A stretch of DNA of 64,000 bases from contig OY986969.1 of assembly GCA_963920575.1 (NCBI GenBank), positions 18,771,288 through 18,835,287 on the forward strand. The letters are read 5' to 3'. Under the pieces are notes generated by a model. That model saw nothing but the letters and a program-made list of their open reading frames with translations, was not told the DNA's origin and did no database searches. The DNA comes from Narthecium ossifragum. Its lineage: Eukaryota; Streptophyta; Magnoliopsida; Dioscoreales; Nartheciaceae. Positions 1 to 64,000 of this stretch are shown piece after piece (position 1 is the first letter of the stretch; the number at the start of each line of letters is the position of its first letter). Both the position numbers and the translations under genes were made by a program.

Positions 1-819
1 CAATAGAGAAGAGATCGAGAGAGAGAAAGAGAAAAAAAAAACTGATAAAGGTTCTCCAAATCTCCCTCCCACGTGCAGCCAAGATTCCCTCTCTCAAAAG
101 GATCTCAAAGCTATATATAGGCTGCCTTGGGGTTCATGAGATATACTTGAACTCCTACATGAACTCCTACTTTTGACTAAGAGCATATCTTGTGGCAATT
201 TAAATCCAATTTGGACTAAAAAAAAATAAGAATTTGAGTAGGAAACAATCCTATTCTAACTTGGTTTGGATATCTTCAAATATGAAAGATGTCCAAACTA
301 ATAGGACTCATAGTACAAATTACTAGGGTTATAGTTCACTTATTCCTTTGAACACCCAAAATTGGTAAAGTAGGATAAGAATTCTTCCAATTTTCGGAAT
401 TATTTAATTGGCTAAAAAAAAGGAAAAGAAAGAGTAACGTAGGATGAGCATACATGAGTCTTACTAAAACTCTAATTCTTCCAATTTTCGAAATTTATGG
501 CGGAAACCAATGGACATAGAGTTTAAAACTAAATAGGACACTATAGTAAAAAAAAAAAGGAGTAACGTAGGATGAGCATACATACATGAGTCCTACTAAA
601 GCTCTAATTCTTCCAATTTTCGGAATTTATGGTTGAAACCAATCGACATAGAGTCCAAAACTAAATAGGACTCTAGAGTAAAAAAAAAAAAGAAAAAAAA
701 GAAGAAAATCCTACAACCTGAACATCACATGACATCATATTAGCCAAAACACGTCAAACTCTTCGAGCCCCGCGTGTTCAAATCATATAAGTTTCTCACG
801 CATGCCTCGAGGGGGCATC
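1..819 (+). mobile_element. 3' internal tail of a truncated-by-window gypsy LTR retrotransposon
   Basis: This AT-rich, non-coding stretch ends in a purine-rich run (GAGGGGGCATC, about 809-819) placed directly before a TGTTGACACC LTR start. That is the usual position of a polypurine tract before a 3' LTR. The body of the element must lie to the left, outside the window. No protein-coding similarity was recognised. It contains a 128-bp tandem duplication, listed separately. Confidence 0.6.
432..687. repeat. Tandem duplication, period 128 bp, two copies
   Basis: Copies begin with GAGTAACGTAGGATGAGCAT at 432 and 560 and end in poly(A) runs. A partial third relative (AATTCTTCCAATTTTCGGAA) lies just upstream near 381. 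The two copies differ by a few substitutions and small indels. Confidence 0.85.
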
Positions 820-2646
820 TGTTGACACCGATTTTAACTAAGGCTTAAATTCGTAATATTTACGAAATTGCCCTCACTCAAGCCTTAGATTTTTGCAAAG
901 GCTTGAAAACATTTAAACATGCCCAATTAAATTCAAAACATATTTAAAGTACTCTACACACGCTCTCCTGGGTGCCAGGAGAGCAAAGGGTATTTTGGTA
1001 ATTATCACCTCCAGGGGTATTTTGGGAATTCTGATGAAACAGACATACTGAGTTTGCAATCTACAACTCTTTCAATGGTCCTTAAATGGTTTTGATGGCC
1101 TCCTATATAAACATGCAGGTCTAAAATCATCTTTTCTTCAAAAGGGCATTTTGGTCATTTTCAATCCCCAGCGGGGTAGTGACTCAAAATGAACGTACAA
1201 ACTCATACATATCAGCCTTTTAAGTTCCCATCCACCTTAGGGGTACATCCGTCCACATACACGGACACTACATGAACAACAAGGCCAAAAGGGCATTTTT
1301 GTCATTTTACACCTTCATGGGTGTGAAGGTCCAAAACATAAACATCTTTCATGCTTTAGGGGCATTTCGGTCCAAAATAAATGCGATCGAAGGATATTTT
1401 GGTAATTTACACTCCGGCCCAGCTGGGGATATTTTAGTAAATTTTCTCAAATATGATATAAAATATTCAAAATTCAAACAAACATTCAAAATTTGGGCAA
1501 ATATATAAATTTTGGACAAATATTTGGAATTCAAACAAATACTTGAAATCCAAACAAACATTCGGACAAATGTTCAAAATTTTAACAGAAAGTTCAAAAT
1601 TCAAATGGAAATATTTCCAACTCCCCTCTCCTGGGAAGAAACTATGTTACTCCCAGATACGGAGTTCAAATTCAAAATAGAGAATATCTCTCCAACTCCA
1701 GATATCATCTCTTGGGAACAACTTACGATAAGATCTTGGGAACAAACACCCAGATCTGATCTCCCAAGTCTCAACCCCTCAACTTCTTAACACCCTGGAA
1801 ACAAACCCCTCAACTTCCTAACACCCTAGGAACAAATTCCTAACCCATTAATACCATGGGAACAAATTCATCAACCTCCTAACACCCTGGGAACAAATCC
1901 CTAACCCCTTAACACCCTAAGAACAAACTCCTAACACCCCAACACCTAGGCACGATTCTCTCAGCTCCCAGATACGGTGGGCCACTTTCAATTTCAAAGT
2001 CCCCGCTAGACTTCCCATCCCTCGCCTACAAAAAGAGAGGAGGGGAAAACAGCAGGGGAGGTTGGAAAAAAGAAAAGAAACGAGAGGTTGTCTGAGGTTT
2101 GAAGAGGTGAAGAGAGGTTGGCGGAGACCAGCTCTTGGAGATCCAGAGAAGCAGACACGTTGCTGGAGTCCCGAAGGCACATCAAGAGAGAGAGATCCTG
2201 AAAAGCCAAAGCTTGAAGAGCCCAAATAAAGAAGCCAGAAGCAAAGAGGTCGAAGACACAAAAGTTAAAGCTTCATCAACTTGGAGATCCTACAATTCCA
2301 AAGAATCCAAGGAGGAAGACAGAAGTAGATCCGTACTGGTAACAAAGGTGACGGTCGGAGGCTTCTCCTCCGCCCAATATCCTTCCTACTTCTTTCTTTT
2401 TTCCCTTTGTCAATTTTTTTTACTTTATATTAATGTAACGGGGCTTTAAGTCCCGGATTTGAAACCAGGGGTCTTCCCTTTGGGGATGTAAATGATGGGA
2501 AAATTTCAATCACAAATACATATGTGTGATGAAATTGAAACCCAGGAGTGTTGTTCCCACAATCACCCACCGATATAATTCAAACTTTTGTCACAATGAA
2601 ATCTGAAATCTCGTTCCCGCGAGACCTGAGTTTTTATTGTCGTACA
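820..2646 (+). mobile_element. 3' LTR, gypsy (Tat-type) family A
   Basis: It starts TGTTGACACCGATTTTAACT next to a polypurine tract and appears to end TTGTCGTACA at 2646. Both ends were set by comparison with the inverted relative at 15555-17745: shared start TGT(T/A)GACACC, shared TTTACGAAATTGCCC near the start, and shared GTGTTGTTCCCACAATC near the end. The body carries a degenerate periodic motif of the form GGNATTTTGGTAATTT. The right flank goes straight into LINE-like sequence. The left target-site copy lies outside the window, so no TSD can be tested. Confidence 0.7.
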
Positions 2647-2763
2647 GTATGCTTACCTAAAGATGCTGGTGGATTAGGGGTTAAATTTTTTTTCTGATTG
2701 GTAGAGAGCATCGACGCTTAAGCGTGCGGAGTAGTTTTTGAAGGAGAAGAAAATAGTGTAGAC
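2647..2763 (+). pseudogene. LINE reverse-transcriptase fragment, 5' part
   Basis: One frame reads VCLPKDAGGLGVK and then, through in-frame stops, LVESIDA and EEN. The PKDAGGLG block is typical of the region after the RT domain of plant L1-type LINEs. The fragment is cut by the hAT insertion at 2764 and resumes after 7600 in the same orientation. Two stops (TGA, TAA) interrupt it. It is a short relic with no function expected. Confidence 0.5.
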
Positions 2764-5700
2764 CATGGATTTCCATACCGGCCGGTACTGTGCGTACCGG
2801 CCGATATTTACTGGACCGGTGACTAACCGGGACGGTTTTCTCCCCCGGATCGGTCCAGGGGGAGACCGGCTGTGTATCGGCCGATACACATCCAAACCGG
2901 CCGGTACAGGGCGGTTTGGATGAATATCGACCGGTACAAACCGGTTTGATACAAAGAAGGGAAGGGTGAGGGAGAAGGAATGATGTCGGTGGGGATGCTG
3001 TCGGTGCCCTTGGTGGTGGCCGACCAGTGGGCCAACGGCACCGACTTTGCCCCCGCCACCACCACTTTTGTCGGTGGGGATGCTGTCGGTGGACTCGGTG
3101 CTCGATAGCTTCTTTCGCCGGTCGATTATAAGAGGGGGAGAAGAGAGGTGAAGGAGAGAAGGAAGCAGAGATCTCCTCCACCTCGGCTGAGGAAGAACAG
3201 CGAGGAGAGTGGAGAGGAGGATCGAGACTTACCTGGAGGTCCAAGACCGCTGCCATCTCCTCCACCGATCTACTCCACCGCGATCTCCTCCACCGCTGCC
3301 ATCTCCTCCACCGCGATCTCCTCCTCTCCACCACGCCTCCACCTCTGCGATCTCCGATCTCCTCTTCGATCTCCTCCTCTCCACCGGTCCTGGACCACCC
3401 AGGCGTCGAGGGAGGAAGGGCGTCGGCGTTGGCGTCGAGGGAGGAAGGGCGTCGGCGTTGGCGTTGGCGTCGAGCGGGGAGAGGCCCGGGCCGGCGTCGA
3501 GCGAGGAAGACCCCGAGTGAGGAAGAGGGTTTGTCTTTTAGACTAAACCCTGCTTACCGCCGGCTTATATAAAGATAAGCAATTTTATTAATTTACTTAT
3601 ACTTTAATGATTCAGTTATTAGTGTAGAATGTAGATTAAGTTAGAATAATTAAATTAATGATTTCAATTATTACCATTGACTACCAGTTATTAGTGTAGA
3701 ATATTTTGTTCATGAAATACTATATAAATATGAAGGTGTAGTTAAAGATGGCGCCGAAGCAGCGAGTGGATGACGTCGGATGGGAGCATGGGGAGATGAT
3801 TGATGGGAACAGAAGTCAATGGAAATGCAACTATTGTGGTATGATCGGAAAGGGAGGAGGGGTGAGTAGGCTAAAATTGCACGTAGCTGGTATAGGAGGA
3901 GACGTTAAGAAATGCCATCGAGTGCCTCAGGAGGTTAGGCGGCTACTTAGAGATGAAATCGAGGCAACAAAGGCGACGAAGAAGGCGGTCGAAAGACAAA
4001 GAAAAGAGATCGACAGACGAGGGTATGGGAGATGAGGTAGATGAAGATTTTATCACAGCGAGGAATGCCTCGCTAGAAGAACAGTGGGAGAGGGAGGAGA
4101 TTATGCGGCAAAGAGCACGATTTGGTGCTTCGCACTATGAGACTGGTTCTGGTGTTGGTGCTGGTTCTAGTTCACAACGCTTTGACGAATCAGCTATTGG
4201 AGCTGATTTCCCTCACCCAAACCTCAGCAGACAGAGATCTCTTCTCGGTATGTTTGGATCTCACAGGAGGGGTAGGAGGAGTACAGATGTAAGAGACAGG
4301 AGAAGCGTAGATGTTAGAGATATAGATCCAAATGCATTCTCCACTCAGGAGGCCAAACAAAAACGGATCGATGACTGGGATGGAAAGAAGAAGAGGGAAC
4401 TAGGCCGCAGCATATCTAGATTTTTTCATTTCAACCATATACCTCCATTCTCGGCTGCGAATACTTATTTTCGGGCTATCATCAGCACAATACAGAAGCA
4501 TGGCTCAGGGGTTGAGCCACCTACACCCAAAGACATAGGAGGCAAATATTTGGATGATGAGGTTGAGGTGATGCGCAAGTATGTAGGGACATTTAAGAGA
4601 CAATGGGATACTTATGGAGTGACGATGATGTGTGATAGCTGGACAGGTCCCACGAGACTGTCCATCATCAACTTCCTCGTCTACTGTAATAAAAAAATTG
4701 TGTTTCTGAAGTCCGTCGACGCCTCCAAATATTTTCACGATGCAAACTACATATATGGCCTGATGGAAAATGTACTAAATGACATTGGAGAACAATACAT
4801 CGTACAGGTAAACAATTACTTGTATATTAGTTTCGTCATTAGTTTTATTATGGGATTAACCAATTTCTATTCAATAATACAGATTGTTACTGACAATGGC
4901 GCAAACTTTAAGAAGGCAGGCGAGATGCTTATGGAGAGAAGAGGTCATTTATTCTGGACTCCTTGTGCGGCACACTGTATTAACCTGATATTTTGTGAAA
5001 TTGGGGAACTTGTTTTTGTGAAGAAAACCGTAGATAAAGCCCAACAAGTGTCCAGATTTATATACAACTCGATCTATCTGCATGCCACAATGAAAAAGTA
5101 TACTGAAGGAGACCTTATACGGCCTACTTCCACCAGGTTTGGGACTAATTTTATCGCACTTCAGTCTATGCAACAGAGGAAGAATGGATTGAAGTCGTTT
5201 TTTGCATCCAATGATTGGGCGACTACCAAACATGCTAAAACAAGCGAGGGGAAACGGGTTGAGAACATAGTCATGGCGGGCAGATTCTGGGACTATGTTT
5301 AAGAAATTATCAAATCTGTAGAGCCCTTGTATTGTGTTCTACGCATGGTCGATGGCGAGTCTAAGCCTCAAATGGGCACCATCTATCACGCGATACAGAT
5401 GGTAAAAGGTGAGATACAGAAGGCGACAACGCGACTTTCTAGTAAAATATTGGAGATCATTAATCACCGATGGGACACACAGATGGGCAAAGACATGCAC
5501 TTAGCTGGTACGTCTGAATCATCTGATAACTTTAGTTTGTTTATTATTACGTTATAAACATTGACCAATCTTGTTCTCTATAGGTTACTATCTCAATCCG
5601 GGTTTACACTACCGTTATAATGTGGGTATGCGACATGATTTACTGCGAGCATTGCGGACGTGTATCCTTAAACTAGAGCCTGACGCTCATTGTGCCTCTC

Positions 5701-7592
5701 TTGCGATTAATGAGGTAAGCACCGCTTACCTTATTTTTTGTCCATATCTAAACTAAACCTACTCCAATGAAAGTAAGTATTAATATTTGATGTGGGTATG
5801 GGCAGGGAAGTTTGTTCCGAGAAGCTACTGGATCCTTTGGGGAAGCTGCGGCAATCAATGGGCGTCATACCACTGATGCCGGTGAGCTTGCGCTTGAATC
5901 TATTGGTTGAATAATGTGATATAACTAAACCTAACCGAGCTGTTGTTTCTTGTCACAGCTGAGTGGTGGGTGCAATACGGAGACACAGCACCAAACTTAC
6001 GAAAACTAGCGATTCGCATCCTCTCACAAACCACCTCATCGAGCGGATGCGAACGCAACTGGTCTACCTTCGCACTCATCCACACCAAAGTGCGAAATCG
6101 TTTATCACATGCTCGTCTGGAGAAGATGGTGTATGTACACTACAACATGAGGCTTAGAATGAGACACATAAGCACTGATTTGGCAAAAGACATGGGAGAG
6201 GTCGACATTCTAGACACCGGCTTTGTTGATGATGACTCGGATCCTATCAACGACTGGCTGCGGAGTACAGATGACCAGCCGGGCCCAGAGCTTGATGAGC
6301 CAGGTGACCCATCGCGTCCTTATGGCTTCATTTCTCAGGAGTTGGGACTGGAGGACGATCAGGCTTGGAGCAACAAACATGTGGGTCGTCCTGTTGATGA
6401 TTGGCGTCCTGCAGTATCACAGAGAGTTGCTGAGAGTTCAGGTAGACCACATGGTACACAAAGTGAGCGGCGATATGAGGATGATGACAGGGAGTTTGCG
6501 AGCCTCATGCAGGGACGGGCTGGCGCTGCTAGTTCTCATTCGCCTGCAGTTGCAAGACGGCGACCCCGAAGCCCCACTGATATTGTAGATGATGAGACTA
6601 CTGATAGCAAGTCATCGTCTTCAGAAAAGAGAGGCAGTGGGGGTGATGACGGGGCCAGGGCCGGAGGAGGAGAGACATTTGTCCCTGCGACACAGTCCCA
6701 GAAGGATATATTATTTACTGAGGAGCAGTGTTTTGACCATGCTACGTAGGATACTAATCATGGCGCAAGACAACCAGGGGTGTATTCAAGAAAGGGAAAG
6801 AAGGGTAGCACAAGTGGGGGGACTCAGCATGACTACACTGCCATGCGTGATGGACTTGCAGACATAGATGCAGAGATCAGTTCATCTTCGTCAGCTCCTT
6901 CATACCAGCACGACAGTTATGCCACGTCGCAGTATTCTAGTCACATCGGCCAACCTCAATGGCCACAAGATACTCTGCAGATGACTGGATCATCTACTTC
7001 ATATGGCAGTGACAGATATTCGTATGGTGATCCTGGTACAAACCAGCCATATCAACCGCAGAGGGTTGATGTGATGCCCATATCAGATCATCATATTGTT
7101 ATTGATTTCGAGCGTGATGCGGCAGAGTACCAGTCGCTTATCAGAGAGTTTGATGCCTATTATTCTCCCTATATGACTTTCCCTCAATATATACAGCACT
7201 TAAGTTCCACTAGGAACATTTACCTTAGACCACCGAATGACCAATTATGGTTAGTCTGAGAGAGAACTTAGTGTGTACTCATATGAGAGATGTATTGAGT
7301 TATTGCTTATTTTTCATGTATTGTATTATACTACTTTGGTATGTTGTCACTCGTGTTTTCATATAAAAAATGATATTTGCCCTAGACAACTAAGTGAATA
7401 TCAACTTTAATTGTTAATTACATTAGTTAACTTCAATGTATTTCAAATCAAATAAGAAACAAATGAAAACGCCCTAGACATGCCAAACCTGCCGGTTTGC
7501 CGGCATACCGGGCCGGTACGCCCCGTACCGGTGGTACATACCGGACCGGCACGTGACCGGAACGGGGCGTACCGCCGGTATGGAAATCCTTG
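2764..7592 (+). mobile_element. hAT-superfamily DNA transposon, 4.83 kb, with 8-bp target duplication
   Basis: The left end is CATGGATTTCCATACCGGCC. The reverse complement of the right end is CAAGGATTTCCATACCGGCG, an imperfect terminal inverted repeat. Both ends are flanked by the same 8 bp, GTGTAGAC (2756-2763 and 7593-7600), the TSD length of hAT elements. Subterminal regions (2764-2945 and 7490-7592) are crowded with ACCGG/CCGGTAC motifs, plausible transposase binding sites. The interior encodes a BED-finger/hAT transposase relic on the plus strand. The insertion splits a LINE relic. Confidence 0.95.
3748..7259 (+). pseudogene. hAT transposase (BED finger, DUF659-like, hAT dimerisation), inactivated
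   Basis: The ATG at 3748 opens a BED zinc finger (WKCNYCG ... KLHVAG ... KKC, residues about 25-60). A one-base frame shift near 4000-4020 moves the reading to the next frame, which carries the DUF659-like catalytic region (VTDNGANFKKAG; PCAAHCINL). Introns predicted from clean GT-AG borders are 4808-4882, 5508-5583, 5715-5805 and 5882-5958; joined exons read HLAGYYLNPG and AEWWVQYGD. The C-terminal dimerisation domain (SGCERNWSTFALIHTK, about 6040-6095) is well kept. TAA at 5300-5302 and TAG at 6747-6749 interrupt otherwise continuous reading and sit where CAA and CAG would fit. A Ser/Tyr/Gln-rich tail runs to 7259. Two stops and a shift make autonomous function unlikely, but the gene is structurally nearly complete, suggesting fairly recent activity. 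Confidence 0.9.
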
Positions 7593-7600
7593 GTGTAGAC

Positions 7601-8985
7601 TGAGTTAGCTGAGGTTAAATTTGGTTGGACTGGGAGGCTACCCTCTTGCACTAACCAGGGATCTAGTCACTGGAAGTTGGTGTGTAAAGTAGTTGATGAT
7701 CTACGGTTGGGACTGAAGTGGACTCCGGGCTTCAATAGCTGTGTGAATGTGTTGAAGGAACATTGGGTGTTGGATGAGGCCTTAACTTGGAAACCTTCCT
7801 TATTTTGTGGTGAGATTGCTGGGAATTTATTGGTGAAGGATCTAGTGACAGAGGTAGGGTGGAATAGGGCCAGGTTGGAGGAGGTTTTTCATCCAGATTT
7901 AGTTGCTGCTATCGTTGCTTTGGAGGCCCCTAGTCCTGGTAAGATGGATGAAGCTAGATGGGAGTATAGTAAGGAAGGGTATGTGATTCCTTCCTCTGCT
8001 TATAATCTTCTCTTTCTAAGATGTCGATCTTCTTGGGCCTTTGATGATGGTCTGATTTGGAATAATCTTTGGCCTATGCCAGTTGGACCTAAAATTAAGC
8101 AGTTTTATGGTGGGCTTTGAAAGGTAAGATGCATATACTTGACTCATTATGGAATATTGGTCTCTCCTCTGATAGATTGTGCCCGAAATGTCACTGTTGT
8201 TTGGAAACTGTTAGCCATGCTCTATTTAAGTGTCAATATGTCAAGGATATATATCATTGACCTGCTTCATTTTGAGCTTGGAGTGGTGGACTGTGATTGG
8301 GGAATGGATCATTTGATTGGTATGATCTCTAGATCTTCTACCCAACCTGGAGTTTTACAGTTGAAAGCTTTTCTTAGTTATGGGTTTTCGTTAGCAAGGA
8401 AAGAGAGGAATAGATTGCTCTTTGATGGGAAGTTTGATGGCCCTGTTATTGTTGCTAGGAGGGCCGAGAGACTTGCACAAGGATTTCTGCGGGGAAGTGG
8501 CAAACAAGTTTTTGCACAAGCTAGTCTTGTTGGAGTGGATACATGGGTAGTTCAAGTTGATGCTTCAGTAGACTGCAATTCCTCCTGCGTTGTGGTGGCT
8601 AGTGTAGGAAAGCACAAGGATGGTAGGTTGGCTTGGGTTCAAGGGGAGTGTGTCTCAGTGACCAGTGTGATGGTTGCGGAGTTCGTAGCTATCTTGAAGG
8701 CTCTCCAGTGGTTCAGAGGCATGCAGCATAGGAAGATTGTAATCGAGTCGGATGCCCTTCATGTGGTCAATATACTTAATGGGTTCAAAGGGTGGTCAGG
8801 AGGGTGTGAGTAATTTGCTTAGCATATTTGGAAATTGTTGTTGGATTTTGAATCAGTGCTTTTCTTGTACATTCTTAGGAATGCTAATGTTGATGCTGAC
8901 CATGTAGCTAGATGGTGTAGAGTGAACAGCTCTAATTTTGGTTGGAGTCTGGAGGATGGGCAAGCTGCCTTATCCCAAGTCCTGT
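7601..8985 (+). pseudogene. LINE relic, 3' part: zinc-binding RT tail and RNase H
   Basis: Continuing the LINE split by the hAT, two open stretches (7677-8120 and 8139-8813) carry the RT zinc-binding region (FDDGLIWNNLWPMPVGPKIK, followed in another frame by a Cys-rich CPKCHCCLE block). A plant LINE-type RNase H domain follows: VQVDASVD, then MVAEFVAILKAL, then VIESDALHVVNIL, supplying the expected D-E-D acidic residues. The final helix (NANVDADHVARW) is found after a stop near 8880-8920. Several frame changes and stops show it is dead. No poly(A) tail or TSD was identified. Confidence 0.75.
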
Positions 8986-9650
8986 AAATAACACTTAAGC
9001 CAGTGGGGTCAATTCATCAAAAAACCAAAGCAGCGTCTTCTTATCTTTGTTATCAACCAAACTGAACGTCGGTGCTAGATCAAATTTGAGACTCAAGAGC
9101 AACTCGACGTCATAAAGCTTGAACTTTATAATGTCCTCCGTTACTGTATCTTGCCATTAGGTTCAGTGGTTGGAGTTAACATGGTATTAGAGGAGCCTGG
9201 TTAGAGAACTGTCATAGCCCCGATCCAGATGGGTGATGTTCTAGGATACCTAGCGTATTTCCTATGCTCACATTCGTTTGTTTAACTAATTGCTTTGTGG
9301 ATTATGTTTGTAAACAATCATACATCAAAAGAATCATATTTGCAGGAATTCTTTCCTAGATATTGCTTTAGGTATCTATTAAGTTGAATGCTGTGGATTA
9401 TAATGTCCACCGTTACTGTATCTTAATTTGTTGTCTCTTAGGGGTATTTAGGTGATATAAGAATTTCTTTCTTAAATCACACCTCTTATGCTCTGCTACC
9501 ATGAGAGATGATTAGAGATAGATAGATGTCAACTCAACACTATGTTATGAGCAATCAATCGATATGTGCATGTATGTATGACCAACCCATGACCACCATC
9601 GGGTACTACCAATTGAGCTACTCAAGGGCTGTTCATAAAATATTCTTTGG
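8986..9650. other. Unassigned intergenic sequence
   Basis: No gene, clear repeat or terminal motif was recognised. It may include the LINE 3' untranslated tail and the left part of the decayed CACTA region. The phrase GTTACTGTATCTT occurs twice (about 9142 and 9413), a weak local repeat. Confidence 0.4.
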
Positions 9651-10053
9651 TACCCTTAGTTTGGGTAAAATTTTAAATAAAACCTTCAACTTTAAAAAGT
9701 TGCAAATAAAGCCATGGTATTATAAATTTGTCCCAATTTCAGTCTGGAAGGGGACAATCTCAATGGACTTGACGGAAATTGGTCATGTGACGTCACCTGA
9801 TTAGGCCTTATTGACAACTTTTTCACAACTGAGGGTCTTATTTGAAATTTGATATAAATTTACTAAGTATATTTTGTCCTTAAAATATATGAGAGAAAGG
9901 GGTCACGTGATATCACATGATCCATTTTCCATAAGACAAGTTGAGGGCGTCGCCTAAAGGTCTAAATTGAAACATATTGATAACGTGAGGGTGTCATTTG
10001 CAACTTTTTAAATTTGAGGAAATTATTTGGAACTTGACGCAAACTACATGGTA
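9651..10053. mobile_element. MITE, about 403 bp, with long imperfect terminal inverted repeats
   Basis: The left end TACCCTTAGTTTGGGT pairs with the reverse complement of the right end TACCATGTAGTTTGCGTC. The similarity continues inward for about 60 bp, including a shared AAAAAGTTGCAAATRA block in inverted orientation. No open reading frame is present. The long inverted repeats suggest a Mutator-like non-autonomous element, but no 9-bp TSD was found, so the superfamily is uncertain. Confidence 0.65.
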
Positions 10054-10209
10054 GTGATCGCTTGCAAATGCATCGTTAAATCAAAGACACATAGAAACAA
10101 GGATGGAAGTTCAATTAGTGCTATTGCAAGTAGCAAGATAGTAAGTTCATAATTGATACTTATCCTGGTTTATTCATGCCAAAGATATATTCATCCTACT
10201 CTTTAACCT

Positions 10210-10600
10210 TTATTGATACTATTCATACTCATGAGCATTATGGGTGGAGCTAGAGGAGCGAATGTCGCAGTGCCCCGAAGCTACAATCTCGATCGAAGAA
10301 GATATTGGTTGGAGCAACGATGACATCTATTCTGAGGTGTTTGGGCGAGAGCGTCATGGTCGTGTTCATGGTGTTGGACCTAGTCCCACTCCATCACAAA
10401 AGCGCACATCAGTTCAACGAGGACTACAAGGCTTGAGAATGACTTCTGAGCATAAAGCCAATTGAAGTGATGAAGTGCAACTCCTTTGTCAGAAGGTTGG
10501 TTCACTTGAGACACATCTAAAAGAAAAGGATGTGCAAATAAATGAAAACGTAGCTGGGTTAGAAGCTAGCTCAAGTTAAGAGCTTTCTTGAAACACTCCA
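10210..10600 (+). pseudogene. CACTA (En/Spm) Transposase_24-like fragment
   Basis: The frame through 10244-10465 reads DDIYSEVFGRERHGRVHGVG, resembling the conserved block near the C-terminus of plant En/Spm-associated proteins (a xVxGxxHxGRVRGxG pattern followed by TPSQ). After a TGA at 10463-10465 (where CGA would fit) the frame continues with a coiled-coil-like stretch, LLCQKVGSLETHLKEKDVQ. It is the only coding trace in the region 10054-11897. The surrounding sequence is decayed, and the fragment fits the CACTA terminus at 15419. Confidence 0.6.
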
Positions 10601-11897
10601 ATCAAGACAGGTATTATTATTAACTTATTATAGCTTATTGTTGATGGTTGGTTAAGAGTGTACATATCACATCTTGCAACTTGCTCATGCTCATCTATTT
10701 TCATTCACGAGTATTTTCTTGGGATTCTATTTCTGTTGGAAGCATAAAAAATTAGGATAGTTAGTATAAAATGTCTGTCACCATAAGCTTGCTTAATACT
10801 GCTCTTTAGCTCCTGAACTGCTTCATGTTCCATTGCCTTCCTACATAAGATAATATATGTTTTTGCAGCTTATTGAGCATTAAGTTGTGTTGTGTTTGAA
10901 AAAAGTGTGTGTGTTTGTTTGTTTGAATGTAATTGGGCTTGTGGAGTTAGAAGTCATAGTGAGCCTAAAAATGGTGATTGTTATAGGCATTAGTGAGCTT
11001 TCTTCTTACTTTGGACTGAAACCGTGGTGTATGAGATTATATGAACATCGACAACCAACAAATTAACTGTGAATATGATGAGAAACTAAGTCCACGACAG
11101 GGATATGTTTTCTAATCACCCCCCTAGTTAGTGGAAAACAGCTGAAAGCTTTGAAATTAATTACTTGTGCTTGGAACTATGTAAATTCAGCATTGTTTTG
11201 CTTTTGATGGTCGAGTCTGAGATGAGCTTTTTTTTATGGAGGGCACGTGTCATAACAAGCATTATGTTTCATAAATGTTTCATATTTGGTTGTCTGGTCT
11301 CAAGTATGTTGCATATCACACAATGTTTAGGTCATTATTAGTATGATTTGCCATCTTCTTACTAAAACTTTCAATACTTCCTCAGTACTTGAAGCTTGAG
11401 TACTTCTCTTATTCCCTTTTCAATTTTGCCCAATGGTTGTGCTTAAGTACCCTATTGAATAAAGTAGTGGAGGCATGTTGTGTAACTCTTTACGTTGTAA
11501 AGTATAAGCTAGAGGGATGGACTGAGACACAGTTCCATTTTGGAGGTTTATATCCCTGCATTACTATTGTTTGGTAATAAAATATTGTGAGCTAGAAATA
11601 GTCTAAGGCTATGATCTCATGTAGGGATGCATTTTGACATGGTTGGTCCTTTAATATCAAAGATGGTACTTTGACTTAGCAGTACTGTGTGTCATGGATT
11701 CTTTCCTCAATTTTTTACATAGTCAAAACTAATTGTTTGTATTAATTTTTCTGCATAGGTACATGATTCAACAAGTCCAGAATTTAACTTACGCTCCTCA
11801 ATATTGAGTCATGATCCCGCATCCACCAAGGACGGTATGTACAATGTAGCTTTTAGAGACCAAATCTTAATGTAATTAGATATCTATTTTGTGGTGA
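10601..11897. other. Decayed transposon interior, no gene recognised
   Basis: This AT-rich sequence has only short, unconvincing reading frames. Its position between the Transposase_24-like fragment and the CACTA subterminal repeats suggests CACTA interior, but no direct motif proves it. Confidence 0.35.
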
Positions 11898-11902
11898 TAA
11901 TT

Positions 11903-14290
11903 TGTCGCGCCCCGACCCGCGGACACCAAACCGGGCCGGGACACGAGGGGGAAAGACCTACAACTACTAGCTTCAACTGGCGGAAACAGTTGAAACTAAC
12001 AGACAGCTGGCGGAAACAGCTAACAACAAGAACAAGGCGGAAGCAAACTTATCAACATCTATTAACATCTATTACAAAACAGATATAATAGAGTTAAACA
12101 AGGGTTCTAATACAACAGGTTTACAATGGATCAACAACAGTCCCCAAAAAGCTACAACACCCACCAGGGTCTCCGCAAAGGCACAAACAAAACCCTCCTG
12201 ACCCTCAGACATGGTCAGGAGCCGGCGCGCTACCACGAGACGACCGAGGGGGAAGCACCGGAGAGGAGCTGGGACCTGCACCTGCAAACAACATAGTCCA
12301 GGTAGGAATGAGCAACAGCTCAGCAGGGTCCTACTCTACCACTCTCGCTAAGAAGGCAAACCCGAACGGACAAACTCTGTGCCAAGTACTGAGGCTTGCC
12401 AAGGATCCCATAAATCCCGTCAATAACCCGAAGGGCTCCTGTCCCAAGTACGCCCCTCCGACAACCACTGCTCAGGGGTGGGCAACTCCGACAATCCCTG
12501 ACACAGGGTGGACATGGCACTACTAGTAGGACACCCTTCTCCAAGCGGGATCTCCACACTTGGCGGAACGACCGTGGTTAAGACTACCATCTCTCAGTAC
12601 TCCAAGCAGCAAAGCCAACACGACCCCTAACTCCCGACCAAAGACTAAGTCTAGCCAGGGAGTCCATCGATCCCATCGATGTTTCTCCCCCCCAGGGTTC
12701 CTGTCCAACGTATGTCCCTCCGAGAGCCACTGCTCGAGGACTGGGCTACCTCCGACGGTCCCTGACACAGGGTGGGCCAGACGATACCTGTAGGGCACCC
12801 TTACCCGTGCTGGACACCAGCATGGGGACACAAGTCGGGTAACGGCATCCACGACTTAGCCTTTGATCACCGAAGTCCACGGGTCAACCCCCACCCAGTC
12901 TAACCTAGCATGTCTAATGCACAGGAAGCAGGGCAGGATATGAGTAAGGAATACAGTAACAAACAACACAACAGGGGCACACCTTCGGCCCATTTATACT
13001 AACCACTCCCGAGGGTCATGACTCCTTCGGTTCACCACAAAGCGGAAAAGGACATACCGTCAGCCCATTTATTCTACAGGTCCCGAGAGGCATCACCCCC
13101 TCGGTTCAATTACAAAGCAGTAATAACAAGCAAATATGCAGGATAAGAAATCATAGTAAGCTCCTGAGGGCAAAACCGCATTTAAAACCATAAAAGTCCT
13201 CCCTGCATCGAAGGAGATCGATCTTATATAGCAATGAGATCGATCTGCCTCGAGGCTATAGGCACCCGTCCTGGTCACCCCAACGAGATCGATCTCCACC
13301 CATATGGAGATCGATCTCGTATGTGACGTATGACGCACCGACGCCAGCCGCAAAGAGATCGATCTCCCTCCCAGGGAGATCGCTCTCGCTCGAGCGGGGC
13401 GGGCCACCCCAAACGAGATCGATCTCATCCCATGAGATCGATCCGGATGGGTTCATCGGTGGCCGGACGGCGAGGAATGCCGCCGGAATCTGCAACCAAA
13501 CCTCACCAAACTAGGTGGGCTGGTAGATCCAAGTACCACGAAGCTACTCAAGGCTTCAAAACCGGAAAACATCAACTACACAAAGAGATCTATTGAAATC
13601 AAAACCGGATTCCAAAATCCTCAAAAACAAGCCGGAGTCTTGAGTAGGATCCCTACCTCCACAGAGCTGCTTCGATCCACGAAGCCTAGCCTAGGATCTT
13701 CCTCACGCCGTCACGGTTCCAACGAGCCTTCAAGCTCCAGAAACGGTGGCCGGAGTAGGGAGAACGGAGGAGGAAAGAGGGCTGCCGGAACAGGGGAAGA
13801 AAACAGGGCCGGGAGGAAGAAGAAAGAAGAAGCCAAAGAAAGGAAGTAGGAGGGGAAGGGGATAAGGCCGGGGAAAGCCGGCGAAGGCGGGGGAAAGGCG
13901 AAGGAGGGGAGCAAAAGTCTCCCCTCCCCTGACAAGGGAAGCGATGGCCATCGCCGTGGCCGTCCTTCGAACTCCACCGCCAACGACTTCCAGGCACAGA
14001 GAGATTGATCTGCATATCACGCCAGATCGATCTGGTTAGCAAGGCCAGATTGATCTCATCACAAAATGAGATCGATCTCCTTTGCCCAGAAAGGCAACCT
14101 TGGGCTAAGACTCGAGCCCAAACCCAGATCTTCCGATCCTAGGTCCACCTAACCTTTCTAAACAAACACGAGCACCAACAAGGTCTGTGTGTGCACACCC
14201 AGTGTGAAACGACCGCCAAGGTGCAATTTCCCAAATTGCCCTTGGGGTCAACAACAAGCCAAAGGAAAAAAAGAGGGGCGGGCCCTCACA
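11903..14290 (-). mobile_element. Solo LTR, GACA-ended gypsy family, copy 1 (2388 bp)
   Basis: Plus-strand ends are TGTCGCGCCCCGA and GGGCCCTCACA, flanked by a perfect 5-bp TSD, TAATT (11898-11902 and 14291-14295). Same-family copies lie at 29769-32134 and 44610-46940. There is no second LTR, PBS or coding interior, so this is a solo LTR made by LTR-LTR recombination. Orientation is inferred: reading TGTGAGG to GCGACA resembles LTRs followed by an initiator-Met PBS. It contains clusters of GATCGATC palindromes. Confidence 0.92.
13207..14082. repeat. GAGATCGATCTC palindrome clusters inside solo LTR copy 1
   Basis: Roughly a dozen GATCGATC or near-GATCGATC words occur in two blocks (about 13207-13445 and 14003-14082), most within the 12-bp palindrome GAGATCGATCTC. 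Spacers are mainly 15-45 bp and not conserved. The equivalent clusters in the other two LTR copies have different flanking letters. Confidence 0.85.
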
Positions 14291-14295
14291 TAATT

Positions 14296-14689
14296 AGACA
14301 ACTGTTTTGTTTGAATATGGATCGTAAGTTGAGAAAATAAGGTCTTATTAGTGTTGTTGTGATGAATTTATATGCCTTATGCATGCAGGTACCCTAGAAT
14401 TATGAACATTAATGGAAGATGTATATGGTCAGGTCTACTTTCAAGGAATATTTTTAGATTTTTAAACCTTTCAGCTAAATAGCATAATAGTTGGTACTGT
14501 CGGACACAATATATGGATTTATAGTCTTGTGGAAACTTAGATGCTTATTTTGTATCATTTTGGGTACTTGGAAATACTATATTCCATGTATTCAATATCT
14601 TGGTTGTTGGTACTTCAAATTTTTTGGAAATTTTTGTTTCTTTTGAAATTTGGAGATGGATTAGTTAATGTCATTAATTTGAAAGCTTA
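14296..14689. other. Intergenic or CACTA interior, no gene recognised
   Basis: AT-rich sequence with one short open frame (98 codons from 14541) that lacks recognisable motifs and is hydrophobic by composition. It is treated as decayed transposon sequence. Confidence 0.35.
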
Positions 14690-15419
14690 CAAAATAAGCA
14701 GCCACAGAGCTACTGGCGTGAGTTTGATAATACCAACATTTTTATTACCATACAACAATGGTAACCAAAGTGTTGGCATACGTAGCCAATGGCAGTGGTT
14801 GTTTTGGCCTAAACCAGCATTTTTTCATCACATTTGATCTGGCCTAGACAACCTACACTATCGGCCAGTGTATTTCTTAACCAGCGGTTTTCTCTTCATA
14901 TTTGAATACTCTTAAAGACCATATACCCACATGTATTAGCACTCTATACCTGCAGTTAACCAACTGTTGGACTAGACCTCCAACACCAACGGTCAGATTA
15001 TTGCTATATCAGCGGTTTGTTTGTCATATACTATCATTCATCAAGGCAATTTAGCCACATGTTTTAGCCCTTTATACCAGCGATTAGTCACCGCTGGCCA
15101 AGTCAGACAACACTACCAGCCACTTTGTGGCTTGACCAGCATTTGTTTGTGTCACATTTGACCATGTGTGAAGCCTGTATACCCACGGCTTTAACCGTTC
15201 TATAGGAACGGTTAAGTCATCGCAGGCACTGTATGTTCTATACCCGCGGTCAGTTCTAGTTACCAGTGGTCATCAAAACCGTTGGTATAACCTATGCCTG
15301 CGCCGCCAAAACCAACGGGTTCTGACCGCTGGTGTAGCCTATGCCAGCGGTCGAAGATAATCTATATCAGCGGTTACAATCGCTGGTTTAGGCTGTTTCT
15401 CTTGTAGTAACCGTGCACA
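14690..15419 (+). mobile_element. CACTA-type subterminal repeat region and 3' terminus
   Basis: The motif ACCAGCGGT / ACCGCTGGT and close variants recur in both orientations many times, typical of CACTA subterminal repeats. The end reads TTTCTCTTGTAGTA (to 15419), one base away from the canonical CTTGTAGTG terminus. It abuts a Harbinger coding relic, implying insertion into that older element. The matching left terminus was not found. Confidence 0.75.
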
Positions 15420-15554
15420 ATTGTGAATCGGGCTTGGAGTACTCCAAATGCACACTCAACATTCTTTCTTGCTGACTTTTAACACATTGCCAAATACTTG
15501 TTTTATTAGTTTGTGATAGAGGGAACGATTAACAAATAATACCACATTGAGGAT
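15420..15554 (-). pseudogene. PIF/Harbinger transposase fragment, C-terminal part
   Basis: On the minus strand the frame reads KSARKNVECAFGVLQARFT, the conserved region around the last acidic residue of plant PIF/Harbinger DDE transposases (HARBI1/ALP1-like). It is preceded by NKYLA and by WYYL, degraded parts of the upstream GYYLADGIYP motif. A TAA (where CAA would fit) and several indels interrupt it. Its C-terminal remainder is missing beyond the CACTA terminus, and its N-terminal side continues at 17751. Confidence 0.8.
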
Positions 15555-17745
15555 TGTTTGACAATAAAATCGCTATCTCAGGGTGAGATGCTTGCCCATT
15601 GTTTTGTGATCAAAAATAAATTTTCATGTGGTGGGAGATTGTGGGAACAACACTCTTGAGTTCCATGTATCATCACAAGCTACATATCCTTTTCTGTTTA
15701 GACATGCATACCTAGGATGAGACTGGCAACTCATCATTTACATCCCTGTAGGGAAGACCCCTGATTAAGGATCCTAGACTTAAAATCCAATTACATCATC
15801 TAAAAAGGGAAAGGAAGAAGTAGAAGGGTATTGGGTGAAGGCAAAGCCTCCGACCCTCACCCTTGTTGTTGATGTTGATCTACCTTGGTCTTCCTTGTTA
15901 ATCTCCTTGGAGTTGCTGCAGGTCTTCAAAATTGATAGAAGCTTGGTTGGGGGATCCCCAAGAGCTGAAGAGTCTGTTGTAGGACCGTGGATTTGATGAA
16001 GGATTTGTTCTAGGAGTTGGTAGTGGGCTTGTTATGGATCCTTCAGGAGCTGCTGGAGGACTTGGTGTCAGATCCTTGGGAGTTGATGAAGGAGTTGCTT
16101 TAAGATTTCCAAAAGTTGATTAATGATCTCCGGAGTTGAAACTTTAAGAACTACTCCCTGCGAGTGGATCTGGATCCACCCGGGTCTCGCTAACCCTTCA
16201 AGAACTTCAACAATCAATACTTACTCCCAAACCAGGGTCTCGCTAACCCTTCAAGAACTTCAAGAATCAATAGCTACTAGCGAGTGAATCTAAGTCCACT
16301 CGAGTTTTGCTAACGATAGAGGAATTTTCAAGAACACGAAGAATGTGAAGAACAAAATTTAGATTTTCAAAGCTCGGCCTCCTCCCTTTCAGAGTGTGGC
16401 TTTACCCTCAAATGCATCCTGGTCTTTCCCTTCACCCTCCACCTCCTCTACGATGCAGGACCAAGCCCAGACCTAATCGAGTACGATCCAGAGTAGGTCC
16501 CGAGGCTATCCGGACGCGTTCGGACTCCATCCGTCCGACTCAGATCTCCAGACGACCCCAACCGTCGAATGGGCATAACTTTCGACCACGACGTCCGATC
16601 GGGGCGTGCGACCAGTCGAAACGACCGGCTCGACGAGCCCATCATGATTCATCGGAGATCAAAGATCTCTCCATGACATTGACCTCCAAATCTCCAGATT
16701 CCTTTTCCTTTGGCTTAAAATCTCGCTTTAGTGAAAAACTTTCCTTTTTATTCAGTTTGTTCGGTCTTTCCATTTTTAGCAAATTTCCTATTTCTAGTTG
16801 GTTTTCTCCTGTTTGAATTCCGGATTTAGTTACTTGGATTAAGGTAATTCATATCAGAGTCCATATATGAGTTGGTCTGGTCTCTCCTTAAACATATAAA
16901 TGGAGGACTTAGGGTTTCGAAGGGTCAGTTTTGATGAGGAATGAAAATTAGGGTTTTTGGTTTCTCCGCTTGAGAAATCTGGTTGTCTCTCCCATTGAGA
17001 AATCAAGGTTCCAATAGAGAGGTTTGTTTTTGGTTTATATAGGATACCTTCAAAACCATCATGAACTATTTTGGAATGTTGTAGCTAGGTCAAGCCTATA
17101 TTTGGTTAGAATGACCAAAATACCCCTAGAAGGTAAAACTTACCGAAATACCCTTTATGCTTTCAGTTTGTATAAGATGTTATAAAAACCATACGGGGAT
17201 ATTTCTTAGATATTGTAGGGATCTTGAACACATATTTTAGTCAAAATTCTCAAAATACCCCTGGTGGGCAAAATTACCAAAATGCCCCCGTGTCCTTTTA
17301 ATTGAATTAGGATGTTATTTGAACCATGTAAAATGCATGATGGAGTGTAAGAGAGAGTGTAAGAATATATTTCACTTAAATCCCCAAAATACCCTTGATG
17401 TGATAAAATTACCAAAATGCCCCTATATCGACTTACGTTTTGTAGGATGCTGTAATAGCTATATAGGGTTATGATAGGATATTTTAGAGAGTCCAGGTAT
17501 GTATTTTGCCCTGAATTCCTAACATACCCGTAGGCGGGTAAAATTACCAAAACGCCCTTTGTTCTCTCGATTTGTGTAGGATACCATCAAAACTATGGAG
17601 GGTCACATATAGAGCAATGTATATGTGTTGTGTATGTGTTTGAGCTTATATGTATGGTAACGTGTCTTCGAGGAATGTCCGAAACGAGTAGGGGCAATTT
17701 CGTAAATACTCCAAAATTTGACTTTAGTCAAAATTGGTGTCTACA
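15555..17745 (-). mobile_element. LTR of gypsy (Tat-type) family A, inverted, probably solo (2191 bp)
   Basis: The reverse complement starts TGTAGACACCAATTTTGACT and ends ATTGTCAAACA, matching the LTR at 820-2646 at both ends. Flanking 5-mers are AGGAT (15550-15554) and AGGAC (17746-17750), a TSD with one mismatch. No polypurine tract or PBS adjoins it, favouring a solo LTR. Between about 17090 and 17580 it holds four to five degenerate repeats of roughly 110-140 bp, each with AAAATACCC ... AAATTACCAAAATGCCC. It splits the Harbinger relic. Confidence 0.75.
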
Positions 17746-17750
17746 AGGAC

Positions 17751-18300
17751 AAATACCATCAGCCAAATAATACCACATTGTGTATCTGTTAATTGAATAG
17801 TTCACTACATGAGCTCATTCTTGAATAAGCTCAGAGAACACAGAGGACGTATCGTAACAGATTTCCTTTTTGTGTTTCCATAAGAAATTCATAAAGAAAA
17901 GTAGATGGGAGAGAATTCAAGTAGATATGGAAGATAAACAAGTTAAACTTATGAATAGAAATGAGTTTGAGAAATAAATGACTCTACTTATATTAACAAA
18001 ATATGAGTATTGAAAATATAGATGTTGGAATACTACTATTCAAAAATATGATCGTTAGTTCTATAGCTGTTGGAATATTATTGGTGAAATATATCCGTTA
18101 AAATATGACAGTTGAAGACATAGCAGTTCAAAATATGACCGTTGGAAATTTGATGGATGGATTTGTAATATTTATTTAACACAAATATTGAGATCAAAAT
18201 TATATATTATATGTTTTCCAATATACTAAAATATAAATATATCACAAAAATTAATGATGTAATATAATATTAATTATTATAATTATATGACTATTAAATA
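17751..18300 (-). pseudogene. PIF/Harbinger transposase fragment, upstream part and leader
   Basis: Minus-strand translation of about 17751-17850 reads ELIQE, stop, AHVVNYSINRYTMWYYLADG, matching the Harbinger xxVNYTINGHxYxxGYYLADGIYP block. The stop is TGA where CGA would fit. Farther upstream (17990-18300) the sequence is AT-rich with repeated phrases such as CCGTTGGAA and TATGACCGTT and no coding. The two halves are separated by the LTR at 15555-17745. Confidence 0.7.
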
Positions 18301-19019
18301 ATAAATGAAGAATATAATAAAAAAAGAATATGGGGGAATGAGTATTTTAGTAATATAAGAAATAGTTTAGGAAAGTTGTAAAATAAGAAAGTAATATATA
18401 TTAGAATATTTTAAAGAGATGGACCGGAGGGAGATTGGGATGGCTCTTTACTTCTTCCAACTTCCAACTTTCAACTTCCAACTTCCAACTTTATGAGAAA
18501 GTTTCTTAAGGAGGCATCTATAGTTGTTAAGAGCCCTTTTAAAGAACCCTCCGGATTGGAACGCCAACAACATCTCCATCCTTCTATCTGTAAATTCGGT
18601 ATCTTAACTCCATGCACCCCACTCTTCTCACAAATAATTCAAGATTCAAGAAGGCATGGGTAGGTGCCCCACACTCAAGAGGACCATCTCTTTCTGCTTG
18701 GTTGGAAGAAGAGCAAGTTACGGGCACATTGTTGCATTCATGGCTGCAGGTGAAGAAGACTGTGGCATCGATCATCCATTGTCTTTGACCTTCTTTTTCC
18801 CTGTTTTTTAACATATAACTGAGCCTAAACGCTAAGATGATAGAGTCAATTATGCTTATGGTTCTATAGATTAGAACTTAGGGTTAATTGTCGTTTAGTC
18901 TTCTAGTGGGAAATTATCTGCGTCCAAGTTTGGATACATTTTTCTTAAGGTGTTTACTACTCTGACACATCATTATGGTTAGATGTAGTTTTTTAGTGAT
19001 CAAACTACCCTCCTTCCCA
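18301..19019. other. Unassigned intergenic sequence
   Basis: AT-rich at first, then mixed. The string CTTCCAACTT recurs at 18455-18490 as a short local repeat. No transposon terminus or coding similarity was recognised around 18580-18850. Confidence 0.4.
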
Positions 19020-19059
19020 CGATTGGAGGAGATCAGTGATGGGGAAGAGATGAGAAGGA

Positions 19060-19718
19060 GGAGAGGACGATGGCGTTTGGGGTGGACAGGGCTCAGCAGC
19101 GATGGGGTTGCGCTACACGAGGTCAGGTGACATCGGCGGGGTGCTGGATCCGAAGGGGGACGGAGATCGGAGTCATTGGGAAGGAGGACGGTTGAAATGG
19201 AGGTTGCCGGGGAACTGGGAGGGACAATGTCGGTTTGGAAGACCTCGGGGAGGTCGCGATGGCGGTGGGACGGAGAGGAGCCGTGGGTGGTCGCGGTATG
19301 TTTGGGGTGGACAGGGCTCGGCAGCGATGGGGAGGAGATGGTAAGGAGGAGAGGACGGTGGCGTTTGGGGTGGACGGGGCTTGGCAACGATGGGGTTGTG
19401 CCACAGGAGGTCGGGTGATGTCGGTAGGGTGCTGGAGAAGGAGGATGGTCAAAATGGACGTTTTCAGGGAACTGGGAGGGACGGCGTCGATATGGAAGAC
19501 CTCGGGGAGGTCGCGATGGAGGCGGGACAGAGAGGACCCACGGGTGGCCGCGGTACGCCGGAGAAGGAGATAGGGGTGAGGATGCGGGGTTCACCGGGGT
19601 TAGAGGTGATGATGGCGGGTGCAGTGATGAAGGAGGAGGAGGATGGGAGGTGATCGGGGAAGAGGGCCTCGTCGGTGGAGGCTGGCCGCCGGGATAGATG
19701 GAGGACCTGGGTGGTGGT
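19060..19718. repeat. GC-rich tandem repeat locus, left part
   Basis: Segments of about 288 bp recur: the phrase GCGTTTGGGGTGGAC starts at about 19073 and 19361, each followed by shared GAACTGGGAGGGAC and GAAGACCTCGGGGAGGTCGC blocks. A further partial copy starts near 19296. After the retrotransposon at 19719-28783, another copy of the phrase appears at 28822, so the retrotransposon landed within this repeat. Long open frames on both strands are compositional and lack domain motifs. Confidence 0.7.
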
Positions 19719-20159
19719 TGATAGTGCAATATTTGTTGGATCTGCTGGGTTGTTCATAAGAACCCCAACAACATGAGATTTGGCCTGCCAAGATACGTTG
19801 AGATCACACCGAATGGGATCGCATCAGTTGAGATCCTGCGGTTGACATTGGATATAATCAAATCTCGATGGTAGCTATCCACTGAACTCTCCTTCGCCTA
19901 TAAATAGAGCAGTGCCCATCGTTCACAGGTAGACTCTTTTTTCTCAGCCCCGAAACTCTGATAAAATACTGTCACGAGTTCTTAAATCCTAACTTAGGCA
20001 TCGGAGGAGAGTCCTGAGGCCACCCGGCCTCGGATTTCCTTTGATCTTTATCCCCCTGCAGGGCTGGCAGTCGTCTTCCTCGACGCTCCGAAGATCCATC
20101 GTCTTCTCTGAAGATTCTACGACTAACATCTATCTTCTTTACAGATCCGTGTATCATCA
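19719..20159 (+). repeat. 5' LTR of the Tat-like element
   Basis: Begins TGATAGTGCAATATTTG and ends GTGTATCATCA. It is the same length as the 3' LTR and aligns without gaps. It carries a TATA box at position 181 and a likely downstream 5' leader. Confidence 0.95.
19899..19906 (+). promoter_or_regulatory. TATA box of the 5' LTR promoter
   Basis: TATAAATA lies at offset 180 of the 5' LTR and at the identical offset (28523-28530) in the 3' LTR. It is conserved despite about 6% divergence. Transcription would start about 25-35 bases downstream. Confidence 0.6.
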
Positions 20160-20161
20160 AA

Positions 20162-20179
20162 TTGGTGCCCACCGTGGGG
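20162..20179 (+). other. Primer-binding site of the Tat-like element
   Basis: TTGGTGCCCACCGTGGGG begins two bases after the 5' LTR, the normal PBS position. The priming tRNA was not identified. Confidence 0.7.
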
Positions 20180-21917
20180 CCGAGATTTCTATTAGTCTGA
20201 GCACGGACGTCCGGAGAGAAGGCCGACGGGGGGATAGAAAGGAAGAGAGGAAAAACATCGCCGTCGCCCACTTCGCTCCAACTCCAGCTCGAGGACCTCC
20301 GCTCCGGCCCGAGGATCTTCGCTCCAGCCCAAGGACGCCCACCGCAACAAACCCAAAAAGCTCCGTCGCCGTCCTAGATCCAGCCCAGCGAGGATCTCCA
20401 TCGCCGAGGAGCGTCGTCGTTGCCTTTGATCCAGCGAGGGGAGGAGTCCCGCCGCCATCCCCGATCCTCAAGCTCGCGGCATCGACCCTCTGTCCAACGA
20501 GATCTTCTCCATCATCACCCCCCGTCCGACGAGATCTTCTCCCATCTCCGGAAGCACCGTCGCCGTCCGTGATCCAACCCGAGGAGGGAGCGTCCATCGA
20601 CGTCCGTGGCCTCAAGTTTACGCCATCCCATATTCGACGTCACCATTCTCGATCTCCAGCGCGATCAATGGCCCCGCGAAATTTGGCCTCCCCAATCTCC
20701 GGCACTCCGCACGCCACCAGATCTTCGTGAGCGGCGGTCCTGCGACGCAGCTCCATCCCCTCCGCTCGCCACTTGACCTGTATCTCGAGCGAAGGTTCCA
20801 ACCGGCGCTTCCTTGGGTTCCAGCCAGCTTCCTCGACGACGTCAGAGGTCGGATCAAGGTGCTTGCCCAACTCCAACGTGAAGCTCAGATACCACCAGCC
20901 TCGACGCGCGGACGACGCTAGGAAGTCGGATCGCGGTCAGATTGGCATCTTTCTCCTCCGACACCAGCTTCACGACCAAATCGGCTTTGCAGCAGGGAAA
21001 GGAAGGAGGAAACATAGCTAGGAAAGGAGGCCGGCTCCGACACCGGCTTCGCGGCCAGATCGGCGTCGACTCCAAGCTCTCAGATCAGGACGAGATCACC
21101 TGGGGATTCTTCTCTGTCCTTGATCCCGGCACCAACGATCGCAGCGTAGCTCTCCTCCGGCCTCCACGAAGTCTTCTCCCGCAACGACGCACTTCTCCTC
21201 CGACGACCAGCTATCCTCTCCAGCAGCTTTCTCTCGTCTTCGGCGGGTCCTCAGCGACTGACGACCGGTGACGAGTAGGAGAGGAAGATAGATCGAGCTC
21301 GAGGGGGAGAACGACGGCGTGGAGAGTGATGAGATCTTGGATCTGGGGAGATCTCACCAGGTCGTTGATGGTGGAAGAAAGATTGAGAAGAAGATGATAA
21401 TCCTCGATTGATGGCCGAGGACGCCCCTTGTATCTAATTAATGGCTAGATAAACCCCTATTTTCACTTGATGGCTGGAAGAACCCCTCAATAACTTTATT
21501 AATTCTCTGAATGCCTGGACTACAGACTCTTGCCTCCTATTTATAGAGAGGCATATAGAAACCCTAGGACTCTCAAATACCTAGATAACATCATAGCCGT
21601 TGGATGTGTAGCCGTCTAACGAATGGCTCATATCCAACCCGACTAACAACTGACTTGGGCTCACACCCAACCTAAATCAATCATAACTACACTTGACTCA
21701 ATCACAACTCCTAAAGTGATTAATACAAATATGACTGACTTATCCTACGACATGACTCCAAACTACTCATGACGTGACTCGCCCCTCTGGCTCGACCCAC
21801 TACTGGGTTCCTATCAGAGAGCAGGCGGGACCTCCTTTAGCCTGAGGCGACCTCGGGATAAGATCTTCGAGGAAGTCATCTTGACGTCTTCCAAACTCTT
21901 GTTAGATTAACTTCAAG
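20180..21917 (+). other. Long 5' leader of the Tat-like element
   Basis: About 1.7 kb separates the PBS from gag. The first kilobase is GC-rich with many CTCC/CGTC words and open frames on both strands that lack recognisable domains. From about 21400 it becomes AT-rich. A long leader is common in Tat/Ogre relatives. No captured host gene could be identified with confidence. Confidence 0.5.
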
Positions 21918-23468
21918 ATGACCGAGTCCGTTCCTTCAACAAATGACGTCGCGCACCAACGCACCCGCTCCCAAAAGGCGAAGGAAGGGACGATCCAGGT
22001 TCCGCCGCATCGTCCACCTAAGGCGCCTACTGGTCAGAAGGCGCCCGCCATTAACTAAATCACGCCCTGTGTTGTTCCTGCACTACCGAGAACCTAAACC
22101 ACTGGAGCAGATGGTTTCGTGACGTTGGACCATTTTTTCACGACGCAAGCCCAGTTTCGGAAGGAATTTCAAGCACAATTCGAGAACATGACCGGGTTGC
22201 TTCGATCGTTGGCAGATGGAAGCCGACCTCTACCAGATCAAGCCAAGAAGGCACCCACTCTGGCATCAGAGGGAAGGGAGGGCCCAACGGACCTCCATTC
22301 CCAACGACGATCTAGAACGGATAGTGCTACTTGAGGGCCCTCTTTCCCTCGTGGGGATAAAGGAGCCCGTAGCCATGTCGCCTCCTCGTATCGGTCTGAA
22401 TCAAGGAGCTGCCATCACACCGCCATCAATCGAGAAGGCCCCCGGAGACGAGGTCGGTCGCCTCGATGATCTGTCCACACCCGCCTCTCGTATGGTGGCT
22501 CCCGAACGAACCGCCAAACAGTGCACTCGAGATTGAGTAACACCAAAGACCTCCAGGACTACCTCGAAGCCAATAGGGAGCAGCTCGGACTACCCATCCA
22601 AAAGCAGGATGATCTAGACGTCTCAAAGTTCTCTCGTGAAATCGAGGATGCTCCCATCCCGAAGAGGTTCAAAATGACAACGTTGGAAACCTATGACGGC
22701 AAGCAAGACCCGAATGACCATCTGGGGTCATTCGAGACCTTGATGAAGCTACATGAAGCCACCCCAACTGTGAAATGTCATGCTTTCGCAGCCACACTCA
22801 AGGGTCCAGCTAGAGCATGGTTCAACACACTGACGCCCAGATCAATTGAATCTTTTGATTAATTGGCAAGGACCTTCCGGACTCACTTCCTCGGTAGCCA
22901 ACGGAGGAAGAAAACCATCGCCAGCCTCCAACTTATCAAACAGAAGGACCATGAGACCCTGAGAAGCTATCTCAAACGTTTTCAAGCGGAAGCCGTTCAA
23001 GTCGACCAGCTCGACCACGCTCTCGCCAAAACTTTCTTCCGGGATGGTTTGGCCTCAGAGTTCGCATATTGGCACATCTTCCACGGCGGCAACGAAGATA
23101 AGCTCAGCTATACCGAGCTCTTAAATAAGGCTGAGGAGTACGCCAAGACAGAAGAAGCTATCCAAGCCCGGAGAGAGCGTCTCGGCGGGAAGCGTTCGGT
23201 GGCAGAGACAGCCAAGACCTACCAAGCGGCACCACCACAAAAGAAGAAGAAGGAGAATAAGAACAAGCGGTATACCTCTTATACTCCATTGAGTGCTCCC
23301 CTGGATGAAATCTTCATGCAGGTGGTGAAAAAGAAAATGAAGTGGCCATCCAAGGAACCTTCTCAACATCAGAAAGGCCAGCCCGAGGCTACAGGTCGAT
23401 ATTGTCTATATCATCGGCAAGAAGGCCATAGCACCAATGACAGTCGGCACCTAAAGAACTTTCATTGA
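21918..23468 (+). pseudogene. gag of the Tat-like element
   Basis: The ATG at 21918 (context AAGATGACC) opens one frame that can be followed to about 23460. The retrotransposon gag core lies at about 22640-23100: ETYDGKQDPNDHLGSF, then AWFNTLTPRSIESFD, then FRTHFLGSQRRKKTIASL. A zinc-knuckle-like end follows: CLYHRQEGHSTND. Stops at 22056, 22095, 22332, 22467 and 22860 interrupt this frame; each fits a CAA or CGA changed to TAA or TGA. A one-base shift near 23460 then breaks the link to pol. The protein would form the virus-like particle but cannot be made intact. Confidence 0.88.
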
Positions 23469-23469
23469 G

Positions 23470-26400
23470 CAGTTGGTGCGGCAAGGCATCTTGCCCTAGT
23501 TCCAGGCAGGCCCCGTTCCACCAAAGGCCCTCGACCATAATCAGAAGCATGAGACTGCAACTGTGACCAATCAGATCCCCCTCCTGCCCAAAGATGGACC
23601 CGTTCTGGAGATACGGACCATCCTTGGTGGTCCTGCAAGCGGAGGAGACTCATGTTCAACCAGGAAGTCATACTCCCAGGGTGCATCTGGGATTAGTATG
23701 CTCGGTTGTCCAAGGGGATGGGTTCAAGCACGAACCCATCACCTTTACCGAGGAGGATTCTCGGGACATTGTAACCCCTCACGACGACGCTCTCGTGGTG
23801 ACAACGATCATCACCAATGCGAAGGTCCACCGCATTCTGATTGACAACGACAGCTCCGCAGACGTGTTGTACTGGGATGCCTTCAACAAGATGGGTCTCG
23901 GAGCTGGGCAGTTGAAGCCAGTAAACACCCCATTGGTCGGCTTTGCAGGCGAAACTGTTAATCCAGAGGGCTCGATCTCCCTACCAGTAACATTCGGAGA
24001 CGCACCGCACCAAGCTGTGGTGATGACACATTTCCTGGTAGTAAAGTGGCCCTCGACTTACAACGCCATCATCGGACGACCGACGCTAAATAGGTTGCAA
24101 GCAATTACATCAACCTATCACCTCACCATGAAGTTCCCCACCAAGAGTGGAGTAGGAGTCGTCAAAGGAGATCAACACCAGTCCAGGAGTTGCTATCAGA
24201 CAACGTTGAAGGGAAGGGGTGCGATGAACTTAACCGAGCTAGATACTAGAGGAGACCTCTCCCCTGAAGGAGGCACCCCAGTAGAGGAGCTAAGGACGGT
24301 CCAGCTCAAGGAGGAGGATGCAGGAAAGACAACCAAGCTCGGCACGGGCCTTCCACCCATGCTGGCAGCTACATTGGAAGTGTTATTGAAGGAGCATGCT
24401 GACGACTTCGCCTGGTGCTCCTCCGACATGCCAGGTATTTCATCCGAAGTAGCGGTCCACAACCTTGGAGTCGACCCCAACCATAAACCGGTGAAACAAA
24501 AGAAGCAAACCTTCGCGAAAGATCAGAATCAAGCCATCCATGAAGTAACAGAGAAATTGTTGGAAGCTGACTTCATCCAGGAGGTCCACTACCCTGAATG
24601 GTTGGCCAACGTCGTCATGGTGAAAAAGGCCAATGCTAAATGGAGGATGTGTGTAGATTTCACCGACCTCAACAAAGCCTGCCCGAAGGATAGCTACCCA
24701 CTCCCGAAGATTGACCAAATGGTAGAGGCTACTTTAGGACATGATTTGCTCACCTTCATGGACGCATACTCAGGATATAACCATATCCAGATGCACGAAG
24801 CTGATCAAGAGAAGACATCATTTATTACCAACCAGGGCTTGTACTGTTATAAAGTCATGCCCTTTGGGTTGAAGAATGCGGGAGCTACCTACCAAAGGCT
24901 AGTTGACAAAATCTTCAAGGAGCTCATCGGGAGGACCATGGAAGTGTACATGGACGACCTCTTGGTCAAAAGCACCAAGGTGGAAGACCATATACAACAC
25001 CTCCGAGAAGCTTTCCAAGTCCTCCGCAAATACCATATGAAGCTCAATCCGACCAAGTGCGCATTCGGTGTTAGCTCAGGGAAATTCCTAGCGTACATGG
25101 TAACCAATCGAGGCATCGAGGTGAACCCTGACAAGATCAGAGCGATCCAAAAACATGTCGCCCCCAAAAACCAAACGCGAGGTCCAAATCCTCACAGGAG
25201 GTATAGCAGCATTAGCCCGCTTCATATCCAGGCTAGGTGACAAATGCCGCCCTTTCTTCCAAGCTTTGAAGGGGAGTAAAAACCCCGGCCTGGAATGGAC
25301 CCAAGACTGCCAAGAGGCATTCGAAGCCTTGAAAAGCTATCTAGCTATTCCTCCTCTGTTAACCAGGCCTTTGAAAGGTGAAGAACTATACCTCTACTTG
25401 GCAGTCTCACCTACTGCAGTGAGCTCAGTTCTGATATGAGAAGAAGAAGGGAAGCCAAGGTCTATATATTACACAAGCAAGGTATTGCAAGGAGCTGAGG
25501 AGCGATATTCTCTATTGGAAAAGTTTGCACTGGCTCTCGTCCACTCTGCTTGGCGACTCAAACCATACTTCCAAGCCCACACCATCAATGTCCTTACGGA
25601 CCAGCCGGTGAGGCAAGCACTACAGAAGTCAGACATAGCAGGATGGCTCGTCAAATGGTCGTTGATGCTTGGGGAATTTGACATCAAATTTTGTCCCAGG
25701 CCGACAATCAAAGCTCAGTCCATAGCAGACTTTGTAGCAGAATGCACCAGGCTTGAGTCTCGGGTCGCCAAGCTGGCCTGGACTCTATATGTAGATGGCT
25801 CTTCCACAGTTGCTGCTAGTGGCGCAGGACTGGCACTCACAAACCCAGAAGGACAAAGCCACGAGTATGTCCACAAATTCAAGTTCTCGGCCACCAACAA
25901 CGTGGCGGAGTACGAGGCTATGTTAGCGAGGCTGAGACTAGCGGCGCAAATGGGGGGTCAAAGTATTGAAAGCTTATAGTGATTCTCAGTTGGTGGTACA
26001 CCAAATTCAGGGAGATTATGAGGCCAAAGAAGAAGCTATGCAGAAATTTCTCGATAAGATACGACTGGAAATTTTAAAATTTTCAGAGTTCTCTGTCGAG
26101 TATATTCCTAGAGAAGAGAACACCAGAGCTGATGCCTTGTCAAAAATTGCCACTACGGGGAACCCAGACGGTCGCTCTGCGGCCTACATCGAGACACTAC
26201 AAGCTCCTAGTACTGAAGAAAGAGAGGAGTTGACGGTGGAGATAGAAACCAACTGGATGAGTGATATCATCGGCTACCTGAAGGATGGACCCCTAGATGG
26301 CAGATCACTGCGGCAGCTTGCTCGACGAGCTTCTCGTTACACATTGATCCAAGGAGAGCTCTACCGTAGAAGCGCCTCATTCCCATATTTGAAGTGCTTG

Positions 26401-27475
26401 GCTCCAGCCCAAGCATTGTACGTGCTACAAGAGGTGCACGAAGGCATCTGTGGTTTGCATCAAGGAGCTCATTCTCTCGCACAGAAGGTGATGAGGCAAG
26501 GATACTACTGGCCGATGATTAGGACAGATGCAGTCGACCTGGTTAGATGATGCGACACATGCCAAAGGAATGCATCACTCCTCCATCAGTCGGCAATGGA
26601 GCAGGTCCTAATCTTTAGTCCTTGGCCCTTCTATCGATGGGGAATGGATATCTTGGGACCCCTGCCTCAAGCCGCTGCACAAAAGAAGTTCCTTCTAGTT
26701 GTCATTGATTATTTCACTAAGTGGGTGGAGGCGGAAGCCTTGGCCACCATCACAGAGGCCAAGATCAGGAAGTTCACATGGGAGAACATAATATGTCGCT
26801 ACGACATCCCTGGAGTTATTATAACCGACAATGGAAGACAATTCAACAGCTCAAGTTTCAGGGAGTTCTGCGCGGGCCTTTCAATCCGCAATCATTTCAC
26901 CTCAGTTGCACATCCTCAAAGCAACGGTCTCGCAGAATTGGCCAATAGAACTCTGTTGCATGCTCTGAAAACTCGCCTAGAAGGTGTAAAGGGATCATGG
27001 CCAGAGGAGCTACCAGGAATACTTTGGGCACACCGTACTACTCCCAATGGAGCTACTGGGGAAACCCCTTTTTCCTTGGCGTTTGGACATGAGGCAGTGA
27101 TCCCGGTCGAGATTGGAGAACCAAGCCTCAGAACGACCAACAGGCCAGAACCGGAACAGAATGGCGAAGCCTTGAGGATAGACCTTGACCTGCTTGAGGA
27201 GAGGAGAGATGAAGCCCGAATCCGAGTTGCGGCTTATCGACAGAAAGCAGCTCGCTTCTACAACTCCAGAGTCATTTGCCCCGGGAGACCTAGTGCTAAG
27301 GAAGGCAGAATTCGACACTACCCGACCAGGGTCCCACAAGCTTGATCCTACTTGGGCAGGTCCTTACAGAGTAGTTAAGCGGAGGCACATTGAGGCATAT
27401 GAGCTGGAAACCTTAGATGGCGATGTGTTGCCTCACACATGGCACGCCCATAACCTCCGGAAGTATTTGCAATAA
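23470..27475 (+). pseudogene. pol of the Tat-like element: protease, RT, RNase H, second RNase H, integrase
   Basis: Protease region (about 23840-24110) has ILIDNDSSADVLYW, with D in place of the usual G of the active-site motif. RT (about 24560-25100) has the FMDAYSGYNHI and YMDDLLV catalytic blocks. RNase H (about 25290-25740) follows. A second RNase H-like domain (LYVDGSS ... NNVAEYEAM ... AYSDSQLVV ... ADALSK; 25780-26150) precedes integrase, as in the Tat lineage. Integrase has the zinc-binding HEG..GLHQG ... CDTCQ region and a DDE core (MDILGPLP, IITDNGRQF, GLAELANR). Stops at 23497 (TAG), 25437 and 26548 (TGA) fit C-to-T changes. Frame shifts occur near 23670, 25170, 25955 (a G run) and 27275. 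No chromodomain is seen. Confidence 0.92.
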
Positions 27476-27610
27476 AATTGAAGTATTCGCTTCAACCCCT
27501 ATTTAATAAACGGCATAGACATCTTGTTTGCGCCGCAAGTTGTTTCAGTGCAATAAAGTCCTTTATTTTCTAGCTTCAAATTTTTTTAGAAGTCTCAACT
27601 AGTCATACTA

Positions 27611-28260
27611 TAAAGCCTTGGCTCCGCCAAGCACTCGATCTTGACCAATGCTCGAGATCAATTCCCAAAGCCTTGGCTTCACCAAGCACTCGACTTCGAC
27701 CAATGCTCGAAGTCAAATCATAAATAAGCCTTGGCTTCGCCAAGCACTCGATCTCGACCAATGTTCGAGATCAGCTCCCAAAGCCTTGGCTCCGCCAAGC
27801 ACTCGACTCAATCTCGACCAATGCTCGAGATCAGTTCCCAAAGCCTTGGCTTCGCCAAGCACTCGACTTCGACCAATGCTCGAAGTCAAATGATAAATAA
27901 CCCTTGGCTTCGCCAAGCACTCAATCTCGACCAATGCTCGAGATCAGTTTCCAAAAGTCTTGGCTTCGCCAAGCACTCGACTCGATCTCGACCAATGCTC
28001 GAGATCAGTTCCCAAAAGCCTTGGCTTCGCCAAGCACTCGACTTCGACCAATGCTCAAGGTTAAATCATAAATAAGCATTGCCCTCGCCAAGCACTCGAT
28101 CTCGACCAATGCTCGAGATCAGTTAAGCACTCGATCTCGACCAAGCTCAAGATTAGTTCCCAAAGCCTTGGTTTCGACAAGCACTCGATCTTGACCAAGC
28201 TCGAGATCAATTCCTAAAGTCTTGGCCTCGCCAAACAATCAATCTCAGCCGAGCTTAAGA
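27611..28260 (+). repeat. Tandem hairpin repeats in the 3' untranslated region of the Tat-like element
   Basis: About eleven units of roughly 55-65 bp each contain two small inverted repeats: CTTGGCTTCGCCAAG and a pair GATCTCGA ... TCGAGATC around CCAATGC. Some units carry a variant pair (CTTCGA ... TCGAAG) in which both arms changed together. The array lies between integrase and the polypurine tract. Non-coding tandem repeats at this site are known in Tat/Retand elements. Confidence 0.85.
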
Positions 28261-28325
28261 TCATTACAATGAAGAAGAAGAAACAACTATCTTACTCCCA
28301 CCCCAAGCTACTTCTCAGCTCAGGC

Positions 28326-28342
28326 AGGGAGTGGGGGGCTTA
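28326..28342 (+). other. Polypurine tract of the Tat-like element
   Basis: The purine-rich AGGGAGTGGGGGG run followed by CTTA immediately precedes the 3' LTR and would prime plus-strand DNA synthesis. Confidence 0.75.
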
Positions 28343-28783
28343 TGATAGTACAATATTTGCTGGATCTATTGGGTTGTTCATAACAACCCCAACAACATGA
28401 GATTTGGCCTGCCAAGATACGTTGAGATCACACCGAATGGGATCGCATCAGTTAAGATCCTGCGGTTGACATTGGATATAATCAAATCTCGATGGTAGCT
28501 ATCCACTAAACTCTCCTCCGTCTATAAATAGAGCATCGCCCATCGTTCACAGGTAGACTCTTTTTTCTCGGCCCCGAAACTCTGATAAAATACTGTCACG
28601 AGTTCTTAAATCCTAACTTAGGCATCGGAGGAGAGTCCTGAGGCCACCCGACCTCTGATTTCCTTTGATCTTTATCCCCTTGCAGGGCTAGCGGTCGTCT
28701 TCCTCAACGCTCCAAAGATCCTTCGTCTTCTCCGAAGCTTCTACGACTATCATATGTCTTCTTTACGGATCCGTGTGTCATCA
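28343..28783 (+). repeat. 3' LTR of the Tat-like element
   Basis: 441 bp, starting TGATAGTACAATATTTG and ending GTGTGTCATCA, followed by the TSD copy GTGGT. The TATA box is kept at 28523-28530. Confidence 0.95.
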
Positions 28784-29022
28784 GTGGTGGTGGTCCGTTG
28801 TGTCTGGAGGAGAGGACGGTGGCGTTTGGGGTGGACGGGGCTCGGTAGCGATGGGGTTGCGAGCTAGAGAGGAAGGAGGGAGAGTTTGTGATGACCAGAG
28901 TTGGGAGCTTTGCCTGAGGAGAGATGATCGCCTGAGATGGCAGAGTCGCCGGGGTGGTGATTGCGGGGTTGTGGAGGGAGGATGTGTGAGAGGTGCTGGT
29001 CCGGAGTGGAACCTGGAGGTAA

Positions 29023-29063
<41 letters not shown>

Positions 29064-29330
29064 TGGGGAAGGAGATGTATGAGTTGTTCCAGGATATGGT
29101 TGAGGAGAGCTCGTGGGGGTATGACGAGAGGGACAAGGCTGTCGATCATGGTGGAGCTCTTCGGGATGGATGTGCCGATTGGGATGGAAAGTTGGGTGGT
29201 CCCGATGGGTTAGTGGAGCTTGGAGGTGATGTAGTTAGTGGCTGTTGATGGTGCTTGCTCGATGTGAAGGTAGGTATATAGAATGGCCGGAGAAGATGTA
29301 GTTCACCGGATTAGATAATTAGGGGTCGCC
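28784..29330. repeat. GC-rich repeat locus, right part
   Basis: Repeats the GAGGACGGTGGCGTTTGGGG phrase of the left part, then changes to other G-rich sequence with a GA microsatellite at 29029-29061. Open frames exist on both strands but no protein family was recognised. A run including GKEMYELFQDMVEES is suggestive of a coding past but unassigned. Confidence 0.5.
29029..29061. repeat. GA dinucleotide microsatellite
   Basis: A near-pure (GA)n run of about 16 units, with AAGA at its left edge. Confidence 0.95.
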
Positions 29331-29344
29331 GGACATCCCCGTAG

Positions 29345-29768
29345 CGGAAAGTAACTAGTGATTGCAAGTAATGGAAAGTAACTACTGATTGCAAACTTGA
29401 GTTACTTTTCATAATTATTACAAGTTATTTTCCATATTCTAAATATTGTTACTCGAAAATGTGTGATTTTTACCCATAATTTCATTATTTTAGCCGATTG
29501 TTTCACATATTTTCCACCAATATTTTCCATATTGGTAGAAAGTTACTTTGGTGGTGGAAGTAATTGATGGAAAGTAATTTGTGGAAAGAAACTTACCATG
29601 ATTTTGTGGAAAGTAACTTGAGTTCTCAATAATGAAATCGTGAAAAGTAACTTGAGAGTTACTTTTCCAATTAAACAAATAAAAAGTAACTAAAGTGACT
29701 TGAGTTACTTTCCATAATTATTACAAGTTATTTTCCATATTCCATATATTAGTACTGTGGAAAGTAAC
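29345..29768. repeat. GGAAAGTAACT repeat field, left part
   Basis: The words GAAAGTAACT and its reverse complement AGTTACTTTC recur every few tens of bases, within larger similar blocks that include TTACAAGTTATTTTCCATATT. The field is cut at 29768 by a solo LTR and resumes at 32135. A block ending AGTACTGTGGAAAGTAACT is repeated at about 32331. Confidence 0.8.
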
Positions 29769-32134
29769 TGTCGCGCCCCGACTCGCGTAGGCCCAACCGG
29801 GTCGGGCGACGCGGAGCGGAACCTAACCTACTACGGAAATTTTGGCGAGGTTTCCCTCTATTCGTAGTGGTTACCCTAGCAAATCATAACTATCTTGTAT
29901 TATACAAATATTACAAACCCAAAGACTGAACTGGATATTTATATACAATCCTCAAACAGGGAAATTATACATTTATCACTCCCGTAGGAGACTATCTAAA
30001 ACAAAAAGGGTATAAAACTGTAAGATCGCCACCTCTTAAGCACCGCCAGACGCCGCCACATCACCAAACATCGGCACAGTAGGGGCGACCGAAGAAGAGC
30101 TAACGCCAGCACTTGCAAAACGCAGCCTGAGTAGGAGTGAGCACTAAGCTCAGCAGGGACACTACACTACGACACTCACAAGGGAGGGAACACAACAGTG
30201 TCGCCCTCAAGCAAGACTTGGGTGTGCAGCAAGGGTCCCATAACCCTTCGCCGGTGTCCCTGAAGGGAGGCCTCAGTTATGTTCTTCCAGCCGAACTGGT
30301 CACATACTGGGTTGCCCTCAGCGAGGCAGGAAACCACACTGCCGTCTCACTAGCATGCACCTGACTCTGCTAGGCGGGCAACCACACCGCTGAGTAGGCA
30401 CCTCTTTCACCCAAGAGACAATGAACCGGACACCGGTTGCACCCACAACGTCTGGCTCGAGGCCGACACGAACTCTATAATCATCAAGCAATATGTATTC
30501 AGGTCAAACTAACCCTATCATCGAAAATGACTGAATACTACAAATTGAGTCCTGGACCAAGCTACCCGCAACGGTCCTAGAGCTAGATCCGTGTTACCCG
30601 AAAACCCCGGATCGGCAACGCCCTACACAGATGCAACTAATGCGCAACACAATGCATGTTATGGACATGCGCAGGATAATACAGATAAACATGCAACAGT
30701 ATGTGATGATATATCAAACAAGGTCTGGGCACGACACCCAGCCGGCCCGGGGTGGTGAACATGAAAATAAGGTCTAGGGACTGCTACAGTGGTAACCCAC
30801 CAACTGCCAGCAGTCCACCAAAACACCAGCACCGGGAAGCAGCCCCGCAAACAACAGCTCACATATAACACAGATAAAGCCCTCGGCACACGCCGGCATG
30901 CAAGGCTAAGGAAAGCTGTAGGGCTACCTGCCCACTTATTCTAAACATCCGGGGAGTCATCACTCCCCCGGTTCACCACTGCCCTATTATAGGGCTAACA
31001 TGCTTAAACATATGTACCATGTATTAAGACAGTAAAGAAAACCGTACATGCAAAGCCCCGCGACCAAAACAAGATAAATTTCCTCTCTCTGCCATAGTCG
31101 GATCGATCCCTCTCCCAAGGGAGGATCGATCCCTCTAATGACAGAGAGTGAACCATACCGCGTCGAGTCCGATCGATCCGTCCTCCCAGGACGATCGATC
31201 CGACTCGGGACGGATCGATCCCACTCGCGACGAGGGGATCCCATGCTACCCAAGGCACCGGGATCGATCACCCTCACCCGGGGCCGATCGAACCTGCTTG
31301 GGTTCAGCATGACCAACAAAGATGGATCGATCCATCTCACAGACGGATCGATCGGTTGGGTTCTCCGGTAAACCGACGGCGAGAAATACCGTCGGAAAAC
31401 TCCACCAAATCCCACAAAACCTTGGGATCTAGTAGTACGAAGCATCACGAATCCAAAACCGACGGAAATACTACAATCTAACAAGTATACAACAAGATCT
31501 AAGCATAAGAACATCGACAGACGGAAAACTTCCAAAAACCCGAAATGAATGTAGGTAGGAATCCCTACCGGAGCAAGAGCAGCTTCAATCCCAGCTGCTA
31601 GGCCTTGGATCGTCCACGAACTCTTCGAAATCCAGGAATTCTCAGCCCAAGAATCCGATTTTTCAAAGAGATTCAAGGAGGAAGGTTCTGTTTGTTTTAT
31701 AGGCAAACAAACCGACTTAGCAGGATCGATCCGTCCAAGGAGACCGATCGATCCAGCCAAGGGAACGATCGATCCAGCCAAGGGAACGATCGATTCAACC
31801 AAGAGACCGATCGATCCATCTCCGAGTCTGATCGATTCGTCCCAAGAGACCGATCGATCCGACTCAACAATCCATGTTCCTGTCATTGAGCGATCGATCC
31901 TTTTAGCAAGGAAGGATCGATCCCTCTTTCGCAGGAAGCTGGACTTGGGTTAAAACTTAAACCCAAACCTAGATCTTTCGATCCCGGGTCCCACTAACCA
32001 TTCTAGCCAAACATTACCACAAACATGGTCAGTGTGTGCACACGCGGGTGTGAAACAAGCCGACAAGGCACAATTTACCAAATTCCCCTTGCGGTCCACG
32101 ACGAGCCACAGGAGTAGAGGGACGGGTCCTCACA
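29769..32134 (-). mobile_element. Solo LTR, GACA-ended gypsy family, copy 2 (2366 bp)
   Basis: Ends TGTCGCGCCCCGACTCGC and GACGGGTCCTCACA match copies 1 and 3. A perfect TSD, GTAAC (29764-29768 and 32135-32139), flanks it. It interrupts the GGAAAGTAACT field. It carries about 17 GATCGATC words at 31098-31925. Short open frames inside are compositional. Confidence 0.93.
31098..31925. repeat. GGATCGATCC palindrome clusters inside solo LTR copy 2
   Basis: About 17 GATCGATC words in two blocks (31098-31355 and 31722-31925), mostly extended as GGATCGATCC or CGATCGATCC. In the second block a 21-22 bp near-tandem unit (CGATCGATCCAGCCAAGGGA) is visible. Copy 1 instead has GAGATCGATCTC. Confidence 0.88.
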
Positions 32135-32600
32135 GTAACTTACCATGATTTGTGAAAATAACTTGAGTTCTCGATATGTGGCACGACGAAAAGTAACTAG
32201 CACCTAATTGAAAGTAACTACCATCTATATATCGTGAGTTACTTTTCAAATTAAACTAATGAAAAGTAACTTGTGTAACTATGAGTTACTTTCCATAATT
32301 ATTACAAGTTATTTTCCATATTTCAGATATTAGTACTGTGGAAAGTAACTTACCAAGATTTGTGAAAAATAACTTGAGTTCTCAATGTGTGCCACGATGG
32401 AAATTAACTAGCACCTAACTGAAAGTAACTAACATGTATCATCTTAGTTACTTTCCGTATTGAATTATGGAAAGTAACTATCATTTAACTGGAAAGTAAC
32501 TACCAGTTAGATGAAAAGTAACTACTATCTAGATGGAAAGTAACTACTATCTAGATGGAAAGTAACTACTATCTAATTGAAAAGTAACAATCATGTGAAG
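32135..32600. repeat. GGAAAGTAACT repeat field, right part, with a 22-bp tandem array
   Basis: Continuation of the field at 29345-29768. The end is a regular 22-bp array with units starting at 32469, 32491, 32513, 32535, 32557 and 32579 (consensus GGAAAGTAACTACTATCTAG plus AT). Confidence 0.9.
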
Positions 32601-34622
32601 ATAATGACAACTATAGACACCTATGGCTTTCGTTAGACATAACTACCATCTATCATTCCGAGAGTTTGAGTTACTTTCCGAATTTACTAGAGGAAAGAGA
32701 AAATTGATGAGATGGTGTTGGCCTTGGCAGAAGTCGAGGCCAAACGCCAGCAAAGGCTTGGGGGGCTCGCGTTGGCAGAGCTTGGCGATGAGGATGGTCT
32801 TGGCGAAGTGAGTTGTAGGCCTGGAATTGCTCGACGGCTACAGAGCTCGGAGATGGGGGCGGCCCATAGTCGAGGAAGGAGGTTGGGGCGGATCGGAGTT
32901 GGGCCTGGCGGTGAGGCTTCCCGGACCACGTCATGATGCACTGGGGAAGGAGGTGACGACCGAGTCTGCAACCTACAGGTCCGCATGGCTAGCCACTGGG
33001 TCACCATCCAGCCCGTCCCCGACGCCTTCATCGTCAATGTCGGCAACCAAATCCAGGTTCACCCATCTTCCTCGCTACAACCCCACATTCCTCAGGTCCG
33101 CAAGGCCGACGATCAACCTCTGCCCAACCCATCTTCCTCGCACAACCCCGAACAGGATCGTGACGTCCACTATCCGCCGTTGCTAGTCGGATCCGACGAC
33201 ATCGCGACGAGGAGCTTGGGATCGGACAAAGAGCTCGAGATCAAACAAGGAGATCTAAATCGGCGACGGGTAGCTCGAGATCAGACGAGGATATCGGGAT
33301 CAGGGACGGGGAGATTGAGATTGGCGACGAGGAGCTTCGGATTGGAGATGGACAGAGAGACAAGGATCGGCGACGGGGAGTTGGGGATCGACGACGAACG
33401 GGGAGCTCGGGATCGGCGACGGGATCCGATTGGATCGGCGATGGGGAGCCGGAGAAGGAGGTGGTGGCGAGGGAGGAGGTGGCGTTGGGGATCGACGACG
33501 GACGGCGACGAAGGGGGGGGGGGGTAGGGGGATAGGGGGTTATGGATAGATATTTAGTAGGGGTATTTTGGTCTTTTGAATGGAAGAAGGTAGCAAAGGG
33601 CTGATGAAAAGTTATCAAAGACTCTAAGTCGTACCATATTTTTTTTCGTACCTATCGACAATTTTCCTTAAAATTTATTCATTTCTTCCTGAATTCTTCA
33701 TAATTACAAAAGTTACTCTCGTAATCTTCGGGGCTATATGAATTATTATATGAAATAGAACCTCAATTCTAATATCATATCGACTCTAATCACTTAATCT
33801 AAAAGCTCAAGTCCATAGTTAATAGCCTAGAGGGAGGTCCCAATAATAGTCCATCATGTACATGTAGATGCAAAAGTGGTAAGTGCGTCCTCCCCCAAAA
33901 ACAATCCAACTGATCTCTCGTGTGTGAAGTCCTTGCTGCAATCGAACGTCCCCATACAAACTTACTTAAAACATCACACCCACTGCTATCTACAAGAAGG
34001 GTGTCATGCAAGATACCAAAACAATCTTGTCTATTGATGTAACCAATGAATTATTTTCGAGTGTGACACCAATATGAGATATTTTACCCTATGTTGTGCA
34101 GCCCAACTAGCTAGTAACTCGACTCCTCAATCGTGGTCTGAACTTGTAGATCAGGTTTTTCTTCCTCTTTATCATTTTTCACTTCTTTTGAGCGTATTAT
34201 CTCAAAAATTTCATAGGAGAGAAATTCTAAATACGCCATGAGAGTTACCAAGTACACTAAATCTTTTTTCATTCAGTAGTTAACCATCAAAAGGAATTAA
34301 AACATGTTCGTTAAGCAACCATCCAACGTATAACAACATGTTCAACGTGCGGCCATCGAAAACTTACCCCCCGAAAGAAAAGAGATGTGGTGTACTCAAC
34401 AATTCTTAGAGCGTATTCCAATTCATGTATCCGAGTCGAATTTGTAGTAATGAAAACTAGCATGCTAATTAATGATTCGAGGCTCCAACTAGCTTGGAGA
34501 CGATCCTACCAAAAATCTATCCAGACAGATACGCCGAGCTTTCTCATAAGCGCGGGTGCCGGGTCTCTTGTATGGTCTCGGCTCCTCCTTAGTCAAAGCT
34601 ATGGTTATGTTGAGATATACCT
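32601..34622. other. No gene recognised; GC-rich then AT-rich intergenic sequence
   Basis: From 32700 to 33530 the sequence is rich in GATCGGCGACGGGGAG-like words, giving open frames up to 180 codons that are Arg/Gly-rich and lack domain motifs. A G run lies at about 33515-33526. From 33600 on it is AT-rich with no coding signal. Confidence 0.45.
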
Positions 34623-34625
34623 TTA

Positions 34626-35909
34626 GCCCCCGTTTGACAACGGGGGTAACGGGGGTAAGAAATTGGGTTAAGCGGGTTAACCTCCTTAACCCCATTCTTA
34701 TCCCAAAACGCTAAGCATTTGGGGTTAAGAGGGGTTAAACCCAAAAATGAGGTTAAACTTCTCTCTCTCATTTACATTCATCAAATATGTTTTTAATATT
34801 ATTTTGATGATGTCAATATATAAAGAATGATAATAATAATTTTTTTTTTTAGATGACGTGGACCAATCATGGTATAACATGTGGCATGTGGGCAGGGGCG
34901 GATCCACATGTTGAGGTGGGAGGGCAGGCGCCCCCATGAAAAAAAACCTGCCTAATATATATAGAATACTTAATTGCCCCCCCCCCTCCCAAATTAAATT
35001 TGACCCCCTCCTATAATTTACTGATTGCAGAGAGAAAGAAATTTTTGACGATGTTCCTAATGAAGATATTATGCAATACTATCAAAGTATGAAAACTCGG
35101 ATGAAGTAATTGTAATTATTTACTTTTATAGCTATGGTAATGTAATAAGATACCTATTTTGAATTTTTTAATTAATTACTTATATATTTTCTTCTATAGT
35201 AAATTTTTTCTATTAAAGTCGTCCCCCTTCATATAAATACGGGATCCGCCACTGCATGTGGGGACCACCTATATTAATATTTTATTATAATAATATGTTA
35301 TTGATATTATTTAATACACTACACATATGAAGAAAATTTTACGCCCTTAGACTTTTTTATGCGCCTCTAAAAATAGATGCAAATATTTTTATGATGGTAT
35401 ACAAATTAATGTTTATGTGTGTAGTAACATTTTTTGTGCATGTTTGTTTTTCTACGTGCAAATATTTTTGTGAGCCATAAACATTTTTATATTCGATTTT
35501 ATGAGCGTATAAGAACTTTTGCGCACACATAATATTTTTTTTTAATATGTGTCATGTATTTAAATAATATTATTTATATGTTATTATAATAAAATATTAA
35601 TATAAGTGGGTCCACATGTCACATGTCATATCATGATTGGTTTACACTTTACGTACAAACATTTTAATTAACTTAATAATTAATTCAAATATGATAATCT
35701 TAACCCACTAGGTTACCCATTATTATAATATTATATATTTTATACACTTTATAATTTTTACCCTTATATTAAGCTTAACCCACTAACTTACCCCTATTTC
35801 TAAGCCAAATGCCAAAAGTGGGTTAAGTTCACCCCCATTTCTTATCCCCGCTTTTTTACGCCTAACCCCCTTAACCCTATTCCTCTTAACTCCCGAACCA
35901 AACGGGGGC
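34626..35909. mobile_element. PIF/Harbinger-type MITE with TTA target duplication
   Basis: Terminal inverted repeats GCCCCCGTTTG and CAAACGGGGGC are flanked by TTA on both sides (34623-34625 and 35910-35912), the TSD of PIF/Harbinger elements. Subterminal regions on both sides hold GGGGTTAAG / CTTAACCCC words. Total 1284 bp, of which 370 bp is a nested hAT MITE with its TSD. No transposase is encoded. Confidence 0.88.
34893..35254. mobile_element. Nested hAT MITE, 362 bp, carrying a transposase tail
   Basis: Ends CAGGGGCGGATCC and (reverse complement) CAGTGGCGGATCC are flanked by a perfect 8-bp TSD, CATGTGGG (34885-34892 and 35255-35262). A plus-strand frame at about 35030-35108 reads FDDVPNEDIMQYYQSMKTRM and then stops, resembling the C-terminus of TTF/ZMYM-type hAT transposases. 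The MITE is therefore probably an internal-deletion derivative of such an element. Confidence 0.9.
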
Positions 35910-35912
35910 TTA

Positions 35913-36496
35913 GGGTTATAGGAGAAGCACCCTAGGTATTCGACGAGGAAGGCTCAACCGGAGGAGAGAGACGGATGAGGAAGAGGATTACCTCGCAGCT
36001 TCTTCTATGGTTGACCAGCTACCCTTGGGGGATCCACGCATTGGAGATCGTGGCAGCGAATCAAGAGGTGGCGGAGGGAGGCATGTCAGCCAAGGGAATG
36101 CCGAGGACTTGGAGTGGGACGACGAAGGCGTGGACGACAATGGCTTACGGCGGTGACCGGTGAGTGGAGAAAGGAGGCCGACGGTAGGAGAGAAGGTGGA
36201 GTTGGTGGGATTAGGGTTACAGTTACTCCTAGGATTATTCTACTAATAACTCTACTTTATTCATCATAATTTGTCCATAACCTAATACAAACTATAACTG
36301 TCCTTTTACAGAGGCATTGACAAAGTCCTAATCTAACTAGAGAATTATCTTATTTTAATCAACAAGTACTAATACTTTCTTATCAAGACTCAAACATAAC
36401 TCAAACTTCCTAATAAGTAGGACTCATAATAGAAAATAATAAAATAAAATATAAACTGAACTCAAACTAGAAAATCAACTAAGAAAATAAGGAAAA
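35913..36496. other. Unassigned sequence upstream of the carboxylesterase gene
   Basis: A short G-rich part (35940-36220) has a 62-codon open frame without motifs. It is followed by AT-rich sequence. No promoter element could be fixed here. Confidence 0.4.
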
Positions 36497-36622
36497 AGTT
36501 TCGTGTACATGGGATGTACCCATGTTCACGAAACTCCACCGTTGGATTGAACCGGGATGCGTGCCCGGTTCAATCCAACGGTGGAGATTTGGGTACATGC
36601 CTACGTGGCATGTACCCAAATC
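36497..36622. repeat. Three-hairpin module A upstream of CXE18
   Basis: Three consecutive, separate inverted repeats. 36497-36535 is a 39-nt near-perfect palindrome (AGTTTCGTG ... CACGAAACT). 36536-36584 has 21-bp arms CCACCGTTGGATTGAACCGGG around a 7-nt loop. 36586-36622 has perfect 16-bp arms GATTTGGGTACATGCC around a 5-nt loop. A related module lies at 38525-38647. Confidence 0.9.
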
Positions 36623-36920
36623 AGAGCTCAGAAAATAATTATAAAATTAACTAAGAAAATAATCAGTCAGGAATAGAATTCCTTTTGACCAGTTTTGACT
36701 TGGAATCTGGTTCAGTGCCGGGTCCTGCCAAGGGATCGGGATGGATCTGGTTCTACTTAACGTGTGGGACCCGCCCCTTGGCTCGGGGTACCGTATCACA
36801 GACCCCGTGACTGCGACTGTTGTTACAAACCACTCAATATACCTACTACATAAATCGGGCTTGAAGCATCATCTCTCAATATACCTATCTACTTTGGAAT
36901 CGCTTCAGTGCTACCAAACC

Positions 36921-37976
36921 ATGGCGGCCAAGCTCCCGACGGGGAATAGACCTCCGCTCCCGTGGAAGACGCGGCTCGCCGTCGCCGCCGGCTCCGCCCT
37001 CACAGACTTCACACGCCGCCGTGACGGCACCATCAACCGCCGTCTCGTCTCCTTCCTCGACCCCCAGATCAGCCCGTCCACAACCACCAAAGGCGTCCGC
37101 TCCGCGGATCTGGTCGTCGACTCCGCCACCGGCGTCTTCGTCCGCCTCTTCTTCCCGACCCCCGCTGCCAATGACGCGGGCCGCCTACCGGTGGTGGTGT
37201 TCTTCCACGGCGGGGGGTTCGCCTACCTCTCGCCGGCATCGTTTTCGTACGATCATGTGTGCCGCCGCCTCGCGCGGCGGATACCGGCCGTCGTTGTGTC
37301 GGTGGGCTATCGCCTGGCGCCGGAGCACCGCTACCCCACGGCCTACGACGACGGACTCGCCGCGCTCCGCTTCCTCGACTCCTCCATCGCCTCCGTTGCT
37401 CCCGGCGACCTCCGCCGGTGCTTCCTCGCCGGCGACAGCGCCGGCGCTAACATCGCCCACTTCGTGGCCCGCCGATGGGCGGCATTATCCGATTGGAAAG
37501 AATTAAACGTCCTAGGGCTAATAACGATCCAGCCCTACTTCGGGGGGGAGGAGAGGACGGCGGCGGAGCTGAGGCTAAGGACGGCGCCGCTGGTAACCCT
37601 GGACAGGACGGATTGGCTCTGGAAAGCGTTCTTGCCGGAGGGGGAGGACAGGGACCACGAGGCGGCGAACGTGTTCGGGCCGAGGGGGGCGAAGTTGGAC
37701 CTGGGGGAGAGGTTCCCGGCGGCGGTGATGGTGGTGGTGGCGGGGTACGATCCGCTGCAAGATTGGCAGAGGAGGTACTACAAGGGGCTGAGGGAGAGGG
37801 GGAAAGAGGCGAGGTTGGTGGAGTACGAGGACACCATCCATGCCTTCTACCTGTTCCCAGAGCTGCCGCAGTCGTCGGCGCTGATCGGCAAGATCAAAGA
37901 TTTCATCCACGAGATCGCCGGAGAAGAAAGATCATCCGTAGAGAATTCAGAAGCAGCCAAATTAAAGGGTAAGTAA
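36921..37976 (+). CDS. CXE18: Probable carboxylesterase 18 (CXE18-like), intronless
   Basis: A 351-residue alpha/beta-hydrolase of the plant carboxylesterase (HSL/GID1-related) family. The N-terminal LPWKTRLAVAAGSALTDFTR (residues 13-32) is typical of CXE18. Catalytic features are complete: oxyanion-hole HGGGF (96-100), nucleophile Ser173 in GDSAG (171-175), Asp277 in GYDPLQD and His307 in IHAFY. The family hydrolyses ester substrates; the natural substrate is unknown, and the intact catalytic Ser and His argue against a GID1-type gibberellin receptor. The start at 36921 was chosen over an in-frame upstream ATG at 36741 because its context (AAACCATGGCG) is strong and family N-termini begin there. 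Coding GC is very high at third positions. A TATA-like TACATAAATC lies about 70 bp upstream, and AATAAA follows at 38044. It is the only intact protein gene seen in the window. Confidence 0.93.
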   Translation: MAAKLPTGNRPPLPWKTRLAVAAGSALTDFTRRRDGTINRRLVSFLDPQISPSTTTKGVRSADLVVDSATGVFVRLFFPTPAANDAGRLPVVVFFHGGGFAYLSPASFSYDHVCRRLARRIPAVVVSVGYRLAPEHRYPTAYDDGLAALRFLDSSIASVAPGDLRRCFLAGDSAGANIAHFVARRWAALSDWKELNVLGLITIQPYFGGEERTAAELRLRTAPLVTLDRTDWLWKAFLPEGEDRDHEAANVFGPRGAKLDLGERFPAAVMVVVAGYDPLQDWQRRYYKGLRERGKEARLVEYEDTIHAFYLFPELPQSSALIGKIKDFIHEIAGEERSSVENSEAAKLKGK

Positions 37977-38043
37977 TATTAATATTTTAGAGATATTATC
38001 TCAACTACTATTATGACTCGACGATTGCTTTGAATTGATGTTT

Positions 38044-38049
38044 AATAAA
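38044..38049 (+). promoter_or_regulatory. Putative polyadenylation signal of CXE18
   Basis: AATAAA lies 68 bases after the stop codon in AT-rich sequence, a normal distance for a plant near-upstream element. Confidence 0.45.
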
Positions 38050-38142
38050 ATTACTATTCATCAGCCATTGTTGGAATTTTCTAAACCCCTCAATCATTTG
38101 TAACGTACATGACTGAAATGTCACGTACACAAATCTTTTTTT

Positions 38143-38524
38143 AAAATTTTTTATAATAAAAAAAAAACAGAAATAATTTGTGCACATGCTCACGTGACAT
38201 GTGCATTTCACATGTATATGAATCGATAGTTGTGTTACCGATTCATATATATGTCTATCGGTAATAGGCTACCGATAGATATGTATAAGTAGTGGGATAC
38301 CGATAGGTTGTACCGATAGGTTGTACATGCCTATCAGTATTCCACTACCGATAGACATGTATATGAATTGACAACGAATCTATCGGTAGTGAGGTGCCGA
38401 TAGGTTATACATGGTCTATCGATAGACATGTATATGAATCGATAGTTGTGTTACCGATTCAATAATGTGAGATGCACGTCAGCTGGTGTGTGCACCGATC
38501 ACTGCTCTAAACGAAATGGGAAAT
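38143..38524. repeat. ACCGATAG / CTATCGGT inverted-repeat field
   Basis: Downstream of CXE18, ACCGATAG and CTATCGGT words alternate in both orientations with shared phrases such as GACATGTATATGAAT and ATCGATAGTTGTGTTACCGATTCA (the latter at about 38222 and 38436). The left edge (TTTGTGCACATG ... CATGTGCA) resembles a hairpin arm of module B, so the field may be part of one larger foldback unit with it. Confidence 0.7.
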
Positions 38525-38647
38525 GATTTGTGCACATGAATGTGCACCATGTGCACAAATCATAACCGTTGGATTGAATCGGGCACACATCCCGATTCAA
38601 TCCAACGGACAGTGTTGGTGCACATGGCGGACATCCATGTGCACCAA
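38525..38647. repeat. Three-hairpin module B downstream of CXE18
   Basis: The architecture matches module A. The first hairpin is 38525-38561 with arms GATTTGTGCACATG. The second is 38566-38608 with 18-bp arms CCGTTGGATTGAATCGGG around a 7-nt loop. The third is 38615-38647 with arms TTGGTGCACATGG. The central arm matches module A except for C/T at one site, with the paired change in the other arm. The outer arms differ in sequence from module A but each still pairs perfectly. Confidence 0.9.
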
Positions 38648-39343
38648 TCACTACTCAAAGGAATGCTTGGCTCTTGTCGATACACATCTCGCGTCTTCCA
38701 GAGACGAGACAACAAACACGAGTACCAACTAATTCTATAATTATTGTATCCAACTAAAGGCTCATTTAAAATCCTGGAACATCCAAGCTCATTTGCAAAC
38801 ACCTGCCCTGCTAATAATGGCTAGCAGCTCTTCTATAGAACACAGCCCCAACTCCAGATGATATTAAATAGAGATTCCACATGATATCATATAGAGATTC
38901 TAATAATTGGAGTTTTAACAAATTGTAAACGTAATCTATGCAACATTTGTTTACAGATTGTCGAGCAAATCCAAGGAGTATCCATTGTAAGTAAGAACCT
39001 TCCAAGCCAATTTAAGCATTTCATGTTGGTATTTTATTCCGAGTCCACATTCTTCAATAGGCTTGCAAATTCTGATGTCTGGCAGAAGTTTCAAAATACC
39101 CCCAAATATTAATATTTTACTCATCTAACGACAAATATATTTTGTTATAGAAAAACATAGAAAAAACACTAGAGATCCGGAGTCGATCGAGTGTCTATAC
39201 ATGACATGATCACAGGAGAATTGTTTAATTGCGAAATAAACTTTTGAAATTTGGTTATCTCCAACATCAAATATCTCATATCGGTTTAGCAATATACATG
39301 AATAGCAGCACTTGCCCCGTGGAATTTCAAATTGCAAGACCTC
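38648..39343. other. Unassigned intergenic sequence
   Basis: AT-rich with no coding similarity. A small repeat (GATATxATATAGAGATTC) occurs near 38860-38900. Confidence 0.4.
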
Positions 39344-40345
39344 GTGGAAATCTTGCCGTTGACCGGCAATGATCAAACTAGTTAAAATGTCAAAATCAAG
39401 TACGTGTTTAGGTTCAACTCCTTCAAACACTCGATTCGAACATATGTGTCAAATTAAATGGAAAATATGATCAAACTCAATTAAAATATATTTAAGTGAA
39501 TAATAGTGAAAAAAGCTAAAGATAAATCTAAATTACTCCTAAATTAAATCTAATTTAATATGAGATTATCTAAATCAACTAATTAAATCAGAAAAAACAA
39601 TACAAAGGACTTTAAACTAAATAAATCTAAAGTAAAGTTATATTAATTCTACAGAAATCCTAAATTATTCTACTGGAAGGAATTAAGACTATTTAAACTA
39701 AACTAGTTTAACTTAATCTAAGAATTAGTCTAAACTAATTGAATCTAGAGTAAAACTAGATTAAGCCTATAGTAATCCTAAATTAATCTACTGGAAAGGG
39801 ACTAAGACTAGTAAACTACATTAACTAGACTAATCTAACAAAGAAATAAAGAAGAACAATAAATGCCCCATTAATTGAAAGAACTTAAATGTACAAAAGG
39901 AACGTAAGAATTCATACTTGAAAGCTGGCTACAAGAGTGTCAAAGAGATTACAGTAGTGAAGAAAACCTATTTATATCCTACTTGCTAATAACTGTTTCC
40001 GTTTTGAGTGATCATGGCGCAAATATAGGAGATCGTGCTGCAACTTCGCCATAACTGTTTCCCCACGTTCAGTTCTTGGTTAATGACCATATGTGGCCGA
40101 TGATCCTTCATTGCACACGTCATGATCACGTCTGACTAATGATCGTTCTTTGTATACGTAGTGATTACACATGGTTAATGATCTTTATTTGCACGTGTTG
40201 TAATTGCTTCTAGCCGATAGTTTTTGCTTGTCTCATCACAGCTTTTGGTCGATGACCTTCCTTCACCTGTTTCACCATTGTCTCTGGCCGATGGCTTGAC
40301 GTTACACCTACCTCAATGGCATTTAGACGATCCTCCTTTCCTGCA
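39344..40345 (-). repeat. 3' LTR of gag-only element 1
   Basis: Aligns with 43087-44080 through most of its length, including the long AT-rich TAAATCTA stretch and the GATCATG/GTGATTACAC region. The terminal bases at about 39333-39350 differ from the other LTR, suggesting a small rearrangement. Confidence 0.8.
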
Positions 40346-40933
40346 AATACCTACGAACCTATGGAGATAGAACTTACTGTTGGACCCGATGCCCCTTCCA
40401 GTAGTAAGTTTGATTACCTACGAACCTATGGAGATGTGAAGGTCAAACGGTTGGTAAGGAAGACTCAAGTCATCACTTAGATAAGCTCATCTGTACAAGA
40501 ACCAATAGTCTCTACTGGGTGGGGTGATGAAGAGGAACCAGTAACTTACGGTTTCAACATTGTCTCTGGGCGTCATTATAGTCCTTTATTGGACGATAGA
40601 ACTTACTGTTTCCTTTCCCTCCTACCATAGGGGCGGCAGTATTCTCTTCCAGATCCGTGGTGTCCTCTGTCTGTTCTTGGCTATTCTCCTGAGCTTGCTT
40701 GCCCTCATCATTTGGCCATACTTCTTCTTGTATCGCCAGTATTGAGTCCTGGTCATTTCTTCCACAGCAACTGATCGCCGACTATAACAATTGTAATTGT
40801 ATCATCTGTCTGGTCTAAATGGCTAAGGCAAAAAGCTGTGAGGATAAGTGTGTGGCTGACCCCTATTCCATTGCCAGGGTTGAAGTCGATGAAACCACAA
40901 TTCGTCCTTAAGAGTGATTGGACGATTGATGTC
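40346..40933 (-). other. Interior of gag-only element 1 between gag and the 3' LTR
   Basis: No coding similarity. It has a short duplication (ACCTACGAACCTATGGAGAT at about 40350 and 40418). A polypurine tract was not identified with confidence. Confidence 0.5.
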
Positions 40934-43047
40934 TCAATTGCACCTTGGACGTAAGTTTTGTTCCATATGTGCTTTACCCTTATCTTGACTGAGCCTTGTG
41001 AACACACCTGGACGACTGTCGTCCTGGGTCTCATCGATCACAATTTTGAATTCTTGTAATTTGAAAATTGCCATATATGTCATTACCATTGCAACTTGAG
41101 AATTCTTAGGGAATAGGTTCTTATCGACACCCATATCTTTGGCAGGAAAATTGACTCTTCCCGAGTCAATAACTTCACGCAAAACATTGTGAAAGACCAA
41201 ACAATTATTAATGTAATGTGACCAAGTATTATGCCACTTACAATATTTTTTACCCTTAATTTGTTCAGGATTTGGAATAACACGTCGATCGTTCAATTTG
41301 ATTTGTTTATCTTTCAATAACTGATCAAAAGTTTGATCAGTCTTTGAAACATCAAATGTAAACTTCCTCATTTGACGTTTGCCATCTTTTGCAATTTCTT
41401 TAGTCTTAAGTTATCGTTCAATCCTTGCAAGTGCGTTACAAATATATGGCTGGTCACCCCTTTATCAACTCGGCCAAGCAGATATCGGTCATGATACATT
41501 CATATCCTTCATCAAATTCTTCGATGTGATTTACATCATAATTGGCATCCTTATAATAAGTTCCTCTAGAAGAAGCTTTTATTTGATTTCCCTCTCTTAA
41601 CAATTGCTCATAGCATATTATGTAATTGTTCACTTCACCACATTGCATAGAAAATTTTCCAATATGCTCGATCGTCGACGTCTCGTCGACACCAGAGAAC
41701 ATGGTAAAATCATGAACTTTATAATTCCTTGGAAAATGATACATTTGATAGATCCAATCAGAATAAGGTTTTCTATAAGTTGGACGAATAGTTGGTCATC
41801 CTAAATCTATTTGTTCTTTTAATATATCGGCCACTTGTTCTTACATTACATCCATCGGATTATAAAGAGGATTGCAATGCACCTGGTCATATTGCTCATT
41901 CTGTGGTCGAGCATTGAATTGAGGTTCATTTGGTCGGTAATTATTTTGAGGGATAAATGGTGGAAAAGATCATTTGGTCGATAATTATTCTGAGCGAAGA
42001 ATGATGGAAAAAGATCATTTGGCCGATAATTATTCTGAGGGATGAATGACAGAAGTAGATCATTTGGCCGATAATAATTTTGAGGGATGAATAGCGAAAG
42101 AAGGTCATTTGGCCGATAATTATTCTGAGGGGGTATATCGACCATTCTTGGGCCATTAACATTGTTTCCAATCGGCCTATAATTTTGTCCACCTACTTGG
42201 CTAAGATTATTATGACCATTTCCTTTACCATAATTTTGGCTACTTAAATTATTGTTCTGGCCAAAAGTTTGACCATGGTATAGGCCATTATTGGTTGGAA
42301 CATAAAAGGGAGAATGGTTATGAGGATTACCAGACATATCGTTATTTGACATTCCTACAAGTATTCGTGGTATTTGACCGATTTCCATTTGGTCTTGGAC
42401 CATTATCATTAGGCATCGCCATCGATCTATAAAATTGATCATTATGACTTAAGCTATTCTTGCCTAATTGGACATTTTGATCATTCCCATTTTGATTGGC
42501 CAATGGATTGTTAAGTAAAACATATCCAATGCTAGTCTCTGGCCCAATTATAGTATTAGGTGGGAATCCTTTATTATTGTGATTAACATGATTGCTATTA
42601 TTGGCATTAGTATTTTGGTCGATGTTAGGAGCATTAATGTCAATCGGCCTATTGGTGTTATGACCATTACTTGAGCTTGGAGTGGTCACATTTATGAAGT
42701 TTTGCCTAGTCTATGAAAGGCCTTAAAGCTAGAGCGATATAATTGGTCATTTGCTGATTATTAGCATGTAAGGCTTCATCGACCATTATATGTGTGGTCC
42801 TAGCTGTTATGGTCTCATAATCTTGACCATTTCTAATCGATGGTCCACCTCACTCTAAGCTACGATATATCGTCCTTTCTTGATATTCTACTTGAGGTTG
42901 AGCGATAGGTGGCTGGTCAATTGGTACATTACCTTGAACATTTTCAACATGTGGGGCATCGCCGTGATCGGCATATCCTCCACTATGAGTGTCTAATCCA
43001 GTACGAGTAACGACCATACCGTCAGATCCAATTTGACTACTTTCCAT
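40934..43047 (-). pseudogene. gag of gag-only element 1
   Basis: Minus-strand reading starts at an ATG at 43045-43047 (MESSQIGSDGMVV). It passes a TGA at 42850-42852 and an Asn-rich region (about 42340-42690). It then crosses a 15-residue repeat block and reaches the gag core start PRNYKVHDFTMFSG (about 41700-41735). The middle of the core seems deleted. The C-terminal part (40934-41371) has YCKWHNTWSHYINNC, a degenerate zinc-binding motif typical of this gypsy gag type, then FPAKDMGVDKNLFP. Several frame shifts are present. The product could at best supply parts of a capsid. Confidence 0.8.
41923..42147 (-). repeat. 45-bp coding minisatellite inside gag
   Basis: Units start at about 41924, 41968, 42013, 42058 and 42103. 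On the minus strand each encodes a 15-residue repeat of the type PQNNYRPNDLLLSFI. The exact 45-bp period keeps the frame. Confidence 0.9.
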
Positions 43048-43062
43048 AAAAACTTGATACAA

Positions 43063-43083
43063 GGTCCCAACGGGTGTGCCAAA
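43063..43083 (-). other. Primer-binding site of gag-only element 1
   Basis: Reverse complement TTGGCACACCCGTTGGGACC, three to four bases from the 5' LTR boundary at 43087. Confidence 0.7.
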
Positions 43084-43086
43084 AAA

Positions 43087-44080
43087 TGTTGACGTAGAAA
43101 TCTTGCCGTTGATCGGCAATGGTCAAACTAGTCAAAATGAGGGACATCTTTAGGTTCAACTCCTTCAAACAGTTAGTTCGAACAGAGGTGTCAAATTAAA
43201 TAGAAAATATAATCAAACTCAATTAAAATATATTTAAGTGGATAATAGTGAAGAAAGCTAAAGATAAATCTAAATCTAAATTACTCCTAGATTAAATCCG
43301 AGATTATCTAAATCAACTAATTAAACCAAAAAAAAAGATGGAAAGCACTTTAAACTAAATAAATCTAAAGTAAAGCTATATTAATCCTACAGAAATCCTA
43401 AATTATTATACTGGAAGGAATTAAGACTATTTTAACTAAACTAGTTTAATTTAATCTAAGAATTAGTCTAAACTAATTAAATCTAGAGCAAAACTAGATT
43501 AAGCCTAGAGTAATCCTAAGTTAATCTACTGGAAAGAGACTAAGCCTAGTAAACTACATTAACTAGACTAATCTAAGAAAAAAGTAAAGAAGAAGAATAA
43601 ATGCTCCATTAATTGAAAGAACTTGCAGGTACAAAAGGAACCTAAGAATCCATGCTTGAAAGCTGGTTACAAGAGTGTCAGATAGATTACAGTAGTAAAG
43701 AAAACCTGTTTATATCCTACTGCTAATAGCCATTCCCGCTTTGAGTGATCATGACACAAATATAGGAGATCGTGCTACAACTGCGTCATAATGGCTTCCC
43801 CACATTCAGTTCTTGGGTAATGGCCACACGTGGCCGATGATCCTTCATTGCACATATCATGATCACGTCTGACTAATGATCGTTCTTTGTACATGTCATG
43901 ACTACACGTAGTTAATGATCTTTATTTGCACGTGCTGTAATTGCTTCTAGCCGATAGCTTTTGCTTATCTCGTCACAGCTTTTGGTCGACAATCTTCCTT
44001 CACTTGCTTCACCATTGTCTTTGACCGATGGCTTAACTTTACACATACCTCAATGGCATTTGGACGATGCTCCTTTCTGA
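43087..44080 (-). repeat. 5' LTR of gag-only element 1
   Basis: Plus-strand start TGTTGACGTAGAAATCTTGC; similarity with the other LTR ends near CTCCTTTC (44078). Length about 990 bp. Confidence 0.8.
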
Positions 44081-44609
44081 CTAATACCTCTACTTATATA
44101 TCTATCAATTTTTACCAAGAAAACTATCACATTATATTTCTGAGCCAATCATAGCTATATTGTGCGCCATATGTCACAAATTGTGTCACTAGCAAAATTA
44201 CACTATTTTCTTTCTGGTTCAGTCCATGACTGACCATACCAACGAAAACTGTTCGTACAATAGAGTATCATGCCATTAGCATTTAATTCAATGGGACTGG
44301 TGAACAATTCATCAATCGCCTGCTTGCTCTTGAAAGTTTACTCCAACATTAACAACAACTATAACTTGTGGCATTAAGATATTTTTGTGAATTTACAATC
44401 AATCCCATTGGATATTTGCCAATGCGTTGCTCTATATATAGGCTAAAATATGCGTTTCATCCGTATGACAAGTTTTTATCAAGTTTTTATATTTTAAAAT
44501 TTTCTGATTTAAATCTTGGGCTTTTTAAACCGGGCTCAATCATGTCCCTCCGTCCACTCGTCTTCTGCCCACTAACGTCGGCTCGGCCCAAACTGGCCAA
44601 TAGACCAGG
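44081..44609. other. Unassigned intergenic sequence
   Basis: AT-rich, with no motif recognised. It ends with the TSD copy CCAGG (44605-44609) of the following solo LTR. Confidence 0.4.
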
Positions 44610-46940
44610 TGTGAGGACTTGCCCCTCTACCCCTGTGGTTCGTTGTAGAATGCAAGGGCAATTTGGTAAATTGTGCCTTGTTGGTTTGTTTCACACCCGC
44701 GTGTGCACACACTGACCTTGTTTGTGTTAGTGTTTGATTAGAATGGTTAGGTGGGCCCGGGATCTGAAGATCCGAGCTTGGGCTTGTGTTTTAGCCCAAG
44801 TTTGAGTTTCTGGGCAAAGGAGATTGATCTTTCTTGCTAAGGAGATCGATCTTCCTTGCTAAGGAGATCAATCTTCCTTGAGAAGAAGATCGATCCTTCT
44901 GTGCCAGAAAGTCTTGACGGTGGAGTTTAAGAGGACGGTCGCCGTTAGCTGTCGCTCTCCACTATCAGAGGGAGACAGTACTTTCTCCCCTCTCCTCTCC
45001 CTTTTCCTCTTCTTCTCCTCCTTCCCCGGCTTTTCCCCTTCCTCTTCTTCCTCTTCTCCTTCTCCTTCTGCTTCCTTAATCTTTCTTCTTCCCGCGGCTC
45101 TGCTTCCCCTGTTTTTTCGGCAGCTCGTTGGATCTATGGCGGCGTGAGGAAGATCCGTGGTGCGGTTTGAAGCTGGGTTGGTGACTGGTTAGCAGGGAAT
45201 CAGCCGAGGTTTAGCGTTTCTGGTAGGTTTCTACCTACCTGAGTTAGTTTAGGGGTTTTCTCTTGATCTAGCCGTTAGATCTTGTTGTTCTTTGTGTTGT
45301 TGGATTCCTCTTGCTTAGTGTAATTTCTGTTGCAAGTTTCATAAGCTTTGGTTGAGATTTTAGTAGGATTTAATCATGTTTAATCTCGGATTTTTCGGTT
45401 TCTGCTGTTCTTGAAGAACAACCGGTTTACGGCGAGTGTTCCGATCGGTACGTGCATGTTCTTGGGTTGAGATGAACATAAGAGTTGTAGATCTTTGACT
45501 CTACTCTCAGACCCAACTGATTTCATAATTTGTTGATTTTCCTACGATTTGTTATGATTTTCTTACGGGTGGACTGCGTTGCAGCAAGTAATGGTAAGTT
45601 AGTTTGATTAGCGGTTTGGATTAGTGTTTTTCCGTTAATCGAGCTGGATGTTTTCCTATTTTGGACACGTTGATCCCAACATGTTGATCTACTGGTGTCT
45701 AAGTTGGATCTCGAATCCGACGTCGTTTGGACGTCCGATCGACGGGGTCAATTAGCCTCTAAGTAGAGGATTTTGGTGTTCTTAAATAATATTATATGTC
45801 GGAACATATAATATTATATTTTAACTGTTCATCGGAGTTTTCGGGGTTGTTTCCTGTTGCAGGAGTCCGCGGTTGACTGTTGCGGTACCGTTGTAATGCC
45901 GGGACCCGCTGCGGATTGGCTGGCAGCGGTTGATAGTACCGCTGCAGCGATCCGGTTGGACTTGTATGATATCCTTAACATATTGTTGCATGCTTACCTC
46001 TTACTTGTATTTGTTCATAGCATGCATTCTTTGTTGTGCATTAGTTGCATGGTTAGAGCATGGGTGATATGTGGGTCACCGTCCCGAGGCTCGAAGCTCA
46101 GATTTAGCCCTAGGATCGGGGTTGGGTAGTTTGGACCCGGTTCGAATTGTGGTGTCCAGTCAAATTTGATGATAGGCCTAGATAACTGGTACACCTGTTG
46201 CTTGGTGATTGTAGGGTCGTGTCGGCCTCGAGTAGGATGTTGAGGTGTAGCCGGTGTCCCACTGTGTTGACTCTTGAGTAGAGGAGTTGCCTGCTCAGCG
46301 GTGACATTGCCTGCCTGCAGTGCCTTTCCCTGCTTGTGAGCCAGCAGTGTTGTTCCTGCTACTAAGTGTGACCTGACATGTGACCAGCTCGGCTGGAAGA
46401 CCATGATCGTGGGCCTCAGGGACATGCAGTGGGGTTATGGGACCCCTGTACACACCCAGGTCTTACTTGAGGGCGACACTGTTGCGTTTCCCTCTTCCTT
46501 CTGTGTGCCGTAGTGTAGAACCCTACTGAGCTTTATGCTCACTCCTACTCGGGCTGTGTTTTACAGGTGCAGGCGTTAGCTCCTCTTCGGTGGCCCCTAC
46601 CGGGCAGTTAGTCAGCGGTGCGACGGCGCCAGGCGGAGTCTGAGAGGTGGTGATCATTTACGGCTTTATACCCTATGTTAGTTAGCCTCCTACGGGAGTG
46701 TTTAAATGTTGTATTTGGATCTTCCCCTCTCCGAGGATATGTATATTAAATTCACTTGGGTTTTGTAATCTATGATTCGAGGCTTCTTTAATTATGTCTT
46801 TTTAAATTGAGGGTGTTTGTGATGATTGTTAGGGAGACCAATAGGTTAGAGGGAACCCTCGCCAACATTTTTCCACGGTTTGTTAGGTTTCGGTTCGCGT
46901 CGCCCGGCTCGGCTGGGCTTTCGCGGGTCGGGGCGCGACA
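44610..46940 (+). mobile_element. Solo LTR, GACA-ended gypsy family, copy 3 (2331 bp)
   Basis: Opposite orientation to copies 1 and 2: starts TGTGAGGACTTGCCCC and ends GGTCGGGGCGCGACA, flanked by a perfect TSD, CCAGG (44605-44609 and 46941-46945). It has only a small GATCGATC cluster (44820-44895, AGATCGATCTTCCTTG-type near-tandem units). No PBS follows the 3' end, so it is solo. Confidence 0.93.
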
Positions 46941-48382
46941 CCAGGGCCACGTACAAAGCACATGCCCTGATCTTAGTCCAAAGTGCCATAATAGACCCGA
47001 ACATCATCCCTTACATGCTCGCGGTCGACCTTCGCTTCAACCGCTGCATCATCCATACGCCTCGGACTCCAAAAAAAGCTTCCTAGGATCGATGCATGGA
47101 TCAACTGCCAAAGAAAAGTTAATTTTGCCCAAGTGAGGTGCGACATCCATGCCACCTCACGGTCGACCTTCAGATCGGCCATCAATAAATAAACTTCTAA
47201 AAATAGAATTTAAACACTTCTAAATTAAGAGGAATAAATATAAAACCAATATTGTATCATTCTCTATATATTGGCATCATCAAAACAAGGTTATGATCAA
47301 CACTGTATTCTCAACACAAACATGTAAATCTGAATTGGAGAACATGTATTCTCAATACAACCATGTACATACTTCTTTGACAATAGTGTGTAAATTCATT
47401 TGGTTTTAGTTTCACAAAAAAAGGTAAATACAGCAAGTACATAACAGCTGTGTCATTACAAACACAAACACATTACACCAAGCTGTTACAAAAAATCTAT
47501 GGTGCTATCCATTCTATACACCAACTACACAAACATGAGACCCTACCAACTACACAAACATGAGACATAACTACACAAAAAACTATGGTATTGGCATGTT
47601 TCAATTTCACAAAATACATCACTATACAAACATGAGACCCTACTTTCTGGCTTGTTGTTGCTCATATGAAGCAGAGGCTCTACCAGCTACTCTTGGAGAC
47701 TTGAAGGGAGCAGTAACCGGTCTGACTTCAGAATCATAAACCTTGCACCATTCACCTTGGGCTTGTGAAGGTGATTGTTGACTTGTTCCTTGTTGGGGCT
47801 GTGATCTTTGGTGCTGTGATGAAAATGGTTGACTTGATCCTGGCATGTAGAAGTCTGGCTGAATTGTTGCAAGCATCCAGCCATGTCCAGGTGTTGCACC
47901 TATGCACTTGGTGCTCTTACTCATGAAGTTGCTGCTCTGGCTCCCCTTCCCCTTTCTGCCTGATATCAAATGGGCTGCAAGGAGGCTCTGGTGTCTTGGC
48001 AGAGATATTGAGAAACATAAAAGAAATTGCAACATAGTATGTTACATACATACTTGGTACTATCATTTAACAAAACAGATAAACCAACCATCATATGAAG
48101 GGCATAACCAAGAAAAAACCATAAGTAGATACTTGATACTATTATCTAGGAAAGGATTTATACAAGAACCATGTTCTATGATAGCAGACAACCAAAGAAC
48201 CACATGTGGCGTATATAAAATTGATATCATGCAACAACAAAGAACCTAACTACTATGCACAAGCAACTAACTAATAAAAAACAGGTAATGTAGCAAAAAG
48301 AAGACATAGTAAGTGGTCATATCAAACATAACAGAAAAAGCCTGATCTTTAGCTGTGTTAAAATCATATCCTACCCCCTACC
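46941..48382. other. Unassigned sequence, possible transposase tail on the minus strand
   Basis: No confident gene. A 131-codon minus-strand frame (47640-48035) is rich in Ser and Gln (SQPQQGTSQQSPSQAQ) with GRKGKGSQSS before it. Such tails occur at the C-termini of plant Mutator-like proteins, but no catalytic or zinc motif supports this. GGTCGACCTTC occurs in both orientations near 47020 and 47160. Confidence 0.35.
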
Positions 48383-49750
48383 TGTCACGGGCTGGAGTCC
48401 ATGACATGACCATGGCATGAGGGATCTTGAAGATGGCGGGGTAAAAGTTGAAAATGGCACGACGGACCGAGCCAAAGCAGAACTTGACGAGTCATGAAGG
48501 GATCCTATCGAGCAAGACGCGTGTCAGCCGGAGTTGACACGGGCCATGGCGCGGTGCAGCACACCAAGCCATGGGCAGCATGAAAACACCATGATCACAC
48601 GAGAAAAAGTCCTTGAAGGAGGCTAGACGACATTTCCCCAAAGATGGCAAGATGGATTCCGAGCATGGCACGGTCAACCGGGCCAAGAAGGAAGACAGCG
48701 CGCCAGGACGCGGTACGACGCGAGCCCAGCAGAGCAAGACGCGCGCGGGAGCAAGTCAGGCGAGCGGGGTGCGCACCAAGGCAGCCAAGATGGGAGCGCG
48801 GGTCGAGCGCGCGTGCGCGACGCGCTCAGGATGCTCAGTCCTAGTCGGACTAGGACTTGGCTTGCCTAGACTGATGCGATAAGCGCTAGAGAGCAAGCCA
48901 CGCGGGCTAATAACCTAATTCCACTTGGGGTGGAAGCTCCAAGGCGGATAACGCGGTCAAAAACAGTTTTGGCACGAAAGAATTTGAAGATGATGCGCGA
49001 CTCCGAGTCAGACTAGGAGACGGCGTGCTAGGCGGAGCGGATAGGCCTTGGAGGACGATCCAGCCGAGCAAATTCAAATGTCTCGCGTGCATTCGACTTG
49101 TAATAGCTGATGACACGGGGAATACGAAGTTTGGCACGAGAAAACTTGCTGTTGGCGCGGACGAATAGGAAGGAGTCCTATTTTGAGTCAAGTGGTGGTC
49201 ATGGTGATCTTTAAGCAAGTCAAACTCAAGGTAGAGTCCAACTATGTTTGGAAACGTAGTGTTGTGCTTATCCTTAGCCTAGATAAAAATGTAAGTCAGG
49301 ACTTTGAGTAGGACTTCTTAGGGGTGGCTTGTTGGAGCAAGCCAAGGACTATTCCTCTATATAAGGAGTAGGTCGGCCAAGGTGTTGGGCATCTAGGCTT
49401 TGGCTAGGGTTTAGGAGGTTCCATATTGAGAGATCTTTGTACCTTGGAGGGAGAGAGAGTTGTGAGTGATTCTCTTGTAAAGATCGTTGGATCAATAAAG
49501 GAAGAGGGCCATCCCCTTGCCATAAACCATAGGTCCTTCATCCTTGGTGTGCTTTTGAGCAGGAAGGAGAAGAAGACGAGGAGAAGGCTGGTCAAGGACG
49601 GACTTTGCTGCACCAATCATCGTCAAGGCGTGGGTCGTGCCTTGGGCATAGAGCGCCCAAGGTGTGGAGTAAGGAGCGGAGGGTTCTTGGCGTCGGCATC
49701 GGGTAACTCTAAACTTGTGAAAAATTTATCCGCTGCGTAACCCGGTGACA
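48383..49750 (+). repeat. 5' LTR of gag-only element 2
   Basis: TG...CA ended, with a TATA box (TATATAAG, 49358-49365). The part at 49298-49616 is identical to the 3' LTR, while the rest differs at about 5%. Confidence 0.95.
49358..49365 (+). promoter_or_regulatory. TATA box of gag-only element 2
   Basis: TATATAAG within the fully conserved LTR block; the same sequence is at 52028-52035 in the 3' LTR. Confidence 0.6.
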
Positions 49751-49751
49751 A

Positions 49752-49766
49752 TTTGGTATCAGAGCT
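49752..49766 (+). other. Primer-binding site, initiator Met-tRNA type
   Basis: TTTGGTATCAGAGC follows the 5' LTR by one base. TGGTATCAGAGC is the common complement of the plant initiator Met-tRNA 3' end. Confidence 0.88.
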
Positions 49767-49827
49767 CGGTTAGAGCGAGGAGCTAGGTCGGAGCCTAGGA
49801 TTGGTGCGAGCTTTGGTGAGTGGTGCC

Positions 49828-50943
49828 ATGGCGAGCAGCGATGGATCGCAGAGCGACGGAGGGACTGATCGCTTGGCGCCGTTGATCGCGTTGGTGGGGC
49901 AGCCAGCGGATGGGGCATCGACTTCAGTCTTCGCTCGTTTGGAGGAGATGAAGGCAACCCTTGGAACTCGAGAGGAGGAGCTGCGAGAGTTGAAGGAGTT
50001 GATTGAGGCGCGCGACAGAGAGATCGACAGAAGGACCTGAGAAGTGGCGGAGGCTTCAAGGACTATGGGAGCTCTTGTCGAGCAAATCACGGATCAACTT
50101 GAGGACGAGCTGATGGTTCTCAAGCGATCGATGCGCAGCGGAGGGGCCGCTGATCCACCAAAGTGCAGGAAGGTTCATGATCCGAAGCCTTTTGATGGTG
50201 TTCGGAATGAGAAGGAGTTGGAGAACTTCTTATGGGATATGAACCAATACTTTGTAGCTGTGGCGGTGACTTCGGAGGAGAAGTTAACGGTGGCGACAAT
50301 GTATTTGGTTGGGGACGCCAAGTTATGGTGGCGGACCAAGCTGGAGGATGACAGAGTCGCGGGTCGGCCTGGCATCAAAACGTGGGAGGAGCTATGCAAG
50401 GAGCTGCGGGGCCAGTTCTTACCTTGCAACATGGCCTGGGTTGCAAGAGAAGCTCTCCGTTCCTTGAAGCAAACGGGAGCAGTGCGAGACTATGTGAAGG
50501 AGTTCAGTTCGTTGATGTTGAGTATCAAGAACATGTCGGAGGAAGACATGCTCTTTAATTTTCTTGCAGGGCTTCAAGGATGGGCGCAGTTGGAGCTGCG
50601 AAGACAAGGTGTGGCGGATCTTTCTGCGGCAATGGCGGCTGCAGAGGCCCTGATGGACTTCCGTGCAAAGGGGCCAACTGAAGGAGTCAGTCGGCAGCCC
50701 AAGGCGGTGGACAAGGGCAAGGCGAAGGTCCAGGAGCATGCAAGGGAGGAGGAAGCACGGGCTGCGATGAGACCTCAAGGTAAAGGTGTCAGGTTGTCAT
50801 CGGGCTGCTTCATATGCGACGGACCGCATCGGACAAGGGACTGCCCAAAGAGGGAGAAGCGGAATGTGATCGTGGCTGAGGAAAAGGAGGAAGACTCGGG
50901 TGAGGGTCAGGCCTACCTTGGCCCGATCCAACTTCTACGATAA
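49828..50943 (+). pseudogene. gag of element 2, one premature stop
   Basis: The ATG at 49828 (GCCATGGCG) opens a frame with a coiled coil (LGTREEELRELKELIEARDR, near residues 50-70). It is interrupted by TGA at 50038-50040, where CGA would fit, and then runs open to 50943. The gag core is at about 50190-50590 (KPFDGVRNEKELENFLWDMN, WWRTKLEDD, MLFNFLAGLQGWAQLELRRQ). A CCHC zinc knuckle follows (CFICDGPHRTRDCPK, about 50807-50851). Only one stop separates it from a full gag of about 370 residues, unusual integrity for this window. Confidence 0.9.
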
Positions 50944-51052
50944 CTCCGCCCGGGGCAGAGCCCCTTGCTGCAAGATGTGCGGCAAGGCGGGCGTGGGATC
51001 TGGAGGTCCTACACTCCGACGAGGACATCAGATTCTTTTGGTGGGGGAGGTT
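50944..51052 (+). other. 3' interior and polypurine tract of element 2
   Basis: Short non-coding spacer ending TTTTGGTGGGGGAGGTT directly before the 3' LTR. Confidence 0.8.
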
Positions 51053-52420
51053 TGTCACGGGCTGGAGTCCATGACATGACCATGGCACGAGGGATCTTGA
51101 AGATGGCACGGTAAAAGCTGAAAATGGCACGGCGGACCGAGCCAAAACAGAACTTGACGAGCCATGAATGGATCCTATCGAGCAAGACGTGTGTCAGCCG
51201 GAGTTGACACGGGCCATGGCGCGGTGCAGCACACCAAGCCATGGGCAGCATGGAAACACCATGATCACACGAGAAAAAGTCCTTGAAGGAGGCTAGACGA
51301 CATTTCCCCAAAGATGACACGATGGATTCCGAGCATGGCACGGTGGACCGGCCCAAGGAGTAAGACAGCGCGCCAGGACGCTATGCGACGCGAGCCCAGC
51401 AGAGCAACACGCGCGCGGGAGCAAGTCAGGTGAGCGGGGCGCGCACCAAGGCAGCCAAGATGGGAGCGCGGGTCGAGCGCATGTGCGCGACGCGCTCAGG
51501 ATGCCCAGCCCTAGTCGGACTAGGACTTGGCTTGTCTAGGCTGATGCGATAAGTGCTAGAGAGCAAGCCACACGGGCTAATAACCTAATTCCACTTGGGG
51601 TAGAAGCTCCAAGACGGATGACACGATCAAAAACGGTTTTGGCACGGAAGAATTTGAAGATGACGCGCGACTACGAGTCAGACTAGGAGACGACGCGCTA
51701 GGCGGAGCGGATAGGCCTTGGAGGACGATCCAGCCGAGCAAATTCAAATGTCTCGCGTGCATTCGACTTGTAATAGCTGATGACACGGGGAATACGAAGT
51801 TTGGCACGAGGAAACTTGCTGTTGGCGCGGACGAATAGGAAGGAGTCCTATTTTGAGTCAAGTGGTGATCATGGTGATCTTTAAGCAAGTCAAGCTCAAG
51901 GTAGAGTCCAGCTATGTTTGGAAACGTAGTGTTGTGCTTATCCTTAGCCTAGATAAGGATGTAAGTTAGGACTTTGAGTAGGACTTCTTAGGGGTGGCTT
52001 GTTGGAGCAAGCCAAGGACTATTCCTCTATATAAGGAGTAGGTCGGCCAAGGTGTTGGGCATCTAGGCTTTGGCTAGGGTTTAGGAGGTTCCATATTGAG
52101 AGATCTTTGTACCTTGGAGGGAGAGAGAGTTGTGAGTGATTCTCTTGTAAAGATCGTTGGATCAATAAAGGAAGAGGGCCATCCCCTTGCCATAAACCAT
52201 AGGTCCTTCATCCTTGGTGTGCTTTTGAGCAGGAAGGAGAAGAAGACGAGGAGAAGGCTGGTCAAGGACGGACTTTGCTGCACCAAACATCGTCAAGGCG
52301 CGGGTCGTGACGTGGGCAAGGAGCGCCCAAGGAGTGGAGCAAGGATCGGAGGGTTCTTGGCGCCGGCATCGGGTAACTCTAAACTTGTGAAAAATTTATC
52401 CGCTGCGTAACCCGGTGACA
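51053..52420 (+). repeat. 3' LTR of gag-only element 2
   Basis: 1368 bp, the same ends as the 5' LTR. It is followed by ATTTATCCCC, not by a copy of the left flank. Confidence 0.95.
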
Positions 52421-52426
52421 ATTTAT

Positions 52427-52465
52427 CCCCCCCCCCCACCCCCCCCTCCCCCCCCTCCCCACCCA
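52427..52465. repeat. Poly(C)/CCCA low-complexity tract
   Basis: About 39 bases almost only C with occasional A and T, directly after the gag-only element. This is also a likely assembly weak point. Confidence 0.95.
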
Positions 52466-52517
52466 CATCAGATGATGACTCATATGCCACGCCATAAACA
52501 TTATTTTATAAGGTAGA

Positions 52518-52540
52518 CTAGTGAGCCCCCTGTCACCTTG
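52518..52540 (-). mobile_element. Helitron-like 3' terminus, minus orientation (1)
   Basis: The reverse complement ends GGTGACAGGGGGCTCACTAG followed by T, the CTRR-type end in an A/T context. The hairpin is weak. It resembles the termini at 52701, 52852 and 61329. Confidence 0.45.
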
Positions 52541-52700
52541 CAGGGTAACCACCCATTACCCCTCCTCTCTCCCCCCTCTTACAGTAACTCCCCACTATCC
52601 CCCGTCTCTCCCACACTAACTCCCCTCCACCCCACTCTCCACGTAGGCTCTATATAGGACAAAATGATAGTTAACTTATAACTATCGTGCTATATATATA

Positions 52701-52734
52701 CTATGTGGGCCCCTGTGCCAACTGGCACTGGTAA
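52701..52734 (-). mobile_element. Helitron-like 3' terminus, minus orientation (2)
   Basis: In reverse complement a GTGCCA-GT-TGGCAC hairpin is followed by AGGGGCCCACATAG and T. The terminal CTAG is changed to ATAG. It is closely similar, in inverted orientation, to the terminus at 61329. Confidence 0.5.
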
Positions 52735-52879
52735 CCCCCACCTCCCACTATTCTCTCTCACTCACTCTTTATTCTATCACAACCCTATGCCATGCGTGCA
52801 TAAATTTATGACTCAAATGATGACTCACGAAACGTTTTCTTATATCTATTACTAGTGGATGCCCGTGCCCCTGGCACGG

Positions 52880-54088
52880 TTTTTACTTTCCATTTTTTTA
52901 TTTTTCCTTCTTGTTAAATGCTTACTGCTAGTGTAAAATTTTAACAATAAAAAAAATTACAACTAAAATTATTATTAATATTGAGACATCTAAAAACAGT
53001 GACAATAGAAATGTAGGCACCATTTTGGATTGATTTAGAACATATGAATTAGCTTTTATACAATCACATTTACAAATTCAGGATAAAAGACTCAATTTAT
53101 AAATTAAAAAAGAAAAACAAAAAGATGGCATCCATCAATGAAGCTCCTCATAAGAACATTTACCTGTCTAGATGAATTTCTCTACAAATCAGCAGAGAAA
53201 TCTACATGATAAGGGGTATATCTTCATCAGATAGAGAGAATGAAATAACAACGACAAACTCCTCTGAACCAATTGAAATAATGTTCAATACACACAAATG
53301 TCAAGCAGTTATGGAGTACATATGGCTTTTGTAGCATTTTACATAATCAACCAAAACAATCAAACATGACTACATGCAATGTTTTCTGCATAGGCAACGA
53401 TAATAATTGCTATAGACTTAATAAAAAAAGAGAAAGAACGGGCATTGAAAGCCTTGAAATAACATCAAATTAAAAAAGCCAATGAGTTCATCCCATTCAA
53501 TTTGTTGCGAAAGATATCCGCCCACCATGCCCTTGTTCTTTTCTGAACCTGATACAGCTTGTCTTGCACCACATTTGGATCCCATTGTCATTTAGAGAGA
53601 GAGAAAGAGAGATTTCCTATTGAAGAACACGGATGCAAGTTAAACACATAATCAATCAATTGAGAAAATCAAGTTGACAAATCTTCAATAGTTGTCAAGT
53701 CAATCAGCTAGCTATAGATGAGTTTGGCTAGGCATATCAACAACCCAACATAACAAACTTCTCTAGCTATCATACATAGAAAAATTGGAGGTTTAAAGCA
53801 GGCTAAGAAGGGCCTGTGCCCTTGTCATGGTTGATTCACCTCTATCTCTAGACTGATGGAAACATCATTCAATAACATGTTTCATTAATTGAAACATCAT
53901 CCTTATGTTTTTAGAAAACACCAATGGCCAAGAATAATTATAAAAGAGTAGTAGTATACCTCCTCTATGCTGTCATCCTATGAAAGAACGGGTAGTTTGG
54001 ATACAAAAAAATGCAAAAACCCCAAAGATGGCTAGCTGTTAGAAAAATAAGCAGCAGAATATGATATTGTTGAAACTTGTGATAGACA
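52880..54088. other. Helitron interior, mostly non-coding
   Basis: AT-rich with no firm gene. On the minus strand, about 53480-53590 holds an open stretch (VVQDKLYQVQKRTRAWWADI) with coding-like composition next to possible splice sites. It might be a further captured exon, family unknown. Confidence 0.35.
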
Positions 54089-54229
54089 ACAGTGATCAAA
54101 TTAAGGAATCCAAGAGGCAAGTTTTGAGAAAGACAGCAGTGATCAAATTAAGGAATCCAAGAGGCAAGTTTTGAGAAAGACAGCAGTGATCAAATTAAGG
54201 AATCCAAGAGGCAAGTTTTGAGAAAGTCT
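54089..54229. repeat. 47-bp tandem repeat, three copies
   Basis: Unit begins ACARCAGTGATCAAATTAAG and ends TTTTGAGAAAG; the copies are almost identical. Fragments of the unit (CCAAGAGGCAAGTTTT) recur near 54340. Confidence 0.92.
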
Positions 54230-54854
54230 ATTTAACAAAAGAAAACATATCTTAAGAAAAGAGTTGTTCTAATTCAAACTTGCTGAGCTTTAAATCAAAT
54301 GGGTGACCATCAAACTTGCTGAGCTTTAAAGAAAAGAGTTCCAAGAGGCAAGTTTTCAGAAAAGACTTGTTCTAATTCAAACCTTTTAGGGAAATAGTTG
54401 TTCTAATGCATGCTTTGGGTTAAAACAGATTTTAAGCACAACATATTAAAACAGATACTAGCTCCTCAAGTTCTATTTACGATAGCATCATGGCCAGTAG
54501 GTATACAGATGTCTACATTTGTACGATGAACAACAGATTGAAACATATTAAAACATTTGTAGGATGCACAAATTAGTCCAGTTACTGAACTCAGTAATTA
54601 GTGACCGCATCAATAGGCACAGAGATGTCTACATTGTTGGAGGGAGCTTGATATTTATTTAAATGAGTTCAAAATCTTCCAAATCTTCTCCAAATATATT
54701 CTTGTCCAGGATTCGAATTATAAGCCAAGAGATTAGGCAAAGTCCATGGCATGCTTACCAAACTTGATGCCAGCTATTCCTTCAGCAAGACCAATAAATA
54801 AGCTAAGAAACAATATCAATGACCATCACATTTAGCTTGCATCAGGTGATTTGC

Positions 54855-55218
54855 AACATGTTTTGCAACTTGCATTAGTACGTATAATATAAGTCAAGCA
54901 AAAGAAAAATGGGGTAGATTGTTAAAGAAAAAGTACACATGAACCATTTGGGTCAAGACGCCTAAGAAAGAAGATTGGAAGAAAAATGAAAACAAAGGAT
55001 TACATAGGTTATGCGGCTGTAACTGATCAAGTTATGAACATGTTTTGCAACTTGCATTAGTACGTATAATATAAGTCAAGCAAAAGAAAAATGGGGTAGA
55101 TTGTTAAAGAAAAAGTACACATGAACCATTTGGGTCAAGACGCCTAAGAAAGAAGAGCGAAAGAAAAATGAAAACAAAGGATTACATAGGTTATGCAGCT
55201 GTAACTAACCAAGTTATG
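54855..55218. repeat. 182-bp tandem duplication
   Basis: Copies start with AACATGTTTTGCAACTTGCA at 54855 and 55037 and differ at only a few sites, so the duplication is recent. Confidence 0.92.
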
Positions 55219-55417
55219 AACTTAATTGCGGATGAGATCTTTCTTAGAAGGGAAACTATCTCAGATCAATGGACAATTTAAAACTCTCAGAATTCTTCTA
55301 AAATTCATTGAAATTAGACTGATTCAAGAGAATATTAGTTAGATAACTTGAACTTGATCGTAGAGTCATTAAATCAAACAGCTGGTAAGCAGGGATTTGG
55401 ATCATAAATTACAAGTA

Positions 55418-55563
55418 CAGTGTCTGCGGGTGAACTTGTTGGCGGTGTTCTTGCCGCTGATGAGCTACTCGAGGTGAAAGAGCTGGCAGGTGCTCACCTC
55501 ATCCATGATGATGGGCTCGAGGTCTATAAACATAGCACGCGGTACATGCTTTCCGGCACAGGT
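55418..55563 (-). pseudogene. Captured alpha-tubulin fragment
   Basis: Minus-strand translation reads [20 protein letters not shown], then QLFHLE, stop, LISGKNTANKFTR. This is the alpha-tubulin N-terminal region around residues 60-105 ([16 protein letters not shown] ... [22 protein letters not shown]). Three residues are lost between DEV and QLFH, and TAG replaces the Gln codon. Only this short exon piece is present. It has no promoter or start and lies beside another foreign gene fragment, so it is a transduplicated pseudogene rather than a resident gene. Confidence 0.85.
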
Positions 55564-55639
55564 CCATGAGCCTCGCCCCTCTCATCGCCAGCACCCGACA
55601 CCCAGCATCAGACGCAGCCGCCTCTGACCATCTACAACG

Positions 55640-55898
55640 AACGCGTATCCCCTGCCCCCGTAGCCACGGTCATGGCCACCGCCGTAAGCACCCCCGCAAC
55701 CGACCTCCTGGCGCTGACCGCCGTTATAGCAACCACCAGTGCCACCTTAGCCGCTGCAGCTACGGTACCCTCCACCGCTACTGCGGGACTGGACGGTGAT
55801 GAAGAGAGTGAACGCCGCAGGCACCGAAGGCACTGAAGGCCCTCTCAAGAGAGGGATCGTCGGTGGCCCAGACAAGTCCGCCAATGAACATCGGAAAC
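55640..55898 (-). pseudogene. Captured glycine-rich RNA-binding protein (GR-RBP) fragment
   Basis: Minus-strand frames read FIGGLVWATDDPSLERAFSA (RRM start with RNP2-like FIGGL), preceded by a TTCCGATG that fits the family EFRC with one base lost. After a jump that removes most of the RRM comes ITVQSRSSGGGYRS and a Gly/Tyr-rich tail (AYGGGHDRGYGGRGY). This matches the GRP7/8 type of plant GR-RBP with an internal deletion, a frame shift and a stop. It has the same orientation as the tubulin fragment 77 bp away. Confidence 0.82.
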
Positions 55899-56016
55899 GG
55901 AGAGGGGAGGAGATCCAACCCACCAAAGCACTGCTCTCTCTTTCTCTCTCATTATCTCTCTTCCGTAACCACCACCATGACACCCAGTTCTCTCCTAATT
56001 TCTCTCCCATTGGAAA

Positions 56017-56330
56017 GGAAAATTTTTTTAAATAATATTATTTTAAAAAAATATTATTAAAATATGCCTCTGAAGAAAATATTGATGGATGTATGCCTTG
56101 TTTGGCCACGTCAGCGCCACGCTGGCGTGGCCTTTCATTTTTTTAATCCTGCCATAAAGACGTAACTTCAAGTTACGTCTTTATTAATTAGACGTAATTT
56201 GAAGTTACGTCTTTGACCGTTCCCTCCCCACTCGAAGCCAAGGGCGGGCGGATAAGAGTGGTCACTATTAAGACGTAACTTGGAGTTACGTCTATATTAA
56301 TAAAGACGTAACTCAAAGTTACGTCTTCCA
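56017..56330 (+). repeat. Left TIR of the MULE with four 21-bp palindromes
   Basis: Pairs with about 60637-60952. It contains GACGTAACTTCAAGTTACGT-type 21-mers at 56159-56179, 56191-56211, 56272-56292 and 56305-56325. The first is a perfect palindrome with 10-bp arms around one base. ACGT cores make these candidate protein-binding sites. Confidence 0.92.
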
Positions 56331-56918
56331 TCGTCATCAACCCCGTGGCCGCAGGCCCTTCTCCTTTCCCCCAGCCGGTCTCTCCTCCTTCCCCACCCGG
56401 GCTCTCCTCCTTCTCCTCTTTCCGGCGCTCTCCGCCAGTCTCCGGCGCATCTGCTCGGCGCTCCGCGCACGGCCCCGCGGCCCCGCGGCCCGCGGCTCCC
56501 CTCCCCCCACATTTCCGTCCATCCACTCCTTCAAGAGGAGTTAAATCTTGAAATTTGCCGGCGATTTTTCGGCGATCTTCCGGCCAAATCCTTCAAGATC
56601 CTTTGGTCATTCTCCATCTTACTTTCCAGTAAGTTTTTATCTTGAAATTTTAGTTCTTGTTGTTGTGTGAGATTTAGGATTTATATAGTCAAATTAGGGT
56701 TTTTTTTATAGTATGCCTATTTTTTATTCGAAAATTCATTTTTTAATCATGCTGATATGATGATTTGGATAGTGGCATTGTTGATAAATTTCATAAATTT
56801 TTAGTATTAATTCAATTAGATTAGATGAAACATGTTTTCCATAGAAATTTTTATTATTAACATGTAATTTCTTTCTAATCGACTCATAATTGTCATCATA
56901 TTTGTGTTATTTATAGTG

Positions 56919-59490
56919 ATGGATAATGGCATTGTTCCACTATTGTGTCGGATGGACAGAAATGTGGAATTAAAGGGTAATGCGGGTGATATTGAGTACA
57001 TAGGTGGCCGAATCAAACCTAGTAGGATACGGAAAAATGCAAGTTATGCCGATTTAAAGGCTTTAATGTTTGATTTAACTGGATACAATCCAAACTATTT
57101 CGACATTCGCATAACTTGTAGATATCCAATAGGAGAAAGCATGTATTGCGGTGTCGAAATAAAGAATGTTAGTGATACTAGTGGCATTCTTAGCATCTAT
57201 CTAGTCATTCCAAGTATACAATTGTTCTTGGTGAAAATTGGTGTCGAAGTCAACAATAACCCTCCAAATAATACGGCATTTGGTGAATTTACACGCCTAC
57301 TACAACGAGAAGATGATTCAACAGATAACGTCTCTCTTGGGTCTTATGGCGCTCCCATCCTCGGACACCAGGCATCGCAGTAAGTAATTTATTGTCAAAC
57401 ATGTAATTTTACATCTTGGTTTGCCCTTGTTCATGAGTTCGCTTGTGTATGAACATGCAGGCCTTACCGGTAGGAGGATACATGGTTGACTCCTGAATAC
57501 ACGCAAACTACTCCGGGTACAAACATGGGACACACACATTATGCTTTTGATGTTGAGCCGTCGAGTTTGCTCGGAGGCCACCAATATGATGATGACAATG
57601 TCAGTAGCGGCCATGGAGATGCTTCTATGCCTTCAACATCTCGAAGCCCCTTGATAGATGTTGATGTCGAGGATCATGATGACGATTGGATCGAGAATAC
57701 TGCACTTAGCAACGAGCCAACACGTCATGATGAAGGTATTGATGATCCAATGCTGCTTACTCCAACACAGTACGAGGAGGAGTTACCAGATGAATTCCCA
57801 AATGATGAGTGGGTCGACCGAATGACAATGAATAATACCATACTCGGGGTATTTGAAGACCCGACCCCGTTCAATGGTGAATTCTATAAAAAGCAAATAT
57901 TCGAGACCAAGGCATCACTTATGCATGCTCTTCAATAGTACGAGCTTCGGAGGTTTGCAGAACATTGCACTGTCAAGTCCGGGCCGAAGGTGTTGACCGT
58001 CAAGTGCTGTAATCCTAATTGTTCCTGGCATTTGCATGCGTCTACTTATAAGGAAACATCTTACTTTCAGGTACAGAGCACTCATTGCATTTAGTGTAGA
58101 GCACTCATTGCGTTTAGTGTCAAGTGTCGTAATCCTAAAGGAAACATCTTACTTTCAGGTGAAGAGTTATGGTGGTTCACATACATGTCGGGCGGGTTTG
58201 TTGAATACCAACCACCGTCACTGCACTGCTCAATTCATATGTGGTATCATACTTGGTGCGATAAGGACAAACACCGCTATGACCCCCAAAGATATTGTGC
58301 AAAGGATCAAAGATGACTACCACGTCAACATCAGCTATGCAAAAGCATATCATGCACGTATACTAGCTATGAAGATTATATATGGTGATTGGAAAGAATC
58401 ATATAATATCCTGCCTTGGTATATGCAAGCAATGGTGGCAGATAATCCTGGTACTGTAGTGAAGCTTCAAACGGAAACTGTGTGCACCGGTGTTGATATA
58501 TTTGAGCGCGTCTTCTGGTCGTTTCATCCTACTATCGAGGCTTTCAAACACTGTCGATCCATAATATCTATCGATGGAACACACCTATATGGAAAGTATC
58601 TTGGCACTTTATTAGTCGCGACGGCAGTGGATGGCAACGATCATTTGATATCAATAGCATATGCCATGGTTGAGTCTGAAAATTCCAGCAGTTGGTCATG
58701 GTTCCTTGCTCTACTTAGAGTATATGTGGTCAGTGGAAGAAGAGGTATAGCTATAATTTCAGACCGACACAGAGCAATCAAAGAGGCAGTAAGGACAGAG
58801 TTCCCCCCGCCGTTAGGCTTCCAGCGATTCTGTATGAGGCACTTTACAGACAACTTCAGAAGCAAGTTCAAGGATGATAATTTGTATAGCTTATTTTGGG
58901 CTGCAGCAAAGAAGATCCACAAGGAGGCATTTCATAAGATCATGGATGGAATTAAAAAAGTTAAGCCAGAAGCTTATCAGTGGCTCATTACTGCAGAGCC
59001 ACCAGAAACTTGGGCGTTGTCTCATGATGATAACAAACGGTTTGGCTCAATAACCACCAATTGGTCTGAAAGTTTGAATAATGGTTTGAAAGGTGTACGA
59101 GGTATGCCTATTAAAGCATTAGTGGCCAAGACTTTTGAAAGGATGAACAACCTCTTCAAGCGCCGTCGTCGTGAGGGGCAAGCAATGACTGGTGAGCTGA
59201 CACCAGTAGTTGAAGATGTACTACACAAGCATTGCATACTAGCCCAATCATGTCATGTGCAATCATTTGACGGTGGTGAGTACACGGTGAAAGAACGACA
59301 TGAGGTTACATTTACTGTCAAGTTATTTGGACAGGAAGGGACATGCAGTTGTGGACAATTTCAGATGATGCTTTATCCATGTCCGCACGTTCTAGCCGTA
59401 TGCGGTGACATATCGATCAGGGCTTCGGCGTACGATTTCGTTTCTTCGTTTTATAGATTATATGGTATCCATACGCACCGCAGCGTCTAG
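56919..59490 (+). pseudogene. MURA-type transposase of the MULE
   Basis: The ATG at 56919 starts an N-terminal PB1-like region. Predicted introns are 57380-57460 and 58071-58158 (GT-AG, frames restored). The MuDR N-terminal domain spans the second intron: FETKASLMHALQ, stop, YELRRFAEHC ... KSYGGSHTC. The MULE transposase domain has catalytic Asp at 58573 (SIDGTHLYGKY), Asp at 58762 (ISDRHRAI) and Glu at 59068 (NWSESLNNGLK). A SWIM zinc finger follows (CSCGQFQMMLYPCPH, about 59345-59390). TAG stops at 57471-57473 and 57936-57938 fall where CAG would fit. All catalytic residues are kept, so decay is recent. The reading shifts frame near 59460 into the plant mobile domain. Confidence 0.92.
58071..58158 (+). 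other. MURA intron containing copies of the upstream exon
   Basis: An 88-bp GT-AG intron, phase 0. Its last 21 bases (58138-58158) are identical to the last 21 bases of the preceding exon (58050-58070), and 58119-58138 repeats exon sequence 57999-58018 with two changes. Between them GCACTCATTGCRTTTAGTGT is duplicated inside the intron. Confidence 0.85.
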
Positions 59491-60282
59491 CACAATTACT
59501 GGCCCTTTGCACTGCGGGGTTTGCTGTCTGGAGGAGTCATGTGCCGCTCATATGCTTTGATGTTGTGGAGATGCACCATGTACTACGGGTGATGCGGCAG
59601 TTTGGCCTGCGACAAGAGATACCGCCCTCGGTGACAGAGAGACTATCGCGTGTAAGCCTTCGGGGCAATGCTACTGCTGACTGGGTCAGTATGCATCACC
59701 AGTATATCACCCAATGGGAGGAACGACACCAGAGGATCATTGACGGTGTAGTGGACGAGGGTGAGGATCCTGCAGCATATTTACAGTGGTATTGGGGGAT
59801 CACCAGCCGGTATGTCAGTAGGCCTAGATTGGAGGACATAATGACCTTTCAGCCGAACATACACCTGCTACGGAAGCTGGTAAATATAATTTGTTCGTTA
59901 GTAATTAATTCTTATATTATGTTAATCTAACTAAACTTTGTTAACTCGTCATGAACAGTATGACACAGCCGAGGAGAATTACATGCTGTGCCGCGACCGT
60001 TCTGGAGAGGAGCTCGCCGATCGTTTGACATCGATATTCTACTCTATGATGGAGGATTTGCGAATTTGCGGCGGAGATCCTGTCAGTTCACAACAGTCGC
60101 AACAGACTACTGGTCAGACTCCTTTCTATGACATACCGATATCTCAAGATATACCATCATCATATCCAGCCATGGGCACGACAGAGGAGGATTCGGAGGG
60201 ACATGATGAACATGATGTCGGTGTCGGTGCTACGATGGGGAGAGGGAGGTTGGACCGTCGAGGAAGAAAAGTATGGAAGTGA
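59463..60282 (+). pseudogene. Plant mobile domain (PMD) segment of the MULE
   Basis: The frame from 59463 reads WYPYAPQRLAQLLALC, then VWRSHVPLICFDVVEMHHVL, then WEERHQRI, matching the C-terminal part of plant mobile domains (MAIN/MAIL-like and transposon-borne PMD). A 79-bp intron is predicted at 59880-59958 (phase 0), after which YDTAEENYMLCRDRSGEELA continues to a TGA at 60280-60282. The frame overlaps the MURA end in a different frame, with a stop just upstream. Either one base was lost in a former MURA-PMD fusion, or an unseen splice joins them. An acidic and basic tail (GRGRLDRRGRKVWK) ends it. Confidence 0.75.
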
Positions 60283-60636
60283 AGAAAAGAACTTGGAGAT
60301 TGTGATTGTCTTCTATTGTAAATTTGGTATTTTTTGGTTAATGGTTTGTGACCATTTAGAGATGTTAATTATGTTTGATGTAAACGATTTTGATTTATAT
60401 AAAGACTGTGTATGGTTGTGAATGGGGTGGGTGAGTGTTTAGATGTGAATGGGGTGGGTGGGTGTTTAGATGTGAATGGGGTGGGTTGGTGTTTAGATGT
60501 GAATGTGAGATGTGATTTGTAAATATTGTATTTTTGTGATTGTATGGTTGTACAAAGCGAAAATAAAAACTCAAGTGAGATTGCTGTGAGCACCAACTAA
60601 GACGTAACTTCAAATGAACCCAGGGAAAAGGTTCCA
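60283..60636. other. MULE 3' non-coding region with a short tandem repeat
   Basis: Contains four units of GTGTTTAGATGTGAATGGGG type with a period of about 30 bp at 60420-60505, followed by a partial GACGTAACTT motif at 60601. No gene. Confidence 0.8.
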
Positions 60637-60952
60637 GGTAAGACGTAACTTGGAGTTACGTCTTTATTAATATAGACGTAACTCCAAGTTACGTCTTAAT
60701 AGTGACCACTCTTGTCCACCCGCCCTTGGCTCCCAGTGGGGAGGGAACGGTCAAAGACGTAACTTCAAGTTACGTCTACATTAATAAAGACGTAACTTGA
60801 AGTTACGTCTTTAATGGCAGGATTAAAAAAATGAAAGGCCACGCCAGCGTGGCGCTGACATGGCCAAACCAGGCATACATCCATCAATATTTTCTTCAGA
60901 GGCATATTTTAATAATATTTTTTTAAAATAATATTATTTAAAAAAAATTTCC
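60637..60952 (+). repeat. Right TIR of the MULE with four 21-bp palindromes
   Basis: Inverted copy of the left TIR. Palindromes at 60642-60662, 60675-60695, 60756-60776 and 60789-60809, mirroring the four in the left TIR in order and spacing. Confidence 0.92.
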
Positions 60953-61289
60953 CATTGGAAATCAAATCTTCTTTTGACGTGGATGATTCGGTTTTAACTG
61001 GGGAACCACTATCTTAGCCATCTGATATCACAGAAAACCTCCTATCTCAGCCGTCAATTATAAGACAAACCCTGTCTTATATAGAGTTAAATTCCATTAG
61101 ATTCGATTCCATTAGATTAGATAGATAGATTAGATTAGATATGGGATCCAGTACATCCTATCAGACGGATAATGATGTCTGATCCAAGTTAAGCCCGGAT
61201 ATATCATACGATCGAGATAAAACAACGTAGAAAGGAGTAGTAGAGGGTAGTGGTTAGCGGGTAGTTAGGAAAAAAAGAGGAGTATGGGG

Positions 61290-61329
61290 CCGGTGGTTAT
61301 CCATGCCAGTTGGCACGGGAGCCACCTAG
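61290..61329 (+). mobile_element. Helitron-like 3' terminus, plus orientation
   Basis: A TGCCA-GT-TGGCA hairpin is followed by CGGGAGCCACCTAG and host T. It is near-identical in type to the inverted terminus at 52701. It could be the 3' end of a second element in opposite orientation. The alternative is that both ends form one inverted-repeat element spanning 8.6 kb. Confidence 0.5.
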
Positions 61330-61452
61330 TAATTGATATAGCTCACTTAAAATCCTCTCTAACCTCCAAGAGACCTCCTCCAATATGTTTTCTAATAATT
61401 CCAAAATTGAGCTTTTGACCTGGCTTAAGGTATGCTGGTGCTGTTACAACTT
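61330..61452. other. Short unassigned spacer
   Basis: Sequence between the Helitron-like terminus and the GCCC-rich element; nothing recognised. Confidence 0.4.
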
Positions 61453-62608
61453 TAGGCCTGAACATGGTGCCCGTTGTCCCGAGCCTAGCCCGAACCCATC
61501 CGAAAATTTTCGGGCTTTAGCACTGCCCGAGCCCAGGTCGGGCCAGGGCCAGACCGAACCCGTTAATATTGGGCTTAAGCTTGGGCAGATATCAGCCCAA
61601 CCGTACCTGGCCCAAGCCCGAGTAACACTAAAGGTACTTCTAAAAAGGCATTTGGACCTATCATGAGAGATGAGCCTTCAGCGAGCGTTTTCTCGACATT
61701 CATGTGGGACCCAATCCCGATGCGAATAAATTCCAATTTGGAAGATATGGACCGAGCAAGATATGGTGGAGAGAGAGGTGGTTAAAATTTGAATTTAATT
61801 AGCCGTTGCCAATTGAGAACGTTCATTTAACTAATTAGAGAATCAAAAATAGATAATTAAGCTAATTATTTATAGAAGAGAATAAAGGTCCATTAAGCCA
61901 ATTCTTTTAAGAAACTTTATGCTGATTATGGTTTGAGGGTTGCTTCATCTTCGACAATAACTATTCTCATGTCTAGTGCTACTAGCAGCTATGGTACCGG
62001 TACAAATGGAGGCAGGCTTCCGGTCGTCTCCGCTATGACCCGTGATGTATTAACTATTCTCATGTCTAGTGTAACATCACAATCAATGTTTAGCATATGT
62101 GGAGGTATAATTGACGATTACACATGTGGAGGTATAATAGACGATTACAGAAGTTGTTTGGATCCGACAGTCAGCGGAATCCAGAGATCAAGACGTCGAA
62201 TTATTACCCAGCCATATGGCTAAACTAATCAAAAAAAAAAAAAAAAAAAAAGACATGAAATTATTCCCACCAACACCAGAATTTGAAATTTTAGATGCCT
62301 AATATGTTAATATGTAGTTTCTAAATTCAAATTTTGGACATTCCCTTGATTAATAAATTTTTGTAATGTCTAACACAATATTGTCATATAAATAAAGTTG
62401 GTTTTTTTGTAATGCCTGATGATTGGTCTGAGCCCAGCCCGAATCCGGCCCGAGCCCAACACATTGGCGGGCTCAGCCCAACTGGGCTTGGGTTTGACTA
62501 TAAAGACCCGACCCGTCTTGTTTTCTTATCTATGTCGGGCCCGGCCAGCGATTGGCCCGACCCGAGCCCATAAATTATGGGCTAGGGCCGGCCGCATGAG
62601 CACCCCTA
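61453..62608. mobile_element. GCCC-rich hAT-like non-autonomous element
   Basis: Both ends are crowded with GCCCGAGCCC / GGGCTCGGGC words. The left end TAGGCCTGAACATGG resembles the reverse complement of the right end TAGGGGTGCTCATGCGG, a common hAT MITE pattern in plants. No matching 8-bp TSD was found. The middle is AT-rich with a duplicated ACTATTCTCATGTCTAGTG phrase and a 22-base poly(A) at about 62231. Confidence 0.6.
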
Positions 62609-63130
62609 CTTACAATCACAATATCCATTAGAATCGAAGACCTATCCTCGAAAGGTTCCAGCCAACATGAGCAAGCCACCCAATAACAGGACGTTTCAAT
62701 GTATTTTTTGAATCCATGAAACCATACTACTTACCCACACAAAGCAGTTCACTAGAAAGGAACAAACTCTTTTGCAAGAGTCTAAATACCTTGGAACATC
62801 AAAACATTATTCCTTCCCATAATAGCATTACCATAAGTTTGAAAGGCAGTTAATGGCTCGATGAAAGCTCTGTTGTCTTCTAAGGCGATTCAAAATGTTT
62901 TCCTTAAGAGGAATTACTCTATTGGTATTCCACTGTTCTTCATATGCCAAGAATCCAGTCCTAAGATAAGTAAGTATTCAACATTCTATGACAGGAAACC
63001 AACCCCTCCCAAAAAAAGAAATGAGTACTATAAGTAAACAAAGGCCACATTGTTGTATTGGATTTTGGTATATCTGCAGCAGGCAACACCAATAATTCAA
63101 ATACTTTGGTACCGCTCTTTGGTTCCTACT
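62609..63130 (-). other. Probable 3' untranslated / downstream region of the eIF2D-like gene
   Basis: Not obviously repetitive and without coding signal. It lies immediately downstream of the minus-strand stop codon at 63131-63133. Confidence 0.4.
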
Positions 63131-63276
63131 TCATTTCTTAGTTTTATCAAGCACCTCGATGTACCTCTTTGGGACGCTGTAGTGATCGACCAGGTGCTTT
63201 GCAAGGTCTTCAATCACCCCACCTTGAACTAGCACTTCATGCTGATCTTTCTTCCCTGAAAGACCATCCAATTGAA
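63131..63276 (-). CDS. Last exon of an eIF2D-like protein (SUI1-type C-terminus)
   Basis: After a plausible acceptor (TTATGTTCAG, 63277-63286 in reverse) the minus strand reads LSGKKDQHEVLVQGGVIEDL, then AKHLVDHYSVPKRYIEVLDK, TKK and TGA. This matches the C-terminal SUI1 domain of eIF2D (ligatin) proteins: xEVxVQGxxxxxLxxxLxExYxxPxRYIxxLDK. eIF2D helps deliver tRNA to and recycle 40S ribosomal subunits. The exon is uninterrupted, unlike the transposon genes nearby, so a living gene extending to the right is likely. Upstream exons could not be recognised within 63277-64000, so a retained fragment or pseudogene cannot be excluded. An alternative acceptor lies 14 bases further in. Confidence 0.68.
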
Positions 63277-64000
63277 CTGAACATAAGCAATCATTCAACG
63301 ATAGGAGCCGTCATCTTATGACAAATAATGAAAGTAGATGCAGAGCTTAGAAGATAAGAAAATAGTGGAATGACAAAGAGAGTATATGAAAAGGACAATT
63401 TAGCAGGACTACTCGTCATCCAGAACTGGGTCTAATGAGGATCCCATCTTAGCATCCTTCAGCAGAAATAACCATCAAAGTACATAAAAAATTCAGTGCT
63501 CAATTTAATATCTGAACCCACGTCATTAACATAATACGTGCATCTACAACACCACAATATTCTGCATGAAGATGAGCAATCTTGACTCGCCATGCAGATG
63601 TGAGATGTCTTACACGTCAACGATCCAAGATTACCACACTGAAAAATAGTGGTGGAGACAAGGGAAACAAAGCTAACGAAAGACAATGTCAAAAGGAGAA
63701 TGATATCAATGCCTCACTAATTGCAGCTCAATTTTAGGCTGCAAATTCATGACATGTTTATGGTTCAAGCACAAGGTCAGTAATTAGTCAAAGTTCTAGA
63801 CTAAATGGACAAGACAACATCAGGCATATATAACCATTTGATGCAAAAGTTTCTCCCTGTGGGATTTTTATCACCACTGGCAATTGCTAAAAAGTAAACC
63901 ACCAAATTATCACTTTGAGAGAAACTATAAAGCACTGAACAGAAAATTTGTAGCCAACATCCTGTTAAAGCTTCCTGAGCTTAGCATGTCATATTCCACA
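63277..64000 (-). other. Probable intron sequence of the eIF2D-like gene
   Basis: AT-rich minus-strand intron-like sequence with polypyrimidine runs. Two short open stretches (about 63395-63460 and 63530-63620) flanked by AG and GT were examined but do not match known eIF2D parts. No transposon terminus was seen. Confidence 0.35.

What the first reader, a model, noticed from the sequence alone, without database searches (positions are those of the whole stretch)
36497..38647. Paired three-hairpin modules on both sides of the carboxylesterase gene
36497-36622 and 38525-38647 each consist of three consecutive independent hairpins. The central arm is shared (CCGTTGGATTGAAYCGGG), with a C/T difference matched by a paired change in the other arm. 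The outer arms differ in sequence between modules, yet each still pairs along 13-16 bp. Ordinary MITEs keep one terminal inverted repeat, not three separate stems. The paired changes suggest either selection on structure or an amplification mechanism that copies arms (inference). The module could be a new foldback element type or a structured transcript element. Its position 300 bp upstream and 550 bp downstream of CXE18 could affect that gene's chromatin or RNA.
Basis: partly seen in the sequence, partly recalled or inferred. Interest (0 to 1): 0.75.

Follow-up and report, generated by a model that had tools for sequence, protein, structure and literature searches.

The report
Three-hairpin miniature transposons beside an esterase gene
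The two hairpin modules are two separate insertions of a tiny, numerous plant transposon that lacks its own transposase gene and is built of three hairpins; the hairpin arms changed together while the transposon was spreading and decay after it lands, so the modules are not a matched pair made for the gene between them.

Summary
Each is a complete 139-bp non-autonomous DNA transposon: M1 36491-36629 and M2 38518-38656. The 379-Mb plant genome holds 298 exact matches to the shared arm, against 0 for the reversed control. With ends set by homology alone, 40 of 75 central-hairpin copies had an exact 9-bp target-site duplication, and 0 of 75 had one of 10-14 bp. M1 is one of these (AGAAAATAA); M2 matches 6-7 of 9. 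M1 and M2 belong to different subfamilies, with nearest relatives elsewhere at 95.7% and 95.5%. Two copies are identical but have different duplications, which points to recent mobility.

Paired changes occur family-wide: 12 of 42 stem pairs changed on both sides. Stem changes shared by 3 or more copies are mostly paired (92 of 114 cells); private ones are mostly unpaired (37 of 42). So structure is kept in the spreading lineage and decays after insertion. Central loops also occur inverted. Arm-to-arm template switching explains both signs best.

Closest known: foldback Mutator-like families (MuTAnT, FARE, Tm1). No autonomous partner was found, so the superfamily is inferred. No effect on CXE18 was shown.

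The parts
36482..36490 (+). left 9-bp target-site duplication AGAAAATAA of M1
   Evidence: identical to 36630-36638; 126 of 20000 shuffled flank pairs give any 9/9 match in the allowed boundary range
36491..36629 (+). M1, complete 139-bp three-hairpin MITE (A end GGAAAAAG at left, B end at right; C-type central arm, loop ATGCGTG)
   Evidence: ends set by family homology coincide with the TSD; CM R1 153 bits, though M1 is one of its training copies; nearest relative L044 95.7%
36497..36535 (+). M1 A hairpin
36534..36586 (+). M1 central hairpin
36586..36622 (+). M1 B hairpin
36630..36638 (+). right target-site duplication of M1
36921..37976 (+). carboxylesterase 18-like gene between the two insertions (351 aa from the second ATG of the ORF; start codon inferred)
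   Evidence: Abhydrolase_3 E 2.3e-56 for the longer ORF 36741-37976; 62% to Phoenix dactylifera probable carboxylesterase 18
38122..38142 (-). solo A-end fragment of a relative
   Evidence: 3 mismatches of 21 to an A-end variant
38168..38507 (+). E3, larger relative with similar A and B ends and a different interior of CGATAG hairpins; no duplication found
   Evidence: A end 3/21 and B end 4/21 mismatches; flanks scanned; fold of 38165-38510 z -11.7
38518..38656 (+). M2, complete 139-bp three-hairpin MITE (T-type central arm, loop CACACAT), same orientation as M1 by its termini
   Evidence: ends by homology; CM R1 141 bits, a training copy; nearest relative L043 95.5%; flanks AAACGAAAT/AAAGGAATG match 6 of 9, or 7 of 9 after a 1-bp shift
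38523..38563 (+). M2 A hairpin
38566..38608 (+). M2 central hairpin
38615..38647 (+). M2 B hairpin

Best explanation
M1 and M2 are two independent insertions of a high-copy, roughly 139-bp non-autonomous cut-and-paste DNA transposon (a foldback MITE, most likely mobilised by a Mutator-like transposase) that makes 9-bp target-site duplications. Its body is three hairpins: an A-end hairpin starting about 7 bp from the terminus, a central hairpin, and a B-end hairpin. Shown: copy number, ends, 9-bp duplications, subfamilies, family-wide paired changes, and loss of pairing in private changes. Inferred: recent movement, a MULE transposase acting on the ends, and arms of the spreading source elements kept alike mainly by polymerase template switching between arms (quasipalindrome correction), which also flips loops. 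Selection on the hairpins for transposition may add to this. The confidence below is for the identity as a foldback, MULE-type MITE; template switching as the main cause of the paired changes I hold at about 0.6, and it does not exclude the first rival.
For: 298 exact arm matches against 0 for the reversed control, and 123 exact A ends against 0. Exact 9-bp duplication at homology-set ends in 40 of 75 central-hairpin copies, 1 of 75 at 8 bp and 0 of 75 at 10-14 bp. Independent ascertainment by the A end: 10 of 20 places have the left-flank 9-mer repeated exactly next to a recognisable B end. L031 and L051 are 100% identical with different duplications. M1 and M2 differ in subfamily. Both-side changes at 12 of 42 stem pairs, 50 cells against a shuffled mean of 16.0 (0 of 500), slid controls 1-12. 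Shared stem changes 92 paired/22 unpaired, private 5/37. G.T 22 and A.C 21 mismatches, so no sign of RNA-level wobble tolerance. Loop ATGCGTG in 14 C-type hairpins and its exact reverse complement CACGCAT in L053 (C-type arms) and L006 (T-type arms); L028 holds CATGTGTG, the reverse complement of the usual CACACAT plus one base. Arm homogenisation and spacer inversion together are the described outcome of template switching (PMC8604942, passages). A 4.9-kb MULE in the same window has a 9-bp duplication and hairpin-bearing TIRs.
Against: No autonomous element with these ends was found; the genome search for MULE domains did not complete. M2's flanks match only 6-7 of 9. 26 of 75 copies lack a duplication with at most one mismatch at, or within 1 bp of, the homology-set ends. 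Loop inversions rest on two or three events. Shared-change cells are inherited, so their number overstates independent events; 22 of 114 of them are unpaired. One of the five measures, the number of further pair types, hardly exceeds its shuffles (30 against 27.2; 38 of 500 reach it).
Confidence: 0.8

Rival explanations
1. Same MITE, but the paired changes come from selection: the transposase needs cruciform or hairpin DNA at the ends, so source elements that lose pairing stop moving until a second mutation restores it.
For: Shared changes are paired and private ones are not. A copy with a shortened yet still paired A hairpin exists (L003).
Against: Does not by itself predict the loop inversions. 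Copies with one A-hairpin arm deleted still carry exact 9-bp duplications (L036, L071), though the deletion may postdate insertion.
Confidence: 0.25
2. A structured RNA element, with the hairpins acting in the CXE18 transcript or as small-RNA precursors.
For: Very stable predicted folds; near a gene on both sides.
Against: No Rfam match in the window at gathering thresholds. Private changes mostly break pairs (37 of 42) and G.T and A.C mismatches are equally frequent. Hundreds of exact arm matches in the genome and target-site duplications.
Confidence: 0.05
3. The two modules are the terminal repeats of one larger element that carries CXE18 (a Pack-MULE-like capture).
For: M1 matches the reverse complement of M2 at 81% over 102 columns.
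Against: That match follows from each module being a near-palindrome; the direct alignment is 81% too, against 83% inverted. Termini place both in the same orientation. M1 has its own 9/9 duplication. Outside the pair the best flank match was 6 of 7 bases. Different subfamilies.
Confidence: 0.02

Closest known systems
MuTAnT of Medicago truncatula (Mutator-like; PMC4486113, passages read)
   Same: Small non-autonomous elements, 90% of them 200-300 bp; 9-nt duplications; ends built of modules that fold back, four similar segments
   Different: MuTAnT was first seen as a foldback of two 144-bp TIRs and targets TA microsatellites; here three separate hairpins lie in 139 bp, A and B termini differ, and the targets are AT-rich (80% AT in 46 duplications) but mostly not TA arrays. 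No sequence comparison was made
Tm1 Mutator/Foldback family of root-knot nematodes (PMC3169594, passages read)
   Same: 9-bp duplications, composite ends with internally repeated motifs, asymmetric terminal 7-bp motifs, MITE-like members
   Different: Tm1 ends are variable-length TIRs with a repeated ~14-bp motif; an animal host; a member encoding a putative transposase is described. No sequence comparison was made
FARE foldback transposons of Arabidopsis (known here only as cited in PMC4486113)
   Same: Foldback ends, now placed with MULEs
   Different: Long palindromic repeats at both ends; not compared in sequence
In-window MULE 56017-60952
   Same: 9-bp duplication CATTGGAAA, first bases GGAAA(A), TIRs holding at least two hairpins each
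   Different: 4.9 kb with a transposase ORF, 313-bp TIRs at 96.5%; by eye only the first five or six bases agree with the MITE's A end, and the blastn of 35800-39000 against the window showed no match to it

Membership tests
MITE (non-autonomous DNA transposon) | short, no room for a transposase gene, many dispersed copies | tested here: met
   139 bp modal length (19 of 75 copies); 298 exact arm matches, of which the 100 listed lie on C1-C5; listed A ends on C1-C10
MITE (non-autonomous DNA transposon) | target-site duplication of fixed length | tested here: met
   9 bp exact in 40 of 75; 0 of 75 at 10-14 bp
MITE (non-autonomous DNA transposon) | terminal inverted repeats | tested here: inconclusive
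   imperfect: the A and B arms share 12 of 17 (M1) and 15 of 17 (M2) bases from position 8 inward; the outermost 7 bases share 1 of 7 (M1) and 4 of 7 (M2), read from the ends printed
Mutator-like (MULE) superfamily | 8-11 bp, typically 9-bp, duplication | tested here: met
   '9 nt ... typical for MULEs' read in PMC4486113; the 8-11 range is recalled
Mutator-like (MULE) superfamily | autonomous relative with a MULE transposase and the same ends | not tested
   the genome search for PF10551 did not complete (14 tries); the in-window MULE does not share the ends
Foldback transposons | ends composed of inverted modules able to fold back | tested here: met
Structured RNA family | pairing conserved in each copy, wobble pairs tolerated | tested here: not met
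   private changes 37 of 42 unpaired; G.T 22 against A.C 21; no Rfam match at gathering thresholds

The most novel reading that the evidence does not exclude
A MITE group whose inverted repeats have become chains of local hairpins: each terminal repeat carries its own mirror copy, arms are rewritten in concert and loops flipped by template switching while the element spreads, and the transposase recognises the extruded hairpins rather than a fixed sequence. This would let the end sequences drift into many subfamilies (TT, TC, CT and CC at one pair of neighbouring arm positions, each matched in the other arm) without loss of mobility.
Probability: 0.15. Interest if true: 0.7.

Novelty: new variant of a known kind. 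Interest (0 to 1): 0.42.

Why it matters
The copies form a natural experiment: paired changes shared between copies arose in the spreading lineage, unpaired private ones after landing. That separates maintenance of structure in the source from selection at the insertion site, a distinction easily missed when compensatory changes in repeats are read as evidence of RNA function. If template switching is confirmed, such elements would be a dense genomic record of quasipalindrome correction in a plant.

Tried and rejected
Pack-MULE-like capture of CXE18: rejected on orientation, the separate duplication of M1, and subfamily. Two nearby copies on contig C3 (L046/L047) looked like ends of one larger element; they lie in an inverted duplication of at least 1.78 kb at 99.9%, natural or an assembly artefact, and L047 was dropped from then on. 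In the first count both are still in, L042 is entered twice and L060 three times. A 20-bp duplication around M1 was considered; I read it as a 9-bp duplication inside a short AT-rich repeat that was there before (from the sequence). Rfam: nothing at gathering thresholds. Arm pattern in viral contigs: one match with a single arm (L001), taken as chance and not pursued. The neutral simulation of M1 against M2 took its 53 pairs from an M1 fold and counts 8 unpaired pairs in M2, mainly where the shorter M2 stems end; it still gave P 6e-5 for 5 paired changes in the inverted alignment (8 in the direct one). Nine paper searches listed nothing that I recognised as this family or as template-switch homogenisation in MITEs; I judged from the listings (at most 20 papers each) and from passages of three papers, and subscription journals are largely missing from the library.

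A random 400-kb sample for an unbiased copy count, and the search for an autonomous element, could not be done. One search chose ends with the help of the duplication, so its higher figures (46 of 76 exact, 57 of 76 with at most one mismatch) are biased upward; the unbiased figures are those. One search looked for the left 9-mer anywhere beyond 40 bp downstream, a looser test. Copies were found by exact arm or exact A-end matches, which favours young copies and makes the central stem look too conserved. The A stem alone, not used to find copies in the first set, shows the same split (shared 37 paired/9 not; two copies 5/5; private 2/11; 40 of 49 copies used), although copies were admitted there by a 13-base A-end motif that covers six of its left-arm positions.

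Full report
What was checked. The two modules exist at the stated places and each is three consecutive hairpins. None of 30 dinucleotide shuffles of the window gave a hairpin scoring 12 or more; both modules fold far better than shuffled sequence, z -11.8 to -16.7, as RNA and as DNA. The organism is a plant: the gene between the modules is 62% identical to date-palm probable carboxylesterase 18, the best of the listed hits, and the host genome held here is 379.4 Mb in 150 contigs.

They are copies of a mobile element. The shared arm occurs 298 times exactly in the genome (144 forward, 154 reverse) against none for the reversed control. That search listed its first 100 places. I used the 30 loci given with it and fetched the 49 remaining listed sites. 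After leaving out 8 loci that overlap another of the set, and L001, I found 75 central hairpins, M1 and M2 included. With ends set only by similarity to two 21-base end motifs, 40 of 75 are flanked by an exact 9-bp direct repeat; at 8 bp it is 1 of 75, at 10 to 14 bp 0 of 75. The modal length is 139 bp (19 of 75). M1 has the exact repeat AGAAAATAA and spans 36491-36629; such a match arises in 126 of 20000 shuffled flank pairs. M2 spans 38518-38656, and its flanks match 6 of 9, or 7 of 9 after a 1-bp shift; it is adjacent to a relative (38168-38507) with similar ends and a different interior. A second route to the family, exact A ends (123 in the genome, control 0), was sampled at 20 places: the 19 in C1-C3 with no exact central-arm match nearby, and one on C9 chosen because two A ends face each other. 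There 10 of 20 have the left-flank 9-mer repeated exactly next to a recognisable B end; L098 has one too, next to a 54-bp element, in low-complexity sequence, and is not counted.

They are not a pair. Among 27 complete copies compared, M1 is closest to L044 (95.7%) and M2 to L043 (95.5%), both elsewhere in the genome; the third-best match of M2 is already down at 80.6%, and M1 is not among its best three. By their termini both lie in the same orientation. The inverted match between them (81%) follows from each being nearly palindromic: the full elements align at 83% inverted and 81% direct. M1 ends 291 bp before the likely start codon of the gene (36921), and M2 starts 541 bp after its stop. 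L031 and L051 are identical over 139 bp but sit in different duplications (TTTTATAAT and CCGGTGTAT), which points to recent movement.

Paired changes. In 29 complete copies (28 distinct), 12 of 42 stem pairs show changes on both sides, in all three hairpins (5, 3 and 4 pairs); 50 cells carry such changes against a shuffled mean of 16.0 (0 of 500 reach it) and 1 to 12 in slid controls. One measure, the number of further pair types, is hardly above its shuffles (30 against 27.2, 38 of 500). The important split is by age of the change: stem changes carried by three or more copies are paired in 92 of 114 cells, those of two copies in 7 of 18, those private to one copy in 5 of 42. Cells are not independent events, so the Fisher value printed there should not be read as a probability. 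The A stem alone, in 40 of 49 copies, gives shared 37 paired and 9 unpaired, private 2 and 11. The simplest reading is that the structure was kept while the element was spreading and is not kept at each landing site. G.T and A.C mismatches are equally frequent (22 and 21), which gives no support to selection on an RNA of either strand.

Mechanism of the paired changes. Polymerase template switching between arms of an inverted repeat makes arms identical and can invert the spacer (PMC8604942, passages read). Both signs are here. The C-type central hairpin has the loop ATGCGTG in 14 cases, and the exact reverse complement CACGCAT occurs in L053 and, on T-type arms, in L006; L028 holds CATGTGTG, the reverse complement of CACACAT plus one base, where 35 T-type hairpins have CACACAT. 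M1 and M2 themselves differ by such a flip (ATGCGTG against CACACAT, the reverse complement with one base changed). L015 and L099 have a loop in which the stem has been prolonged by a mirrored piece. Selection by the transposase for paired ends is a real rival or partner: it explains the shared/private split but not the flips.

How the three-hairpin form relates to ordinary MITEs. Five of the 20 places found by the A end (L084, L086, L088, L090, L091) carry a different interior; at least L084, L086 and L090 close into one long foldback like a long-TIR MITE, all three with exact 9-bp duplications. L098 looks like the A end mirrored on itself in 54 bp, with a low-complexity 9-bp repeat; L095 shows the same mirror without an adjacent repeat. 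L060 holds three modules within one pair of duplications, 350 bp. So the group is modular: shared ends, exchangeable hairpins.

Place among known elements. A 9-bp duplication, composite ends that fold back and short non-autonomous copies are the marks of foldback Mutator-like families such as MuTAnT (PMC4486113, passages) and Tm1 (PMC3169594, passages). The window itself holds a 4.9-kb Mutator-like element (56017-60952) with MULE and SWIM domains, a CATTGGAAA duplication on both sides, and terminal repeats with at least two hairpins each; by eye it shares only the first five or six bases with the MITE. The autonomous partner was not found because the genome search for the transposase domain did not complete. 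The superfamily is therefore an inference; that these are transposon copies rests on the duplications.

What it does to the gene. Nothing measured here shows an effect on CXE18.

Noticed in passing
window 56017-60952: Mutator-like element with transposase ORF 58036-59490, 313-bp TIRs 96.5% alike, perfect 9-bp duplication CATTGGAAA; each TIR holds two hairpins built of AGACGTAACTTNNAGTTACGTCT-type palindromes, whose arms also differ in a paired way between hairpins
   Followed up: partly
window 13283-13443: Hairpins built of the palindrome GAGATCGATCTC in a row; a related motif recurs as a 22-bp tandem array at 44817-44895
   Followed up: no
window 31678-31823 (-): A weak match of the family model R1, E 0.0005, in a region of 20-21-bp tandem repeats; probably unrelated
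   Followed up: no
L046/L047, contig C3 near 5.516-5.520 Mb: An inverted duplication of at least 1.78 kb, 99.9% identical, with about 200 bp between the arms; natural palindrome or assembly artefact
   Followed up: no
L024:1440-1760: Two three-hairpin elements back to back that share the target (C)AACTGAAA, as if the second entered the duplication of the first; M2 and its neighbour at 38168-38507 look similar
   Followed up: no
window 3953-6749 and 22863-27345: hAT-like reading frames (DUF659, dimerisation domain), and a retrotransposon-like region (reverse transcriptase domain in ORF 23594-25240) followed by a tandem array at 27612-28263
   Followed up: no
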